64,000 nt of DNA from Dickeya chrysanthemi NCPPB 402 (lineage in GTDB: Bacteria; Pseudomonadota; Gammaproteobacteria; Enterobacterales; Enterobacteriaceae), in contig NZ_CM001974.1 of NCBI RefSeq assembly GCF_000406105.1, positions 1,713,507 to 1,777,506 on the forward strand, in the 5' to 3' direction. Below the pieces are notes generated by a model that ran no database searches, was not told the DNA's origin, and saw only the letters and a program-made list of their open reading frames with translations. Shown here one piece after another: positions 1 to 64,000 of the stretch; positions within the stretch are counted from its first letter, which is position 1; each line of letters begins with the position of its first letter. Position numbers and translations under genes: made by a program.

Positions 1-31
1 GAGGGGCTCGGTAATTACAGGAAAAGACGCT

Positions 32-682
32 ATGAACACTTTCTATTGGGTGCTTTTCATGGGGCTGCTGATAAACATACCATCACTGGCACCGGTGTTG
101 TTTCTACATAAGATATCAAAGAAGGTTAAGGCATCGTTGGCCCTGAGACTTTTTCTGCTGAACGCCTTCTTGGTACTTTCTGTTGTGACGGTATCGCAGA
201 ACACCACACAAAAATATGGACTGTACCCTGTATGGCTGATTATTATTGCTATTGGGCTGTTTGCGGTCACGCTAGTGCCAACGATAAAATTTATACGTAA
301 GCATTTAACTGTCGGGAAAAGCAGGGCTGTTGTCCTCTCATCATTCCTGATTGTCTATGCCGTCAGAATTCATGCCGTGTTTGCAAACGCTTATGGCAGC
401 GGATACACGCTTAATGGACACAATACAGTCTGGACGTTGTGCTTTCTGTTTGCATGTCTTGTTACTTATCTTGGTTGTGCTGGGAATAAAAAATATTATG
501 GGACATCTATTCCTCTTGCCAATGCGCAGCCTAAAAGTCATAAAGCCTATGCTCCCCAATCAGAGATTGATGTCGATATTGCTGTGAAAGGATCAAGTGT
601 GTTATTCGACCCAAATCTGGATATTGTGGAACAGCAGCGCTATCGGGATGCTATTGAAAAGCGAAATAATGATAGCTGGTAA
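32..682 (+). CDS. Polytopic membrane protein, unknown
   Basis: This 216-residue protein is not recognised. Its first 150 residues are largely hydrophobic and could form four or five membrane segments, at roughly residues 5-25, 40-56, 68-86, 102-118 and 133-150. The C-terminal 60 residues are soluble and polar. There is no lipobox and no obvious catalytic motif. The ATG is preceded by a purine-rich stretch (ggaaaag) that can serve as a ribosome binding site. It lies at the very edge of the window, so any upstream operon partner is unseen, and it is followed by a good terminator. Membrane location is an inference from hydrophobicity; a role in transfer or entry exclusion is possible in a mobilisable island but nothing in the sequence shows it. 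Confidence 0.6.
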   Translation: MNTFYWVLFMGLLINIPSLAPVLFLHKISKKVKASLALRLFLLNAFLVLSVVTVSQNTTQKYGLYPVWLIIIAIGLFAVTLVPTIKFIRKHLTVGKSRAVVLSSFLIVYAVRIHAVFANAYGSGYTLNGHNTVWTLCFLFACLVTYLGCAGNKKYYGTSIPLANAQPKSHKAYAPQSEIDVDIAVKGSSVLFDPNLDIVEQQRYRDAIEKRNNDSW

Positions 683-713
683 GCTGTTTTAATCTATAAT
701 CTTAATTCATATG

Positions 714-740
714 GCCCTGTCTGATACAGGGCTTATTTTA
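714..740 (+). terminator. Rho-independent terminator after the first gene
   Basis: A 7-bp perfect stem (gccctgt / acagggc, 714-720 and 726-732) with loop ctgat is followed by a T-rich run. It closes the membrane-protein gene about 30 bp after its stop. Confidence 0.75.
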
Positions 741-899
741 TTGTGGCTTTTATAGCTGGTAAGGCGATCTTCTCTGACAATGTTGTGTTCAGAAGGAGAG
801 TGTAAGTAGCTCGATTACTAAATCATGTTCTGATACGAATAGAAAATGCGTGGTTTCGTATAAGTCAAAAGTATTCTTTCCGATAACGAGAACAACATG

Positions 900-1955
900 C
901 TAGGTTTTTGGAATTAATTTTCCTGATATCTTTCTTTTCTTGGGGGCTTGAATCTGCAATTGTGTTTCATCAAGCTTAATTATCTTTATATTGCTAAAGA
1001 ATAAATCATCACTTTCCTCTTTTACTATTTCATTATTGGCGAGGGATTTTATTGCATGAGATGAAACACTAAGGAGTGAGTCATCCAACTTAAGATCGCT
1101 CAATGCTGGGAAGGATATTTCATATTTGAACTTACTGTTTTTAAGGGTGTTATATCTTATCTTATAAAGACTAGAATACGAAAATAGAGGTACTTGAAGA
1201 CAATAATTACCTATGCAAAATGAGAAGATATAATATTCCATATCTGATTCATTTTTCTGGAAAAGAAATACTTTGCTATTGGGGAATGGTATTTTTCCAG
1301 AAAAGGAAATTTCATTGTAAGTTAATAAATCAGGAATGGCAAGAATATGTGTGGGATTATTGTGTTCGTCAACATCAAATGTTATAGGATAAGGTATTTC
1401 ATCACCAGTAATAACGTAATTAGCTAGATTTATATATTCCCTTACGTTGTCTTTAGGCATTATAGACAAGGCCATTTTTACAAGGAATTTATATACCCAA
1501 GTCGGGTTGTATGGTTTTTTCTTATTTCTTATAACACTTTCGCATGTTTCTTCATTTAAGGTAACTAATTCAGTATCAGGAGATAGTGAAATTTGCAATA
1601 TATTGAAGGTAGGGTTAAATTCAACAAACTGTTTTGGATGATCCGTTTTATCTAAAACAGTAGTTGAAACTCCATTTTTACCTCTGCACTTAAAAAAAGT
1701 TTTTTTTATCCCCAAGAAATTATCAAAATGTCTTTCTATTGTATCTCCAAAATGCTTATTACAACTATCGCATTCATTATAAAAGAAAATATTTTTATTT
1801 CCTAAAAACTCAGGTACTGCATGAGCCTTTTTCTTGAATTTTTCGGGGGAATAGGGATGGTTGCAAAATAAGCACCTTCCGTTTTCTTCTCCTAAATAAA
1901 TAGGTTCCATATTGTTTGTTTGGAAAAATTCAAATTCTGATATAAGTTTTAACAT
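900..1955 (-). CDS. HNH_5-type endonuclease-like protein
   Basis: This 351-residue protein has an N-terminal zinc-finger-like HNH module of the HNH_5 type: CxxC at residues 28-31, the AHAVPEFLGN segment around His45, and CDSCN at 62-66 followed by FG. In this family the cysteines hold zinc and the His/Asn act at the nuclease centre. The remaining 280 residues match no domain I know and may be a specificity or sensor region. The gene is AT-rich and stands alone, with no partner closely linked on its strand. Proteins of this build are often found in defence or mobile loci, but here the role is inferred from the motif alone. The start at 1955 has GGGGTAT upstream; Met16 has no ribosome binding site. 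Confidence 0.6.
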   Translation of the reverse strand: MLKLISEFEFFQTNNMEPIYLGEENGRCLFCNHPYSPEKFKKKAHAVPEFLGNKNIFFYNECDSCNKHFGDTIERHFDNFLGIKKTFFKCRGKNGVSTTVLDKTDHPKQFVEFNPTFNILQISLSPDTELVTLNEETCESVIRNKKKPYNPTWVYKFLVKMALSIMPKDNVREYINLANYVITGDEIPYPITFDVDEHNNPTHILAIPDLLTYNEISFSGKIPFPNSKVFLFQKNESDMEYYIFSFCIGNYCLQVPLFSYSSLYKIRYNTLKNSKFKYEISFPALSDLKLDDSLLSVSSHAIKSLANNEIVKEESDDLFFSNIKIIKLDETQLQIQAPKKRKISGKLIPKT

Positions 1956-2034
1956 TATATATATACCCCAAATAATAGAGTAAGGCCACCCTCAATAAAA
2001 TTAATTAAAGAGGGCGACTAAATTTCAGGCCTTG

Positions 2035-2103
2035 TTAGTCTTCTATTAGCGCAAGAATGAACTCCAGCACTAAGATAACGATCCTAATAAAAATTTTCAT
2101 CAT
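2035..2103 (-). CDS. Possible small hydrophobic peptide
   Basis: A 22-codon reading frame begins with two Met codons (2101-2103, 2098-2100) and ends in IED. Its core is a single hydrophobic helix rich in Ile, Leu and Val, in size and build like type I toxin peptides (Ibs, TisB). No strong ribosome binding site is present, which is common for such toxins. No antisense RNA promoter could be identified by eye. The longer frame reaching 2229 has an unconvincing N-terminus. This is a weak call based on composition only. Confidence 0.2.
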   Translation of the reverse strand: MMKIFIRIVILVLEFILALIED

Positions 2104-2535
2104 TTTTATCTCAGTAAAATATAAAGGAAGTTGCCATTTCTGGCGAGTTCCAAGATATAAAACTGATGGATCTTGGTGAAGTATACATTGTGGCGTCTCA
2201 GAAGTAAAGAGTCTGCAAGTTTTTTTCAATGATTTTACTTATGGATACTCAATCTATTCAGAGTGAATATCATATTGAAGAGATTAAGCTGATATGATTG
2301 AAATAATATTGGTTGGTAAGATATAGCATGAAGAATTCGAGCAAGCCTTAAATAATTGTAGCTTCGTTATTGAGTCTCAGTAGATTGAAAGTGATATGCT
2401 GCTCCTTGGGTGCATCTGTGATATGACTGAGATGTTGAGCTCATCGTGGCTTTATTGCCTACTGACTGTTTTCTGAGATCTTTTAAATAACAAGTCAAGG
2501 TGGGCTTCGCCCTTCCAGAAACTATTACTCTATAT
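2104..2535. other. Intergenic, no gene seen
   Basis: About 430 bp of AT-rich DNA between the HNH-like gene and the relaxase gene. No convincing coding frame, repeat or terminator was seen on either strand. Confidence 0.4.
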
Positions 2536-3957
2536 TTAATCGTTATGATAACCCGGTGGTTTCAATTTAGAAGCTGGCTTTTTCCTGTCTGCTGTTAGCG
2601 TTGGTATGTAGTCAAATTCACTCTTAGTCTGTGATGGGTTAACCGGACGACTTGGAAAACGTCTGACCTCATCAGGTGTCGGTTTGTAGTCATCCTTGTT
2701 AAATCTGGCACGCCTTTCATACTCAGCGCGTGGCACATAGATCCCCTGTACCTCATCAAACACATAGTTTTCGGCAATACGCTTATCGTGATCAGCTTCA
2801 ACGGAAACAGGGGCTGGTTTCTTTCTGGCCCAGACAAATTTTTCTCTTATATATTCCACTACCAGTAAAGTGAAACGCTTGAACACACCATCCTGACGAG
2901 GTTTAACCTGCTTCCTCTTGCTTTTAACAGGAGCGCGTTTGACCGCTCTGGCAGTTGAAGAGGATGGGGTTTTCAATTTGGTGCGTGTATGAGGCGCAGG
3001 AGCAACCAGAACAGGCTGTTGCTCTTCGGATGATGCTGACTGTGAACCTGTCTCAGAGAACTCTGTTCGAGGTTGTATTTCAGGTAAGACGATTTCAACA
3101 GGTTCAGGAAGCTGCGATACGGTAAAACTTCTGAGGTCAACAACGATCTGAAGATCCAAATCTTTGAAGACACTATATGTGGCCTGAGCTTCCTGTTTCA
3201 TCTCATCGCGTACAGCCTGTTCAGCAGCACGTTTTTCCTGAACGCTTCGACTGTTCCACTTGGCACGATGAACACGTTGCATTGCCGGGCGGCTGGTTGC
3301 TGTTGCTTTGGCAAGCCATAGCGCTTTTTCTTCTGCATCCAAGGTAATAGCAGCATGTTCGAGTGCTTCATTATGTTGAGCCTCAATAGAACGATGATCA
3401 ATACGTTCTGACACGCCTGATGCTTCAAGATAGCGATTGGCAAGAGCAGACCACGCTTCACGCCATAGGATTACGTTTTTCTTGTCGTTCCAGCTCCTTT
3501 CTTTTTTACCAAAGCCATCAGCGGTGATCGGTTTTAATGTCAACATCACATGTGCGTGGGGATTATTACCATCAAGATCGTGGAAGGCGATATCGGCAAT
3601 CATTCCTTTATCGACGAAATTCTTCTGGCAGTATTCAACGACCAGTTTTATCTTGTCTTCATTGTTCAGTTCGCAGGGAATAGCCACATCAAAATAACGG
3701 GCTGTTTGACCGTCTTTCTGACGCTCAACCCTTTCAACTTCATTCCACAAGGAGCTTGAGCTTTCAACAATATCAGCAGGTGCGTAAACAGGCGCTAATA
3801 TCAGATGATGGAATAAATCTGTTCGGTGGCTGAAATCATAGGTATTTCCTGTGCGATCATCTGTTATTCTGCAACGTGCATGATAGGCTGCCTTCCTACA
3901 GGAAGACATACCCTCAGAACGTTTCACAATTTTAAACTCCAGATGAAATATCGCCAT
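2536..3957 (-). CDS. mobA: MobA/MobL (MOBQ) relaxase
   Basis: A 473-residue relaxase that nicks DNA at oriT and pilots the single strand during mobilisation. The N-terminal domain has the MobA/MobL pattern: MAIFHLEFKIVKR, then AAYHAR with Tyr25 as likely nucleophile, and the metal-binding triad in AFHDLDGNNPHAHVML (His126, His134, His136). The C-terminal half is charged and low in complexity (many Pro, Lys, Glu) with no recognisable helicase or primase domain. The open frame extends upstream to 4146, but conserved homology begins at the ATG at 3957, and the extra part reads through the hairpin-rich leader, so 3957 is preferred. The oriT-like hairpins lie 60-190 bp upstream. No coupling protein or VirB genes adjoin it, so it should depend on a helper system such as the one at 33-50 kb. 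Confidence 0.88.
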   Translation of the reverse strand: MAIFHLEFKIVKRSEGMSSCRKAAYHARCRITDDRTGNTYDFSHRTDLFHHLILAPVYAPADIVESSSSLWNEVERVERQKDGQTARYFDVAIPCELNNEDKIKLVVEYCQKNFVDKGMIADIAFHDLDGNNPHAHVMLTLKPITADGFGKKERSWNDKKNVILWREAWSALANRYLEASGVSERIDHRSIEAQHNEALEHAAITLDAEEKALWLAKATATSRPAMQRVHRAKWNSRSVQEKRAAEQAVRDEMKQEAQATYSVFKDLDLQIVVDLRSFTVSQLPEPVEIVLPEIQPRTEFSETGSQSASSEEQQPVLVAPAPHTRTKLKTPSSSTARAVKRAPVKSKRKQVKPRQDGVFKRFTLLVVEYIREKFVWARKKPAPVSVEADHDKRIAENYVFDEVQGIYVPRAEYERRARFNKDDYKPTPDEVRRFPSRPVNPSQTKSEFDYIPTLTADRKKPASKLKPPGYHND

Positions 3958-4020
3958 ATAATAAAAGACCTCAATATAAAATAAAACCAAAATATAAAAC
4001 GCAACGATAACTATGCTGCC

Positions 4021-4150
4021 GTTAGTTTTTCGCAAGAAAAACTTCGGGGTTGACGTTGACTTTGTTTCCGAAGGAAACGGTGTTAGCCTGCGGCAGGCAA
4101 CCGTCGGTAGACCCCACACACTGCGTAGCAGTGTATAAGTGGGCATTGTC
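4021..4150. other. Putative oriT of the MOBQ element
   Basis: Four short perfect hairpins lie in a row: 4025-4042 (arms gtttttc/gaaaaac), 4064-4078 (gtttcc/ggaaac), 4086-4098 (gcctg/caggc) and 4118-4134 (acactgc/gcagtgt). The last is followed directly by ATAAGTGGGCATT, which resembles the IncQ/R1162 nick region (inverted repeat followed by TAAGTGCGCCCT). It lies just upstream of the MOBQ relaxase gene, as oriT does in many MOBQ plasmids. The nick position is inferred, not shown. Confidence 0.5.
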
Positions 4151-4859
4151 TTATTAAAAATAGAGACAATGTAAAAGCCTCCCTACTTAATTAATACGAA
4201 ATATATGAGTCCCTGTAAAACAAAACGCCGAATTAAGCGGCGCAATCTGGATAAACGGGCGAAGTATTCCTTCGATATTATAGTAATGGGGTTTAGATGG
4301 CGTCCGAAGGACAAAAAGAGTGTTAATTTATCCCGCCGTAAGGCGGGAAAGTGCTAAAACAAGAAAATAGGTGAGTTTGTCGGTAGTTTTCCCTGTTGCA
4401 CAATTCACAGGTCAACTATGGAAATCAGGATTAAATTTTAACAAGTAAAATGAAAAGCACTAATAAACAAAAATAAGTAACGCGGAGAGGTCGGGGTTTT
4501 AGAAATGTAGTGGATTTATATAATCTGTTTGTGGTTTTCATTTTATTATGTCCACTTTATCTAACTAGGCTGAAACAACAAAGTGACTTTATTGTCATAA
4601 GCTATTTAATACACAATCTCGTTTCTGGCATCTTATGGTTTTTTTAGATCTATGAGCGATATTATACTGCTGTGCAGAAAAGTGCTTTACTTTTGAGCAG
4701 CCTTTGTAGCATAAAGTATTGGCGCTGTTTTATCTTTTTGGTTATACCTGCAAAAGGCCTCGGATGTGTTGCCATTACTAAAATTTTATAGATCAGTAAA
4801 CAGTATGTGTTGCAGTATTGTGGGGCGGCTATTTAGATTCAAAACTACAGGATAGAAAA
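4151..4859. other. Intergenic, one hairpin
   Basis: About 700 bp, AT-rich towards the right. A 7-bp GC hairpin (tcccgcc gtaa ggcggga) lies at 4331-4348 without a clear T-run on the plus strand. No credible gene, iteron array or promoter stood out. Confidence 0.4.
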
Positions 4860-5456
4860 ATGGATAAGATTACAGGATATTTTACGAAAGACATTGTGGT
4901 TTCTCTATCAAGAGTATTATCACACTCACAATATTTTGCAATTAAAATAAAAAATGATGAACTTTCATGGAGGAAAATATTATTCCTATATTTTGGTTTC
5001 TGGACTATATCAAGAGTTATAACAAACTCTATATTTGAGTTTTATCTGAATGGGAAGGTATTAAATGATTTAAAGTTATTTTTCTTTCAAACAATATATA
5101 TATTTATTTTTTCTTTTTTGATTCGTAGTGTAATGTTTATATTAAAAGGGAGGTTATCATACGAAAAAACCTTAAAGCTTTTTTTCATATATGGCGGTGT
5201 AATTTATATTATTAATAGTATATTAATGATGTTTGATATCTATTTAGATAGAGGTGGAAATAGGCTTATAGTTTTTTTTGTTTCATCTTTAGCAGCAATG
5301 TGGATTTCAATCTCCTTTCTGACAATATTAAAAATTAATGAAGTAAATGGAAAAGCAAGGCGAACCGTAGGCGTATTATTACTAATATTCTCATCCTTTT
5401 TACTTTCTAACATTACATCTGTGATGGCACCATATTTAATCCTAATGGATAGTTAG
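4860..5456 (+). CDS. Multi-spanning membrane protein, unknown
   Basis: A 198-residue, very AT-rich gene for a protein with about five hydrophobic segments (near residues 45-65, 78-97, 112-130, 138-160 and 172-192). The pattern of loosely spaced helices resembles Yip1-like integral membrane proteins, but no signature residue supports that, so it is left as unknown. The frame is open from 4818 (TTG), yet the ATG at 4860 has AGGAT upstream and starts the soluble N-terminus. It is a single-gene unit ended by a strong terminator and faces the GIY-YIG gene tail to tail. Base composition differs clearly from the conjugation genes, which fits recent acquisition. Confidence 0.55.
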   Translation: MDKITGYFTKDIVVSLSRVLSHSQYFAIKIKNDELSWRKILFLYFGFWTISRVITNSIFEFYLNGKVLNDLKLFFFQTIYIFIFSFLIRSVMFILKGRLSYEKTLKLFFIYGGVIYIINSILMMFDIYLDRGGNRLIVFFVSSLAAMWISISFLTILKINEVNGKARRTVGVLLLIFSSFLLSNITSVMAPYLILMDS

Positions 5457-5467
5457 AAAATAAAAAA

Positions 5468-5495
5468 AAGGGAGCTTTGTAGAGTTCCCTTTTTT
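5468..5495 (+). terminator. Rho-independent terminator
   Basis: A stem of agggagct pairing with agttccct (one mismatch), loop ttgtag, is followed by a run of Ts. It sits 11 bp after the membrane-protein stop; the A-run on the other side could let it act on both strands. Confidence 0.75.
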
Positions 5496-5550
5496 GTTGC
5501 TCTATCTATTTTATGCCAAATGTTTTTAAAAAATAAAATAATAGATGTAA

Positions 5551-6057
5551 TTATTTATTGTCACGGTAAAATTGAGTACTGATTTCTGGCATTAGTGACT
5601 TCCTTCTTCCTGTGTTGAAAATACGGAAGTTTTCCTTTTTAAAGTTAGTGCTAGAAAGTGACTGACTATTATAAGTAGGTTGATGCGAATAAATTAACAG
5701 TTCCTCAATGGCAATGAGCATAGTATTTTCTGTTCCTACAGGAATATAGTTTTCAATTTTATTCCGTTCTTCCCAGTTTATAAATTCACCAAATGAAGCA
5801 AAGAAAACCTTAACTTCATCACACTGATTAGAAAAGCGACTGTAGTGTTCTAATATCCTTTCCTTTATACTTCTCTCTGTTTTTCCGATATATAAAAGAA
5901 CATTGCTACCATAAGTCGGATGACTACCATAAATCTGGTAAAGGCAATGCCATTCTTTTAATATTTTTCCATTTTTATCTTTTAGAATGTCATCTAAGTA
6001 ATAGGGACCTTCCCAATATACATCGTAAATTTTAACCGCTATTTTTTCATTAAACAT
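5551..6057 (-). CDS. GIY-YIG-like nuclease domain protein
   Basis: A 168-residue protein containing a variant GIY-YIG fold. LYQIYG at residues 39-44 stands for the GIY strand, LLYIGKT at 54-60 for YIG, ERSIKERILEHY supplies the conserved Arg, and AIEELLIYSHQPTYNSQ near 116-132 supplies the catalytic Glu and Asn-type end motif. GIY-YIG enzymes cut one DNA strand with a metal ion. No DNA-binding domain is attached, and no partner gene is fused or coupled, so the target is unknown. It may be a solitary homing, repair or defence nuclease. The gene is AT-rich and its start has only a weak ribosome binding site. Confidence 0.6.
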   Translation of the reverse strand: MFNEKIAVKIYDVYWEGPYYLDDILKDKNGKILKEWHCLYQIYGSHPTYGSNVLLYIGKTERSIKERILEHYSRFSNQCDEVKVFFASFGEFINWEERNKIENYIPVGTENTMLIAIEELLIYSHQPTYNSQSLSSTNFKKENFRIFNTGRRKSLMPEISTQFYRDNK

Positions 6058-6454
6058 AGAAATTTTTTAAAGTTATTTGATGATATGGATAATATCGGCA
6101 TGTGCTAAAGAAACTTTAGTTCTGAATGATTTTAGTTAATATAAAAAATTATTCTTAATGTTGCAGGTGATTTGTCTCCCCTCGCTAATCTCAGTAACTT
6201 ACTAGAGTATGCTCTTGGCGATTTATCCGATTATTTTTCCCTGCAACTCTAACCATTCAGCTATATAATATAAAACTTATCAACGATTATTTATAATAAT
6301 GCTATATTGGTTTTGATTTTATGGGGTTGCGGGAGTGATATAATTTAGCTAAATATTTAATGAGAGTAACTTCATAAAATAAAATTATATTATTCTATTG
6401 ATAATTATCAAAAATATGATAAATGATAATATATAACAAGAACAAGGAGGTGTA
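6058..6454. other. AT-rich leader with a 14-bp palindrome
   Basis: About 400 bp upstream of the small mobilisation-type operon. It contains the perfect palindrome ttgataattatcaa (6398-6411) and nearby gataa repeats, which could be an operator for autoregulation. A strong ribosome binding site, AAGGAGGT, sits at 6444-6451 just before the ATG at 6455. Confidence 0.35.
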
Positions 6455-6712
6455 ATGTATAAAAATAACGATGAAGCTATTGATTGGGAAGCCAAACGAC
6501 TTTTAGATGATGGCGTTTATACCGATACAGAACAAGCCTATTTAGAAGCAGAAAAAATAGTAATCAATATTAGGGAGCAAGCAAAGCAGCGCCAGATGAA
6601 GCAACAATTTAAATTGAAGATTAAGTCAGTCAAGAAACAAATTGGTAATGGTTATGATTATGCGGATGTCCCTTATGCCAACAAGAAAAAACATTGGGGG
6701 AAATATAAATGA
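6455..6712 (+). CDS. Small charged protein, unknown
   Basis: An 85-residue protein rich in Lys, Gln and Glu, probably helical (residues 20-60), ending in a Lys/Tyr-rich tail. It is preceded by a near-perfect ribosome binding site (AAGGAGGT) and overlaps the next gene by 4 bp (ATGA), so the two are translationally coupled. No family is recognised. Since its partner resembles a conjugal TraD/MobC accessory protein, a role at oriT or in relaxosome assembly is possible but inferred only from context. A toxin-antitoxin role was considered because of the size and coupling; neither protein shows a known toxin motif. Confidence 0.55.
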   Translation: MYKNNDEAIDWEAKRLLDDGVYTDTEQAYLEAEKIVINIREQAKQRQMKQQFKLKIKSVKKQIGNGYDYADVPYANKKKHWGKYK

Positions 6713-6993
6713 CCAGAAAGGATATAAAACAACAAATTGCTTCAGCACAGGAACGCTTATATTTCTTGGAAGCTAAAAAGAAACAGCAAACGAAAAAAGA
6801 AAACACCCGCCAGAAAATTATTTTCGGTGCAGAGGTTGCCAAAGTCTTAGGATGTGATATTGGTTATGTAGATAAAGAATTAGTCTTTGGAGTTCTTCTT
6901 AATATACCCAATCTTCATGAGAGTGATGTTCAGGTTTACAGAGCACAGGGCCAAGTCTATATCGAAAATGTTATAAATAAATCCAAATGTTAA
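6709..6993 (+). CDS. TraD/MobC-like mobilisation accessory protein
   Basis: A 94-residue protein whose N-terminal half is a Lys-rich helix or coiled coil (MTRKDIKQQI to KKENTR) followed by RQKIIFGAEVAKVLG. This layout matches the small conjugal transfer TraD family (PF06412-like), where a basic coiled coil precedes an R-x-x-I-x-x-GA motif. Such proteins help a relaxase bind or open oriT. It overlaps the preceding small gene by 4 bp. The island relaxase lies 2.7 kb away on the opposite strand. The family assignment rests on a short motif and remains tentative. Confidence 0.45.
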   Translation: MTRKDIKQQIASAQERLYFLEAKKKQQTKKENTRQKIIFGAEVAKVLGCDIGYVDKELVFGVLLNIPNLHESDVQVYRAQGQVYIENVINKSKC

Positions 6994-7363
6994 TTATTTT
7001 TCACGTCCGAACGGTGAACCGGCCTAAAACTTGCTTTTAGGCCGGTGAACTGTTGAGCAAGCCCTAGAGGGCGCGGTAGCTTGTCTAGGTATTAGGAGTG
7101 ACAGAATATGATTGTCTGCTCTGAGCGAATTGCTTACATTCAGGTAACATCAACATTATTAAACAGGTCAATCCATTACTGCCCATAATGTTGTCAAAAC
7201 TATCTACTATGTGAGTTATGATATTATAAAATATATAATGTATTATCTGATGTTAAATATTTTTTGCTTTGTTTGCCATTTAAGAATATAAAAATTGGCT
7301 CGATACACAAAAAATTTCTATCAAGCAGGTGTTTGTGAAAATAACACCTGCTTGATCTAATAA
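6994..7363. other. Intergenic with 11-bp perfect hairpin
   Basis: A perfect hairpin, arms ccggcctaaaa (7019-7029) and ttttaggccgg (7035-7045), is followed by a second dyad around gccctagagggcgc (7061-7074). There is no T-run, so it is not a standard terminator. Placement right after a mobilisation-type gene leaves open a second origin-of-transfer or replication role. The rest, to 7363, is AT-rich and shows nothing else. Confidence 0.35.
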
Positions 7364-9895
7364 TTACTTGCTTGCTTTAATTATAGGCTCGGAATAAATT
7401 GATTTCAGGCTTTCGATATCAAGTTTATGAGGACCAATGAATTTATGTATGATTGTTTCATCTAAAGAGTTTAGATCATATTCTTTGAACTCTTTAAAGA
7501 ATGATCTTACATTATCTTTTAGTAATTTAAGTTTTGATTTTCTCATAACACATATTTCTTCATTGAAATTGCTATGATATGAGAGGGTTCTCGTGTTTAT
7601 TATCATTATTTTCTTACACTTTACGTCACCATACTCTTCCGTAAACCAGCCGCAGTGATTGTTCATCTGACCAGCTTCTGTTTTATTAATTTCAGCTCTA
7701 TCCTCGTTTACTTCATTCTTGCATTCAAAAAGAAAGTATTGAGCATCTACATCTCCCCACAGGTTATCCGGTCCTTTTTTTATTTCCTTGTCAGGCCTTT
7801 GGCAGACAAATCCAATTGAAGTACCTAGGTTGTGAATGGCATCTTCAAATTTTTCTGATTGAATACCAAAAGAAATATTTTGCAGAATACCATCAACTGA
7901 AATCATTAAGGATTGGTAATCATTGTGTGCACTGATCCATCTGATAATCCTATTTGCTCGCGTTGCATTTATATTATTTATTTTTTTATAGACAACACCA
8001 TCTTTAGGTTTAAGTAGGTTACTATTTCTTTGGAATGCAGACTTTTGAATTTTATTTGATTCTACTTTACTCAAGCTGTATCTATATCTAGCTTGAAGTT
8101 GAAGGTACCAGCCTTTCTCCATTTCGTCTTCGGTATGTTTATCACAAATATCTTGCAATATAGCGCATGCCTTATCTATCTCTCCTTTTATAAATAAATT
8201 CTCAGCTTTGTACTCTAGCGTAATTAGATCATAAAGATTGTCTTTTTTATCATGAGTATCAATTTCGTTCATACTTTCAACATAGTACTCCTTCCATCCA
8301 TTATCACGTTGTAAAGATTTGTTAATTAACCCAATAAATAGCTTATCAACATCAGCTCCTTCTTCAATTTCATCTTTAGCAAATCCAACTATTTGGCTGC
8401 CTATATCAATTTGCATTTTAGTCTGAGGGGAAAAATATTTAGTCGTTAGTGGGCTTTTCAAAAACTGGACAAGATCTCCGCCTGTAATAATTATTACACT
8501 GTAATCTTTTTCACCTCTTACACTACGCCCCAACCCCTGCTCAACGCGTTGAGCTGTTTTTACATTAATAATATCACTACTTGGTCTACATTCCTCTTCA
8601 TAACGATCTGATAATGTTTCAGAATAAGGTTTGGAATCAATCACTAAAATACGACATGAGTTATCAGGAAGATCTATACCATCGTAGCGATTAGCAAAGA
8701 CGACCGCCTTGCTATAATTCCCCTTTTTTAATTGTTCTATACATTCATAAATTGTTTCCGTAGTTGCTACCGTGGCTCCTATGCGTTGAAATTGTTTTAT
8801 ATTTGAAAAGCTAGGTGTCAGACATACTGTACCGAAAGTTCGCTTTTCAAATGGCTGGAGTACCCAATTAATTATTTTTTCACGATCTAGTGATTCATCA
8901 ATTAATGATGGGATTAAAATCATTTTTTCACCTGACCAAACAAGATCAGGATTAACTAAAGGTTGTTTCACCGCCTCAACATCAAAACCTAATCCTTTTA
9001 TAAAAAAAGAATCATCTTGTGTTGTTGCAGACATAAGAAATCGATGCTTGGCTTTACTGAAACTACCAAAAGAATCTATGAGTGAAAAAATCGGTGAGAT
9101 TTCTAAAGACTCACCAGATATAAAGGCTTGGCAGTTATGTAATTCATTTTTTATTAGAGGCCAAATAAAAGATACTCTATTATCTTCGATGTTCTTAAGT
9201 AATTCTTGAGCAACTAGTTCTTTCTTATCGATCCATGACCAATATGAGATTGGAAGTAATGTATTGCTTCCAATACCACTTTCCATTTCTAAATAACTTC
9301 CTTCACCTTGCTCCCTGAGATCATCGGAGAATATATTTAAAATTGACGTATAAAGACTACTTTCTTTATCGACCTTAATTGTAAAGCTACTCTTAATTGA
9401 ATCAATACAAGCTTGCGAATCATCTAAAATAATTGAATTGACATTTATTGATTTACTGCCTAGCCCAAAAACAGTTTTTCCGTTAAATAACTTTTGAATA
9501 TGTGTTATTAATATTTTTCTTCCAGCTAGAAAGTCATCAGGTATTTGTTTGCTATGGTCAATTATACAATAAGGAATTCCAAATTTCTCTGCGTCTTTAA
9601 CTGCTTGTTTGGCTAAGTAAATATTGGGGCAAACATACATGCAAGGGCTGTTCGTTTCATTTATCTTTGACTGTAATATAAGCAATCCAATTAATGTTTT
9701 ACCTTCCCCTGTGTGTAATTTTATTATGTTATCCCTGTCATTTCTTTTTTTATTAAACCATTCTTCTAGAATAGTTTTTTGTGATGGACGCAAAGGGCCT
9801 GCTTCGCTACGTCTGTCCAGTGACTCATAAATATCGATAGGATTAATTCTTTTCGGAAGTTCTTTTTTCTTTAATTTATTTGTGAAGTCAATCAT
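7364..9895 (-). CDS. Superfamily 2 helicase with C-terminal nuclease-like domain
   Basis: An 843-residue protein that looks like a one-gene DNA-targeting machine. The helicase core has motif I HTGEGKT at residues 61-67, a Walker B-like LDDSQA near 158, motif III SATTQDD near 290 and an XPD/DinG-like motif VI EQGLGRSVRGEKDYSV near 455. After a helical, Lys/Glu-rich middle, residues of about 690-760 contain DVDAQYFLFECKNE followed by EAGQMNN, which fits a PD-(D/E)XK nuclease core (D, E-x-K, Q). The start at 9895 is chosen because AAGGAAT precedes it; the frame extends 10 codons further. The gene is AT-rich and stands alone. Helicase-nuclease fusions are frequent antiphage effectors, so a defence role is likely, but it does not match a named system that I can identify. 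Confidence 0.7.
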   Translation of the reverse strand: MIDFTNKLKKKELPKRINPIDIYESLDRRSEAGPLRPSQKTILEEWFNKKRNDRDNIIKLHTGEGKTLIGLLILQSKINETNSPCMYVCPNIYLAKQAVKDAEKFGIPYCIIDHSKQIPDDFLAGRKILITHIQKLFNGKTVFGLGSKSINVNSIILDDSQACIDSIKSSFTIKVDKESSLYTSILNIFSDDLREQGEGSYLEMESGIGSNTLLPISYWSWIDKKELVAQELLKNIEDNRVSFIWPLIKNELHNCQAFISGESLEISPIFSLIDSFGSFSKAKHRFLMSATTQDDSFFIKGLGFDVEAVKQPLVNPDLVWSGEKMILIPSLIDESLDREKIINWVLQPFEKRTFGTVCLTPSFSNIKQFQRIGATVATTETIYECIEQLKKGNYSKAVVFANRYDGIDLPDNSCRILVIDSKPYSETLSDRYEEECRPSSDIINVKTAQRVEQGLGRSVRGEKDYSVIIITGGDLVQFLKSPLTTKYFSPQTKMQIDIGSQIVGFAKDEIEEGADVDKLFIGLINKSLQRDNGWKEYYVESMNEIDTHDKKDNLYDLITLEYKAENLFIKGEIDKACAILQDICDKHTEDEMEKGWYLQLQARYRYSLSKVESNKIQKSAFQRNSNLLKPKDGVVYKKINNINATRANRIIRWISAHNDYQSLMISVDGILQNISFGIQSEKFEDAIHNLGTSIGFVCQRPDKEIKKGPDNLWGDVDAQYFLFECKNEVNEDRAEINKTEAGQMNNHCGWFTEEYGDVKCKKIMIINTRTLSYHSNFNEEICVMRKSKLKLLKDNVRSFFKEFKEYDLNSLDETIIHKFIGPHKLDIESLKSIYSEPIIKASK

Positions 9896-10121
9896 TTTTA
9901 TTCCTTTTTTAAAGTAACGAGGCAATAAAGATAATTTTATGTAGAAAATTAAGAGGCTGAATATAATTCATACCTCAAAACTGGACTTAAATCTACATTT
10001 TTTAATGTGTTTAGTTGCAGAAAGTAGGAGGGATTCGCGAATAGCTTTCGCTTCTGGCACAGAACAGCCTGTCCGATTAAGTTGCTCCCCATTGCATCCA
10101 ATACAACAGGGAGTCATTTGA

Positions 10122-10523
10122 TTAGATAGCAAAGTCTTCCAGCGTTTTACCACTTTCCAGCGCTGCGGCGATAGCTTTAGGTGTCCGCCCCTGACCTGTC
10201 CACGTCTGTTCGTTGCCGTTTTCGTCGGTATATTTGTACTTGGCAGGACGGGGAGTGCGTTTAGCTTTTGCTGTTTTGCTGGTAACACCTGCGTCGAGCA
10301 GTTCAGACGGATCAATACCATCCTCTAACAGTCTGGCGCGTAAGGCTTCGATTTTAGCCTGACGCTCTGCGTTTTGTTGCTGTGCGCTGGCTTCTTCTTC
10401 ACGCCGGTCTTCAACAATGGCGGCCAGTTTTTCCAGCATTTCTTCCAGTGTTGCCAGATCGGTTTCACGAGCCTGAGCACGCAGAGTACGAATGTTGTTT
10501 AATACTTTAAGCGCTTCACTCAT
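10122..10523 (-). CDS. hns: H-NS-family nucleoid protein (island-encoded paralogue)
   Basis: A 133-residue H-NS-like protein. The N-terminus [20 protein letters not shown] closely follows chromosomal H-NS and forms the dimerisation helices; a coiled coil runs to about residue 65; the C-terminal DNA-binding domain carries the hallmark TWTGQGRTP loop (near residues 107-115), which inserts into the minor groove of AT-rich DNA. The central linker and C-terminal tail differ from the chromosomal protein, as in plasmid or ICE-borne H-NS paralogues (Sfh, Hfp). Such proteins silence the AT-rich genes of the element itself and hide it from the host. It is transcribed away from the pilS-pilV pair, so those genes are plausible targets. 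Confidence 0.93.
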
Positions 10524-10611
10524 TATCTTTTTCCCGGTAGGTTAGGTTTTTTATCAAAAATTGATACTTATCAGTAAGAAAGTATATATCAACAGAAATG
10601 AGGAGAGAACC

Positions 10612-10803
10612 ATGAAGAAGAAAAAATCAAAATGCGCTACCCACATGAAGACATCACTATTTTAAGCCGAATTGCCGGAGGCATCACAGAAAGTGATGAA
10701 AGATATGTTTAGCGCAGGAATGGCTATACACGATGTTTCAGCGGGGAGACAAGTAAAAGCGTATCCTGATAAAGGAAGGAGTGCTTTAACGATCTGGATA
10801 TAA
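10612..10803 (+). pseudogene. Small ORF interrupted by one in-frame TAA
   Basis: An ATG at 10612 with an excellent ribosome binding site (AGGAG at 10601-10605) opens a 63-codon frame that is interrupted only by TAA at codon 18 (10663-10665) and then continues to a stop at 10801. The part after the stop reads like a real protein (AELPEASQKVMKDMFSAGMA and on to SALTIWI). The simplest reading is a small gene inactivated by a point mutation; a 17-codon leader peptide is the alternative. No family is recognised. Confidence 0.4.
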
Positions 10804-10925
10804 ATTATCTTTCTCTTGCGTCAGCCGCTCGTCAGTTAACCCGTTAATTACATGTGGTTGTCTATTGTTTGATTCAATGTAATTGTTTATCTGTTTTTCA
10901 TCGTTCGGATGAAAAGGAGCTAAAC

Positions 10926-11480
10926 ATGGTGTTATTAAAAAACAGAAAATATAGGAAAGGGTTCTCTCTGCTTGAACTGCTTTTAGTTTTAGGTGTTATT
11001 GCCGGATTGGTTGTCAGTGCGTTTATTGTTTACCCCAAGGTTCAGGCAGCACAGCGTGTAGAAGCCGAAGTGAAAAATATTGCAGCAATACAAGCAGGAG
11101 TCAAGTCAGTATATGCATCAACGAATTCTTATTCTGGGATGGTTAATGGTTCTATGTATAAAGCTGGGATATTTCCAGACAACATGGTAAAGAGGTTCGC
11201 TCTTGGGTTTTATATTGTAAATTCGTGGAGAGGGAATGTTGTCTTGGCATCTGACGATACAGGTCCAGCAGGGACACCCGGAAGTGCATTTACTATAACT
11301 TATAACGGGGTGCCTGCGGCTGAATGCGCTAGATTTATTTCTGCTACAGCAGCAAATTTTTATATCATACAAGTAGGTTCAGTAACGGTTAAAGATACTG
11401 ATGGGAATATCAATATCAGCGACGTGTCTGATGCATGTAGTGTGAGTGAGAATAACATATTAATATTCACATCGTTATAG
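10926..11480 (+). CDS. pilS: Type IV prepilin, PilS-like major pilin
   Basis: A 184-residue type IV prepilin like PilS of R64/SPI-7 thin pili. After a short basic leader it has the prepilin peptidase site and hydrophobic stalk KGFSLLELLLVLGVIAG (processing after Gly, mature N-terminal Phe). The globular part has a pair of Cys residues (in AAECARF and SDACSVSE) that could form the C-terminal disulphide loop typical of type IVb pilins. The ATG at 10926 has AAAAGGAG upstream; the longer frame to 10854 adds no homology. The companion pilV follows. The peptidase, ATPase, secretin and inner membrane genes of the pil operon are absent from the window. Confidence 0.85.
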   Translation: MVLLKNRKYRKGFSLLELLLVLGVIAGLVVSAFIVYPKVQAAQRVEAEVKNIAAIQAGVKSVYASTNSYSGMVNGSMYKAGIFPDNMVKRFALGFYIVNSWRGNVVLASDDTGPAGTPGSAFTITYNGVPAAECARFISATAANFYIIQVGSVTVKDTDGNINISDVSDACSVSENNILIFTSL

Positions 11481-11622
11481 ATACAGATTGTTTTGCAAAA
11501 GAACCATGAGAGATAATGAAAGCCATTTATTCTTTTTATTTTATTAATCCTTTGTCGATATCTTGACCTATTTTTAATTTTTGCTAATTAAATGGTACGT
11601 GAAAATAAAAAGGACGATGAAA

Positions 11623-12939
11623 ATGAATAAACAAAATAAGAAAGGGTTCTCACTGTTAGAACTCATTTTGGTGCTGGGTGTTGGAACAACAGTGACTTTT
11701 ATGAAATTTCAGGATATGAAAAATGAACAGGAAACAGTTGTTGCTAAAGCCGTGGGTGAACAGATAAAGCAAATGGGTGAGGCGGTAAATGGCTATATCA
11801 ATATCCGATATGACAAGCTTTCTACCCTGACATCCAGTAGCAGCCAGTCAAGTGATCCGGGGCCAAGAACGTGTTCGGGGTCAGTCTGTGAAATAACCTA
11901 TCAGACGCTGGTGAATGAAGGGTTATTACCTTCCTCTTTTTCTGGTGTTAATGCGCAAAAGTCTTCATATAAAATTTTTTTGAGACGCTCAGGGAACGTT
12001 CCCAACTACATCATTAATGGCCTGATCACGACCACGAACGTATGGGCTGATGGAGGGAAAGTTCGTTATGACTTGTTGGGTAAAGCTATGCAGGCAGCGG
12101 GAATTGACAGTGGAATGACAAAAACAGATATCGCTGCATCAGGTTATGGTGGTCAGTGGTCAGAACTCTCCACGGACTACAGCAATATCACCGCTGCGGG
12201 ACTTCTGGCTTATCGTGTGGGATACGATTCTGCAATGTATTCTGTTTACCTTCGTCGTGATGGAACACTCCCTATGACGGGCGATCTGAATATGGGGGGG
12301 CAGAACATATATAATGCGCAGAACATCACTGCGGCTGGAATAACCACATCAGGAGCAATAAAATCTTTAGGTGATATAGAAGTAGGAAATGATTTAACTA
12401 TTAATGGGATGACATATGCTAATGTAATTCAAGCTAAAGGAGATATTTCTTCAAAAAATGCTATTTATACGACTGATTCTACAGGAACAGTAAAAACTTA
12501 TATGAATGCTAATGGAGATATTTATAGTTCAGGAAATATTAACTCAAATGGTACTGTTAATGCCGCTTATGTATGGGCAAGTGGGAATTTAAATTCGAAT
12601 TATGTTCACTCTAATGGGAATATTGATGCGAATGGAAGAATAAATGCAGGTGAGTTTGTTTATGTTAATGGTCAGGCGAATGTTGGCTGGGGATGCTCGC
12701 CTAATGGTTTGATTGGCAGAGATGGATCTGGAAAAATTTTATCGTGCGTAAATGGAGTCTGGTCCTCTATGGGTGGAACTTCAAAGAACATTGCTTTGTA
12801 TCAATGTTCTTACAATATTTGTGATAATAACTCAGCTTCAACATGTAGTGGGCAAATAAGCACAATGAGCTACTGTCAATGTAGGCAAGGTGGTGCGGCA
12901 ATATCTTGCCCATACATCGGCAAACTGATTGCCGATTGA
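11623..12939 (+). CDS. pilV: PilV-like minor pilin / tip adhesin
   Basis: A 438-residue PilV-type prepilin, in R64-like systems the tip adhesin that selects the recipient. It starts with a basic leader and KKGFSLLELILVLGV. The conserved body spans about residues 20-230 (SVYLRRDGTLPMTGDLNMGG region). After that come glycine- and asparagine-rich repeats (NGDI, SGNI, NSNG, SNGNI, DANGRI) suggestive of a beta-helix like tail fibres, and then a C-terminal domain with WGCSPNGLIGRDGSGK and several Cys, as in shufflon-encoded PilV tails. No inverted copies, 19-bp shufflon sites or Rci recombinase are seen, so this tail appears fixed. Two nearby ATGs are possible; 11623 has the better AAGG spacing. 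The repeat region is more AT-rich than the body. Confidence 0.85.
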   Translation: MNKQNKKGFSLLELILVLGVGTTVTFMKFQDMKNEQETVVAKAVGEQIKQMGEAVNGYINIRYDKLSTLTSSSSQSSDPGPRTCSGSVCEITYQTLVNEGLLPSSFSGVNAQKSSYKIFLRRSGNVPNYIINGLITTTNVWADGGKVRYDLLGKAMQAAGIDSGMTKTDIAASGYGGQWSELSTDYSNITAAGLLAYRVGYDSAMYSVYLRRDGTLPMTGDLNMGGQNIYNAQNITAAGITTSGAIKSLGDIEVGNDLTINGMTYANVIQAKGDISSKNAIYTTDSTGTVKTYMNANGDIYSSGNINSNGTVNAAYVWASGNLNSNYVHSNGNIDANGRINAGEFVYVNGQANVGWGCSPNGLIGRDGSGKILSCVNGVWSSMGGTSKNIALYQCSYNICDNNSASTCSGQISTMSYCQCRQGGAAISCPYIGKLIAD

Positions 12940-12974
12940 TGGAATAACGAATAACAGCAATCAGAGTGAATTTT

Positions 12975-13010
12975 AACCGTCAGATCTGCCTTGCGGTAGA
13001 TCTGACGGTT
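12975..13010. terminator. Bidirectional terminator after pilV
   Basis: A perfect 13-bp stem (aaccgtcagatct / agatctgacggtt, 12975-12987 and 12998-13010) with a 10-nt loop lies between the convergent pilV and the small minus-strand gene. A short T-tract (tttt) precedes it on the left; the tail on the plus strand is weak. Confidence 0.7.
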
Positions 13011-13023
13011 TCATATACATCCG

Positions 13024-13218
13024 TTATGCCTGAAATTCACCCTCCGTGTCGTCGGTGCTGTCGGAGTGAAATGTCCGATACAGGAAATCAATAAGCTCCC
13101 ACAGAACAAAGCTCAGGATCTCTTTGGCTTGGGGATTATCAATTTCAACAACGGCGTAAATTAGTGCCCGACACTGATCGATAATTTCTTCCTGTTCCAG
13201 CGGTGTGCTATCGAACAT
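13024..13218 (-). CDS. Small acidic protein, unknown
   Basis: A 64-residue acidic protein, probably all helical, with no family that I recognise. Its ATG (13216-13218) lies inside the last codons of a 32-codon upstream frame, so translation is probably coupled. It faces pilV tail to tail across a strong hairpin. Compact acidic proteins like this are common in integrative elements as regulators or anti-defence factors, but nothing here shows which. Confidence 0.5.
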   Translation of the reverse strand: MFDSTPLEQEEIIDQCRALIYAVVEIDNPQAKEILSFVLWELIDFLYRTFHSDSTDDTEGEFQA

Positions 13219-13306
13219 GATAAGCCTCCGTTGCTGGATATGGCAAAAAAGCAGTAGCCAGATGCAGATTTTCAGGAAGGGAATAGGTAAACTGATAGAT
13301 AGCCAT
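13208..13306 (-). CDS. 32-residue peptide gene coupled to the next gene
   Basis: A 32-codon frame beginning at the ATG 13304-13306, with AAGGA about 8 nt upstream and ending in TAG at 13208-13210. The stop lies within the first codons of the downstream 64-residue gene, an arrangement typical of translational coupling. The peptide is Tyr/Ala/Pro-rich and soluble. It could be a real small protein or a leader that sets the level of the next gene. Confidence 0.4.
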   Translation of the reverse strand: MAIYQFTYSLPENLHLATAFLPYPATEAYHVR

Positions 13307-13674
13307 AGCGTTATCCTTGTAACGTTGAGGTTAGCCCTTGTCTGGTATTTCCGTACCTTTCAGGGGCGAAACTGGTTCATAGGTAGTCCTGTATACAGGC
13401 GTGAACCTTTTCGGTTGCAATGTAGTCTCAGAGCTATTGCTAGTCAATTCAATTGGTTGATAAGATAAAAATCGTGTATGCCAAAACTCTGTTCCCTCAA
13501 AATTGCGTATAGTCCCAGAACTGTGTGAACAATAGGATTAGGCTGCTACGAATTCGGGTATGAGTTTGGGGGATTGGTTCAAAGAATTGACCCGGCAGAA
13601 ATTTAAACTAATTAAGAGTAAGCTAAATAGGTAAAACTATAAATTAATTTAGATTAAAAACCGAAACTATTTCT

Positions 13675-13703
13675 TTGACAAAAGCCTTGTTATTTATTAT
13701 TGA
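13675..13703 (+). promoter_or_regulatory. Putative sigma70 promoter
   Basis: A perfect -35 box TTGACA (13675-13680) is followed 17 bp later by TATTGA (13698-13703), 30 bp upstream of the ATG at 13734. The 250 bp before it (13469-13674) show no gene. Confidence 0.45.
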
Positions 13704-13733
13704 TAGTAAATCATAAGTAACATAGGTGTTTAA

Positions 13734-14162
13734 ATGAAAGTATTAATTAACGTGCAAAGCAACTGGCCTGATAATGTAAAAGAACTCAATTCAGCTAAAT
13801 ATGATCAAAATGAAATTCCTTGGTGTGGTAAAGAGCTGTTCTTTTTACATGAAGATGGAAGAGTTTATCAGAAATATGTGAAGATGCCTTTTATCGTTAA
13901 TATTGATGAGTTTTCTTTATTTTCGTTAGTAACGAAAGACGATAACTCTTTTTTGATAGAGAAAATCACTGATTGGCCTAAAGGTGTCAATATTAGAAAA
14001 GGATTTATTCGTGCGCAATGGGGACATAAATCCAATGGTTGCTGTTGGTATGTGTTTCCTGATGGTGGCAATATGTATGCGTATTTTGATGCCCCAATGA
14101 TTAAAGAGCATCATAGGATATATAACGTAATGCCTTTTATTTCATACGAGGTCTTGAGCTAA
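13734..14162 (+). CDS. Unknown 142-residue protein
   Basis: A soluble 142-residue protein rich in Trp, Phe and Tyr, with no recognised family. The C-terminal half has a Gly/Trp/Cys patch (QWGHKSNGCCWYVFPDGG) that suggests a compact beta-structured domain. It has its own likely promoter (TTGACA box at 13675), is AT-rich, and its last 26 bp overlap the end of the convergent small gene at 14137-14346. A lone gene next to an integrase is a typical cargo position in P4-type islands, but no function can be assigned. Confidence 0.5.
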   Translation: MKVLINVQSNWPDNVKELNSAKYDQNEIPWCGKELFFLHEDGRVYQKYVKMPFIVNIDEFSLFSLVTKDDNSFLIEKITDWPKGVNIRKGFIRAQWGHKSNGCCWYVFPDGGNMYAYFDAPMIKEHHRIYNVMPFISYEVLS

Positions 14163-14346
14163 CTTGTTTTTTTAGCTCTTCAATCTTTATCTGCGCTTCT
14201 TCCAATGAGTTGCAAACAGTAATGACTCGTTGGTTGACAATATCGAAAATCAGGTACATTTCTAATTCAATAGTAGTCTCTTCATTGCCGTCAAATCTAT
14301 ATGATAGATTGGTTTTATGCGGGATAATGATATATCTTTCATCCAT
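14137..14346 (-). CDS. Small unknown protein
   Basis: A 69-residue protein with a short strand-rich N-terminus (IELEMYLIFDIVNQRVITVC) and a Lys/Glu helix (SLEEAQIKIEELKKQ). No family is recognised. It overlaps the end of the convergent upstream gene by 26 bp and lies about 100 bp downstream of the integrase stop on the same strand, so it might be cotranscribed with the integrase. Reality is supported only by frame length and a plausible amino acid mix. Confidence 0.4.
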   Translation of the reverse strand: MDERYIIIPHKTNLSYRFDGNEETTIELEMYLIFDIVNQRVITVCNSLEEAQIKIEELKKQVSSRPRMK

Positions 14347-14444
14347 GATTTAGCCTCATGCTGTGTGTTATTTAGGCGATGATTATAACGCATCATTAAC
14401 GAAATAGTTGAGTGAAATGTCAGCCATCCGTGGCTTTTTGCTAT

Positions 14445-15722
14445 TTATCCCTTCTGCCCAAACTCAAACGGCCTAACCATACCGTTGCTGTTAGCATCCA
14501 GAAAATCAGCCCACCATTGCAGCATAAGACGTCGTTGTTGAAGGTGTTTAGCTTTATGAGTATATGCAGCCCTGACGTTGTTCTTCTCCATATGACTCAT
14601 CTGTAGTTCAACAACATCTTCGGACCAGATCCCTGATTCAATCAAAGCACTACACGCAAGGGTACGAAAGCCATGACCGCATAGGTCAGTTTTGGTGTCA
14701 TAGCCCATTTTACGCAATGCTTTGTTAATGGTGTTTTCACTCATAGGTTTAACGGCGTCATAACAACCTGTGAAGATAAAACCGTTATCACCACCCACAT
14801 CGTAGGTGAGTGTTTTTATCTCTTCAAGAATTGATACTGCCTGACTGCACAGTGGGACGTAATGCTTTCTTCGCATTTTTGCACCACGGCCGGAATGCTT
14901 GATCCCTTCGATAACGTCACGCTGTTCCGGGATAACCCATAAGGCACTTTTAAAATCGATTTCTGACCAGCGGGCAAAGCGGAGTTCACTGGAACGGACA
15001 AACGTCAGAAGGTTGAGCTTTATCGCCAGTAATGTGAGCTTGCTGCGTCCCTGATAGCCTGCAACACGTTCTAGCAGAGCAGGTATCTCCTCCAGTTCGA
15101 TAGCGGGGCGGTGCTCCGTCTGTGGCTTCTGAACAGCACCTTCAAGGTCATAGGCAGGATTAAAACGGATCATTTTCTGTTGAACAGCATAACGCAGGAT
15201 AGCAGTAGCGTATTGCTTTACTCGCATAGCGATTTCAAGGAAACCGAGAGTTTCAATCTTCTTGATCGGAAGCAGCAGATCACCCGTATCCAGCTCACCA
15301 ATATCTGTGTTGCCGATTTCAGGGAACAGGTAGGTTTCAAGACGTGTCCAGACTGAACGCTGATAATCTTCTGACCATGTGGTTTTGGTGGCAAACCAGC
15401 TTTTGGCAACGGTTTTGAAAGCGCGGGTGTTGTTACGCTTCTCTTGAATGGTTTTGTTGTCAGCCTGCTTTTTAGCGCTAGGGTCAATTCCAGAAACTAG
15501 CAGCTTTTTTGCTTCATCCCGGCGTTGTCTGGCATCAGCCAGAGAAACAGCAGGATAGACGCCGATGGAAAACACTTTCTGTTTCCCTTCGAAGCGGTAG
15601 CCTAACTGCCAGTATTTGGAACCGTTGGGATGTACCAGCAGGTAGAGGCCGAACCCGTCAGTAAGCTTTACCGCCTTTTCTGACGGCTTAGCATTTTTTA
15701 CTTTAGTATCAGTAAGTGACAT
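14445..15722 (-). CDS. int: P4-type tyrosine integrase (asn-tRNA element)
   Basis: A 425-residue phage P4-family integrase that recombines the element with the chromosome. The N-terminal arm-binding domain has the P4 pattern (MSLTDTKVKNAKPSEKAVKL, DGFGLYLLV, SIGVYPAVSLADARQRRDEA). The catalytic domain shows the first Arg in FVRSSELRFARWSEID, the HGFR box (H-x-x-R), a conserved His in MSHMEKN, and the nucleophile Tyr in AAYTHKAK. The ATG at 15722 has GGAGGG just upstream; the frame extends 22 codons further without homology. The tRNA-Asn-like 17-bp repeat lies 180 bp upstream, the expected place for attP in this family, so this enzyme probably uses the asparagine tRNA genes. Confidence 0.93.
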   Translation of the reverse strand: MSLTDTKVKNAKPSEKAVKLTDGFGLYLLVHPNGSKYWQLGYRFEGKQKVFSIGVYPAVSLADARQRRDEAKKLLVSGIDPSAKKQADNKTIQEKRNNTRAFKTVAKSWFATKTTWSEDYQRSVWTRLETYLFPEIGNTDIGELDTGDLLLPIKKIETLGFLEIAMRVKQYATAILRYAVQQKMIRFNPAYDLEGAVQKPQTEHRPAIELEEIPALLERVAGYQGRSKLTLLAIKLNLLTFVRSSELRFARWSEIDFKSALWVIPEQRDVIEGIKHSGRGAKMRRKHYVPLCSQAVSILEEIKTLTYDVGGDNGFIFTGCYDAVKPMSENTINKALRKMGYDTKTDLCGHGFRTLACSALIESGIWSEDVVELQMSHMEKNNVRAAYTHKAKHLQQRRLMLQWWADFLDANSNGMVRPFEFGQKG

Positions 15723-15860
15723 GACGGTTCCCTCCGATTGCTGGTAAAAACGAAATCGAACCAGCTTTACCAGTATTTTTACCAGCAAAAGGGTATGGCT
15801 TCGAGTGTTTTTGGATGAACGAGGGCGAACCTGAAGAAGGGGATAACCAATTGATAAAAA

Positions 15861-15889
15861 GCAAAAAAACAGACGTCAGTGAACGTCTG
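15861..15889 (-). terminator. tRNA-type terminator between att site and int
   Basis: A 7-bp stem (cagacgt / acgtctg at 15870-15876 and 15883-15889) is followed on the minus strand by seven Ts. Read leftward it comes directly after the tRNA-Asn 3' end, where the native terminator of the tRNA gene would lie. Confidence 0.65.
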
Positions 15890-15900
15890 CTTTCTTTAAA

Positions 15901-15917
15901 TTGGCTCCTCTGACTGG
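15901..15917 (-). other. Attachment site: 3' end of tRNA-Asn
   Basis: TTGGCTCCTCTGACTGG is the reverse complement of the last bases of bacterial tRNA-Asn, ending in GCCA, and equals the 17-bp direct repeat known from asn-tRNA islands such as the Yersinia HPI. The bases to the right (GATCG...) leave the tRNA sequence, so no tRNA body is here. This is one att repeat of an asn-tRNA element, next to the P4-type integrase. Confidence 0.8.
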
Positions 15918-16046
15918 GATCGCCTTTGCCAGTAACTGGCTAATATTTAAGCTAAGCCTGAATTCCCTTTCTGTCAAGACCACCAGAATGACCACCATAT
16001 TTGATCCATGATAGCTATAATTTTGGGCTCTTTATCGACCACCTTG

Positions 16047-16799
16047 TCAATGAGGGGCAGGGAGCAGTAGGACTTCAAGATATTCTAAAGCCGAAGAATC
16101 TCTCTGCTTAAAGTATTCAGGGGCTTTTTGTGGTAGCCATACTTCGTGAAAATGTCGACGGAAATCACCATAGAGTTCTACTGGATAGAGTTTTGCATCT
16201 ACTACGCGTCCATCCATGTACTCGTGTTTGTAGGTATCAAAGGTATTTGGCTCGATACCTCGGTGCTTTCTTAACCAAGCGCAGAACATTCTCCCCTCTG
16301 ATATATCGGGAATCATGTTATCTGGAAGAGTGTAGCCCGCAATTTCGAGAGGGGCGATCAAACTCAGGGTGATCTCGTTTAGCATCGAAAAATGAGTGTG
16401 AGGGATTTTATGTCTGTTACGAGTGTATCGTTGAAGGTGTGAGGGAGTGGCAAATTTAACTTGCCCCTGAGACCATTCATAAACCCATTGGGCTACTTTT
16501 ACTGCGAATTTCGGTGAAAGCCATTGAGCTAAATTAATAGCTAACTGGGGGTGTACCCAAGTGCCCTGTAGCTTCGGGTTACCTCCTACTATAGAGTGAA
16601 TTAACCGTGCTTCAGATAGCCCAGTTTGCTTCGTCATTTCAGCAATAAAGTCAGAGGCTAGTTTGCTTGATTTGTAGCCTGAGAACGTCTTACCGACAGA
16701 TTGGCATAGGGATGTTGCGTTAATGTAGCCATCGCTCATGCGCTGAGGAATAATCGACCCTTCTTCAACCCGAGGAATTAATTCAAATTGTTCAGCCAT
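16047..16799 (-). CDS. KilA-N domain protein
   Basis: A 250-residue protein with a KilA-N DNA-binding domain at about residues 10-115: RMSDGYINATSLCQSVGK, then a helical segment, then TWVHPQLAINLAQWLSPKFA and VAQWVYEW. KilA-N domains occur in phage and large-virus proteins and are thought to bind nucleic acid. The C-terminal half (residues 120-250) contains no recognised domain. The start at 16799 is chosen over the frame start at 16841 because homology begins at MAEQF. It is the first gene right of the att repeat and stands alone. A phage-derived regulator or an antiphage sensor are both possible. Confidence 0.75.
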   Translation of the reverse strand: MAEQFELIPRVEEGSIIPQRMSDGYINATSLCQSVGKTFSGYKSSKLASDFIAEMTKQTGLSEARLIHSIVGGNPKLQGTWVHPQLAINLAQWLSPKFAVKVAQWVYEWSQGQVKFATPSHLQRYTRNRHKIPHTHFSMLNEITLSLIAPLEIAGYTLPDNMIPDISEGRMFCAWLRKHRGIEPNTFDTYKHEYMDGRVVDAKLYPVELYGDFRRHFHEVWLPQKAPEYFKQRDSSALEYLEVLLLPAPH

Positions 16800-17307
16800 T
16801 TTATTCTCATTTTCAATCAGGGCAGATACCCGTCTTTTCAATGTGGACTAATAGACTTATTTTCAATGCTAAGAGATGACAATTTAAAGCATAGATTTGA
16901 TCCCTGTCACGATCTTGCCAACTTACAAAGCTGGTTCCTAGGTAGTTGTGCTGTCGGGTTCTGTTATAGAAGACTTCATGGCTATCGAAAATAGCCACCC
17001 AACTCATATCCCAAGTTTTGTTGATCATCTTTTGCCAGTCTCGTCATGGCTGCTCTCGTTTCTATCGGCATGTTGCATGCGGTTATGTTATAAGCATTAA
17101 TGTGCAAACTGTCTTATGTTTCACACATTACGCAGTTCATATCTTAAATTTAGATTTAACTTATAATCCTATGATTTTTATAAAAATTTCTAAAAGGTTA
17201 TGGTGAGTCGAATGTGTTTTCATAATTGTCATAAGCAAAGTAAACGCGAGTTGTAAAGAAAATGTAGTATTCAGGTTTTAGTTACTATCGGTCAGAGAGG
17301 TTTTGAT
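16800..17307. other. Divergent intergenic region
   Basis: About 500 bp between the KilA-N gene (leftward) and the GHKL ATPase gene (rightward). It must hold both promoters. No credible gene or repeat was seen; the short frames here lack ribosome binding sites and plausible composition. Confidence 0.35.
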
Positions 17308-19053
17308 ATGAGTAAGTCTCATTTGAGATTTCAGGTTGATTCTCGTATTGCCACTTTATTAAGTCAGGAATATCCGTCCTCTGAACGTGCATTGAAGGAG
17401 CTTGTAGACAATGCATGGGATGCAGATGCAGAAGGTGTCACTATCCTGCTCCCTAAGCCACTCAGTGGCGACCCCATTGTCATTAAAGACAATGGCACTG
17501 GCATGACTGAAGAGGAATTGAGGCGACATTATTTATTCATTGCAACTGACCGACGTTCACATCGCGGCGAACGAACCGCCTTAAAAAATCGATTGGTTAA
17601 AGGGCGAAAGGGTATAGGTAAGTTTGCTGGTTTGATGGCTGCATCAGTCATGACTCTTGAAACCCGGGCTCGTGGACGTGTGTGCCGCTTTATATTGCGT
17701 TTGGACGAGCTTTCGCAGGTAGATGATATTGAGAGGCTAAATATCGACTTGCACAGTGATTCATGTGATGTAAACCAGCATGGAACAACGATTACCCTGA
17801 GTGAACTGCATCAGAGCCTAAGTTTTCCTGATGCTAATAAACTACGTCAAATCCTCCTACAGGATTACGGACGTCAAGACGATTTTTCCATCAATGTTAA
17901 TGAAAAATGCCTGGATGTTGATGATGTATCGGGTAATTACGCAGAATTTGAGACTGAACTCGCAAATGTTGGTAGTGTTAGACTGCGTTTTACTATCAGT
18001 GATGCTAAAGCTGGATTACGTCAGCCGGGTGTGACACTACGTGTCGATGGAAAGTCTGTTGGACGACCAAGATTCTTTGGTCTGGATCAGTCAGAGGATT
18101 TCCCATCGAAACTACTGCGCAAACTTTATGGTGAAATTGAAGCTGATGGGCTACGAGATCATATCACTGCAGGGTGGGATGCAACGGTTGAAAATAGCGA
18201 GCTTTTACAAGCGGTCGAAAGCTATGTTCAACCAATTTTGCGAATGGCCTATGAGCAGCAGTATCGCCGTGAAATACAATTAGCACAAGCACGTTTAAAA
18301 AGATCACTACTTACCAGATTATCTTCTCTTCCCGAATATAAGCGTGCCTTTGCAGATCGGGCAATCAAAAAGATCCTTGACAAATATTATGGAGAACCGG
18401 AAAGCAAAGTTGAGTTAGTTGTAAATGTGTTGCTTGAATCAATGGAGAGTTCTGACTATCGCATATTGTTGGAGCATATTGGAGAGGCTATGCCCTCGGA
18501 TGTTGCGGGTATAGCTGAGCGTTTAAATGATTTTGGTCTTGCTGACATGGCCTTTCTTGTTCAACAAGCAGAAGGTCGTAGAATTTTTCTTGATCAGTTA
18601 GATTCGATTGCACGGGATAAATCAACTACTGAATCAATAATGCATAAAGCTCTAGAGAAGAATCTTTGGATATTTGGTGCTGAATATTCTCTTTTTAGCT
18701 CGAATATTACTTTGCGCCGTCAAATAGAGGATCTAGTAGGCAAATCATATATTGGAGATAAAGCCAACAAACGTCCAGATTTGCTCTTGAATGAAAATTT
18801 GAGTGGTCAATACTTGCTTATTGAATTCAAGCGCCCAGATCATGCACTTAACCACGGAGACTATGTTCAAGCTATAGCCTATAGGCATGAACTGTTAAAA
18901 TATGTGGATTTACCTGTAAAGGTTTTGCTTGTTGGTGGGAGTCGTTCTCCTGACTTTCCTGTTAATAATCGGGAACCTGAGGTGAGCGTTATGTTATTCA
19001 ATCAAATTATTTCAACCGCTCGAAAGCAAATCGAATGGCAACTGCGAGTTTAA
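17308..19053 (+). CDS. GHKL ATPase fused to PD-(D/E)XK nuclease (Shedu/DUF4263-like)
   Basis: A 581-residue two-domain protein. The N-terminus is a Hsp90/MutL/MORC-type GHKL ATPase: N-box ELVDNAWDAD at 31-40 (Glu31, Asn35), G1 DNGTGMT at 61-67 and G2 GRKGIGKFAG at 99-108. These bind ATP and usually drive clamp-like dimer closure. The middle is helical. The C-terminal 110 residues carry LEKNLWIFG, RPDLLLN near 490 and LLIEFKRP near 505, a PD-(D/E)XK core as in DUF4263/Shedu nucleases. It reads as an ATP-gated nuclease, a plausible single-gene antiphage effector. It runs convergently into the Gabija-like operon with 47 bp between stops, so the two are separate transcripts. I cannot tie it to a named system. 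Confidence 0.8.
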   Translation: MSKSHLRFQVDSRIATLLSQEYPSSERALKELVDNAWDADAEGVTILLPKPLSGDPIVIKDNGTGMTEEELRRHYLFIATDRRSHRGERTALKNRLVKGRKGIGKFAGLMAASVMTLETRARGRVCRFILRLDELSQVDDIERLNIDLHSDSCDVNQHGTTITLSELHQSLSFPDANKLRQILLQDYGRQDDFSINVNEKCLDVDDVSGNYAEFETELANVGSVRLRFTISDAKAGLRQPGVTLRVDGKSVGRPRFFGLDQSEDFPSKLLRKLYGEIEADGLRDHITAGWDATVENSELLQAVESYVQPILRMAYEQQYRREIQLAQARLKRSLLTRLSSLPEYKRAFADRAIKKILDKYYGEPESKVELVVNVLLESMESSDYRILLEHIGEAMPSDVAGIAERLNDFGLADMAFLVQQAEGRRIFLDQLDSIARDKSTTESIMHKALEKNLWIFGAEYSLFSSNITLRRQIEDLVGKSYIGDKANKRPDLLLNENLSGQYLLIEFKRPDHALNHGDYVQAIAYRHELLKYVDLPVKVLLVGGSRSPDFPVNNREPEVSVMLFNQIISTARKQIEWQLRV

Positions 19054-19100
19054 CAATACGAGAAATATTATGAAATTAATCAATGTGGCATATGAATTCT

Positions 19101-20777
19101 TCACTTTATTGCTGCTGCTATAAACGGTGTAACATAACTAAAATACTCAGATTGAGCGGTTCTGTGAACATCCCAACGTTTGGCGTTAGCAGGACGTTGT
19201 CGCTCGTCTGCATGCGTTAATATCAATCGTCTTTTCGCACGTGAAACACCAACGAAAAATGCACATCGATTCTCATCTTGGTCACCAAAGAAAATCTCGT
19301 TTTCAACCGCCATTATAATTACAGAATCGAACTCTAGTCCTTTGCTTTTGTGAATGGTCAGAATCCGGACTGCTTGGTCATCCGTAAATCGCCCGAGCGC
19401 TTGCGGCAAATCTGATTCAATTTTAAGCAACTCTTCAATCCGTGCTTTGGTATCACGAAAAACTTCCTGTAGACGTTTGTGGGATTCGTAATCAGGTGAT
19501 AAGGCTACGATCGTATCAGAGCCAATATGCTTTAAAAACGCCTTCACAAACTTCCACCAACAAGAAAAAGGTGAATCAAGCTGTTCAGCACTAGCTGCTT
19601 CTTTGCGCTGTTTTTTTAACAAACGATCAAAGTCCTTTCGCGCACTGGACTGTACTTCTTCATCGGCAAAAGGAATCAACTGATTCATCAAACGGATCCA
19701 AGCCTTAGGTTCACGCTTTCCATAGAGGCATGAAAGATAATCTACGATTAAACGTGCAGCGGGCTCGACAGTAATATCCTGCATTTGCTGTTCATTTCGA
19801 TATGGGATACCACGTAATTCCAGCTCCATCATTAAATGGTCAGCATAGAGATCTAACTGTTTAGAAACTAAGACAGCAATCTCGGCTGGTGGTAATTGTT
19901 CTTTATTGATCCAGTTATTAATAATGTTCGCTAAATAAATGGCTTCTTCTTGGCTGTTTTCGAAACTCTCGACATGAATCTCACCTTCGTCACTATTCAG
20001 TTGTTCATCTGGCATGGCAGAGGTCGGATCAAGCTCCCGAATTATTTCGTTCTGAACTTTTAGTAATTGCGGTTTTGATCGGAAATTACGGTACATGTTT
20101 AGTGGTACTGCATTAAAATCATTAGTAAATGTTTGAAAAATCCCATCCATCGCTCCCGCCCAACCCATGATTTTTTGCTTAGTATCGCCTACAGCAGTGA
20201 GGCGGATTTTAGTCCCTAGAAAAGCAAGCTTAACTAATTCATACTGCAAATTTGTACAATCCTGAAACTCATCAAGAAAAATATCGCTGTAAGCCTGACG
20301 AATTGCATTACGGGCAATATTTGAGTTTTGCAATATCTTGATAGCCAATGGAACAAGATCACTAAACTCTATTTGGGTGCTAGATATACCGATTTTCTTT
20401 TCAACGATCGTATAGCCGGAATCCAATGCATCTCTTCCTTTCAGGACTGGTCTAAAACGATCGATTATTCGCTTGGCAAATGCATGGAAAGTATAGCTGT
20501 CGAAACGGGAGGCAAGGTCTGCACCACAGCGCCGTTCGACGCGCTCTTTTAAATTTCTACTTGCATCAACCTTGAAGGAGATAGCGAGAATCCGCTTCGG
20601 ATACCGACATGTACCTGTCCGTAATAGGAAATCTGCCCGCTGTGCAAGCATTTCAGTTTTACCAGCGCCAGGACCCGCGGTAAGAGCCAAACAACGTTTA
20701 CGGGCTTTTGCTGCTCGTTTTGCATTTGGTTCCAGAGTTAATCCATCGGCGGGTTGCCATGCTTCAATAGAAATCAT
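19101..20777 (-). CDS. gajB: UvrD/Rep-like helicase, GajB-like
   Basis: A 558-residue superfamily 1A helicase. Motif I is AGPGAGKT at residues 34-41, motif II DEFQDC lies near 170, the Ia-like region and TAVGDTKQKIMGW (motif III-like Gln) follow, then motif V HKSKGLEFDSVI and motif VI FVGVSRAKRRL near the C-terminus. It starts within the stop of the OLD-type gene (ATGA overlap at 20774-20777), so the two are coupled. An OLD-family TOPRIM nuclease followed by a UvrD-like helicase is the Gabija arrangement, in which GajB senses or activates on DNA ends and GajA cuts DNA. It is a little longer than the founding GajB (about 494 residues). Assignment to Gabija is by gene pair and domain order. Confidence 0.8.
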   Translation of the reverse strand: MISIEAWQPADGLTLEPNAKRAAKARKRCLALTAGPGAGKTEMLAQRADFLLRTGTCRYPKRILAISFKVDASRNLKERVERRCGADLASRFDSYTFHAFAKRIIDRFRPVLKGRDALDSGYTIVEKKIGISSTQIEFSDLVPLAIKILQNSNIARNAIRQAYSDIFLDEFQDCTNLQYELVKLAFLGTKIRLTAVGDTKQKIMGWAGAMDGIFQTFTNDFNAVPLNMYRNFRSKPQLLKVQNEIIRELDPTSAMPDEQLNSDEGEIHVESFENSQEEAIYLANIINNWINKEQLPPAEIAVLVSKQLDLYADHLMMELELRGIPYRNEQQMQDITVEPAARLIVDYLSCLYGKREPKAWIRLMNQLIPFADEEVQSSARKDFDRLLKKQRKEAASAEQLDSPFSCWWKFVKAFLKHIGSDTIVALSPDYESHKRLQEVFRDTKARIEELLKIESDLPQALGRFTDDQAVRILTIHKSKGLEFDSVIIMAVENEIFFGDQDENRCAFFVGVSRAKRRLILTHADERQRPANAKRWDVHRTAQSEYFSYVTPFIAAAIK

Positions 20778-22698
20778 TCAGGTAATTCTCCAAGTTTGGC
20801 AATAACGGCATCAACTAGTCTATTCAGAGACTTTGGCATCTTCGCAATTAATTCTTTGTCGCTTAGTTTCGCTAAAGCATCAATGTGCGCGGCTGGCTTA
20901 CTACCTAATTTAAAACGTTGATGGTAAGTAACGAACAAACTCTGTTCATCTACACTATATTGAGAAACATTGTTATAGCTTTTTCCAAGCACTGCTTTTA
21001 TTGTTGACTCGTCCGGCTCCTCTTCTTCAACGCCATAAGCTTCGGGATAAGCTAGCAACATGGAAAAGTCCAAATCCATAGGGAAGGAAAAAAAACAGAT
21101 CTGTTTTCAAGTTCTTCAAAAATGTCTTGAGTGCCTTCATTAAAAAAATGGTGAGTTCTTACTGGCGTAGCTTCATCATTCCATCTTGTAATTTTCCATT
21201 CTGTAGGAAGTATTTTCTCCGGCTCAAATGCAGCAAGCTGATCGTTAACGTATTTAATTCGCCCCCATCCTGCGCCATACCGAGCTACATCCAGATCAAG
21301 CAAAGTCAGATAGGGAATCTGCAGTGCGGAAAGCAATCGCCAGAAATGATTTACATGCCTACCACCTAACGGTGCTACCGTAATGGCTGATTCATCAACA
21401 GGAGTACCTTTAACCCGGAGCAAACGCGGCAGTATGATTTCTTCACTATCTCCTTCGCCAAGCACAACCAAGCGTGAGAAATAGATCTCAGGGAATGCTT
21501 GTATAGCCTCTCTCACAAATTTATGTGCTTCATCTGCTTTAGGTGGCAATTTGATACACGTAATTCGTGTTTTTCTTTCCTCTGTAAGTCGTAGGTATCG
21601 TATAAAATTAGGATCAACTCTTCGCAACATTGATGGTGCATGAGTAGCAATTAAGGCTTGCGCATCAATACTCTTTGCCATGGTATTCAAGGCACTGACG
21701 ATACGTCCCAAGTAATGGGGAGAAAGGCTATTCTCCGGTTCTTCCACTGCGACCAGCGTAAAAATCGGAGGGCGCAATTTGTCGGGATCAAATGTAACAT
21801 CTTCCTCTGCGAGCACAGCTCTACCGATCGCTTGAGATGATAGAACCAGAGAAAGATAAAGCATCGATTTTTGACCATCACTCAACCTAGAGAAATCAAC
21901 AAGCGAGCCATCATGGCCGGGAGTAAATGAAACCGATAAATGGCGCAGCAACGCTTCAATCTCCGAAGCCACAAATGTAATTTTAGGATCAGAGAAAAAT
22001 TTGCCTTTGTGTAGGGTTGCCCAAGTTAATTTCAAACTTTCACTGAAAGCATTGATGGAGGGGTTAGCTGCTAGGCTCTCGCTTATCTGGTTGGTTAATC
22101 CCCTAATCGCATTACGTTCATCATCCCAACGTACAGCACGAAGCAAACGTCCGAGTAATGCGTTCGCACCGTAAGCAATATGGTCTGCAGGATCTCGTCT
22201 GGCTGGCAAATAGTGAATTTGGATATTATTACGCTCTGCTCGTGTTACTTGAGCTGTGGTTTGAGGTGAACTATCAGCATTGACATCCAAAACATATACT
22301 AAGTTTTCTTCAATATCCCAATCCATTCCCATAGTTGCAGTGAGGCGAAAACGCACACGTGGAATACCTTCTGGCTCATCAAGTCGCATATGACCAAAAT
22401 GAGGAGCCACGGTACTGTTATCCTCATCCTCAGCAAGCTCGTGAAACAGGAAGTCAGCTTCAATCCACAACTGTCTCTCAGGAGGAACTTCACCTTCATC
22501 AAAAGGGACATGGAAATCTGATCGTTGGACACGACGCAATGTTGGATCAAACGCAAAAAGTCGACATAAAGCCTGAAGTACTGCTGTTTTACCTGATCCA
22601 TTAGGACCAATGAGATAAGTAACATCTTCCAAGCTCAATTCGGTTGGTACTTTGCCAAAAGACTGGAAACCAGATAATCGAATTGCCTCAAGCTTCAT
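20774..22698 (-). pseudogene. gajA: OLD-family ATPase/TOPRIM nuclease, GajA-like, frameshifted
   Basis: An OLD-type protein with an ABC ATPase half (Walker A GPNGSGKT at 31-38, signature-like LSDGQKSMLYLSL, Walker B VAVEEPENSLSP, switch His in IATHAPSMLRR) and a TOPRIM half (VVLGEGDSEE near 415, LLDLDVARYG near 468). This is the Gabija nuclease GajA layout. The main frame (22698-21052) runs off track after a run of eight T (minus strand, about 21088-21095) and ends in a short unrelated tail. A second frame (21079-20774) carries the missing end, PMDLDFSMLLAYPEAYG and 90 more residues. One extra T would join them into about 641 residues ending in the ATGA overlap with gajB. It could be a true mutation, polymerase slippage or a sequencing error. 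Confidence 0.75.
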
Positions 22699-23239
22699 TC
22701 TACCTCCTCCCTTAGTACAAGTTATCCAATGAATTGATGAGTTAGTTCATTTGTTGCCAATAATACGGTAGCCATTCTGTCGTTGCTCTCATGTAGACTT
22801 CAAAGATAGTTGTTAATGGGCAAAGTCCGTCGCGAGGCTATGGGGTTTTGGCTGCCGTTCATTCAGTGACGATCCCTGCGATTGTAATTGTGTCTGATGC
22901 AATAAAGAAAAATTGTGCTGGAAAACTGTAAATCTATGACCAGTTTTAGTTTGCTCTGACAACATTACATTATGCCTAAATTCATTAAACCGCTATAACT
23001 CCAAAAACCGTTTCACCGCTGCGGCCTAAGGGGCGCTACGTCCGACTATGCAGGGTCAGTTTTTTCTCCCGCGCTTTTTCCGTTCCCCGTATCAGCTTCC
23101 GGCTAATCGTTTCCCAACACAACCCGTCCCGCAAGGGTAAATGGCACGCATTCTGCGCCCTTGCTGGCCGGAACGATGTCGGGAAAGCGAACCGTCAGGC
23201 GATACGAAGACGAAAATCACACCACTGACGGAGAAAAAC
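22699..23239. other. Intergenic between gajA-like and ardC-like genes
   Basis: About 540 bp holding the divergent promoters of the two genes. GC content rises after 23000. No gene or repeat could be supported. GGAG at 23230-23233 serves as ribosome binding site for the ATG at 23240. Confidence 0.35.
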
Positions 23240-24184
23240 ATGATCATTTCCCTGCATACCCAGACTAGCGCCCCTAACACTGCAGCGGCGACCAGCGTAT
23301 CCCCGCTGGAGCAGTCAGGCTCCTCAAAAACGAAATTTTCTAAAGCCAAAACCGATATTTATCAGACTGTCACCAACAACATCATTGCAGCGCTTGAAGC
23401 CGGTGTAAAACCGTGGTCTTGTCCATGGCAACGAGTGTCGGGCATATCTGGGTTGCCTTCCAACTTCGCAACCGGTATCGCGTATAGCGGAATGAATATC
23501 ATGCTGTTGTGGTGCAGCGCGTCAAAACAGGGCTTTGGTGATTCACGCTGGATGACTTACAAACAAGCACAAGCAGTAGGCGGACAGGTTCGTAAAGGTG
23601 AGCACGGTACTATAGCTATTTTCTATACAACCTTAGAGAAGGAAAACGAAGACGGCGAAATCGACCATATCCCGATGCTGAAAACCTTCAACGTGTTCAA
23701 TATTGAACAAATTGATGGGCTTCCGCTGACAACTGAAACAGTTAACCCAGAAGCAACCTTTGACCCGTTGCCGGAGGCTGAAAATCTGTTCCGAAAGAGC
23801 GGCGCAAACATCATCGAGAAAGGGCAAAATGCCTTTTTCCAACCATCAACTGATGAAGTCTGGCTACCGGAGCGCCATCTGTTTTCAGATGCGGCTAATT
23901 TCTACGCTACCGGTCTGCATGAGCTGGTTCACTGGAGCGGTGGTAAAAAAAGGCTTAACCGTGAAATGAAAGGAAAATTTGGCAGTGAGGATTATGCGTT
24001 TGAGGAGTTGATCGCCGAGTTGGGAAGCGCGTTCCTGATGGCGGATCTTGGGATTGTCGGAGAGGTCCAGCACGAAAGCTATATTGCTTCCTGGCTGAAA
24101 GCACTGAAGAACGACAAACGATTTATTTTCAAAGCCGCTAGTGCGGCATCAAAAGCGCATCGTTATTTGATGGATAAAGCTTGA
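23240..24184 (+). CDS. ardC: ArdC-like antirestriction protein (ssDNA binding plus zincin peptidase)
   Basis: A 314-residue protein of the ArdC/DUF1738 family. The N-terminal domain (from KTDIYQTVTNNIIAAL through WMTYKQAQAVGGQVRKGEHG) is the ssDNA-binding part; the C-terminal part is a zincin-like metallopeptidase with HELVHWSGG near 227 and a downstream Glu in FEELIAELGSAFL. ArdC of IncW plasmid pSa protects incoming single strands from restriction and is needed for transfer into some hosts. It lies between two defence loci, and its GC content matches the conjugation module better than its neighbours. The ATG at 23240 has a proper ribosome binding site; the longer frame to 23141 has none and no homology. 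Confidence 0.9.
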   Translation: MIISLHTQTSAPNTAAATSVSPLEQSGSSKTKFSKAKTDIYQTVTNNIIAALEAGVKPWSCPWQRVSGISGLPSNFATGIAYSGMNIMLLWCSASKQGFGDSRWMTYKQAQAVGGQVRKGEHGTIAIFYTTLEKENEDGEIDHIPMLKTFNVFNIEQIDGLPLTTETVNPEATFDPLPEAENLFRKSGANIIEKGQNAFFQPSTDEVWLPERHLFSDAANFYATGLHELVHWSGGKKRLNREMKGKFGSEDYAFEELIAELGSAFLMADLGIVGEVQHESYIASWLKALKNDKRFIFKAASAASKAHRYLMDKA

Positions 24185-24273
24185 GGCAATGTAAGAAGCC
24201 GTAAAGGAATGCGGCTTTGACCATATATTTCTGTGGGCAGAGTCGTGGTGGTGTTAAAGGTATAACCTCCCTA

Positions 24274-24310
24274 CGAATTTTTCGTGGCACTGTGTGTCAG
24301 GAAAAATTCG
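24274..24310. repeat. 10-bp inverted repeat downstream of ardC
   Basis: Arms cgaatttttc (24274-24283) and gaaaaattcg (24301-24310) flank a 17-nt loop, about 90 bp after the ardC stop. It could end transcription or be a processed hairpin; no T-run follows. Confidence 0.4.
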
Positions 24311-24479
24311 CAGGCTGCGGGGGCGGGCGGCAAAGAGCCCGCTCATCGCTTTAGATGTATTGGCTCAGACTTGATCTGACCGTATTCTGTGTTAGAACAC
24401 GATTCAGCATGACAGTCGGCAACGAGCGAAGAGCAGAAGTTCGTAGTTGAGTCACCATGAATCTTGCTAACAATGCCGT

Positions 24480-24647
24480 GTGTCAATCAACTGGGAACAG
24501 GTCAGCGCAGTGCGCAATCCACTAGCCCATGCGCCTAAGACGAATTGGCCTATGTCTGAACTGGATGCGCTGGACATTCTTACCTTGGTTTCTCTTATTC
24601 ATCGTAAGCTGGATGGCGCGCATAAAACAGCTACAACCGCACCATAG
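24480..24647 (+). pseudogene. C-terminal gene remnant (RNPLAH motif)
   Basis: A frame of about 55 codons ends at TAG 24645 and carries SAVRNPLAHAPKTN followed by LDALDILTLVSLIHRKLDGA. This resembles the end of small helical proteins of the TIGR02391/Abi-like type, which share an R-N-P-x-x-H motif. It has no convincing start and is cut by stops upstream, so it appears to be a leftover. The rest of 24311-24969 shows nothing that I can support as a gene. Confidence 0.4.
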
Positions 24648-24969
24648 GGGGAGTTGCATGAACTTTATGGATTGGCGTATCTATCTGAAGGTCAACGCAT
24701 AAGTATTTCGACGCCTTGGATGTAACGTCTTGTTTGACTATCGAGTCAAAGATGCTAGCGTGGCCCATTATATTGACATCGACACGACCTTGCTTAGATC
24801 GAGCATCCTATGTACTTGGATATGTATTCCCGCACCTCTGAGCCCCAGAAGAATCTTGCTTGAGATTCAGGACTTGATTAGTAAAAAAATGATTGAGGAT
24901 AGCCATTTCTCTCTCGAAAGCATCATGGTTGATGGCATAATGAACAAGGTCAGCACTTAGGGAGCTATT

Positions 24970-26025
24970 ATGAGTACAACCATTCAAATCCTTCACGCTT
25001 CACATGGTGACTGCCTTTTCCTTCGCCATGAGCAGGATGGATCCACCTTCAATCTATTGATTGATGGTGGGCCCGCCGAAACATTCGGTCAATTGTACGG
25101 ATATGCTAAGCCCCTTCGTTTGCTTCTTGATGAATTACGAGAGAGAGGTGAGTTTGTTGACTTGGCTATTATTACTCATGTCGATGACGATCATATTGGC
25201 GGTATCCTAGAAGGCATGTCATACGATGACTATCTGCCTTCCCTAGTTAAAGAATTTTGGTTTAATTCATATGGGCTAATATCATCTGTTGTCGTTGAGC
25301 CAGATGGTAAAAAGAATGAAGTGTCAGGTGTTGCAGGAGCTGAAGTTAAGACCAGCATCTCCCAGGGTGTAACCCTGGAGGAAAAACTCAGCAAACTCAA
25401 TTGGTATAATCAGGTAATTCATAATGAAATTCCTAAATTAATTAGGTCGGGATTTGAGTTCACGATATTATCTCCATCTGTAAAGGCACTCCAGCGACTT
25501 GGCAAAGCATGGGAAAGAGAATATTCACAAGCTGACAAGAAAACATCAAAAGCAGAAAGTGATCATAAGTTTCCTTTTTCTCATTTTTTCTGCGCAGATC
25601 GATTCAAATCAGATCGGTCAGTGCCGAATGGTAGTTCGATAGCATTTATATTGAACATTGGAGATATAAATTTTCTGCTTTTGGCGGATTCGCATGCAGA
25701 CATAGTAGAGCAAAAACTAAAATCATTAGGTTACAGCCCAGAGAATCCGCTTGAGTGCAGTATGGTGAAAATCTCGCACCACGGTAGTAAAGGTAATACA
25801 AGCCAGAGTTTGCTTTCACTGTTATCCTCAAAAAGATATGTTATTTCGACAGATAGTTCTATATTTGGACATCCGGATAAAAGAACAATTGCTAGAATTT
25901 TAAATGCAAATGACGGAAATAATGTATATTTCAATTATGAATCAGTTATTAGAAATATTCTATTGCCTGAAGATTCTGCATATTCTGACAGATTACATGT
26001 TTGTGAAGAAAAAATGGTACTCTAA
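24970..26025 (+). CDS. MBL-fold (ComEC-like) metallohydrolase of the ABC-3C locus
   Basis: A 351-residue metallo-beta-lactamase-fold enzyme like the C-terminal domain of ComEC. It has an early NLLIDGGP turn (about residues 28-35), the metal site THVDDDHIGG at 69-78 and KISHHGSKGN near 267-276, followed by STDSSIFGHPDKRT. Enzymes of this group hydrolyse nucleic acid or nucleotide phosphoesters. Insertions between residues 90 and 200 are not recognised. AGGGAG precedes the ATG. The stop TAA touches the ATG of the protease gene, so it heads a tightly coupled operon of four genes. In ABC-three-component systems such an enzyme is a likely effector, either toxic nuclease or signal hydrolase. Confidence 0.8.
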   Translation: MSTTIQILHASHGDCLFLRHEQDGSTFNLLIDGGPAETFGQLYGYAKPLRLLLDELRERGEFVDLAIITHVDDDHIGGILEGMSYDDYLPSLVKEFWFNSYGLISSVVVEPDGKKNEVSGVAGAEVKTSISQGVTLEEKLSKLNWYNQVIHNEIPKLIRSGFEFTILSPSVKALQRLGKAWEREYSQADKKTSKAESDHKFPFSHFFCADRFKSDRSVPNGSSIAFILNIGDINFLLLADSHADIVEQKLKSLGYSPENPLECSMVKISHHGSKGNTSQSLLSLLSSKRYVISTDSSIFGHPDKRTIARILNANDGNNVYFNYESVIRNILLPEDSAYSDRLHVCEEKMVL

Positions 26026-27309
26026 ATGTCCATACATGAATATATTAGAAAACATGCTGTTAAAGTAAATGATGGGAGTGGTGTATTGATTCAATGCCTC
26101 TCCGAGGAGTTTTCCTATATCCTAACTGCTAAGCACACTCTAAAATCAGAGAATAGGGTTGAGACTTGGGATGGTCAGCTACTCACTATTTTAGAGGTTT
26201 ATCCTCACAGTGAGGATTGCGCCTTATTAAAAACTCCTTTGGTCAGTGGCTTACCTCTAGTTAGATTTAAAAGCAATAAGTTTGACCACAAAAGTGAAGC
26301 GATTTTTGGGGGATTTCCTGGTTATCGTGCAAAAGAAGCCACGGCAGAGACAAGATTTAAAACTTATGAGGGTAAAATAAAGCAACTCGACAAAGCGTTT
26401 TATTTAACATTAGAAGGACTGCCACCGAAAGCCCAAATTGAAGGAGCTTCAGGCGGCGGGGTATATCTTATTGTGAATGAAAAACCATATCTTATCGGGG
26501 TCGAGATCGAGATGGCCGGGCCACAGCCTCAAGAGCCCGGAGTAGTCTTATGCTACGATATGGCTCGATTTGATGAAATAGTGAAGGAAAATGATCTTCC
26601 GCCAATACTTCCCTCATTTTTGTTTTGTTTCAGCAGAATCAGGTCTAATACATTCAACTACACTCTGAATAGTCCAAGAGTACTCAACGCATTACGCAGA
26701 CAACTCCACAACAAAGCTGAAGGCTTGGTTCACGATGGTATTCCTAAGCCTTATGAACTGTTAGCACTCTACGATAAAGGGTTGATCGTTAATGGTCAGC
26801 CTGACGAGGCCATGTATGACTTACAACTCTGGTCTGCTTATGCCGAGTTCTTTGTTCTGCATTCTTTGCTAAATGACGTAAAAGTAATGGACCTTAACTA
26901 TCTAAAAAGCATGGAAAGAACAAGTAGGTTCGTTTACTCGCGAAGCAAAGATGCTTGGCTTCGAGATCTGAATAATATCATATCCTCTGCCAGGAGGTTA
27001 CTTGATCACGGAGGTGTTTTGGTCGTTTCCAGCGGCGATGTGGGAAGTCAACCGATTGCAGATAAAAGCTTTATAAAATATTTAGTCGAAGATATTGGGG
27101 CTCCCGCTGCTGAATATGAATACGAAGATGGTGCACGCATCGACATGGGGCTTGAGAGCGGCGATGTTCCGTTTAGTTTTGCACTTTTAGGCAGCCTTCA
27201 TCGTGAATGTATCACGAGAAATGAACAAGCATTTCTGGGACTGAACTCCGCTCAGTTGATGGAACTTTTTAAGGATAAATACGCCGATGAATTTAACAAG
27301 TGCAAATAA
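26026..27309 (+). CDS. Trypsin-like protease with ABC-3C-type C-terminal domain
   Basis: A 427-residue protein. Residues 1-190 form a chymotrypsin-like serine protease: His37 in TAKHTL, Asp64 in SEDCALL and Ser142 in GASGGGVY make a complete catalytic triad. Residues of about 200-427 are mostly helical, with a Trp/Tyr/Phe-rich core and the segment GGVLVVSSGDVGSQ, and fit the adapter domains that link effectors to the SMC ATPase in ABC-three-component (Lamassu-like) systems. No signal peptide is present, so it acts in the cytoplasm. It begins at the base after the MBL stop and overlaps the middle-component gene by 23 bp. The likely logic is that the ATPase detects foreign DNA and unleashes proteolysis; this is inference from the architecture. 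Confidence 0.78.
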   Translation: MSIHEYIRKHAVKVNDGSGVLIQCLSEEFSYILTAKHTLKSENRVETWDGQLLTILEVYPHSEDCALLKTPLVSGLPLVRFKSNKFDHKSEAIFGGFPGYRAKEATAETRFKTYEGKIKQLDKAFYLTLEGLPPKAQIEGASGGGVYLIVNEKPYLIGVEIEMAGPQPQEPGVVLCYDMARFDEIVKENDLPPILPSFLFCFSRIRSNTFNYTLNSPRVLNALRRQLHNKAEGLVHDGIPKPYELLALYDKGLIVNGQPDEAMYDLQLWSAYAEFFVLHSLLNDVKVMDLNYLKSMERTSRFVYSRSKDAWLRDLNNIISSARRLLDHGGVLVVSSGDVGSQPIADKSFIKYLVEDIGAPAAEYEYEDGARIDMGLESGDVPFSFALLGSLHRECITRNEQAFLGLNSAQLMELFKDKYADEFNKCK

Positions 27310-27834
27310 TGATCGCATTCGGGAGCTAAAAGAAAACTTTCCTAATTTTGCATTCGATTTGTTTACGGCCGGAAACTCTGAGTTTGTCAGCTGTATTGCA
27401 TGTTGGGTTGAAAGCCCTGAAGTTTTAGAACACACATGGAATGCAATACAAAATGTGGTAGCGCTGCGTTACAAGTCGGAGAGAAAAATTGCCCGATGGA
27501 ATGTCTACATAGCCTTCTTTTGCAGAGAACATGTAAGTCGATCGCTCAAGTTACTGATTGAAAATGATAAATTTACAGCTAGAAAATTAGTTTTCGATTC
27601 ATGTTCAGAGAATCACTTTTGGAAGAAAAAGAATTTGCTCTAGAGCGTCTGAATTATGAAATCTTTGAAGTTAATTTGACAGTTGGTCAAAGTTTTGGTG
27701 TGAAAGTCGAATACACGCCATCATCTCTCGTGTCCTACCTTAGAAATTATTCTGCTGCGACAGCAGAGGGTAAATTAGAGATGATTGACACATTACTAAT
27801 GGAGCATGGCATTCATGAAAATAAAGAGAGTTGA
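27287..27834 (+). pseudogene. ABC-3C middle component, split by frameshift
   Basis: Two overlapping frames make up this gene. The first (27287-27643) encodes 118 residues with VALRYKSERKIARWNVYIAF and DKFTARKLVFDS, a pattern that I associate with middle components of ABC-three-component systems. The second (27601-27834) begins in another frame with MFRESLLEEKEFAL and supplies an acidic C-terminus. One added base near 27600 would give a single protein of about 182 residues. The first frame overlaps the protease gene and the second overlaps the SMC gene, as expected for one gene filling the gap. The middle component is thought to bridge effector and SMC ATPase; if the break is real the system may be inactive. 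Confidence 0.6.
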
Positions 27835-30800
27835 GGTTCAGGCTTTCAGAGCTTACCTAGAGAAAGCCAATGGGACATTTGACTTTATGGTGCCGGGCCA
27901 AGATGGTATTGACGTTCCAGCAAACTTTATTTCTCTCTATGCTCCTAATGGATTTGGGAAAAGTTCATTTTATGATGCAGTAGAATGGGCTATGACTAAT
28001 GGATCGGAGCGTTTCAGCGATGGGGTATTTGAAGCTGCTGCACGTGGTTCGAAGCAGGATGATGAAGCGCTTCGAATTCTGCGAAATATTGAAGCGCCGA
28101 GTGATCTTGAAACTTCCGTTTTAGTTTCTACAACAGTCCAGGACTTCTCGCGTAGCCCAGGCACTATTAGAAAAAATAGTTTCGATGTCGATTTTAAGGA
28201 AAAGAAGTTGGTCGAAGGAGCCGAGGCCTATCGAACAATATTTCTTTCACAAGATGCGATAGATTATTTTATCCGTGGTATAAACCCTGAAGACCGTTAT
28301 CAGGCATTCGTCAGCATATACGGTGAAGAAACCGAAATACAACGCAGAGAGGTACAGGCAGCATACTTGGGCGTGGGTGAGCAGATTGAGAAATGCAAAA
28401 ATGCTGAAAAAAAATTGTGTATTGAAATTGAAGCCCCTGTTGACAATCATATTGTTGAGAGGTTCTTTTATGTAGCTAATGAATTAAGGGAGTCTGGGAT
28501 TTTTCTTCAGGCATTGCCGGAGCAAATGCACGATACAAAGCTTGATGCGTTATCTGAAGAGTTGGTGACATTAGCAGCCAAAGCCCAGCACGATCTAGTT
28601 TCAATCGCAACAAGAGAGCAAGCATTAAATGAGCTTACTGAAGGATTGAGCAGCAACTCTACAGACTCAGCAGAATTGGTTCTCCAGCTTGCTAAAGAGC
28701 AAGCTTTGTTAGATGCGCTAGGAAAAATAGCTACAAGAGATGCTTTGCTACAAGTACAGGTCGGAAATGTAGCTGAAATTAATCGCTATGAAAAAGATCT
28801 TCGCCGTAATCAGTCCATACACTCTGCCGGAGAAAAATACCGCTTACTCTACGGTAAAAAATTGGGGCTTACACGAGAAGTAGAAGCTGAAAATTTGCAG
28901 CTCAGAACGATCGAAATTAGGGTACAGCAGCTAAGCACTCAAAAGAGCGAGTTACTTAAACGTCTTACGGATCTGCAGCATCGAAAAGCTACTTGGGATT
29001 TATTAAAATCCGGTGCCGCTCGTATATATGAAAGTATAGAGAAAACCACCCAAGATCAGATTAATCTTAATGCTGAATTGAGTTCTGCTTCAACAGAGTT
29101 AACTTTGCTTTCCACAAAGTTGAAAGAGCAAACTGATCTGCTTGTCGCAATAACTAAAATCCCAGAAAATGTTTACGATCTAGGTATCAGTGACTTGGCG
29201 TTGCTTGGTATCAGCGTTGATACTTACTCTGCGCTACGAGCTGCTAGGGCTGAAAACTTGCTCATTGAGAGCAGACTTGCCAGTATCAATCTCACAATAC
29301 AAGATCTCGAATCGCAATCCAACGCTTTTGGGAAGCTAGCAGCTGTTGCGGAGGAGATTCTAACGACTCATCCTGGGCATAATTGTCCACTGTGTCAAAA
29401 AGATCATGGTACTTTTGAAGCCCTCAAGGAAGCGATAGATAGCAACAGCAAGTTGAAAGGTATCCTCAAGGAAAAATCTGAGCAACGAAATACATTAACC
29501 ACCAACTTGGTAAAGTCTAAAAATCTGTTATCAGATAAGATTTCAGAGCTTTTGGTGCAAAGATCCGAGGTGATAAATAGGCTTGAAGTTGATATTCGCT
29601 CTAAAACAGATGGCATATCGTCTGTGACGATGAAAAAGTCTATTCTTGAGTCAAGACTCAATTCGTTGCAGCAAGAGTTGGTATCAAATAAAGCTATAGT
29701 TCTCAACTTGTCGTCTGATCAGCTATCCATAAAGGTTAATGAAGAGCTTAAGGGATTTTCGGCCAGAATTGAAACGAGTCAAGTTGATGTAAATAAAATA
29801 GAAAAAGAACTTGAGGCCCTTAGTTTGAAAAGGACCTCTGTAATCGCGAACATATCAGAAATTAATACGAGTCTAATAGGAATTGATGCCGATCAAGATT
29901 ATGCTCTAGTCCTCAACTATCTTAAAGAGTTTAATTGTGCTCTATCTGGTAACGATGATGATTTTCAGACTCTGGCTCTGAATATAAAACTCGAAATAGA
30001 TGGTCGTAAAGCTTTATGGTCAGAAAATGATAGTGCTATTAAATCTATTAACGATGGGTTGAAGAAAAACGATCTTCCCCTAGATAACCTACAAATAAAA
30101 AATCAACTTGAGCTTTGTGGTGAAAGAGTCACTGAATTACGTAGTAGAATAGAATCTTACAATTCAAAATTCATATCGCTTATAGGTATTTCACCAGTAG
30201 AATATCCTGATTATGAAGACCGACTAGTCGCAGCCATTAAGAATGTACTTACTCAAAAACGAAGCACAAATATCTGCGACGAAAAGTTAAGTGAGTTGAG
30301 AGCTCTACTTGAAGCTCTGACACCAGTTATCAATAGAGAGCTTTGTAGGAAGGAAATGGAGTCAATCGTTGAACGACGAATTGGTTATGAATCCTTAAAA
30401 GAAAAAATTGGTGCCGAACTAATCCTTATTAATAATGTGCTAGAGCGTCAACTTGACACCGTTTTTCAAACTGATTTGATTAATGAAATTTATAGAAAGA
30501 TCGATCCTCATCCTAATTTCAGTCAGGTGAAATTTGCTTGTGGATTTGGGCTGAAGAACAGGCCTACCCTAAATATATTGGTAAAAGATAAGGAGTCCGA
30601 GAGAGAAATTTCCCCTCTACTGTACTTTAGCTCAGCTCAGTTGAATATTTTGAGCTTGAGCATTTTTCTAGCGAGGGCGTTGAATGCAAAATCTCCAACC
30701 GGGCAGCTACTTGATCTTATATTAATTGATGATCCAATTCACTCTATGGATTCAATCAATGTTTTGTCCACTATTGATTTGCTTAGAGGGATTGCTCTTA

Positions 30801-30937
30801 ATCATAATAAGCAAATAGTAATTTCTACACATGATGAAAATTTTTACGAACTACTTAAGAGAAAAATTCCCGCTGGATTGTGCCAATCTAGATTCCTTAA
30901 GTTAAAGAGTTTAGGGCAAGTTGAGGTTGATGATTAA
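27815..30937 (+). CDS. lmuB: Rad50-like SMC ATPase of ABC-3C/Lamassu-like system
   Basis: A 1040-residue SMC-type ATPase. Walker A is APNGFGKSS at 43-51; long coiled-coil arms occupy about 180-500 and 545-900; the hinge has a Rad50-type zinc hook, CPLCQKDH near residue 524; the C-terminal head has a signature-like SSAQLNILSLSIFLARAL and Walker B LILIDDPIHSMDSINV near 968, followed by a switch His in ISTHDEN. It acts as a dimeric DNA sensor like LmuB/DdmC. ATG 27815 (MKIKRVE) has GGAG 10 nt upstream and is preferred over 27806. It closes the four-gene operon begun by the MBL gene. The symbol follows Lamassu naming by similarity of architecture only. Confidence 0.82.
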   Translation: MKIKRVEVQAFRAYLEKANGTFDFMVPGQDGIDVPANFISLYAPNGFGKSSFYDAVEWAMTNGSERFSDGVFEAAARGSKQDDEALRILRNIEAPSDLETSVLVSTTVQDFSRSPGTIRKNSFDVDFKEKKLVEGAEAYRTIFLSQDAIDYFIRGINPEDRYQAFVSIYGEETEIQRREVQAAYLGVGEQIEKCKNAEKKLCIEIEAPVDNHIVERFFYVANELRESGIFLQALPEQMHDTKLDALSEELVTLAAKAQHDLVSIATREQALNELTEGLSSNSTDSAELVLQLAKEQALLDALGKIATRDALLQVQVGNVAEINRYEKDLRRNQSIHSAGEKYRLLYGKKLGLTREVEAENLQLRTIEIRVQQLSTQKSELLKRLTDLQHRKATWDLLKSGAARIYESIEKTTQDQINLNAELSSASTELTLLSTKLKEQTDLLVAITKIPENVYDLGISDLALLGISVDTYSALRAARAENLLIESRLASINLTIQDLESQSNAFGKLAAVAEEILTTHPGHNCPLCQKDHGTFEALKEAIDSNSKLKGILKEKSEQRNTLTTNLVKSKNLLSDKISELLVQRSEVINRLEVDIRSKTDGISSVTMKKSILESRLNSLQQELVSNKAIVLNLSSDQLSIKVNEELKGFSARIETSQVDVNKIEKELEALSLKRTSVIANISEINTSLIGIDADQDYALVLNYLKEFNCALSGNDDDFQTLALNIKLEIDGRKALWSENDSAIKSINDGLKKNDLPLDNLQIKNQLELCGERVTELRSRIESYNSKFISLIGISPVEYPDYEDRLVAAIKNVLTQKRSTNICDEKLSELRALLEALTPVINRELCRKEMESIVERRIGYESLKEKIGAELILINNVLERQLDTVFQTDLINEIYRKIDPHPNFSQVKFACGFGLKNRPTLNILVKDKESEREISPLLYFSSAQLNILSLSIFLARALNAKSPTGQLLDLILIDDPIHSMDSINVLSTIDLLRGIALNHNKQIVISTHDENFYELLKRKIPAGLCQSRFLKLKSLGQVEVDD

Positions 30938-31244
30938 GAAGTGATTCAGGTGATGATCCCGGGGCTTTGATATCTCAAGCCTCGGAGCTGATTTAACTGA
31001 GTCTACTTCCTGAGAATTAAGAAAAAGCTAATGCAATAACCTCTATTTAAGACTCGTAGTAGAAGGAAGTGATCTAACAATTAATCCATCACAGCTCATG
31101 ACAACCATGCTTGACCGTGTCGACCTGCTACCCATTGATTAATAAACTAAAATGTAAGTAATGCCTTGACCTACTCCCCAATAATTAATGTAGTGCAGAA
31201 CTAGCAATGTCCTCTTCATACCCAGAGGCATTAAACAAGTTTTT
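30938..31244. other. Intergenic, nothing supported
   Basis: About 300 bp between the SMC gene and the IS remnant. A short dyad near 30960-30985 (cccggggcttt...cctcgg) might end the operon; no gene is seen. Confidence 0.3.
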
Positions 31245-31690
31245 TTATGGCATCAGTGATGGCGATTTTCGATCTTCCAGTGCCAGTGAATATTCCGTTT
31301 CGTCATTACGGGTTTTGTTCTTCCAGCAGCGGTAGATGATCCTTATTCATTTGAATGCCAGAGAGCTGATCGCCGATTGATGAGTTTTCCATTTCTCGTT
31401 GTCCCTGATAATACAGTCTGGCTCAGTGTGACGAATTAACCATCTTCGCAGCCTATTCCATGAAAGTCTCTCAGACGAACTTCGCACATTGGAAGTGCCA
31501 GCGTACCAAATATTTTTGAGCGCTTCACTCGGTGATTGATGCAATGCCAGCGCAATTTTGAATTTCTTCTGTGCTGCTGAAGAGGTTGCTGTTATCACCG
31601 AGTGCGGCAAGCATGCGCGGGCCCATACACTGCCCCATGCCGGGAAATGTAACGACGCTGAAAATCTGGAAATCTCAAAAAGTGCGTGGA
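31245..31690 (-). pseudogene. IS110-family transposase remnant
   Basis: Translating the minus strand gives pieces of the C-terminal half of an IS110/IS116/IS902 transposase: FPGMGQCMGPRMLAALGD, then EEIQNCAGIASITE, and in another frame FKxIRIIYRCWKNKTR, ending at a TAA at 31245-31247. At least three stops and one or two frame changes interrupt it, and the N-terminal half is missing. No element ends were identified. The intact-looking 87-codon frame at 31347-31610 is a shadow in a different phase. It marks an old insertion between the defence operon and the next gene. Confidence 0.65.
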
Positions 31691-31782
31691 ACTAAAACGG
31701 CTCTGCTTACAATACCTTTTTGGGATTTATAGCCTTATGCTGTTGATGTCCGACTTTTTAGATGAGATTAAATTCCTTTCGT

Positions 31783-31802
31783 CAATAGCTATATAGCTAT
31801 TG
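31783..31802. repeat. Perfect 20-bp palindrome
   Basis: caatagctatatagctattg reads the same on both strands. It lies in an AT-rich gap (31691-31941) with no gene, 140 bp from the end of the next minus-strand gene. It might be a protein binding site or cruciform. Confidence 0.5.
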
Positions 31803-31941
31803 GACATATCTAGTTCAGAGTTTAAGGTGATTAAGTTAAAAACTTAGCAATTAAACCACTATTGTAAAGAATAATCCCGCTTTTGATGTGGAGAGATTTA
31901 TTGTATGTCTGTAATAATTGAAATCTATATATAAGCTGAAA

Positions 31942-33357
31942 TCAAATATTTTCATCATCTGACTCGTGAGTATATTTAAACACAAGACTATCTACTGTTG
32001 ATACTGGCATGTGTGACGGTTGAATCTTGGTTTGACTTTTCAAAATACTATGCTCAAAATAGCGTTTGCAAATTATCTTACCATTTATAGGAAGCCAATG
32101 TGTGGCCTCTGGAAATAGCGCAGGACTGATAGGGTTTTTCGCGTTTGGATTATGAAAAATTTCTATTTCCGCAGTCCAAGGCTCATAATCATAAGGTTTC
32201 CATAAACAACGGTATTCTTCGCTGGTAACATCCATGCTGAAGGGAATACCACGTAAAGCCCCTGGAGAGTCATCGGCAAACTCACCAATTCTCACATACC
32301 GATAGCCCTCTATTAAAGCGCCGGATGAAATAGGGACTCTGCTCAGCTTGGACAAAGTAGCTGCGTTAGAAAAAATGACTGCCGAGAGTGTTATGTTATC
32401 GTGTGATAAAAATAAGCCAGTACGGATTTTGGGGTCGCTTGAAAGGCAATCAACAATTTCTGCTTCAACGACAACCTTCCCATCTTTCTCTTTTTCTCTG
32501 CCATATAATCCATAGAGATAGGTAATCAGAGCCTCACGGCTCCACATCATGGAACCTGGAGCGTGAAAATCCGCTATTGCAATGGCAAATGGCTTACCTT
32601 CGACATGAGTCAAACTGGTGTAATTTTTTAGCAACTTATTCCGTAAGGTCCGCGCGTAGCGCTCAGCTGCAACTCCCAACACTCTTTCTCGTCTATCTAA
32701 AGGAACTTTTCCTGGTCCTGCAGTAGCATGGTCGTAACGTTCTGTCGGATTAACTGTTACAGCCTCTACCCATGCTTCTCCCCCCGCTCTATTCGTCACG
32801 TGAAAATCAGGAGAGGCATGATCTTGAGTGACTAACATTCCCTGTTCACGGAAACTAGCCAGAAGGATGGCTTCCCAGAGTCGGGTGTGGAAATTATCAG
32901 ATTGGCACTCTTTCGCCCAGTGAGTGTCTGGATTAGGCATTGCAAGATACAGTTGATTCAGCATCCATGCGCCAGGTTCCCTACAAGGATGCCCGAGCAA
33001 CTTGAAGATGCCACTTGGTTCTCCGCCCTTTAAATCCCATAGCGGTGCACGTCTACGAGAACCCGGAGGCAATGGAACGCGGCTCGCTGATTCATCGCAC
33101 GCTTGGCTGATGATTGCGAAAGCTTCTTCTTTGCTAAATGAATTTGGTTCCCTGCGTAGTACTGCCCATACATCGTCATCACGACGACGCATTATGAGAA
33201 TGCCATGTTTTCCGCTATGGCAATTACGAGTCAATGCACATACTGTCAGGTGATCGTTACTCCCCCATGCGCTCACAGGCGGATCATCACCAAATCCCAT
33301 ACCGTTAGGCAGCGCTAAGGCATATACACCAAAAAGGCCAAAAGAAACTGGAGTCAT
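31942..33357 (-). CDS. Unknown protein with degenerate nuclease-like motif
   Basis: A 471-residue soluble protein with no name that I can assign with confidence. Around residues 180-200 it has SPDFHVTNRAGGEAWVEAVT, which looks like the beta-hairpin core of a PD-(D/E)XK fold (PD then E), but the usual Lys is replaced (VEAV instead of xExK), so activity is doubtful. The middle has a helix-rich segment with many Arg and the C-terminus is Pro/Trp-rich. It ends 250 bp from the methyltransferase gene and points the same way, with no clear ribosome binding site at 33357. It could be a restriction-like partner of that methyltransferase or a stand-alone defence protein. Confidence 0.5.
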   Translation of the reverse strand: MTPVSFGLFGVYALALPNGMGFGDDPPVSAWGSNDHLTVCALTRNCHSGKHGILIMRRRDDDVWAVLRREPNSFSKEEAFAIISQACDESASRVPLPPGSRRRAPLWDLKGGEPSGIFKLLGHPCREPGAWMLNQLYLAMPNPDTHWAKECQSDNFHTRLWEAILLASFREQGMLVTQDHASPDFHVTNRAGGEAWVEAVTVNPTERYDHATAGPGKVPLDRRERVLGVAAERYARTLRNKLLKNYTSLTHVEGKPFAIAIADFHAPGSMMWSREALITYLYGLYGREKEKDGKVVVEAEIVDCLSSDPKIRTGLFLSHDNITLSAVIFSNAATLSKLSRVPISSGALIEGYRYVRIGEFADDSPGALRGIPFSMDVTSEEYRCLWKPYDYEPWTAEIEIFHNPNAKNPISPALFPEATHWLPINGKIICKRYFEHSILKSQTKIQPSHMPVSTVDSLVFKYTHESDDENI

Positions 33358-33540
33358 TTCAGCGTTTCACCTAATAAGACGAAGCATCTTCGAAGAACTG
33401 GCGATACATTTTTAAGCATTATCATTCATCTCAGAAATTAATATCCTGGTGCATCCGGGTGTTTAATGTTTTACTTAATTTATTTATCCTACTAATGCAT
33501 TGAATATCTGCTTGTGCCATGAATTTTCCTGTCAGATTAT

Positions 33541-33561
33541 GTTATGGCCCTGAGCCATAAC
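33541..33561 (-). terminator. Hairpin, possible end of the conjugation operon
   Basis: An 8-bp perfect stem (gttatggc / gccataac, loop cctga) lies 50 bp downstream of the methyltransferase stop on the minus strand. No strong T-run follows, so termination is only suggested. Confidence 0.35.
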
Positions 33562-33613
33562 AGTGTCAACTCAAATCTGAGCTAACAGACTCGTAGAGGA
33601 ATTTAACCCGTCT

Positions 33614-34656
33614 TCATTTATCACTGCATCTTCCTGCATCACCAGAACGAACCATGCTACTACGTGCTGCTTCAATACGCCTGCGAGCAATTTTCACATA
33701 ATCCTCTTCTCGGTCAATACCGATAAAACAGAAACCTTCCATCGCCGCAGCTCTGCCGGTACTTCCACTCCCCATAAAGGGATCAAGTACAGTGCCGCCC
33801 GGAGGAGTAATCAGGCGACAAAGGTAACGCATCAGCTCGGTGGGCTTTACACATGGATGATTGTTACGCTCACCACGATCTTTTTTGCTGGCTTTCGCAC
33901 AATAAAAAAACCGACTGGCGCTGCTAATTTCTGCCTGTTGAGGAGTATCCGGGAACATAGCAAGTACTTCATCACTGCCGTCATGGATAAGATTGGCAGG
34001 CCATCGGGGTTTCCTTGCCTGGCGATACCCCCATCACCTTTATTTCTGCCTCGCCACATATGGTTAGGATCGGAACCCCCCGGTCCATTTGGATAATCAT
34101 AGGGAGATTCCCCCTCTGCCAGAGGAATCCTGCATTCTCTGACATTCAGAGCGCCGGTACCATAAACGAGAACGTTCGATGCCATGGATCCTCTGAATGG
34201 CTTACGGGCAAGGGTAATCGGCTCCAGTGCTGGTTTTAACGTGTGATGAGATTTAGGAAATCCAGAACCGTATACCCAGCCCAGCATTCCGTCACGTCCA
34301 AATGCAGCGTCCAGCAATTTGAGCTGGTCCGGCGACAAACTTTCAATGAGGGTCTGAGCAGCATTGCTGGTCTCGTAGAGAAATACGATCATGTCACGTA
34401 TTTCAAAGCCCGCATCCTCAATACGCGCTGCCATCCGGTGTTGAGTACGGGATCCCGCGAAGGACAACAGATGACCACCGGGTTTGAGTACGCGTAGACA
34501 TTCTTCCCAGATGGCTTGTGCAGGAACATCATAGTCCCATGTCTTACCCATGAATTTAATACCATAGGGCGGGTCGGTCACTATGCTGTCCACAGAGTTG
34601 TCCGGCATACTGAGCAGTACGTCAAGGCAGTCACCATGAGTCAAAACGTCATACAT
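33614..34656 (-). pseudogene. N4/N6-type DNA methyltransferase, frameshifted
   Basis: A DNA methylase of the N4/N6 type with TDPPYGIKFMG (motif IV) near the start and LDPFMGSGSTGRAA (motif I) near the end, hence the beta-class order. The first frame (from ATG 34656) runs into unrelated sequence after GNPDGLP, and the second frame (33614-33958) begins again with MFPDTPQQAEISSASRFFY. One added base in CCAAT near 33990 would give PNLIHDGSDEVLAMF, the expected joining sequence, and a protein of about 347 residues. Such lone methylases in conjugative elements modify the DNA to evade host restriction. The start overlaps the relaxase stop by 8 bp. Confidence 0.78.
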
Positions 34657-35452
34657 GGCGTTCCCTCCCGTCATCGTCACCCACTGATGAAGAGGGGCCA
34701 CCCTGTTTATCACTGACACTATTTTCCAGTTCATCAAGGGTGCGGAAGAGAAACATCTCGCGGTGCTTCGCATCAAACGGGACGGGAACGTTGTTCCTTA
34801 TCACCGTTCTGATGCTGCCAAACAGCCTGACCAGCGATTCTTTCGTTTTATCATCCGGCATAACATACATCGCATAGTGCCAGCGTCCGGCGTCGCTGGC
34901 AGCGAGATGACTGTTAATAATGCTGATGTAACGGGCGCGGGTTTTCATCGACCGCTCTGTTTCCACCGCAACGATGGCACCGCTGCTTAAGGTAATAATG
35001 CCATCCGGTCGGTGCCGGACACTCAGGTACCGCGCTATAAACTCTCCCCGATCGCCATTAAGCCAGCCTGTGCCGCCTTTTTCCTCCAGGGCGATCCTGA
35101 CCCGCTGGTTTAACAGTCGATGTTCCAGCGTCGAGTGTCTGAGTTTTCCCGGCTCAAAATAGGCGGGGAAAACCTTGTCATTAACGCTAACCACCATTGC
35201 CAGTCCCTGCATGGTGATCCCCCACAATGATTTTTTTCCGGTCAATACCGGGTATTCATGTTTATTCAGGAAGCCCATCGCAACTGCTTTATTGAGCAGG
35301 TTATACATCGCATGGTTATGTTTTCCTTTATATCCGACCACTCTTTTTAAAGTGCGGAAATCAGAGAATGTTTCCTCCTTGAGAAAATACAGTAATGCCT
35401 GCATCCTCCGCTTTGCGACTTCATTTCTTTCAGCAACGTTATGGATAAGCAT
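34649..35452 (-). CDS. mobC: MOBC-family relaxase (CloDF13 MobC-like)
   Basis: A 267-residue protein matching the MOBC relaxase pattern. An N-terminal winged-helix-like part (LLYFLKEETFSDFRTLKRVV, NLLNKAVAMGFL) is followed by RHRPDGIITLSSGAIVAVET with ERSMKTRARY, the D...ExE core of the replication-relaxation / PD-(D/E)XK-like fold that CloDF13 MobC uses to nick oriT without a His triad. It lies directly after its coupling protein, the same pairing as mobB/mobC in CloDF13 and in ICEKp1-type elements. ATG 35452 is chosen because GAGG sits 6-9 nt upstream; the GTG at 35464 has no ribosome binding site. Confidence 0.75.
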   Translation of the reverse strand: MLIHNVAERNEVAKRRMQALLYFLKEETFSDFRTLKRVVGYKGKHNHAMYNLLNKAVAMGFLNKHEYPVLTGKKSLWGITMQGLAMVVSVNDKVFPAYFEPGKLRHSTLEHRLLNQRVRIALEEKGGTGWLNGDRGEFIARYLSVRHRPDGIITLSSGAIVAVETERSMKTRARYISIINSHLAASDAGRWHYAMYVMPDDKTKESLVRLFGSIRTVIRNNVPVPFDAKHREMFLFRTLDELENSVSDKQGGPSSSVGDDDGRERHV

Positions 35453-35460
35453 TGATAGCC

Positions 35461-37197
35461 TCACAGGTTAATGGAGGGTTTGTGGCTCTGGCTTTCTTTT
35501 TCGGTATGCAGGTTTTTTGTGTGCTCAAACGAAAGCAGGTCGATATATTTCTTTTTCGTCGGTATGTGGAATAGTTTGGTTGCCTTCGCCAGATCATTCT
35601 GGGTAAAAACAAAACCAACAAATTGGGGGAGGTTAAGCAACATGTTGCTGTCTATATAATAGCGTTCAGCCTGACGGATCATCCTGTCAGTATCCATTTT
35701 CTCCGTCAGGGATATATCCGTTTTAACTTTCCTCATTTCATCGTCTACCAGAATAGAGCCGGTCATCCTTGCCACCCAGTCGGCAGTGTCCGGATCGCGA
35801 AGACGATAAACCAGCATAAACTTGCAGTTCTCAATCACCGAACCGGCAACGGCATCCCCCTCCAGATCTGCCGGGCAATCATACAAATCTTTTACCGACT
35901 GGTGGGCCATGATGATATGTACACCTTTGTCCCTCGCTGCGCCAAGCCCCTCAAGTGCAGGGCGGGAAAGGTGATACTTGAGTTCATCAAGGAAAATAGC
36001 GACCGGGCGAGGTTTGCCTTTTATTCGGTCACGGGTTTCGGCTATCTGAATCAGGCGGGTTAAAATCATTCGCTGGGCCGATATGATTTTCTGATTACGC
36101 ATCGAGCCGATGATGTAGCAACATCCGCCTTCATCAAAAATGGTCTTTAAGGAAAATCCGTTGCGCGCATTAATGGAATTCACTAAAGCGATTTCTTCAA
36201 GCTCGCCATAAAAAGCAGGCACATCTTCACTGAGGGATTTTACAAAGTCAGTGTTGAATAAGTCGCGTAACGTCATTCCTTTTTCATAAATAGCTGCCGT
36301 GTTTCTCGCTGCCCTACGATCGGCGATACGGTAAAAGTCAGCGCCTTCGCCTTTTTTACCCAAGCTAAAACCGGCATTAAACAGTTCCTCCAGTTGTCCA
36401 TGAGAAATATCAGCCAGTAAATCAAGCTGAAAATGAAGGTCATTCAGGTTAATAAGAACAAACTGTTTATTCGCTTTCTGACAAGCTTCCCGCAGTACAT
36501 GCGGTGCCCATTCATCATTTTTAGGATCTTCGACAAATACGCCTTCACCTGAAAGTATCGCCTGATAAAACAGCACACAGGCACTGACACCTTTGCCAGA
36601 CCCTGTGGTGCCGATAAGGTCGGCGTGTTGAGTTTGAAATTCTTCAGGGGTGATATATTGCGGCTGATCATCTTTGTCCAGCCCGATAAAGATACCGTTA
36701 TTCAGGTCAATATAATCCAGCGGATTATACGCAATGCTGTCAGGCAACATGTCCCTGACTTCACGAACATCCGTTCTGACATTTCTCTCCAGTTTACTTT
36801 TTTTAATCATCCGGTGTTTCAGACTGTCGATTTCACTCGTCAGCAGCCTTCGGGCTGTAATATGAAAAGCCAAACCTGCAAGGGTAAATCCGACAGTCAG
36901 TATCCAGAGTGATAATCTGAGCAGAATGTTATTGTCGAGTACTTTGAAGAAAAAACTCAGCCCCTGAATGGTCAGCGGTGACAGGGTGCCAAATATGAGA
37001 AAGAAGGTGGATACACCCGCCACCAGTTTTAACCAGAAGGGGGCATTTTTTCTTTCTTCACGTGGCAGATGAAAAATAAATGGCAGTGTCAGCCCGGCAA
37101 ATATGGACAGTATTACCGGGTTATGTTGCAGCCAGAGCAGAAAAACAGAAAAGGTATCCGAAAAGGCATTCAGCCTTTGCATCAGATGAGTTCCCAT
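35461..37197 (-). CDS. mobB: Type IV coupling protein (MobB/VirD4-like)
   Basis: A 578-residue type IV coupling protein that links the relaxosome to the secretion channel and pumps DNA. The N-terminus has three hydrophobic segments (about 20-42, 55-78 and 90-112). The ATPase domain has Walker A GTTGSGKG near 196-203, FVEDPKNDEW, and the Walker B-like FLDELKYHLSRPALEGLG, with the later AHQSVKDLYD motif. It lies 9 bp before mobC, which fits the CloDF13 MobB/MobC layout. A large inverted-repeat-rich gap precedes it. It may serve the MOBC relaxase here and possibly the MOBQ relaxase of the left island. Confidence 0.88.
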   Translation of the reverse strand: MGTHLMQRLNAFSDTFSVFLLWLQHNPVILSIFAGLTLPFIFHLPREERKNAPFWLKLVAGVSTFFLIFGTLSPLTIQGLSFFFKVLDNNILLRLSLWILTVGFTLAGLAFHITARRLLTSEIDSLKHRMIKKSKLERNVRTDVREVRDMLPDSIAYNPLDYIDLNNGIFIGLDKDDQPQYITPEEFQTQHADLIGTTGSGKGVSACVLFYQAILSGEGVFVEDPKNDEWAPHVLREACQKANKQFVLINLNDLHFQLDLLADISHGQLEELFNAGFSLGKKGEGADFYRIADRRAARNTAAIYEKGMTLRDLFNTDFVKSLSEDVPAFYGELEEIALVNSINARNGFSLKTIFDEGGCCYIIGSMRNQKIISAQRMILTRLIQIAETRDRIKGKPRPVAIFLDELKYHLSRPALEGLGAARDKGVHIIMAHQSVKDLYDCPADLEGDAVAGSVIENCKFMLVYRLRDPDTADWVARMTGSILVDDEMRKVKTDISLTEKMDTDRMIRQAERYYIDSNMLLNLPQFVGFVFTQNDLAKATKLFHIPTKKKYIDLLSFEHTKNLHTEKESQSHKPSINL

Positions 37198-37534
37198 TGC
37201 AGTGATCTCCGGTCTGATTTCGGTGTGACGGGCGCATCACATGGGCGTCACCGATGGACGTTAAACCCCACGCCCACGCGCGACGCCTATTGATGACGCC
37301 CATAAACTGATGAAAAGCACTGAACGTCTCCGACGCTCATGCCTGTTATCTGCGCTTTCAGAAAACAGCCGACACATGGTCGTCAGTCTCCTGAAACGCC
37401 CGAATGACGGGCAACGGCGTGTGACATTACGCTCGGGCTGAACGCTCTCCCTGCATGTCACATGGGGGTAATGTCGTGGCTGGACGCCACCCCAAAACCC
37501 CCAACGTCAAAGGCGGCACACCGTCGCACGCTAC

Positions 37535-37626
37535 GCGCGACCAACCCCTTTAAGACGCGCGTTTCGCCTGTTTTTTCTCGCAAGCTCCAAAAAACGGGAA
37601 CGCTGCTTTAAAGGGGTTGGTCGCGC
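37535..37626. repeat. 19-bp perfect inverted repeat, oriT region candidate
   Basis: Arms at 37535-37553 and 37608-37626 (core cgcgaccaacccctttaa) are perfect complements around a 54-nt loop that itself contains gtttttt/aaaaaac dyads. This sits in the 780-bp gene-free gap 37198-37976, upstream of mobB-mobC. The gap is GC-rich (Cys/Gly-type frames only) and holds no credible gene. Confidence 0.6.
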
Positions 37627-37824
37627 CTGATCGGTAATCTTCCCCGCTGGGGCGGGAAATATTACCTGGCTTGACGGTGTGCGGGGCTTTGCCCCCCAAA
37701 TAAACCGCTGTCGTGGGCGACAGCTTTTCGCTCGCTGGGGCGGCGAAATTTATTCGGCTCCCCCCGGCCTGCTCAATTCGCTTTGGGCGAAGGTTCGCAG
37801 GTGGGCGCGGTGCCTGAAAATTAG

Positions 37825-37899
37825 CAATTTCTGCGAAATTGAATTTTCTGTCCGCGCTCCACATACTTATTTTACGGCTTAACAATTTCTCCGAAATTG
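37825..37899. repeat. Two copies of a 17-bp palindrome
   Basis: caatttc-tgc-gaaattg (37825-37841) and caatttc-tcc-gaaattg (37883-37899) are 58 bp apart. Paired dyads upstream of mobilisation genes fit protein binding sites at oriT or an operator for the mob operon. Confidence 0.5.
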
Positions 37900-37976
37900 A
37901 AGCCAAAATAAGCATGCTTTAAAACCGCCGTCTGTCAGTCTGTGGCGTCATTCGAGACATTATCAATGTTTGTTAT

Positions 37977-38282
37977 TCACATCTGTTCGCGGGCTATTTC
38001 AGCCCGGCATTCCCATTCAGCATTTAATGCCGCACTGTACGTTTCATCATCGATTTTCGTTCCCTGACTTTCGGCATGCCGCCTGAGCTTCTCTGCGTCC
38101 GATTCATTAAGCTGTGACAGATGATGTCGTAATAAACCGATAAACCGGCTCTCATATATCTCGTAATAAAGCCCGCATCCCTGATGTGCTTTTTTTGACA
38201 GAAAATCATAGATACACGTGACAGATATTCTGTCGTGATGCGTTGAGTGAATGTTGGAAATAAACAGATCTTCTTTATCCAC
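37977..38282 (-). CDS. Small unknown protein in transfer operon
   Basis: A 101-residue soluble protein with no recognised family. It is mostly helical, contains three Cys and an SQLNESDAEKLRRHAES helix, and has no signal peptide. It lies between the KikA-like gene and the inverted-repeat region, on the operon strand, 50 bp from the previous gene. An accessory DNA-binding or regulatory role near oriT is possible from position only. Confidence 0.5.
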   Translation of the reverse strand: MDKEDLFISNIHSTHHDRISVTCIYDFLSKKAHQGCGLYYEIYESRFIGLLRHHLSQLNESDAEKLRRHAESQGTKIDDETYSAALNAEWECRAEIAREQM

Positions 38283-38331
38283 TTTTTTGTCTCCATGCAG
38301 GGAAATATATTAAGATAACGGCAGTGTTGTA

Positions 38332-38634
38332 TTAGCCTCTAACTCTGCCAAACCTGGACAGGATTTTATTCACCGCCTCCGGGTCAGCACTGGCACATTC
38401 TCCCAGGAAAGCTTTTCTGGCATTGAGCGTGTGATTGGGTAAAAAACCGTGTTTATTTTTTTTGACGATATTAAAGAAAGCACGTTCCGCAGAACGACAT
38501 TCACTTCCTCCATTGTTTCCGGTTGCTTTACCGTACATACAAAGTACAACTTCGCACGGGTCGGCAGCGAAAGAATAAACAGGCGTCCCGGCAATAATGC
38601 ACAGCATTGCCGCCGCAATAGCGGAATATCTCAT
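38332..38634 (-). CDS. TrbM/KikA-like periplasmic protein
   Basis: A 100-residue exported protein. A signal peptide (MRYSAIAAAMLCIIAG to SFAA, cut near residue 24) precedes DPCEVVLCMYGKATGNNGG, SECRSAERAFF and the C-terminal FLGECASADPEAVNKIL. The four Cys and the VLCMYG motif identify the TrbM/KikA/MpfK family, found in IncN and related conjugation loci, where KikA has a killing or accessory mating role. It belongs to the virB operon and follows the Cag12-like lipoprotein gene. Confidence 0.8.
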   Translation of the reverse strand: MRYSAIAAAMLCIIAGTPVYSFAADPCEVVLCMYGKATGNNGGSECRSAERAFFNIVKKNKHGFLPNHTLNARKAFLGECASADPEAVNKILSRFGRVRG

Positions 38635-38674
38635 GATGAAGCCCTTACTGTGAGGTTAGTTTCAGGGTGGGTAT

Positions 38675-39073
38675 TTAATGATAAAAATAAATGCGGGTGT
38701 CTCTGCATGTCAGACAGTTATATACAGGCTGATATTCAATAACGCCTTTTGCGCCATACCGACGCAACCAGTTTTTTGCAGTAAAGAATTCTGCGCCTGA
38801 TGGTGCAGCAACAACAATACGCGCAGAGTGGGCGACCACGTAAAATACGGCGGGCGTCCAGCGTGTCTCATTAAAATTCCGTGCGTGAATGGATAATAAC
38901 CATTTATCTTTAACCACCGGAGAAGGAATGATAACCGGGTTGTCCCGCCATTGCGGTAAACCGGTATTGACTGACTGGCCCGGTTTATCCCATTCAACAG
39001 GCATCGGTGGTGGGGCTGAAGAACAGCCGGAAAGTACCAGCGAAGATAGCAGCACAGTGATAACCTTCATCAT
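38675..39073 (-). CDS. Cag12-family lipoprotein
   Basis: A 132-residue lipoprotein with a classic lipobox, LVLSGC (Cys17), followed by a Pro-rich start. The mature part contains WLLSIHARNFNETRWTPAVFY and a Cys pair (NCLTC), in line with the Cag12 family of T4SS-associated lipoproteins. It would sit in the outer membrane and may support or cap the VirB7/B9/B10 core. Its ATG overlaps the virB11 stop (ATGA, 39070-39073), so it is cotranslated with the ATPase. Confidence 0.7.
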   Translation of the reverse strand: MMKVITVLLSSLVLSGCSSAPPPMPVEWDKPGQSVNTGLPQWRDNPVIIPSPVVKDKWLLSIHARNFNETRWTPAVFYVVAHSARIVVAAPSGAEFFTAKNWLRRYGAKGVIEYQPVYNCLTCRDTRIYFYH

Positions 39074-40089
39074 GCTTTCATCTCCTCAAAAAAGACGCTG
39101 CGGTGCAGTGGCCGGAAATAAATATCATTCATCCGGCGCACATTACCGTCCAGGTCGATACTCACGATAACGTCCAGACTGTCCAGTACCTTGCGTAACA
39201 TAAAGGTGTAAGGGAGTCGGGCACATTGCGGGTTTTCATAACAGCGGGTAATAAAACCGTCTACCGCTTCCATTGCCGAACCGGCATGGATAGAGGTCAT
39301 ACTGCCTTCATGGCCGGAACCGGTTATCTTGAGAAAATCCCAGGCCTCACCGCCGCGTACTTCGGTTAACAGTATGCGGTCGGGATTCATGCGGTAATTC
39401 CAGCGCAGCAGGCTGGCGGGCGTCACAATTGACCCTTTTTCATCTGCCGATTCCGACGGATAAAAAAGGTGGACGTAGTTTTTATGCATAAATAAGGTGA
39501 TTTCCGGGTTATCTTCAATGGTCGTAATACGCAGATGAAGGGGGATATAACCAATCAGCATCTTCATATAGGTGGTTTTCCCGGTACTGGTTTCCCCGGC
39601 CACCGCAATGGTTTTACCGTATTTCACACATTTCTCCATAAAGCGCGGAATGTCTTTTGCGTCATATAAGGCCAGTAATTCCTGATCGTGCGTCTGCGTT
39701 TTTTCCGTGCCCGTCACTCTGTTATAAAACCCGGCGGCAATATAGTCCTGATGCGGAATTTGCACCTGTGAGGGTTTACGCAGGGTGATCGACACCGTGT
39801 TTCGTTCGCAGGCCGGGGGCACAATAACCTGACAACGTTCGCCGGATTCCAGCGTGGCTGACAGCCCCGGCTTGATATCTTCGATATTGTCGCCGTGATG
39901 CTTCGCCAGGCATCTGGCAAAGTTGTAGCAGCCCTCATAATCCAGCGGAACGGCGTGCTGTTCCCAGATGCCGTTAATTTTGGTGAAAAGCTCACCCGGA
40001 CGATTAACGGCGATCTCAGTCAGTCCGGTAAGCGCCAGAAAATCGCCAAAAAATCGCTGCTTATAGCGGTCGAGAGAGATGTTTTTCAT
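39070..40089 (-). CDS. virB11: VirB11 traffic ATPase
   Basis: A 339-residue hexameric ATPase of the T4SS. The N-terminal domain includes TGLTEIAVNRPGELFTK; the C-terminal RecA-like domain has Walker A GETSTGKTT, the Asp box TTIEDNPEI, the LLRWNYRMNPDRILLTEVRGGEAW segment in overlapping parts (Walker B within ILLTEVRGGE) and a His box (GSMTSIHAGS). It drives substrate transfer and pilus biogenesis with VirB4 at the inner membrane. ATG 40089 is used since family homology begins at MKNISL. A gene on the opposite strand starts 38 bp upstream, which breaks the usual virB10-virB11 continuity. Confidence 0.93.
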   Translation of the reverse strand: MKNISLDRYKQRFFGDFLALTGLTEIAVNRPGELFTKINGIWEQHAVPLDYEGCYNFARCLAKHHGDNIEDIKPGLSATLESGERCQVIVPPACERNTVSITLRKPSQVQIPHQDYIAAGFYNRVTGTEKTQTHDQELLALYDAKDIPRFMEKCVKYGKTIAVAGETSTGKTTYMKMLIGYIPLHLRITTIEDNPEITLFMHKNYVHLFYPSESADEKGSIVTPASLLRWNYRMNPDRILLTEVRGGEAWDFLKITGSGHEGSMTSIHAGSAMEAVDGFITRCYENPQCARLPYTFMLRKVLDSLDVIVSIDLDGNVRRMNDIYFRPLHRSVFFEEMKA

Positions 40090-40126
40090 GTGATATCCTT
40101 GAATCGGATAAATGTGTGGAGGGAGC

Positions 40127-41134
40127 ATGTCGAAGACGAAGGTACTGTTCGCTTATTGCCATGAACTGGGGCGCTGCTTGTCCATTGATGAAGCGCGAAC
40201 GGAATTTTTTTCCAGAAAGCAGGGAGAAAGAAAGCGGTTCACTTTTTCCTGTAGCGATCGCAACTGTAATGTCACCATCAGTGGCGTTAACTATCACGTC
40301 AAAGCTGAAGATGGTGAAAAATTCAGGGCCGCACACTTCCGTTCACCCCATCCTCACAAGTTCGGATGTGAATGGGTCGAGTTCACCGAAGATGCCGATC
40401 AGGACAGACGTCCGGACGAATCAGAAGCTGATTTCACGGAAAGAAAAGCAAAGCAAAAGCTGACGGACTATATCAACTGCTTTGATCCTTCAATTGATGA
40501 TCCTGATGGCGAGCCAGCCGATCCCGCTAAGCTTGCTACTCCTGCACATGTAAAACAAACTGACGGGGATGATGATAAGCCCGGTACAGGTGAAGAGCCC
40601 CGCTGGAGCCGCTATACGCGAACTAACCAGCTTCAGCGCCTTATCGACACATGGCAGGAAGCGAAAGAAACGCTGCCTCAGGATGAGTTCAGGGCGTTGA
40701 GACTCAGGATCATGCATCACAGTCAGGTCTATCTTCATGAATATATAACGCATATCCAGAAGGGATTGGCTAACCCGTACGCGGGCGTCATCTATGGCGG
40801 TGGGACCCTAATGCATCGGTATGGGCGGGGTTTTCTTATTAATTTCTTTGATAAACATGAGGGTAAACCTGTTCGCCTGTACGTCAGTAAAGATCTGATG
40901 GCGAAAGGACGGTTTGGTCATTATATCGATGAAATTCTGGACACAGAAAACGTCAGATATTTCCGTGTATTTCTGCTAAATCCGGTTGTTTCTGAACGGG
41001 AAAACAGCGCAGGAAAATCCGTTATCAACCTTGAAATATCAAAGCTGCGTCAACTGGCGATTTACTACGAGCTGAATTCCAGTAAGGCAGATGATTCTCC
41101 ATCAACGGAGAAGGATGGTGATAGTCCGGCATAG
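40127..41134 (+). CDS. Unknown protein, antiparallel insert within virB operon
   Basis: A 335-residue soluble protein on the plus strand inside a minus-strand operon. The N-terminal 100 residues hold a putative zinc site: FAYCHELGRCL, CSDRNC, AAHFRSPHPHKFGCEW, a Cys/His pattern reminiscent of CoiA-like or zinc-ribbon nuclease domains. An acidic, Pro-rich linker (FDPSIDDPDGEPADP) follows, then a domain with YLHEYITHIQKGLANPYAG and GRFGHYIDEILDTENVRYF. AGGG precedes ATG 40127. It diverges from virB11 and its last 70 bp overlap the convergent 41065-41451 gene. No family is known to me; it may be a cargo or defence-type gene carried in the transfer locus. Confidence 0.65.
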   Translation: MSKTKVLFAYCHELGRCLSIDEARTEFFSRKQGERKRFTFSCSDRNCNVTISGVNYHVKAEDGEKFRAAHFRSPHPHKFGCEWVEFTEDADQDRRPDESEADFTERKAKQKLTDYINCFDPSIDDPDGEPADPAKLATPAHVKQTDGDDDKPGTGEEPRWSRYTRTNQLQRLIDTWQEAKETLPQDEFRALRLRIMHHSQVYLHEYITHIQKGLANPYAGVIYGGGTLMHRYGRGFLINFFDKHEGKPVRLYVSKDLMAKGRFGHYIDEILDTENVRYFRVFLLNPVVSERENSAGKSVINLEISKLRQLAIYYELNSSKADDSPSTEKDGDSPA

Positions 41135-41451
41135 CGGGCTAATGTCGTCACAAGAATGATAATATCGGTGACGTCAGGCAGCGATATCTGCTTATGTGCC
41201 AGCCGGATATCGTCTGAGGTAAAAGGTGCTACGTCCAGAGAACCTTCACCGATGGTGAGGCAGAACGGTTGTCCTTCTCGTGAGTCAATCATGAGCTCTG
41301 TCAATGCGCCCCCGGCACGATAACATGTCATGACTATTCTCCTGATCCCGCTAAGGTGTGACATTATGTCGTTGACTACGGCATTGTTGTAATCGTCCCT
41401 TACGATGACGTCTGTCGCGGTGACGCCAAACAGAAATTTTCGATTATTCAC
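41065..41451 (-). CDS. Unknown protein following virB10
   Basis: A 128-residue soluble protein with alternating strands and helices, no signal peptide and no known motif. Its start overlaps the virB10 stop by 8 bp, so it is translationally coupled to the T4SS core genes, and its end overlaps the antiparallel gene by 70 bp. Since the next operon gene on this strand is virB11, 980 bp away, it may be the distal member of the first virB transcript. Function unknown. Confidence 0.5.
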   Translation of the reverse strand: MNNRKFLFGVTATDVIVRDDYNNAVVNDIMSHLSGIRRIVMTCYRAGGALTELMIDSREGQPFCLTIGEGSLDVAPFTSDDIRLAHKQISLPDVTDIIILVTTLARYAGLSPSFSVDGESSALLEFSS

Positions 41452-42685
41452 TCTTCATCCTCAGCGTATAGATGCCGGAGAAGTCAATATCCTGTCCGGT
41501 GATCAGGTTGATGATCTCGCTCTGATTTTTGTAGATGGTCGGCGGGATATTGATGCTGTTTTCCAGCGTGGTTCGCGCCATATCTGCCATCGCCTGACGA
41601 CTGTTTTCGGTATAGTCCGTATTACGATCTTTCTGACCGGCGCTGTTGGATGCCCATGCCCCAATATCAGGGATCATACCAACCAGTAATGCGCCGCCGA
41701 ATCGCTCCCTGAAATGCGTGTCGATCCAGCCATCAACGCCAGCCTCGCCGAGCCCTCCGGCAGCGCGGGTATCGACCAGCGGAATATCAAGATAAGGGGG
41801 CTGGCGGGTACGCAGCTTTGTGATGATGAGAAAGGCGCGTCCCTGTCCGTGCGTCATCCCAGTTTCCGCTCCCGTCTGGTAAATGCCCGTGGCGGTGGTC
41901 CCTTTTTCAATGAGCTTCGTATTACCGCTGGCACTCCAGATATCGTCGGCGATCGTGCAGCGGATTTTCCCCGCCCGATCCGAAACAAAGCGGTAATCCA
42001 GTGAGCAGGGAATAGCGGTATTTTCCGGGACGTACAGGTCCGGATTGTAAGGAATACGCCGGACTGCTGCAGGGGAGGATTCCGGTTGTGGCGGGGTGGT
42101 GTTTTGCTGATCAGTGGATGACGTTCCTGACGGTTGCCTGTCAGAGGTTGCCTGCGTCATCTCCTGCTGCCTGGTCCGGACCGGGTTTTGAGCCGCAGCG
42201 GCGGAACCATCGCGCCGAACCAAAAAATGGGCTTTATCGAGTTGAGGCGGCATCTCAGCCTCTGGGGTTGTCGTGATGCGCGGGGTGTTTCCCGCCGGTA
42301 ACGATGCTTCGGCTTCGGTATCTTGAGTACCCAGATCGGTACGCTGCCGGTAATCTGTCCGGTTCGTCTGTGGCGCAGCATCCTGCCGCTTTTCTTCACC
42401 GGGTTGCCAGAGCAGATTGCGGTATATCCAGTTGCCCGCCCATGCCAGCGCAATCAGCGCAACGGCGGCGAGCGCCAGAAAAGCGGTGGCTTTCCCGCGC
42501 CTGCGCTTTTTCAGTCTGTTGACGGCGGGTTGTAGCGGATCATTTTCTTCATCGTCCTGCTCTGTGAGAAGTACCGCTTCACGCTTTGTACGGGCCTCGC
42601 GCTCCAGCGTGGCAATATCATCATTTCGTTGTGCCGGAGAAGGCACTGAGCTATCAGGCACCGGATGCGGGTGTTCATCGTTCAT
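41444..42685 (-). CDS. virB10: VirB10 T4SS core protein
   Basis: A 413-residue VirB10 spanning both membranes. An acidic cytoplasmic N-terminus (about 1-55) is followed by KKRRRGKATAF and a single membrane helix (about 66-86), a long Pro/Thr/Gln-rich periplasmic stretch (90-205), and the conserved C-terminal domain: AIPCSLDYRFVSDRAGKI, EKGTTATGIYQ and VDTRAAGGLGEAGVDGWID, then the antenna region GALLVGMIPDIG. It forms the outer membrane core with VirB7 and VirB9 and senses ATP use. ATG 42685 is preferred because GAGGAG lies 8 nt upstream; 42691 is too close. The longer frame to 42901 overlaps virB9 and has no homology. Confidence 0.93.
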   Translation of the reverse strand: MNDEHPHPVPDSSVPSPAQRNDDIATLEREARTKREAVLLTEQDDEENDPLQPAVNRLKKRRRGKATAFLALAAVALIALAWAGNWIYRNLLWQPGEEKRQDAAPQTNRTDYRQRTDLGTQDTEAEASLPAGNTPRITTTPEAEMPPQLDKAHFLVRRDGSAAAAQNPVRTRQQEMTQATSDRQPSGTSSTDQQNTTPPQPESSPAAVRRIPYNPDLYVPENTAIPCSLDYRFVSDRAGKIRCTIADDIWSASGNTKLIEKGTTATGIYQTGAETGMTHGQGRAFLIITKLRTRQPPYLDIPLVDTRAAGGLGEAGVDGWIDTHFRERFGGALLVGMIPDIGAWASNSAGQKDRNTDYTENSRQAMADMARTTLENSINIPPTIYKNQSEIINLITGQDIDFSGIYTLRMKSE

Positions 42686-42704
42686 CAGCATGACTCCTCT
42701 GTTG

Positions 42705-43610
42705 TCAATGGGTTGCAGGTTTTTCCACCCGCTCAACCTGCGGGGAAACCGTGGCACCATCAGCGGCCTGGACCTTACCGACACCACGATTTTCCAGGCC
42801 GACCACGGCGTTTCCGGAACGCAGGACCAGACGGGGCGTGACCTCCTGAATGGCCAGTACGGTGAAGTTGCCTTTTCTGTGGATACTGCTGTTAACCACA
42901 TGCTCCTGGCCGTTCAGCTCTTTTGTCACGGAGGGAATAGATTTGGCCGGGGAGAAGCCCACGAACGTAAACCGGCCATCATCATACGCAAAATCCGGAA
43001 CGATACGGGTGCTGTCACGCCCCGGATATTTGAGGTAGTCCCAGTTGCGTGGCGTCTGCGCGGCATTCAGGGCCTGCTGAATGTCAGTCTGCTGCTGTTT
43101 TTGCTCCCGCTCCAGCGCTCTGGCTGCTGTCTCTCGGCTGGCCTTCTCCCTGTCTTCGCCCGGATAACGGTAACTCACCTGGAAAGCAGGCTGTTGCGAT
43201 GACTTATCATCGATGACGTTCAGCTCGACGTTGTACAGCCGCCGGGTGGTGACTACCAGCAGGTTGGTGTGCCAGTCCTGGCTGTTGGGCGGGATGACCA
43301 CCTGCGTGGTATTACCGTCCGCGCCGGGCGCGCCCTGAACGAGCGCCACCGGACGGATGTTGACCCTGTTGGCGTCCGGTGTGGCTTCCCATGCCTCCTC
43401 AAAACCGGGTCTGGCGCTGAGAACTGCCTCATCGATGTCAAACACCAGCGTGGTCATGAAGCCAGGCCGGGTACTGACGACGGTAACGTTCAGCGGGTTA
43501 TAGACAACCTGCTGAACGCGGGCATCATAGCGGCTCGCCTGCGGAATGGACGCGCTCCATGCCGTGTCGCACAGCATCAGCGCCAGTGCGATAAGGATGA
43601 TGCTTTTCAC
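42705..43610 (-). CDS. virB9: VirB9 T4SS outer-membrane core protein
   Basis: A 301-residue exported VirB9. A signal peptide (MKSIILIALALMLCDTAWSA) precedes the N-terminal domain (SRYDARVQQVVYNPLNVT, DWHTNLLVVTTRRLYNVEL) and the C-terminal domain (FAYDDGRFTFVGF, VNSSIHRKGNFTVLAI, LVLRSGNAVVGLENRG) that binds VirB7. In mature channels it lines the outer ring with VirB10. It starts one base into the virB8 stop (43610 shared), so they are coupled, and 20 bp separate it from virB10. Length is normal for the family. Confidence 0.93.
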   Translation of the reverse strand: MKSIILIALALMLCDTAWSASIPQASRYDARVQQVVYNPLNVTVVSTRPGFMTTLVFDIDEAVLSARPGFEEAWEATPDANRVNIRPVALVQGAPGADGNTTQVVIPPNSQDWHTNLLVVTTRRLYNVELNVIDDKSSQQPAFQVSYRYPGEDREKASRETAARALEREQKQQQTDIQQALNAAQTPRNWDYLKYPGRDSTRIVPDFAYDDGRFTFVGFSPAKSIPSVTKELNGQEHVVNSSIHRKGNFTVLAIQEVTPRLVLRSGNAVVGLENRGVGKVQAADGATVSPQVERVEKPATH

Positions 43611-44293
43611 TATTCACCTCCCCGGATTTCACGGTCTGCCTGCCAACTGGTCACGGTAAAACCGAACGGGTTAATCTCTCGCTCCGTATCGCTCATTTCT
43701 TTGCCTGGGTCGGAGTGAAAGGTCAGGCGGGCATCCCAGTATTCTGTGCGGGTACTGTTATCAGCGAGGCGGCGAATAGTCTTTTTGTATCGGAGGGTGG
43801 CGACTTTATCGGGGGCAGTGCCTTCGGTGATCTGGTTTGACAGGATGTCGATTTGCACGGTATGAGCCGCGTTCTGCCAGACCTTGTCCGGGGCATCTTT
43901 TCCGGCATACAGCGCCAGGTAGTCATCGTTGACTGGAGGGCTGTTAAAAACCTGTACTGTTGCATAATCGTCCTGCAGGGAAGGGTACACGTACCGTTCA
44001 CGCAGTCTGACGTAACCGGACGTCATCGCCTTCTGATAAGCGGCCTCAGCCGTCAGACTGGTTTTCGATGCACGGGTGACGTGTTCCACTCGTCCGGTAT
44101 GATTATCCACGGCGTACAGCTCAATGACCGTTTGTTTGAGCGGCAACATCAGCACCACGGCGGTAAGCGCCAGTGCGGCGATGAGCAGGCCCGCACCGCC
44201 AACCATAAACCCGGCTTTTGTGGCACGTTTGTCCCGCTCAATCATCTGCTGCTCAAAGGTGCGCGAATCCGCAAGGAGGGTCTGTTCACTCAT
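43610..44293 (-). CDS. virB8: VirB8 T4SS assembly protein
   Basis: A 227-residue VirB8 with a short cytoplasmic N-terminus, one membrane helix (about residues 28-52: AGFMVGGAGLLIAALALTAV) and a periplasmic NTF2-like domain (VELYAVDNHTG-like start, YVRLRERYVYPSLQDDYATV, VATLRYKKTIRR, WDARLTFHS). It nucleates assembly of the channel and binds VirB10. Its start overlaps virB7 by 8 bp and its stop overlaps the virB9 start. This ordering (B7-B8-B9-B10) is the standard one. Confidence 0.92.
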   Translation of the reverse strand: MSEQTLLADSRTFEQQMIERDKRATKAGFMVGGAGLLIAALALTAVVLMLPLKQTVIELYAVDNHTGRVEHVTRASKTSLTAEAAYQKAMTSGYVRLRERYVYPSLQDDYATVQVFNSPPVNDDYLALYAGKDAPDKVWQNAAHTVQIDILSNQITEGTAPDKVATLRYKKTIRRLADNSTRTEYWDARLTFHSDPGKEMSDTEREINPFGFTVTSWQADREIRGGE

Positions 44294-44423
44294 GACTGTT
44301 TAACTCCGCCATTATCTGAGGGGTGTTCACCGGGATGCCCTGACCACCAAAGGCAGGGGGACGGGGAGACTGCGCGCATCCGGAAAGCGCGCACAGCAAA
44401 ACCAGAGCAATCAAGCGTTTCAT
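44286..44423 (-). CDS. virB7: VirB7 lipoprotein (45 residues)
   Basis: A short gene read directly from the minus strand: MKRLIALVLLCALSGCAQSP, with the lipobox LSGC giving Cys16 as the lipidated residue, then a Pro-rich tail ending NSHE. VirB7 lipoproteins are this small, anchor VirB9 to the outer membrane and always sit before virB8. It overlaps the virB8 start by 8 bp. The 92 bp up to the virB6 stop hold nothing else. Confidence 0.88.
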   Translation of the reverse strand: MKRLIALVLLCALSGCAQSPRPPAFGGQGIPVNTPQIMAELNSHE

Positions 44424-44515
44424 GGGGTTTTTCCTCAGTGAGATCAGTGGAATGAAAACACGGCTATGTTTTCACAAGGGATGTAACGGGGAGATTTCGA
44501 CCAGGGATGACAGAT

Positions 44516-45580
44516 TTAACGATGGAATTTTTGAACGGCCGTTTCTCTTGATTGCGCCAGTCGCCGGGCTTCGTTGCGGGCAATCATCTGCTCAATCGCG
44601 TTTTTACGTGCCTGAGCCGCACTGTATCCCGGACCACTGCCGGGTTTACCCGCACTGGCATTTCTCCAGCCCTGAATATTGTCCTGAAGGGTACGGGTAG
44701 TCTGCTTACCGGCTCCTGCTGCCAGTTTCCCGGCACCAAACGCCGCCGCGCCGATACCCACTGCCGCCAGCCCCTGCATGGATACGGTTGCACTGGCCCC
44801 GGCCAGCGCGCTGGCCAGTTTTGCGGAGAGGTAGACCAGTATTGCAGCACAGACACCGGCCAGACAGACCTGTGCGCCTAGCTCCACAATGTTGGATTGT
44901 GCAGACAGTTGTGTTGCAATATCTAACCGCGAGTTTAGATAATTAACGACAATGTGCAGCGACAACGCAGAGAACAGAACTGTTAATATGGCGGCGAACA
45001 CATTTTGCAGCCAGTTGTTAAACATGGGGCGTAAAAAGCCATACAACAGACAAAAGATAAATACGGGAGCTGTAATACTTAGCAGTAAAACCATGACTTC
45101 CGCGATCATTGAAATAAAGGCGGTGATAATCATTAAAACGAATATCCCGAGCCAGACATAAAATTGAGCCGTCATACCCTCATCTTTTATGTATGTTGAG
45201 TTATCCATGTCGTGTAACGTTTTACCTAATACCTTCGCTTTACCCCACAAACTATCCAGTAACTGCCAGATATTATCGCTGCCGGAAAATCCCTCCTTCA
45301 GGCCATTGATGGAATCAATAACTCCATCGAGATAACCGCTGACATTTGCCACAAAGGACAGGATGATTGCCATCCTCATGATGTCCCACGTGACATCCTC
45401 CATTGGCGTGGACAACTTACCTGCCAGGGTCTGGTATCCACGCCACATGATATAGAGCGTGGCTGACGTTGCCGCCAGCCCCACCATCATGGAGGAGTAT
45501 GACATCATCAGTCCCTTTGTGGCGTCAGTAACTCCTCCTATCAGGTGTTTTTCAACACCGATAAATACACCACCGGGCAT
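44516..45580 (-). CDS. virB6: VirB6 polytopic T4SS inner-membrane protein
   Basis: A 354-residue inner-membrane channel protein. After an amphipathic start it has hydrophobic segments near 25-46, 68-86, 145-170, 172-192, 195-222 and 240-265, with the conserved Trp-rich TrbL/VirB6 stretch (TLYIMWRGYQTLAGKL). The Gly/Ala-rich C-terminus (GLAAVGIGAAAFGAGKLAAGAGKQ region) and a basic tail follow. VirB6 builds the DNA path across the inner membrane. It lies 11 bp after eexN and 93 bp before virB7. Confidence 0.9.
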   Translation of the reverse strand: MPGGVFIGVEKHLIGGVTDATKGLMMSYSSMMVGLAATSATLYIMWRGYQTLAGKLSTPMEDVTWDIMRMAIILSFVANVSGYLDGVIDSINGLKEGFSGSDNIWQLLDSLWGKAKVLGKTLHDMDNSTYIKDEGMTAQFYVWLGIFVLMIITAFISMIAEVMVLLLSITAPVFIFCLLYGFLRPMFNNWLQNVFAAILTVLFSALSLHIVVNYLNSRLDIATQLSAQSNIVELGAQVCLAGVCAAILVYLSAKLASALAGASATVSMQGLAAVGIGAAAFGAGKLAAGAGKQTTRTLQDNIQGWRNASAGKPGSGPGYSAAQARKNAIEQMIARNEARRLAQSRETAVQKFHR

Positions 45581-45590
45581 ATTAACCTCA

Positions 45591-45815
45591 CTATGAGTTC
45601 AGGTCGGGAGTGGGGGCATTCAACTGCTGAATTTGATAATGGGCTTCATTGGCGTTTTTACAGTTATCTGAGGCATCGCCGGTTTTCTGGCATTTTTCAT
45701 ACACCGCTTTTAACTCATCGGGATGATCTTTGTACCACTGAGTGGTTTTGGCTTCTTCTTTGCAGCCACTAATGATGAATAATAAGGACAGGAAAGAGAG
45801 GGTTAATAAACGCAT
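45591..45815 (-). CDS. eexN: EexN-like entry-exclusion lipoprotein
   Basis: A 74-residue lipoprotein with lipobox IISGC (Cys18) and the EexN-type segment YKDHPDELKAVYEKCQKTG, followed by SDNCKNA. EexN proteins reduce uptake of a related element by a cell that already carries it, probably by acting on VirB6. It sits between virB5 and virB6, its usual place in IncN-like loci. Its last residues (APTPDLNS) nearly repeat those of VirB5 (APTPDLNG), an odd shared tail. Confidence 0.85.
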   Translation of the reverse strand: MRLLTLSFLSLLFIISGCKEEAKTTQWYKDHPDELKAVYEKCQKTGDASDNCKNANEAHYQIQQLNAPTPDLNS

Positions 45816-45826
45816 GTGAGACTCCT

Positions 45827-46534
45827 TTAGCCGTTTAAATCAGGGGTTGGCGCAGTTAACTGTTGCTGATTCCACTGTTTAATACGCACATCCTCCAGTA
45901 CTTTTTCGCGCTTTTCTGCTGCCTTTACGCTCATTTCCCACTGGTCAGTGAGCGTGTTCAGCATCACTGATTTTAGCTGAATGCTGTTGGCAAGGTCCTG
46001 AGACTCCTTTGAGTCTTTGGATAGTGCGATACGGTTCGAGAGGCCGTTAATCTCGCCCAGTGTCTGGCTGACCTGTTCTTGGATCTCGTCAGTCTGCTCA
46101 AGCTGGATCGCCTTATTGATGACCAGCTGTTTGCAGGTATCTGCATAGCGTCCTGACTGTTCGACATTGCAGGTATCGAAAACCCGGTACTTCTCATACA
46201 GCGAGTCGAACTGCCCGGAGGTGCCGCCGGAAAGTAGCAGGTCATTGAGTGTCTGGCCGGGTTTGCGCAGTTTTTCCAGATCCGATTTCAGACTCTTCGC
46301 CTGATCCACAAAATCTGCAATATCCCGGACGCCGGTGGCCGTCGCTAACTGATTTTTATACGCCTGGATCTGGCTCTGATAATGTTGCGCGGTCTGCATC
46401 CAGCGCTGCGCTTCTTTCAGCCATTCGAGCTCACGCAGCGGGTCAGCATCAACAAGGACCGGAATACCGGCGTGCGCCAGCGGGCTGACAATGACGCACG
46501 CGAAAATCAGGGCATGAAAACGCCTTTTCATCAT
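45827..46534 (-). CDS. virB5: VirB5 minor pilus protein
   Basis: A 235-residue exported VirB5. Signal peptide MMKRRFHALIFACVIVSPLAHA, then GIPVLVDADPLRELEWLKEA and three long helices typical of this pilus-tip adhesin (residues 40-110, 130-160, 170-215). The C-terminus ends APTPDLNG. AAGGAG precedes two adjacent Met codons (46534 and 46531); either could be used. It follows the virB4 stop by 17 bp. Confidence 0.88.
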   Translation of the reverse strand: MMKRRFHALIFACVIVSPLAHAGIPVLVDADPLRELEWLKEAQRWMQTAQHYQSQIQAYKNQLATATGVRDIADFVDQAKSLKSDLEKLRKPGQTLNDLLLSGGTSGQFDSLYEKYRVFDTCNVEQSGRYADTCKQLVINKAIQLEQTDEIQEQVSQTLGEINGLSNRIALSKDSKESQDLANSIQLKSVMLNTLTDQWEMSVKAAEKREKVLEDVRIKQWNQQQLTAPTPDLNG

Positions 46535-46551
46535 GGATCTCCTTTGGGTCA

Positions 46552-49296
46552 TCAGAGTGCCTGAGCCAGGTAGGGTTCCAGCCATTCATGGGGCTGCATC
46601 CCTTCACGGTACAGGGAATCAAAGATTTCGAGGTTGTCGGCGCTGCCGCTCATCACTCTGGTGTATCTGCCGACACCGGAGAGGTCGAGCGTCACGCGTG
46701 CAGCAAAACGTTTTGTGTCGCCACGCCTGAACTGATTTTTCACTACCACATACTGGCGGGCCTGCGGATCCAGATTTTTCACCACATCGAACACTTCCGG
46801 TTCAAATTTCATCCCGTCAACATAGTGCGCCCGGTCGGCACTGGGGTTGGCCGCCAGGATCTGCGTGCCGCACTGCTCAATCACGGCGGGCGCAATCTCA
46901 TCCCTGATGATCTCCGCCGGGGACTGGGTGCCCACAACCAGCATCCCGTTGAGCTTACGGATGGTTTTCAGTCGGTTATAGGCGAAATCCTTAAAGATCG
47001 GATCCCGCAGCCATTTCCAGAACTCATCCATGAAGATAACCAGTCGTCGTCCGTCGAGCAGCGTGGTGATGCGGTACAGCAGGTAAAAGGAGATCGGCGC
47101 ACAGACATTGGCATCATCCAGAAACTCCGTGCCGTCAATGCCAAAATTATCGCAGTGGCTGATATCGAAGGTATCCGATACGTTATCAAAGACCCAGCCA
47201 AACTCGCCACCCTGCGCCCACTGCGACAGACGAACACTCAGACCGTTCTCCTGCGCCTCACGGGTGGCAGGCTCTGGCAGATTCTCCAGTAAACGGGTGA
47301 TCCCATGGATGCGGTACTGTGGCTCATTACTCATCACCGCCTGTACGGCGTCATTCAGCCGGCGTTCATCACGGGGCGTGATGGTCGCGCCGTTACGCGT
47401 ACACAACAGTTTCATCAACTGACTGATGAAACTGATATTGCGTTTGGTGGGCAACAGCGAAAACGGATTCCAACCCGTGGGGTCGCCATGCGTGATGCGA
47501 TAGTAACGGCCTCCCAGCGCCCGGATATTCATTTCCGCGCCCCGATCTTTGTCCAGATAAACGGTGGTCAGTCGTTTAGTTTTCGCATCCGGAGAAAAAC
47601 TGTCCGGACGGCCGTATTTCTGTTGCATGTTTTCAAGGAACGTCATCAGCATGGTTTTACCCGAACCGTTGGTGCCGAGAATGCAGGTACTGGCCGGGTT
47701 CTTCTCGTTGAACTCGTCCTTGTCCGCCAGCGTGTTATGCAGGTTCAGATAGTAACCATCTCCTGACGGGGTGCGCAGTAAGGCCATCGCATCCCCCCAG
47801 GGTGCATTATTGCGTTTGCCGGGGTAGAAATTGTGCAGTGCGGCCAGCTCAACAAAGTTCTGACTGCTCAGCTCTCCCTTGCGGGGTCGCAGGCGATAAT
47901 TGCCGGGCAGTTGTGCCAGATACGCGGCTGAAAGAGAAAGCGCGGCGGGAACCGGTGTAATGCCGAGGTTGTTCAGGGCATTGCTGATTTCACTGGTATC
48001 GGCCACCAGGCTGTCCAGCGAGCGGGAAAACACCATGATGGATAAATGGTGTTTTCCATAGGCGATCTTCCCCGAGGTCAGCAGGTCAAGTGCCACATCC
48101 AGATCCAGTCGCTGTGACACCGCATCGTCATCTGCACTCATTAACAGACGTCGGGTGCGTTTGATGGCCTTGCGGGCTTCTTCACGTGACATGCAGGTGT
48201 ACGACTGTGTAATTATATAATCGCAGGGGGCGTACAGCAGCGAGTCCATCATCCCTGTCGCGGTCTCCTCCGGGAACTCCTTCACCTCCAGCCCCCGGAA
48301 ATACTGTGCGCCGCTGGCGTGGTTTATCTGCCCGGACTCGCCAGAAAAGAACAGCGCCGCCGACCCCATCATCGAATACGCAGGAGCGCGGGTGACGCGT
48401 ACCCTGCGCCACTGGTGCGTCAACAGGTACTCATAAAAGGATAACTGGGAGGAGAATACCGCGTGATCTTCGGTGAACGTGCCAAGATGACGTGCGGCGT
48501 AGCGTGACAGTGCGGCATCGAGCGAGCCTTTGATTTCCAGCATTTCCCGCAGTGCAGCGTCAAGTTCTTTCAGTTTCTTGCCGTCATTCATGCGTCTGCG
48601 CCCGGCCTTTTCCAGGCTGACAAACGGACGGTAACAGACAGTCAGGAACAGGCGGTTACGGCGAAACGGATCCGCCGCCAGCGAGGCATAATACAGACGG
48701 CTGATTTCATCTGCGTAAGGGTTGCCGGATGCCTTATGCAGCGAATCGATAAACGGCTCCCGCACGTTATGGATATAAAAGGTGACCGGCATCCCCTCGA
48801 ATGAGCGGATGAGTCCGTGCAACTGGTTGCAGTCAATACTGAGGGTTTTTTCTGATTCGCAGTCAAACGGGATCCCCGTCAGTTCCCAGGTGCAGTAGAG
48901 GTCACTATTGGGAGAGCGGACAACATGCTGATGAATATGCGATGAATACGGAATGTACTTCCTGAGCGTGGCACATTGATTCAGTTTCATGGCGTTGAGA
49001 AACTCCGTGATATCAACAGCATCATGCTCAACGGGCATAAATACTGTTGCGCCAAACAGCCGGTTTGCTGCCGGTTTTCCTCTTGCCCTGAGCCAGACGG
49101 CAATCAGGCTGAACCGCATGGGTTCATTCCGGGTGAGGGATTTCATCACCAGAAATTCAACCGGGAGCAGGGCAAGGAAAGCGACGGAAGTCCAGACAGC
49201 GACGATGATGGTGAACCCTGTGACACCCAGCAGGGGCACCATCGGCACCCCCCACAGTGCCGCCGGGCGTTTCATTGCTTTGAGCAGCTTTGCCAT
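46552..49296 (-). CDS. virB4: VirB3-VirB4 fusion ATPase
   Basis: A 914-residue protein in which a VirB3-like N-terminus (about 1-75, two membrane helices in VPLLGVTGFTIIVAVWTS and LALLPVEFLVMK) is fused to the VirB4 ATPase. The VirB4 N-domain runs to about 440; the motor has Walker A GTNGSGKTM near 520, Walker B-type VIFMDEFWKWL near 760 and the GTQSPAEI motif. It energises pilus subunit extraction and substrate transfer. Fusion of B3 to B4 is known in several families, including pKM101 relatives. It lies 10 bp after virB2. Confidence 0.93.
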   Translation of the reverse strand: MAKLLKAMKRPAALWGVPMVPLLGVTGFTIIVAVWTSVAFLALLPVEFLVMKSLTRNEPMRFSLIAVWLRARGKPAANRLFGATVFMPVEHDAVDITEFLNAMKLNQCATLRKYIPYSSHIHQHVVRSPNSDLYCTWELTGIPFDCESEKTLSIDCNQLHGLIRSFEGMPVTFYIHNVREPFIDSLHKASGNPYADEISRLYYASLAADPFRRNRLFLTVCYRPFVSLEKAGRRRMNDGKKLKELDAALREMLEIKGSLDAALSRYAARHLGTFTEDHAVFSSQLSFYEYLLTHQWRRVRVTRAPAYSMMGSAALFFSGESGQINHASGAQYFRGLEVKEFPEETATGMMDSLLYAPCDYIITQSYTCMSREEARKAIKRTRRLLMSADDDAVSQRLDLDVALDLLTSGKIAYGKHHLSIMVFSRSLDSLVADTSEISNALNNLGITPVPAALSLSAAYLAQLPGNYRLRPRKGELSSQNFVELAALHNFYPGKRNNAPWGDAMALLRTPSGDGYYLNLHNTLADKDEFNEKNPASTCILGTNGSGKTMLMTFLENMQQKYGRPDSFSPDAKTKRLTTVYLDKDRGAEMNIRALGGRYYRITHGDPTGWNPFSLLPTKRNISFISQLMKLLCTRNGATITPRDERRLNDAVQAVMSNEPQYRIHGITRLLENLPEPATREAQENGLSVRLSQWAQGGEFGWVFDNVSDTFDISHCDNFGIDGTEFLDDANVCAPISFYLLYRITTLLDGRRLVIFMDEFWKWLRDPIFKDFAYNRLKTIRKLNGMLVVGTQSPAEIIRDEIAPAVIEQCGTQILAANPSADRAHYVDGMKFEPEVFDVVKNLDPQARQYVVVKNQFRRGDTKRFAARVTLDLSGVGRYTRVMSGSADNLEIFDSLYREGMQPHEWLEPYLAQAL

Positions 49297-49306
49297 AGAT
49301 GACCTC

Positions 49307-49600
49307 TCAGCTCATCAGCAGTGCGCCGATCTCACTGCCCCCGCCAATCAGGATCCCGCCAATAATGATGTAGGCGCACTGGGAAAGGCTTTCGCCTTTC
49401 CAGAGGGTCTTGTAACCCACCCAGATCACGGCCACGGTGATGGTGATGGCCGCCAGACCATGAAGACCGGTGGAGACCTTTTCCATCACGGTATTTGCGC
49501 GAGTGAAACCATCGGCAAACGCCGGGGGGGCAGAAAAAACCATGAGCACACCTACGGAAACAGGACTGACAGCGGCCTTTAGCTTGCGAAATAGTGTCAT
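49307..49600 (-). CDS. virB2: VirB2 major pilin
   Basis: A 97-residue pilin. A long signal peptide ends near FADGF (about residue 30), followed by two hydrophobic helices (AAITITVAVIWVGYKTL and CAYIIIGGILIGGGSEIGALL) with a short polar loop, as in VirB2/TrbC pilins. It polymerises, with phospholipid, into the conjugative pilus. It overlaps the virB1 stop by 4 bp (ATGA). Confidence 0.9.
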   Translation of the reverse strand: MTLFRKLKAAVSPVSVGVLMVFSAPPAFADGFTRANTVMEKVSTGLHGLAAITITVAVIWVGYKTLWKGESLSQCAYIIIGGILIGGGSEIGALLMS

Positions 49601-50310
49601 TCTTCTTCCTTCTCACGGGGTGACAGGGAGAGGCTCCGGCGCACTGACGGCGCGGAGGTCTGTGCGATGGCGATTTTCCCCTGACGGAGTTTTGCGGGGA
49701 CACCCCGGACGACGGTCCCGGGCCAGATCAGACGGGGAGGGGATGGCTTATCAACAGGGATGGCTTCGAGGGGAGTCGGCGTTGTGGATTTATCCGCGCG
49801 GGTGCCCGGTACGGCATAACGGGAAGATGCCGAAACATAACCCATCCGCTGCAGATAGCTGGTCCCGGAAAAAGCCGCTTCAGGCTGTAGTCCTGTACGG
49901 AAATTGCCGGAGTAATAGCAGCTCAACGCTCTTTTCAGGGAACCGCCACGTTGGTAGCAGTCGCTGAGAATGCGTTCAAAAATCAACAAATTGGTGCAGG
50001 GATCAAGCAGGTCAGAGGCCGTCACGCCGTAATGATGGAAATTGGTGCTGGTGATTTGCATCAGCCCCACAGAGTAACGGCGTCCCTGTGCCATAAGGCG
50101 GCGAATAATGAGCTCAGCTTTGTCCCGGCTGGCGGGCTGATGGGAGATAACATTGTTATCTCCGAGGGAGCGAGTTGCCTTCGGAATTATTTCGGCGATG
50201 GCATAGGGGTTAAAACCGGATTCCACCCGTGCCACGTCGAGCGCAGTGGACGGATGAATGCTGGCGGCACACTGCATGGCCGCCGCCAGAAAGGCAGTGG
50301 TGGAAAGCAT
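49597..50310 (-). CDS. virB1: VirB1 lytic transglycosylase
   Basis: A 237-residue peptidoglycan-cutting enzyme. The first residues (MLSTTAFLAAAMQCAASIHP) act as a weak signal or membrane anchor, and the SLT fold follows with the catalytic Glu in VARVESGFNPYAI, then YSVGLMQITSTNFHHYGV and ALSCYYSGNF. It opens the wall for the channel. The C-terminus is Pro-rich and Arg-rich without a clear domain. The frame extends to 50475, but homology starts at ATG 50310. Most of the window's T4SS genes follow it in order. Confidence 0.9.
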   Translation of the reverse strand: MLSTTAFLAAAMQCAASIHPSTALDVARVESGFNPYAIAEIIPKATRSLGDNNVISHQPASRDKAELIIRRLMAQGRRYSVGLMQITSTNFHHYGVTASDLLDPCTNLLIFERILSDCYQRGGSLKRALSCYYSGNFRTGLQPEAAFSGTSYLQRMGYVSASSRYAVPGTRADKSTTPTPLEAIPVDKPSPPRLIWPGTVVRGVPAKLRQGKIAIAQTSAPSVRRSLSLSPREKEEE

Positions 50311-50386
50311 GATGGCCTCGGAATTGAAGGCAGCGTGCCAGTCAGTCGATCCGGCACGCTGCGGAGTAAGGAGTAATAAAGAAGGG

Positions 50387-50620
50387 TTAAAGCGCCGTTT
50401 CGCCGGGCTCCGCACTCTGTGGAAGATTGCTATCCTCCCGTGGCTCAAGCAGGACCAGTTTGCCGGAAACCGCAATACCGGGTGTCAGAACAATATTCAG
50501 GCCGGGCTTGCCGTTATGGGCAAATGCCACGCCAACCCTGGTCCAGTAGGTGTTTTTTTCGCCCTGCGGATCGGGCGGACCTTCCTGGGTGACAAATACG
50601 TGGTAGATGGGTTTTCTCAT
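50387..50620 (-). CDS. Small conserved-looking protein, first gene of T4SS operon
   Basis: A 77-residue soluble protein beginning MRKPIYHVFVTQEGPPDP and with TYWTRVGVAFAHNGKPGLNI, LTPGIAVSGKLVLLEP. The strand-rich layout with a hydrophobic NIVLTPGIAVSGKLVL stretch recalls small beta-barrel proteins such as DUF736 relatives, but no known motif is conserved. It lies 76 bp before virB1 and appears to be the first gene after the boxA leader. A regulatory or nucleic-acid-binding role is a guess. Confidence 0.5.
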   Translation of the reverse strand: MRKPIYHVFVTQEGPPDPQGEKNTYWTRVGVAFAHNGKPGLNIVLTPGIAVSGKLVLLEPREDSNLPQSAEPGETAL

Positions 50621-50754
50621 GAATTATCCTCTCATCAGAACGACAACGAATGAAATAAACGGGTCACATCCCGATTCTGCATTCCGGTTTTAACGGGTCA
50701 GCGAGAACATTCAGCGGCACCCTGAATTGTGGTTGTGTGAAAGCCCGAAACATA

Positions 50755-50767
50755 TTGTTAAAGAGCA
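50755..50767 (-). promoter_or_regulatory. boxA antitermination element in T4SS leader
   Basis: TGCTCTTTAACAA on the minus strand is identical to the core boxA of enterobacterial rRNA operon leaders, where NusB/NusE load to prevent Rho termination. It sits about 135 bp upstream of the first gene of a 17-kb leftward operon. The remaining gap 50621-51103 must also contain the promoter, which I could not place with confidence. Confidence 0.65.
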
Positions 50768-51103
50768 ATACTCGGCCCGGACGAATAAACGTCCATCAAG
50801 CTCGTCAGTGGAAGGTGACGCGATTAGCGTGCGATATCAGTGTTAGGAGGGGAATGCTAAAATCAAAATGGGAATGAGAGAGAAAATAAATAGTGTGTTA
50901 ATTATTTGTACGGGTGGGTTGTCTCAACTTAAATTTGATCAGGAACTGTTGTACGTCATGGACAAAACTAATCAGGTAAACAGGTAAATGGATTTTTGAA
51001 AAGAAGCCGTAGTCGGCGAAATCAGAAAACGGCCTTAATAGCTTTATTCAGAAAAAGATCGTTACCAAAAGCCGTTTCTCATATTATTAACATGTTCGAT
51101 AAA

Positions 51104-51967
51104 TCAAGTGGTTCTGCCACGTTGGGGCAGTGCACTTACAATGACGGCTACAACTATCACGCTACCGCCAAGTAATGTTCTGGTATCTGGCGCAGTGCCA
51201 AACCACACGATACTGAACGTAATCGCCCAAACAGGTTCAAGAGATATAATAACCGCAGCTTTTCCTGCATCCACATAACGTAGAACATACGTCAGCATGC
51301 TGTAAGCCACTCCAGTGCAAACCACGCCAATAAAGATGATGTGAAGAAGGGATGAAAAATCCGCCTGCATAATCCCTCCTGCGCCCATTGGGGTTACCAC
51401 TATGGCGCAAAACATACACTGAATAAAGGATGACTGCAGAGGGGTTCCACTCGTTTTCGCATGGTTATTATACAGAACAATAATGGCATAGGAGGCCCCG
51501 GCCGCTAGTGCCCAGAGCAGCGCATTGCGGTCGCTTCCTCCTACCACGATATTCGGAGAAATAACAATAAGTCCGGCTGCAATCAGAAACATTGCCAGCA
51601 CATCACGCCATCCGACATATGAACGGAAAATGCACCATCCAAATACTGAAACAAAGATAGGAAAACAGGCGAATCCAAGTGTGCCAACAGCAACACCTCC
51701 TCGTTCAACCCCGGTGAAAAAACACACCCAGTGTAAGGCAAGCAGTACACCATTCATCAGGTAATGAAACCAATCTTTTCGCGTCAGACTATTGAGGGTA
51801 TATGATCTGGTACAAACCAATACAAGCAGTAGCGTGAGGGTCGCAAAAAAGGCTCGTCCAGCAACAATGGACGATGCAGAAACAGTAAGTTGTTTAGCGA
51901 GAACAGCCGATAAGCCGAACAGCATGGTGCAAAGATGAACACCGGCAGATAATTTAATTTTTTCCAA
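51104..51967 (-). CDS. EamA-family DMT transporter
   Basis: A 287-residue inner-membrane exporter of the drug/metabolite transporter superfamily: ten hydrophobic segments in two EamA repeats (about 5-140 and 150-282), with the typical LHWVCFFTGV and GVVCTGVAYSMLTYVLRYVD stretches and LEPVWAITFSIVWFG near the end of the second repeat. Substrates of such proteins are often amino acids or other metabolites. A LysR regulator is divergently transcribed 100 bp away and probably controls it. No link to conjugation is evident. Confidence 0.85.
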   Translation of the reverse strand: MEKIKLSAGVHLCTMLFGLSAVLAKQLTVSASSIVAGRAFFATLTLLLVLVCTRSYTLNSLTRKDWFHYLMNGVLLALHWVCFFTGVERGGVAVGTLGFACFPIFVSVFGWCIFRSYVGWRDVLAMFLIAAGLIVISPNIVVGGSDRNALLWALAAGASYAIIVLYNNHAKTSGTPLQSSFIQCMFCAIVVTPMGAGGIMQADFSSLLHIIFIGVVCTGVAYSMLTYVLRYVDAGKAAVIISLEPVWAITFSIVWFGTAPDTRTLLGGSVIVVAVIVSALPQRGRTT

Positions 51968-52067
51968 TGGTACTACCTCCTAGTGCCAAATTAACATTGA
52001 ATGATTCCGCAAAAAAAACGAATAATTTGGCAACTAACCATTCGATAAACAGATAGGTAAGGCATTT

Positions 52068-52919
52068 ATGAACGATGGAGATTTAGAAATCCAATGGTTG
52101 CGAACCTTCCTGACTGTGGTTAAAAAGGGCTCAATGACAGTTGCTGCAGAACAGCTTTGTCGCTCTCAGTCCGCTATCAGCATGCATATTCGCAAACTTG
52201 AGGATGTTCTTGCCGTCAGATTATTCAGCCGGGATTCGAAGAAACTTTCATTAACAACTGCCGGGTACGAGTTACTAAGCTATGCAGAAAAACTACTTCT
52301 TCTTCATTCTCAGACGAAATCTGCAATAAGGCGTTCTGAACTTTGCGGTAAGGTCAGCTTTGGCATACCTGATGATTACGCCTCCGCATATCTGTCTGAG
52401 ATTCTCACGTTCTTCTCACAACATTATCCTGCTGTTGAGCTTAACCTGTTATGTGAACCTTCATCTTTGCTGTTGCCCAAAATTGATGCCGGGACGCTGG
52501 ATGTGGCCATCATTACCCGCGACGTCCCAGACCGAGGTCATTTTCTGTCCCACGAACCGCTTGTATGGGTCGGCTATTTTCCCGAGGACGCGATCGATGA
52601 TGCCCCGCTGCCTGTAGCAATGTATGAATTCGGTAGTGAGGCCAGAAAAAAAATCATAAGCAGTCTTGAACAGGTGACGCAGGGATGCCGAATTATGTAC
52701 AACAGTCCGTACATTGCAGGCCAGATAGCTGTTGCCAAAAGTGGGCTTGCTTTAGCCATTCTTACTCAGTGCAGTGTTCCGGAGGGTATGAAAATCATCA
52801 ATAGCGAGAAACTGCCAAAATTACCAGTACTGGATGTCGCAATCGTCAAAGGTCACCACTGTTTAGATGACCATCCTGCCAGCCGCCTGACTGATGTAGT
52901 GATCGATATGTTCAGATAA
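52068..52919 (+). CDS. LysR-family transcriptional regulator
   Basis: A 283-residue LysR-type regulator. The N-terminal winged HTH spans about residues 8-68 (FLTVVKKGSMTVAAEQL, SQSAISMHIRKLEDVLAVRL). The effector-binding domain follows, including FGIPDDYASAYLSEIL and VAIITRDVPD. It is divergent from the EamA exporter gene, so it probably binds the 100-bp intergenic region (51968-52067) and controls both genes in response to a small ligand, likely the exporter substrate. Confidence 0.9.
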   Translation: MNDGDLEIQWLRTFLTVVKKGSMTVAAEQLCRSQSAISMHIRKLEDVLAVRLFSRDSKKLSLTTAGYELLSYAEKLLLLHSQTKSAIRRSELCGKVSFGIPDDYASAYLSEILTFFSQHYPAVELNLLCEPSSLLLPKIDAGTLDVAIITRDVPDRGHFLSHEPLVWVGYFPEDAIDDAPLPVAMYEFGSEARKKIISSLEQVTQGCRIMYNSPYIAGQIAVAKSGLALAILTQCSVPEGMKIINSEKLPKLPVLDVAIVKGHHCLDDHPASRLTDVVIDMFR

Positions 52920-53044
52920 GAAAAATGTTACTGATTGCTGGTGATGGTCCGTTTTTCGCTCGCAGCTGATTGTAAGGTCTTATCTAAATAACTTTGCATA
53001 TTACCACTCCACAATATGCATAATGATTTATTAAAATAATGAAA

Positions 53045-53074
53045 ACGTGCAGATAATATAACGTTTCTGCACGT
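53045..53074. terminator. Hairpin between lysR and traR-like genes
   Basis: Arms acgtgcag (53045-53052) and ctgcacgt (53067-53074) with a 14-nt loop lie between convergent genes, with T-rich sequence after the right arm and A-rich sequence before the left. It may stop transcription from both sides. Confidence 0.5.
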
Positions 53075-53094
53075 GTATTTTCATATTATCAGTA

Positions 53095-53298
53095 TTAGCG
53101 ACGTTCAAGAATGGTTTGGCATTCTGTGCAGGTTGTCACGCCCGGAAGAGTTTCCCTCCGCTTTTCGGAAATGGGTTCACCGCACAATCGGCAATAATGT
53201 AATGAGGGCGTGGTTGCTGGTTTGAAACGACTCTGTTCAATCATTTCCTCCAGACGCTGCTCATTAAACTCCTGATCACGGTCTATCTCATCTGGCAT
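53095..53298 (-). CDS. TraR/DksA-type zinc finger protein
   Basis: A 67-residue protein with the C4 zinc motif YCRLCGEP...TCTECQTILERR (Cys pairs 17 residues apart) that defines the TraR/DksA family. Short TraR-like members bind the secondary channel of RNA polymerase and alter promoter choice without ppGpp. It overlaps the DUF2857 gene by 11 bp and ends the small regulator operon, as in many ICE control cassettes. Confidence 0.88.
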   Translation of the reverse strand: MPDEIDRDQEFNEQRLEEMIEQSRFKPATTPSLHYCRLCGEPISEKRRETLPGVTTCTECQTILERR

Positions 53299-53872
53299 GC
53301 GATGTCCTCCTGTTCAGTGCTTCTTTCTCACAAAGGGTGATGTGGTTCCAGACGGCGGTGAGGGAAGGCCCTTTTTCCCGCGAGGACAATGATTCAGTGA
53401 CCTGCATCATCGCTTCCAGCGCTTCAGAAGTATCAAGGTTTTCATGACGGTTCTTTTGCCATGACAGCCAGATTTCGGCATCGATAGTTTCATCAGGGAT
53501 AGGCGTTCGGCCATAAGGGATGGTGACACCCAGCAACCGGCGACGAGTACAGATCTCATTTGAGGTGAGGCCGAAAAAGTGATTCAGGAGCGCAATAGAC
53601 CCTCTCAATTTTATTGCCCGATTAATCTGTTGCTGATGGTGTGCCTCCTCACGTGAAAACGTCAGGATCTGTTGTAAAGTTTCGTGATGGACAGAGAACG
53701 ACATAAACTGTGTGGATGCACGGATGACGATGAATAGTTCGTCGAGGGACAGCTGATTGAGGGTATTCAATTCGTCGAATGTGAATCCTAACGTTTCACA
53801 ATAACGAAAGTTGCCTTCCTTGAGGGCGGCAAGGGCATTTGTTAATACTGCATAATTCAGTGAGGGGAACAT
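53288..53872 (-). CDS. DUF2857 family protein
   Basis: A 194-residue helical protein of the kind annotated as DUF2857, with NYAVLTNALAALKEGNF at the start, LSLDELFIVIRAS, and LNHFFGLTSNEICTRRRLLG in the middle, the last possibly a helix-turn-helix. These proteins lie next to AlpA-like and TraR-like genes in SPI-7-type ICEs and are believed to be regulators. ATG 53872 is chosen over the frame start at 53890 because GGGAGG lies 7 nt upstream. Confidence 0.7.
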   Translation of the reverse strand: MFPSLNYAVLTNALAALKEGNFRYCETLGFTFDELNTLNQLSLDELFIVIRASTQFMSFSVHHETLQQILTFSREEAHHQQQINRAIKLRGSIALLNHFFGLTSNEICTRRRLLGVTIPYGRTPIPDETIDAEIWLSWQKNRHENLDTSEALEAMMQVTESLSSREKGPSLTAVWNHITLCEKEALNRRTSHAR

Positions 53873-53886
53873 AGGTACGCCTCCCT

Positions 53887-54081
53887 TCAACGCGTTAAGC
53901 GGTTAGCTAACTTGAGGTTAATCCATCCGTCAATTTCAGATTCGAGCCAGGCTACGCTAGCAGGCCCAATCTTTATTGAAGAAGGAAAGGTTCCCTCTTT
54001 CATGTACAGGTAGATTTGTGAGCGCTTTAGTCCGGTTTTTACTTCCACTTGTTTCAGCCGTAATAACTGATGAGATGTCAT
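53887..54081 (-). CDS. alpA: AlpA-family regulator / excisionase
   Basis: A 64-residue protein with the MerR-like helix-turn-helix of AlpA: LRLKQVEVKTGLKRSQIYLY, then FPSSIKIGPASVAWLESEID. AlpA proteins activate integrase or excision genes of P4-like elements and control entry into the excised state. The ATG at 54081 follows a GAGG box; the frame upstream is noise. It is followed 14 bp later by the DUF2857 gene. The integrase it would control is not in this part of the window. Confidence 0.88.
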   Translation of the reverse strand: MTSHQLLRLKQVEVKTGLKRSQIYLYMKEGTFPSSIKIGPASVAWLESEIDGWINLKLANRLTR

Positions 54082-54233
54082 AAATACCTCCAGTGCAGAA
54101 ATGGGATATGCCCGGAGTGGGTAAAAAAACACAGATAGGGGAGGAGGGAAAGTTGATGAGCCCGCATTACGGACACCACAATCCTTAATACGGGTTTTTA
54201 GATTGAAGTATGTAGTTTCATTTTAACTGGGCC

Positions 54234-55148
54234 CTAAATGGACGTAGGAGAACCGCGTTCAAGCGCCGTTTTTAACGTATCGCCGCTGAACCGGTCGGTC
54301 ATGCCTTCGGCTGATGCCCACTGTTCAAAGATGGATAGAAGTTTATAAGGTTGTCTTATTAGTGGTCTTATAGACTCATTATTTTTACAGGCAAGCCAAA
54401 ACAGTCTAGATAATGGTGTAGATATACGCGTCGAGGATGTTTCGGAAATATCGTTTTTGGCATGTATACTAAGTAATTTGTCAAACTCGGCCTGTCTGAT
54501 GACAAAACAAGCATCTTCTGGTAAATCATGAATCGGGAAATATTCACTATGGCTGTATTGATTCGTTTTTTGGTATGGTTTTTTTTCAGTAACATGCAAT
54601 GCAATATTCTTAGGGAGTTTCATGAGTTGCAGTCTTATCCTTTCACGATATCTGATTTTTTCAAATATTTGAAAATGGCAATCGTCAATGTTGACGGTAA
54701 GGCCATAGTTAATATTATTTTCTCCGACTACCGGTAGTGGGATACCGAGGGACCTAGCCAATAAACGTTGAATTAGTATGTATTCATATCCGACAAGCGT
54801 GGTATCAATTACTTTTTGCTTGAAGTGAATATATTCTCCTCCGGTGATGACGATTAATCTTCTATTATTGATAAAGCAGTTTTTTTCTAGAATGCATAGC
54901 TGGTTAATCAGGTTGCTTCCTATAGTTTTAAGTTTTACTTTAGCATTTGAAAACTTTATTTCTCGTAAGATTACTTGAGATTGAAAATAGATAGAAAGGT
55001 TGATGTATCCATATAAAGCATAGCGATAAATGTCAGCTTCTGTTAATTGTGATTTTCTTGTCTTCGTCGCTATAACTATTGCCTCTGGTATCGTAATCCA
55101 GTTGTGATTATTTTTCGTGATATTTATTTTTCTATTTTTTATTGTCAT
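54234..55148 (-). CDS. ICE/island-associated protein, unknown function
   Basis: A 304-residue AT-rich gene. The N-terminus NNHNWITIPEAIVIATKTRK and LTEADIYRYALYGYINLSIYF looks like a helix-turn-helix-type substrate-recognition part also found in island proteins beside AlpA. The rest contains several strand-rich stretches and no catalytic motif. ATG 55148 is used because GGAG lies 9 nt upstream. It is 150 bp upstream of alpA on the same strand, so it might be the first gene of that regulatory unit. Confidence 0.6.
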   Translation of the reverse strand: MTIKNRKINITKNNHNWITIPEAIVIATKTRKSQLTEADIYRYALYGYINLSIYFQSQVILREIKFSNAKVKLKTIGSNLINQLCILEKNCFINNRRLIVITGGEYIHFKQKVIDTTLVGYEYILIQRLLARSLGIPLPVVGENNINYGLTVNIDDCHFQIFEKIRYRERIRLQLMKLPKNIALHVTEKKPYQKTNQYSHSEYFPIHDLPEDACFVIRQAEFDKLLSIHAKNDISETSSTRISTPLSRLFWLACKNNESIRPLIRQPYKLLSIFEQWASAEGMTDRFSGDTLKTALERGSPTSI

Positions 55149-55827
55149 GATCAATCTCCATTTATATGACGGCAATCTATTACCTGAAGATCCTTTCTCT
55201 TTTTAGTATTTTATGGCATATGTTAGTCTCTAATAAATTTCCGGATAGGTGATCGGTTTTGATAGTCATAGTTGTATTTTTTCGATAAATTATTTAATTA
55301 TATTTTTTCTTGTGATTTTTATTTCATGAGTGAGTTTTTTGCCTACTCATGTGCTATTTCACAATGAATCTAGACGTGGTGATCCTGTTTTTATAAATTG
55401 GCTACAGTGCTGTTGATTATTTTAAAATCCCCTTCGTTAACTTTCCATCGAGGGGTGTAAATTAGCAAGTTCAACGAATTTTTGGAACTTATTTAATTTT
55501 TTTAGGCTGGCTGAGTTCATGATGGAGTTAGGAAATACAGGCGACCCTCGTCAGTGAAGATTTGGAAGCCATTCTGGATATCATCATTTTACATCTATAT
55601 CTGAAATATACTGATGTTGTTTAGTGTAGTGATGCGCTGATACTGAAAACCAAATATCCGTATTCTGAGGATAAACGTCACGCTTTCGAGCCATTACTGG
55701 CTCAAGGGCGCTTAAAATTCTAAGTCCTATTAAGATGGAACTGACAATAATCTAAACACCAAAATCTCTCGACTTGGGTCAGTTAGTATGTAGCTGATAT
55801 CTATCTACACATTGGGGTGCCCCATTT
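55149..55827. other. AT-rich gap with a short coding remnant
   Basis: About 680 bp. The segment 55630-55722 reads DALILKTKYPYSEDKRHAFE and on to GRLKF before a stop, with no start and stops just upstream, so it seems a gene fragment. The rest shows no gene. The GC drop and remnant suggest a boundary of elements. Confidence 0.35.
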
Positions 55828-56730
55828 TTATTTGCTTGAGGAATATTTCCTTAATTTTTTCATATCTCGGAGCGGAGGTGAGCCAAACAGTCGGGTATAT
55901 TCACGGCTGAACTGGGATGCGCTTTCATATCCGACACGAACGGCAGCGCTGCTTGCATCAAGACTTTCGTTCATCATCAACTGTCGAGCTTCCTGTAATC
56001 GCAAGTTCTTTAAATATTGCAAGGGACTCATATCTGTCAGCGATCGGAAGTGCTGGCGAAAGGCCGAAGGGCTCATATATGCTTTGGCGGCCAATTCCTC
56101 CATCGATAAGTCCTGGGTGAAATTTAGCTTCAGCCATGACAGAACTTTGGCAATTTGCTGCCCGGGTGATCCCTGTGTGACTAGATGTCGCAATGTTGGG
56201 CCATGTTGTCCGTGTAGTAACCGCGCGGTTATCTCCTGCTGAATTAAAGGGGCGATGTGAGGAAGTAACGTATGGTCATTCAATAGTCGAATAAGCCGAC
56301 AGATGGCTTCCAAAAGGCTCTCATCAAGTTCAACTACCGATATTGCACTGGTGCTACACGTTTTTGCTGTATGGGAAAAATCCATATCGGCCACTAGTTG
56401 GGAGATAAGCCGGGCATCCAGATTCAGACGAATTCCCAGATAGGGCTCATCTGTACTGGCTTTGGTAACATGGGAGACAACCGGCAAATCGACAGAGGTG
56501 ACAAGGGATTGACCTGGCCCATAGTCGAAGATTTTATCCCCCAGAGTTACCCGTTTCCCACCTTGAACGGTAATGCCTAGCCCCAGCCCGTAGATACAAG
56601 GCATGGGTGCGGTGGCGGCGCTTCTGCGATAAAGTGAGAGTGCAGGGATTGCTGTTTCGTAATCACCATCGATAGTTGCCATCTTGGCTACCAATAGTGC
56701 CAATCTTTCACTGCCGTTTTGAGCTAGCAT
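55828..56730 (-). CDS. AraC-family regulator
   Basis: A 300-residue regulator with an AraC_N-type N-terminal domain (ALSLYRRSAATAPMPCIYG, FDYGPGQSLVTSVDLPV) and a C-terminal double HTH (FTQDLSMEELAAKAYMSPSA, FRQHFRSL, then SSAAVRVGYESASQFSREY). This type often controls nearby oxidoreductase genes for reactive small molecules. It is divergent from the quinone reductase-like gene with 218 bp between them, where its operator probably lies. Confidence 0.9.
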   Translation of the reverse strand: MLAQNGSERLALLVAKMATIDGDYETAIPALSLYRRSAATAPMPCIYGLGLGITVQGGKRVTLGDKIFDYGPGQSLVTSVDLPVVSHVTKASTDEPYLGIRLNLDARLISQLVADMDFSHTAKTCSTSAISVVELDESLLEAICRLIRLLNDHTLLPHIAPLIQQEITARLLHGQHGPTLRHLVTQGSPGQQIAKVLSWLKLNFTQDLSMEELAAKAYMSPSAFRQHFRSLTDMSPLQYLKNLRLQEARQLMMNESLDASSAAVRVGYESASQFSREYTRLFGSPPLRDMKKLRKYSSSK

Positions 56731-56948
56731 CTGCTCCTCCCCTTTTAGTAAGATTTTCCGATATGTTCAGTAATGAAAAGTCTAACATTGTTCTGTAAAT
56801 ATATTGCCGATATTGATAGCGGTTAATCGAATTAGGCAAAAAATCAATCATATCTGGCAAGCGTGAGTTTCACTCACCGAGCCATACTATCTGCCTACAA
56901 ATGCTGTCTTTCGCACGTCTCTTAAGGCAATCAAACGCAGGAAACATT

Positions 56949-57541
56949 ATGAAGAACGTATTGATCATCAACGCACATCAGTTCTATGAAGGCATTTCGT
57001 CAGGGAGTTTAAACAAGGCGTTAATTAGCGTGATTCAAGAGGCAATGGAAAAGCGCGGTTACACGGTGAAACTCACCGATATAGAACGAGGCTATGATAT
57101 TAATGAAGAGGTTGAGAAACATCTTTGGGCTGACATTATTATCACCCAATCTCCCGTGTACTGGTTCAGCACACCTTGGATTTATAAAAAGTATGTCGAT
57201 GAAGTCTTTACTGCTGGTCTTATGCAACAGTGTTTCCTGGTGGATGATGGCAGAACGCGGAAAGATCCAAGTCGGCAATATGGTTCGGGGGGGAAATGCA
57301 AGGTAAACAGTACATGCTTTCGCTGACGTGGAATGCCCCGAAAGAGGCCTTTGATGACAAAGAACAGATCTTATTTTCCGGAAAATCGGTGGATGATGTG
57401 TTCGCTTACAATACGGTCAATTACAAGTTTTGCGGTGTCGAACCAGTGCCGTCATTTTCGTGTTTTGATGTAATGAAAGCTCCTGAGATCGAGAAAGATA
57501 TCGAAAGACTGAAAGAACATTTGGCATATGTTTTTTCCTAA
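56949..57541 (+). pseudogene. mdaB: MdaB-like NADPH-quinone reductase, frameshifted
   Basis: A flavodoxin-fold quinone reductase in two frames. The first (from ATG 56949) has MKNVLIINAHQFYE, SQSPVYWFSTPWIYKKYVDE-type FMN contacts and FTAGLM; it loses the frame in a run of seven G (57288-57294). The second (57296-57541) continues with MQGKQYMLSLTWNAPKEAF and ends normally. One additional G would yield GGEMQGKQYML and a protein of about 197 residues, the usual length. The enzyme reduces quinones by two electrons and so protects from redox cycling. It is divergent from the AraC regulator. Confidence 0.75.
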
Positions 57542-57852
57542 AATAGATATCTGGTTGATTACCATCCGTTATGTTTTAAAAGAGCTAAAAAACCTAGACG
57601 GTACAATTCTTAAATCTATTAATAGCTATTTTAAATAAATGGATATATCTGGTTTTAATCTATAATGTCGTCTCCTCGTGATTAAGCAGTGTTAATCGAG
57701 GAGATAATATTAATATCTCTTTAGTCAGTAATCTTTTGTGCCAATTCTTACAATAACCCATTATTTATTGATAAATAGAAATTAATTGACTCAATATACT
57801 CTGATAGCAGAATTCCTGCTAAATATTTAATGTTATCGAAAAGGATAAAAAG
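57542..57852. other. Intergenic, nothing supported
   Basis: About 310 bp of AT-rich DNA before the azoreductase gene. AAGGA at 57841-57845 is its ribosome binding site; the promoter was not placed. Confidence 0.3.
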
Positions 57853-58530
57853 ATGACAAAAATTCTGCATATTGATGCCAGTGCGCGCCCGGGTTTAGGC
57901 GGAATTGATTTACATGGTTCTTACAGCCGCCGCTTGACCCACGATTTCGTAAAGTATTGGTTATCACGCCAGCCTGATGCTGCCGTTCGTTATCGTGATG
58001 TGGGGCTGCAACCACCCGATCATATAAACCATTCCTGGATTGAGGCTGGATTCGGTTCGGGTCTTGAGCCGGTAGAAGTCGATCGCGTATTGGGAAAAAG
58101 TAATGAACTCGTCGATGAATTACTCTGGGCCGATGTGTTGGTTCTGGGGGTTCCTATGTACAATTTTGGTATGCCATCTAGCCTGAAAGCGTGGATAGAT
58201 AACATTGTTCGGTTGGGGCGGACACTGTTTTATACTCCCGATGTTCCTGGACATCCTTTCACTGGTGCCTTTTCTGAACGGCCACTACCGGTTGTACTTT
58301 TATCTTCACGCGGTGATCATGGAATGGATCCGGGGGGAGAATATGCACATATGAATCATCTTGACCCTGCGATAAAGACAGCTCTGGGTTTTATTGGCAT
58401 CAATGAGATCCATTGCATTGCTGTTGAACATCAATCTGAGGGGGGAGACGCTTTATCCCATTCCCTACAGAGTGCCCTGTCGCGCACTGCTGATCTGGCG
58501 AATAACCTATTGGCGGCACGCGGGGTCTGA
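57853..58530 (+). CDS. azoR: FMN-dependent NADH-azoreductase (AzoR-like)
   Basis: A 225-residue flavodoxin-fold enzyme. It starts MTKILHIDASARPGLGG (FMN phosphate loop), then WADVLVLGVPMYNFGMPSSL with the conserved MYNFGMP FMN contact and LKAWIDNIVRLGRTLFY, then VVLLSSRGDHG. AzoR-type enzymes use NADH to reduce azo compounds and quinones. Somewhat longer than E. coli AzoR (201 residues), mainly at the C-terminus. It is part of a redox cluster likely controlled by the AraC regulator. Confidence 0.88.
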   Translation: MTKILHIDASARPGLGGIDLHGSYSRRLTHDFVKYWLSRQPDAAVRYRDVGLQPPDHINHSWIEAGFGSGLEPVEVDRVLGKSNELVDELLWADVLVLGVPMYNFGMPSSLKAWIDNIVRLGRTLFYTPDVPGHPFTGAFSERPLPVVLLSSRGDHGMDPGGEYAHMNHLDPAIKTALGFIGINEIHCIAVEHQSEGGDALSHSLQSALSRTADLANNLLAARGV

Positions 58531-58591
58531 AGGGACTGAAATTATCTCTTCGCCGAGAGCATGGAGATAAACGTATTTTCAGCATGATACA

Positions 58592-58629
58592 AACAATTTG
58601 GCCGCAAAATCTGTTGCGGCCAAATTGTT
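58592..58629. terminator. Strong bidirectional terminator
   Basis: A perfect 16-bp stem (58592-58607 and 58614-58629, core tttggccgcaa) with a 6-nt loop lies between the convergent azoreductase and aldo-keto reductase genes, flanked by A-rich and T-rich sequence. Confidence 0.85.
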
Positions 58630-58656
58630 TTACTATATTTTGAAGGTACCGCGGCT

Positions 58657-60002
<1,346 letters not shown>

Positions 60003-61016
60003 ATGAAAGCATATCGTTTAGATAATTTCACAAGTATTGATGACCTGCATGTACAACAGGAGAGCATCCCACAACCACAACAAGGTGAGGTATTAGTTCG
60101 CATTCATGCTGTATCACTGAATTTTAGAGATATCGCAATCCTTCGCGGTCAGTATCCCGCTCCTCATTTAAAGGGATTGATCCCAACAAGCGATGGAGCC
60201 GGTGAAGTTATTGCCATTGGGGAGGGGGTTGATTATTTTAACGTCGGAGATCGGGTAATGGGGACGTTCCACCCTCGTTGGTTCGCAGGGCATATGCCGA
60301 CTAATCTCTTCCATTATGGTTATGGCAGTGTGTCTGATGGTTGGCTGGTTGAGCAGAAAGTCGTCAACCAGGAATCACTCGTTCGTATACCAAATAATCT
60401 TTCCTATGAAGAGGCTGCTACTTTGCCTTGTGCTGCATTAACAGCATGGAGCGCACTTACCGACGGTTCTCCTATTCGCTGTGGTGATACAGTCTTGATT
60501 CAAGGAACAGGTGGTGTCTCTATCTTTGCGCTTCAGCTTGCTAAGGCTGCTGGCGCTTCTGTTATTGCGACGACATCCAGTACGGAGAAAGCTAAACGTT
60601 TACGTGAGCTTGGAGCCGATCAGGTTATTAACTACCGCGAAGAACCGCGCTGGGGAGATCGTGTGCGGGATTTGTTTAACGGGCAAGGTGTGGATCGTAT
60701 TGTGGAAGTGGGTGGGCCAGGCACAATAGCGGAAAGTCTACGTGCAATCCGTCCCGGCGGCGAAATAGCCCTTGTTGGTTTCGTGAGTTCTGGGGGCGCG
60801 GGCGTAGACTACATCAATATGTTTATGAGCGGTGCGACATTACGGCATATTTCAGTTGGTAGCCGTGAAGCATTTAAGGATCTCGTGCGTGTGATCGAGA
60901 TGGCCGGTATTAAACCAGTTATCGACCGCATTTTTGATTTTGAGGAAGCTAAGAAGGCTTTTGTTCATCTTGACAGCAGAGCACATTTCGGAAAAGTCGT
61001 CATAAGATGTTCTTAG
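60003..61016 (+). CDS. Zinc-independent MDR dehydrogenase / quinone oxidoreductase-like
   Basis: A 337-residue medium-chain dehydrogenase/reductase. LNFRDIAILRGQYP and IPTSDGAGEVIAIGEGV match the GroES-like domain; the zinc-binding Cys residues of classical alcohol dehydrogenase are absent. The Rossmann domain has IQGTGGVSIFALQLAKAAGA for NADPH. ATG 60003 (MKAYRLDNF) starts the conserved part. It may act on quinones, enones or alcohols in the same stress response as its neighbours. Confidence 0.88.
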   Translation: MKAYRLDNFTSIDDLHVQQESIPQPQQGEVLVRIHAVSLNFRDIAILRGQYPAPHLKGLIPTSDGAGEVIAIGEGVDYFNVGDRVMGTFHPRWFAGHMPTNLFHYGYGSVSDGWLVEQKVVNQESLVRIPNNLSYEEAATLPCAALTAWSALTDGSPIRCGDTVLIQGTGGVSIFALQLAKAAGASVIATTSSTEKAKRLRELGADQVINYREEPRWGDRVRDLFNGQGVDRIVEVGGPGTIAESLRAIRPGGEIALVGFVSSGGAGVDYINMFMSGATLRHISVGSREAFKDLVRVIEMAGIKPVIDRIFDFEEAKKAFVHLDSRAHFGKVVIRCS

Positions 61017-61153
61017 AAGCAGACCGACGTAGAGCGGCAAAACTATTCCACTGATCGTTCACGCTGCTGTGTACTGGTTGTTGCAAATCGGTTTATCACC
61101 TATCAGTTTCGCAGATTAACCCGTTAGTCTGTGCCTATATAGAGGTAAGCAAG

Positions 61154-61792
61154 GTGAGCTGGAAGAAAAGCATGTTTGTTTATGCAGCGGTGTTGGCCTT
61201 GGTTGCTGGGAGTATCCCTTTTATCGTTATGGTCGTAAAGGATCGGACTTATGTTCCAAGCCCTGTTTATGCGCCTGCTGGGGAATCAAATCGTGCCGTT
61301 GCAGTCGTCTACTATTCTCGTTCAGGGCATTCTGAGGCTGTGGCGCGTGAAATTGCCCAGACATTTAATGCCCCGATTGCTCGTATATATGCTGAATATA
61401 CTCTCGATATGGCAGGGCAAAGAAATGCTGTATCGGATGCAAGTAAGGAAATTCTCCCCAAAATCGTTGTGGAATCTATCGGGTTAGCGCCAGTTAAGCG
61501 AATTTTTCTGGTTGCACCGACCTGGATGTTCCGCCCTGCAACACCTCTCTGGGCTTATGTTGAGCAGACAGATCTTACGGGAAAACAAGTTGTGCTTGTT
61601 ACCACGGGTAATAGCCGATTCAAACAAGAAGAGACGGATGCTTTTGCGGTGCGGGTGGCGGCTCACGGCGGTCATCTCGTGCACCATATCTTCCTGCGTC
61701 GCGGACGTATTTATTGGCAGAAGAGTCGTGAAGAATTGATTGAGGACGTCAGAGATCAGATACGTGAATACCAGCATGCCACATCACTGTAA
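61154..61792 (+). CDS. Membrane-anchored flavodoxin-like protein
   Basis: A 212-residue protein with an N-terminal membrane helix (about residues 7-27, FVYAAVLALVAGSIPFIVMV) and a flavodoxin-like domain: VVYYSRSGHSEAVAREIA is the FMN phosphate loop, then FLVAPTWMFRPATPLWAYVE and VLVTTGNSRF. The start is GTG 61154, with GAGGT about 8 nt upstream. Flavodoxin domains tethered to the membrane are unusual; it could pass electrons to a membrane partner or face the periplasm. The orientation is not resolved. Confidence 0.75.
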   Translation: MSWKKSMFVYAAVLALVAGSIPFIVMVVKDRTYVPSPVYAPAGESNRAVAVVYYSRSGHSEAVAREIAQTFNAPIARIYAEYTLDMAGQRNAVSDASKEILPKIVVESIGLAPVKRIFLVAPTWMFRPATPLWAYVEQTDLTGKQVVLVTTGNSRFKQEETDAFAVRVAAHGGHLVHHIFLRRGRIYWQKSREELIEDVRDQIREYQHATSL

Positions 61793-62078
61793 TTATTCGC
61801 TTCCTCTCTGCGGATGAATATCCCTTTTTTAAGTTATAAAACGTTACGCTGCATTTACTATTTTCATGAATGGACTTATTAATTTAGGAAATAATCGGTT
61901 TTTTACAGCGTATTTTTTTTCGTACTTATATGATGCGAAAATATTATCATCTGTGCAGATATCAGGTGGTATTTAAAATAAGGCGATGATCACGAATGAT
62001 ATCAGTGTACAGTCATTCGAGGAAATGAATTGGTGGGATTATAGGACCGAGAATAATCTATTTTTAACAGGTAATCCG

Positions 62079-63221
62079 ATGAATAATAACTTCCATAAAA
62101 TATTTGAACCCTTCGTTTTCCCCAACGGAATTACTCTACGTAACCGTATGGTGATGGCTCCCATGACAACGTGGGCCGGTAATACCGATGGAAGCATCTC
62201 TGATGAAGAGATTACATACTATCGTCGCAGGGTAAATGGAGTTGGCCTTGTCATTACCGGCTGTACTCACGTTCAGGAAAACGGTATTGGTTTCACCAAT
62301 GAATTTGCTTCTTACGACGATCGTTTTATTCCGAGTTTGAAGCGGTTGGCTGACGCGGGGAAGAGCGGTGGAGCGCCCATGATTTTGCAATTATTTCATG
62401 CGGGAAACAAAGCTATACCTGAGTTGATACCTAACGGTGATGTTGTCAGTGCTAGCGCGGTCAATACTGAGGCTGGGCCTTTCGGCGTGCCGGCGCTTAC
62501 GCCGCGTCAACTTACTCACGATGAGATCAAAGAGACCATCAGGGCCTTTGGCGATGCCACTCGTCGTGCCATCGAAGCCGGTTTTGATGGTGTTGAACTG
62601 CATGGTGCTCATAGTTTTCTGATTCAGAATTTCTTTTCACCAAAATTTAACCGCCGGACGGATGAATGGGGCGGATCGCTTGAGAATCGCCTGCGTTTCC
62701 CGCTGGCCGTGGTGCAGGAAGTAAAACGTGCCATCAAGACTTATGCTACTAGACCGTTTATTCTTGGCTACAGGCTTTCACCGGAAGAACCGGATAGGGA
62801 GGGACTGAGAATTGACGATACCTATGTACTTATCGATGAGCTAATTAACCACGGTATTGGCTATATTCACGTTTCACTCACAAATATCCTTGAAACCTTG
62901 CCTATAGATAGTGCTGAAGACAAAACGATAGCGATGCTACTTCTCGAGCGCATCAATGGACGTGCCCCTGTCATTGCCGCTGGGCAGATTAAAACCCCCA
63001 ATCACGCTGCTGAGGCCCTTGAGCTTGGCTTGCCACTTGTGGCGATCGGCAAAACTCTTGTCGTTAATCCCGATTGGATAGAGCTGGCAGAAAAGGGACA
63101 TTCTGAAGAAATAGACATCGCTTTAGACCAGTCAAAAATCGCGTACAGCGATATCCCGAGTAAGTTGTGGGACGTGATTGACGCTACTCCTGGTTGGTTC
63201 GACATTAAAAACGCAAAGTAG
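62079..63221 (+). CDS. NADH:flavin oxidoreductase, Old Yellow Enzyme family
   Basis: A 380-residue FMN enzyme with the OYE barrel: FPNGITLRNRMVMAPMTTWA (FMN contact near the start), LQLFHAGNKA with the active-site His, FDGVELHGAHSFLIQNFFSP for FMN and substrate, then NRRTDEWGGSLENRLRFP and a C-terminal VIAAGQIKTPNHAAEAL with LVAIGKTLV for the phosphate. It reduces activated C=C bonds and nitro groups with NAD(P)H. ATG 62079 is where homology begins; the frame runs upstream to 61986. It belongs to the redox cluster. Confidence 0.9.
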   Translation: MNNNFHKIFEPFVFPNGITLRNRMVMAPMTTWAGNTDGSISDEEITYYRRRVNGVGLVITGCTHVQENGIGFTNEFASYDDRFIPSLKRLADAGKSGGAPMILQLFHAGNKAIPELIPNGDVVSASAVNTEAGPFGVPALTPRQLTHDEIKETIRAFGDATRRAIEAGFDGVELHGAHSFLIQNFFSPKFNRRTDEWGGSLENRLRFPLAVVQEVKRAIKTYATRPFILGYRLSPEEPDREGLRIDDTYVLIDELINHGIGYIHVSLTNILETLPIDSAEDKTIAMLLLERINGRAPVIAAGQIKTPNHAAEALELGLPLVAIGKTLVVNPDWIELAEKGHSEEIDIALDQSKIAYSDIPSKLWDVIDATPGWFDIKNAK

Positions 63222-63253
63222 AATATTTAGGCAATAGATGCACGATCGATTAA

Positions 63254-63391
63254 TTAAATATCGACACTCCCATTCGCTTTGCGGCTGGCGCTGATGCTGT
63301 ACAGGCTTTTGAGAATAAGGCCCAGATGCTTCTCGATCAGGCTGATGTTCACCGCAAGCTATCTTCATCGCTTTCGCATGGTGATGTTTAA
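63254..63391 (+). pseudogene. C-terminal fragment of an SDR
   Basis: A 45-codon piece reading DTPIRFAAGADAVQAFENKA and on to HRKLSSSLSHGDV before TAA. It matches the usual C-terminal end of YdfG-like short-chain dehydrogenases (RFAAGADA, LSSSL). The N-terminal part is missing and a stop lies immediately upstream. It sits directly before an intact SDR gene, so it may be the leftover of a replaced or duplicated copy. Confidence 0.55.
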
Positions 63392-63424
63392 CGCTCTGTT
63401 TCATAATTCACTGAGGATATATTC

Positions 63425-64000
63425 ATGACATCAACACTTAACGGTACCGCCGCCCTTGTGACGGGGGCGAGTAGTGGAATCGGTCATGCCACTGCTTTGG
63501 TTCTTGCTGCACAGGGAGCATCAGTTGCACTGGTTGCCCGCCGACAAGAAAGGTTGGAAGCGCTTGTTAGACAGATTGAAGAGGTTGGTGGGACTGCATT
63601 TGCCATTCCTGCAGATATAACTGACCGTGGACAAGCAGAAGCGGCGGTCCAACAGGTGATCGATCGATTTGGACATCTGGATATTTTGGTCAACAATGCA
63701 GGGCTGATGTTGCTCGGCCCTATTGTTGGTGCAGATCCTGATGAATGGGAGCGTATGATCGCCATTAACCAGAAGGGTTTGCTCTATATGACGCATGCGG
63801 CTTTGCCTCATTTGTTAGAAGCTGCGGAGAACGGCCTCCGCCGCGTTGCCGATATTGTAAATATCTCCTCAATTGCTGGCCGTGTAGCATGGGCGAATTA
63901 CGGTGTTTACAACATGACAAAGTTCGGTGTTAACGGGTTCACCGAGTCGTTGCGCCAAGAGATCACCAAAAAACATGTTCGAGTTGGTGTGCTTGAACCA
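63425..64000 (+). CDS. Short-chain dehydrogenase/reductase, partial
   Basis: The first 192 residues of an SDR that continues beyond the window. It has the cofactor motif TGASSGIG at residues 13-20, DILVNNAGLM (NNAG), NISSIAG with the catalytic Ser, and YNMTK with the catalytic Tyr and Lys. ALVARRQERLEAL supports NADP preference (Arg residues after the second strand). It is the last gene seen in the redox cluster and lies 200 bp after the Old Yellow Enzyme gene. Confidence 0.93.
   Translation, partial: MTSTLNGTAALVTGASSGIGHATALVLAAQGASVALVARRQERLEALVRQIEEVGGTAFAIPADITDRGQAEAAVQQVIDRFGHLDILVNNAGLMLLGPIVGADPDEWERMIAINQKGLLYMTHAALPHLLEAAENGLRRVADIVNISSIAGRVAWANYGVYNMTKFGVNGFTESLRQEITKKHVRVGVLEP

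Follow-up and report, generated by a model that had tools for sequence, protein, structure and literature searches.

A Lamassu hydrolase-protease operon of Dickeya chrysanthemi and a proposed cut-site code between MBL gating loops and the partner protease

The window analyzed here, a 64,000-nucleotide stretch of the Dickeya chrysanthemi NCPPB 402 genome, contains an ABC-3C/Lamassu locus, a four-gene operon of the already known Lamassu hydrolase-protease type. In this operon, an SMC-like sensor probably triggers a protease to cut two loops of an MBL-fold enzyme, likely after Thr128 and Thr192, leading to the destruction of cellular DNA; the copy in the window is likely silent, its LmuC gene being split. 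The operon is ordinary for its kind and points to a testable rule, a predicted cut-site code, which is the new element of this analysis. Under the proposed code, the same residue class precedes the cut in both loops and is dictated by a single position in the S1 pocket of the partner protease, and the Lamassu branch with this operon has exchanged isoleucine for threonine in lock and key alike; we regard this as roughly an even bet. Threonine, methionine, or isoleucine/valine before the cut would pair with Glu/Gln, Phe, or an aliphatic residue in the protease, respectively.

PADLOC names the four genes LmuA hydrolase, LmuA protease, LmuC, and LmuB, with scores far beyond chance for the three whole genes (E-values of 8e-109, 5e-99, and 9e-215 for the hydrolase, protease, and LmuB) and for the first piece of LmuC (1e-31). 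The original prediction of an ABC-3C/Lamassu locus is thus borne out by family models for all four genes (PADLOC, ABC-3C domains), while its remark that no described subtype has exactly this set does not stand, PADLOC holding LmuA models for both enzymes. An undescribed subtype is further ruled out by Tuck et al. 2025 (PMC12799240), who name Lamassu as one of the systems with the protease and MBL pair. Known Lamassu hydrolase and protease systems show the same four families in the same order (PDLC03854, PDLC03855, PDLC03873, PDLC03865; CTD4, MComp1), but the LmuC of the window is split between two frames. In a survey of 49 related loci, a sample biased to recognizable relatives because its 80 source stretches were those matching two patterns, the MBL gene lies directly upstream of the protease gene in all 49, and LmuC and LmuB are also present in 43. 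The co-occurrence in other genomes on which the prediction had staked the MBL gene was therefore found, and a chance neighbor is ruled out by the same pairing in 49 of 49 relatives. Taken as a whole, the original observation is partly confirmed and its interpretation partly supported.

All four genes are read from the forward strand. The LmuA hydrolase (24970..26025; 351 aa; PDLC03854, with Pfam Lactamase_B above cut-off) is a predicted gated pro-nuclease whose structure model matches the MBL domain of ComEC (9ic4, E-value 6e-12), and the full metal site previously ascribed to it is present (THVDDDH, residues 69-75; HHG, residues 270-272). The LmuA protease (26026..27309; 427 aa; PDLC03855) joins a trypsin-like domain (approximately residues 1-191) to the ABC-3C domain CTD4 (residues 176-395, E-value 7e-35), as expected of an LmuA effector and in keeping with the earlier expectation that its C-terminus would align with ABC-3C adapters. 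Its Trypsin_2 match (residues 17-147) falls slightly below cut-off, and the complete catalytic triad that had been read from the sequence, His37, Asp64, and Ser142, does not vary among 47 aligned sequences. LmuB (27815..30937; 1040 aa; PDLC03865) is an SMC/Rad50-like ATPase with Walker A, Walker B, and a zinc-hook-like CPLC motif at residues 524-527 (29384..29395), in agreement with the Rad50-like SMC with zinc hook first proposed. Its more likely start is 27815 rather than 27806, because of comparison with an annotated relative.

The middle component was correctly assigned to its family, but it is not one intact gene. The first piece of LmuC (27287..27643, forward strand; 118 aa) matches PDLC03873 over positions 1-111 of the 180-position profile and MComp1 with an E-value of 1e-11. 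The second piece lies in another frame as an open stretch (27583..27834, forward strand; first ATG at 27601); on its own it gave no match to PADLOC and Pfam profiles, and it is recognized by tblastn of an intact relative, which places residues 1-115 in one frame of the window and residues 100-181 in another, and by a family profile (E-value 2e-28). Intact relatives are 179-184 aa long in all 27 found. The broken frame bears on whether the copy works and leaves the family assignment unaffected; LmuC is itself absent from some Lamassu systems, according to a review (PMC10586767).

The MBL model falls below a pLDDT of 50 only at residues 111-127 and 184-194, consistent with the two disordered insertions in the MBL domain that mark gated nuclease-protease pairs. 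Gating loop 1 (residues 111-128; 25300..25353, forward strand) is delimited by low pLDDT, conservation, and alignment and ends in Thr128 (codon 25351-25353), with a predicted cut before Ser129. Gating loop 2 (residues 184-194; 25519..25551, forward strand), delimited by low pLDDT and conservation, holds Thr192 (codon 25543-25545), with a predicted cut before Ser193. Thr128, beside the first low-confidence segment, and Thr192, within the second, are each present in 120 of 120 MBL homologues, the best 120 of 1366. At the sites where relatives have Ile-Ser/Gly, the loops of the window read Thr128-Ser and Thr192-Ser, and Thr128 aligns with the isoleucine of the Avs1a loop, these positions being placed by alignment across variable loops. 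Ile/Val loop motifs lie at 129-136 and 230-237 in four Avs1a relatives and at 116-125 and 215-226 in three HamM or HamM-like relatives, with Thr128 and Thr192 of the window aligned in their place; among the proteins sampled, L065 and L066 are named HamM or HamM-like by resemblance and L064 is Avs1a by a model score above cut-off. These motif positions are near the cut sites reported for Avs1a (134 and 234) and HamM (118 and 218) (PMC12799240). With threonines at both aligned positions, the pair as read from its sequence is not filed among the HamM/Avs1a-like isoleucine-cut pairs.

Loop classes were compared across 71 MBL-protease pairs. From a table of 90 MBL proteins, 79 have a partner protease; the 11 unused comprise a repeat of L066 (L084), two proteins beside caspases (L088, L090), three beside subtilisins (L085, L094, L098), and five for which no partner was extracted (L077, L080, L083, L091, L093). 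Eight pairs were dropped: one with a protease cut short (L050), a near-copy of L054 (L072), and six without long loops (L069, L070, L071, L075, L076, L082). The residue classes of loop 1 and loop 2 are Thr/Thr in 50 pairs, Ile/Ile in 12, Met/Met in 3, Ile/Val in 3, Val/Val in 2, and Thr/Ala in 1. Examples are an intact Thr-type operon, complete from the MBL gene to LmuB, on plasmid pS19501 of Shewanella baltica OS195 (L053), an Ile-type pair with an Avs1b in Cupriavidus necator (L060), and a Met-type pair in Bacillus taeanensis (L052). Loop-2 residues were assigned by hand in 21 of the 71 rows, and a motif of another class is also present in 25 of the 71 loop-2 sequences; an automatic motif test, whose shuffles ignore kinship, is independent of the hand assignment.

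Residue 160 of the protease follows these classes, with Glu/Gln in 50 of 51 Thr pairs, Phe in 3 of 3 Met pairs, and Leu/Ile/Val/Met in 17 of 17 Ile/Val pairs. The single exception, L037, combines Thr/Ala loops with a protease leucine, and with this pair left out residue 160 is the only one of 187 protease columns that separates Thr-type from other pairs without overlap. The link between threonine and Glu/Gln rests on one transition because the combination arose once on the tree, and a sign test for threonine against Glu/Gln, with one independent pair, had no power. In the window, this column scan points to Glu160 (codon 26503..26505, forward strand) as the proposed S1-pocket residue, which would correspond to chymotrypsin position 213. 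Predicted threonine cut sites are common to most Lamassu pairs sampled and are not peculiar to the window.

The proposed mechanism draws on related immune systems. In Hachiman and AVAST, as shown by Tuck et al. 2025 (PMC12799240), the protease cuts beside isoleucine in the gating loops of an MBL pro-nuclease; the authors extend this model of a protease-gated pro-nuclease to Lamassu and show that such enzyme pairs move between unrelated immune systems. In the texts searched, no Lamassu pair is shown to be cut. HamM and protease-HamA of Hachiman differ from the operon in having the helicase HamB as sensor, isoleucine cut sites, and a HamA domain instead of CTD4. AVAST type 1 has the same enzyme pair, Avs1a and Avs1b, with Ile-Ser-Ala motifs in the two loops, but uses a STAND sensor, and under the Avs1a model the MBL enzyme of the window reaches 194 bits, below the curated cut-off of 420. 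A gated MBL nuclease is likewise paired with a protease in the Canu caspase-nuclease loci (Tuck et al. 2025), but with a caspase instead of a trypsin, glycine at the proposed cut sites, and another gene order.

By analogy with the Lamassu literature, LmuB with LmuC would sense a structure in invader DNA. Sensing may then bring LmuA protease-CTD4 subunits together; for protease-HamA, others have shown that oligomerization is required. The protease, whose S1 pocket would contain Glu160, is predicted to cleave the MBL enzyme just after Thr128 and Thr192, which for the protein of the window would give pieces of 14.1, 7.4, and 17.8 kDa. The opened enzyme would degrade DNA and stop the infected cell, as others have shown for HamM. 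The two-step use of protease and hydrolase suggested at the outset is therefore the best reading, given how this enzyme pair has been shown to act in both Hachiman and AVAST (PMC12799240). That the two enzymes instead act as parallel effectors on cell targets, with no proteolytic activation, is very improbable: single effectors occur in other Lamassu systems, as described in a review (PMC10586767), but the strict pairing in the 49 loci, the loop motifs matched across pairs, and the activation shown for Hachiman and AVAST all argue for gating. Cutting elsewhere than after Thr128 and Thr192, at Ile104 or at other loop residues, is unlikely. Ile104 is nearly invariant (118 of 121 aligned sequences), and the cut-site residue that Tuck et al. 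(PMC12799240) report is isoleucine. Ile104, however, belongs to a predicted helix (residues 101-107) and not to the low-confidence loop, the loop isoleucines of Avs1a and HamM align with Thr128 and not with residue 104, and cutting there leaves the invariant Thr192 and the Met/Met and Val/Val pairs unexplained. Ile104 was set aside as a cut site on the grounds of its helix position and the alignment of the relatives' isoleucine to Thr128.

The copy in the window is probably inactive, its LmuC being split where a nearly identical one found elsewhere is whole, unless the break stems from misassembly. Assembly errors, with the operon intact and active, are a tenable but less favored explanation. 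In their favor, the genome is assembled at draft level, in 21 contigs, a nearly identical LmuC is known in intact form, and two neighbors, gajA and a methyltransferase, are split too; runs of at least 5 equal bases are also denser per kb in the island (99 in 18 kb; control stretches of 52 and 53 kb hold 175 and 197). Runs of at least 6 equal bases, however, are no denser there (22 in 18 kb; 64 and 50 in the 52-kb and 53-kb controls), and 73 E. coli orthologues (47 and 26) from two stretches of housekeeping genes on the contig that carries the operon each lie in one frame, with none split. These controls drew on 66 of the 72 and 44 of the 47 coding genes in the E. coli stretches, cut and very short genes being left out. 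Programmed frameshifting that yields one functional LmuC is the least probable account: the second frame remains open and retains family similarity along its length, but each of the 27 relatives is one continuous protein (179-184 aa), and gajA and the methyltransferase, which are unrelated to LmuC, are broken as well. If the breaks in lmuC and the two nearby defense genes are real, they suggest a defense island on a mobile element that is being silenced one gene at a time.

Should a single pocket residue determine which loop residue is cut, one could predict from sequence how coexisting pairs are insulated and what swapping modules would do, and the shift from isoleucine to threonine would keep pairs coexisting in one cell from cross-activation.

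Further relatives were sought in several collections. A first scan of genome contigs with one sequence (40 stretches) and a scan of viral contigs with the protease profile (6 stretches) returned no relative, none was found in E. coli genomes at high identity, and the one match among 97 relatives of the host genome is the host itself. Plasmids searched with a Bacillota protease gave 5 records, none added to the sample: four were already known from other searches, and the fifth, from Haliscomenobacter, was also matched by the MBL protein. Phages searched with the MBL protein gave one unannotated record. A scan of Pseudomonadota (8 of 398 genomes, the host included) contributed few pairs.

The four genes arranged head-to-tail at 24970-30937 encode an MBL enzyme, a protease, a middle component and an SMC-like ATPase, on a 4.67 Mb contig of the 4.70 Mb host genome. 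PADLOC models match the MBL enzyme (LmuA PDLC03854, E 8e-109), the protease (LmuA PDLC03855, E 5e-99), the ATPase (LmuB PDLC03865, E 9e-215) and, for its first piece only, the middle component (LmuC PDLC03873, E 1e-31). Two ABC-three-component system domains, CTD4 and MComp1, are also matched in Pfam, and Trypsin_2 falls slightly below its cut-off. These matches bear out the original prediction of an ABC-three-component, Lamassu-like operon. Its author knew of no described subtype with exactly these genes, but the operon is a known subtype, Lamassu hydrolase-protease, with the middle gene split in the host genome. The proposed four-gene set stands for the MBL enzyme, protease and SMC, which are whole, but not for the middle component, which is divided between two frames. 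The protease has its nearest named homologues in Yersinia enterocolitica (88%) and Enterobacter soli (85%), and the system is scarce near the host, occurring in one of 97 relatives, the host itself.

A profile search built from 47 protease sequences found 49 loci in the genome collection. Co-occurrence of the MBL gene with the other three, set beforehand as the point on which the grouping could fail, was found: the MBL gene directly precedes the protease gene upstream in 49/49 loci, and LmuC and LmuB lie downstream in 43/49. Among the other six, the sequence stops inside the protease in L040 and L044, just ~2.5 kb is available past the protease in L036 and L050, and the long flanks of L037 and L046 contain no LmuC or LmuB match.

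An E. cloacae plasmid carries a relative with four annotated genes, whose 182-aa LmuC aligns to the window in two different frames, over residues 1-115 and 100-181. All 27 proteins found with this LmuC are 179-184 aa long, and one of them (P0050), near-identical to the window's LmuC pieces, covers 176 of the 180 positions of the LmuC model. Two neighbours on the minus strand are split likewise. In the Gabija system (19101-22698), gajA occupies 21052-22698 (positions 1-538 of the 640-position model) and, in another frame, 20774-21106 (534-640), and GajB is whole (E 2e-274); a DNA methyltransferase (33614-34776) lies in two frames, 33847-34776 and 33614-33958, together covering model positions 11-134 and 176-257 of 260. 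Such breaks could reflect assembly error or real decay. As a frame control, two host-chromosome stretches were compared with 66 and 44 E. coli K-12 proteins, and no frame-split gene was found in either: the first gave 47 in one frame, 18 without a match and only a weak match for tufA (28% identity), and the second 26 in one frame, 17 without a match and nlpE matched over 136/236 residues in one frame (42% identity). Real decay is favoured over assembly error as the cause. Elsewhere among the sampled loci, LmuB is in two frames in L007 and just 90 aa long in L022, and the protease is in two frames in L014.

Avs1a relatives (n=4) have a loop-motif Ile at 129-136 and 230-237, and HamM or HamM-like relatives (n=3) have Ile/Val at 116-125 and 215-226, in each case near the reported cut sites. 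The aligned positions of the window's enzyme are Thr128-Ser129 and Thr192-Ser193, and both threonines are kept in 120/120 of the MBL homologues listed, within otherwise variable loops. Across 71 MBL-protease pairs, with the loop-2 residue assigned by hand in 21, the commonest loop-1/loop-2 combination is Thr/Thr (50 pairs), followed by Ile/Ile (12), Met/Met and Ile/Val (3 each), Val/Val (2) and Thr/Ala (1). By automatic count, loop 2 contains the motif of its own class in 70/71 pairs, whereas 10,000 shuffles, which take no account of kinship, average 46.8 and never exceed 58; a motif of another class is additionally present in 25/71. A tree built from the MBL core with the loops excluded requires 5 changes for the loop-1 residue and 9 each for the loop-2 residue and the joint state; a separate branch is therefore not required for any loop-1 change.

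Residue 160 of the protease, 18 residues past Ser142, lies on a strand that we take to correspond to chymotrypsin 211-216, in which it would take the number 213. Thr-type pairs have Glu or Gln at this residue in 50/51 cases, Met-type pairs have Phe in 3/3, and Ile/Val-type pairs have Leu, Ile, Val or Met in 17/17. The exception is L037, from an uncultured Aquimarina (6924-9689), with Leu at 160 and Thr/Ala loops; there, the MBL enzyme accompanies a 562-aa LmuA-like protease lacking CTD4. In the remaining 70 pairs, 160 is the sole column of 187 sharing no residue between Thr-type and other pairs, and the next-ranked columns, 163 and 169, belong to the same wall. Within the Lamassu pairs alone (n=56), separation is full at 2/186 columns, 160 and 169. 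Because the Thr type arises once on the tree, leaving one independent pair in the sign test, the pocket link is phylogenetically weak, and the matching of the two loops is better supported.

From these sequence patterns, we predict that cleavage would follow threonine and that a class code would tie both loops to one protease residue; this specific prediction is what the analysis adds. No prior statement of either was found in the literature searched, which for Tuck et al. (PMC12799240) was the body of the article, where neither 'threonine' nor 'methionine' occurs. Gated MBL enzymes at three further loci (L085, L094, L098) adjoin S8 subtilisin-type proteases; by eye, each of their two loops has Leu followed by a small residue, which may represent a fourth class. 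The Ile/Ile type also includes an MBL-trypsin pair that lacks annotation (L096; NZ_CP141089.1, E. coli KE47), on a record of 4.94 Mb that is classed as a plasmid. The viral contig IMGVR_UViG_2843675664_000007 (L072) carries a near-copy of a Providencia plasmid system (L054) with the same loops and an LmuB match of just 219 aa.

Further candidate defence genes lie on the minus strand: a PADLOC match to PD-T7-1 (E 7e-69) and PD-T7-5 (E 8e-35) at 31942-33357, and an 853-aa protein (7364-9925) that aligns along its full length with PDC-S28, a candidate defence family (1060 bits). A MobA/MobL relaxase (2536-4146), a PilS-type pilin (10854-11480) and a tyrosine integrase (14445-15788), together with VirB/VirD-like genes recognised by eye at ~35-50 kb, suggest an integrated mobile element carrying a defence island.
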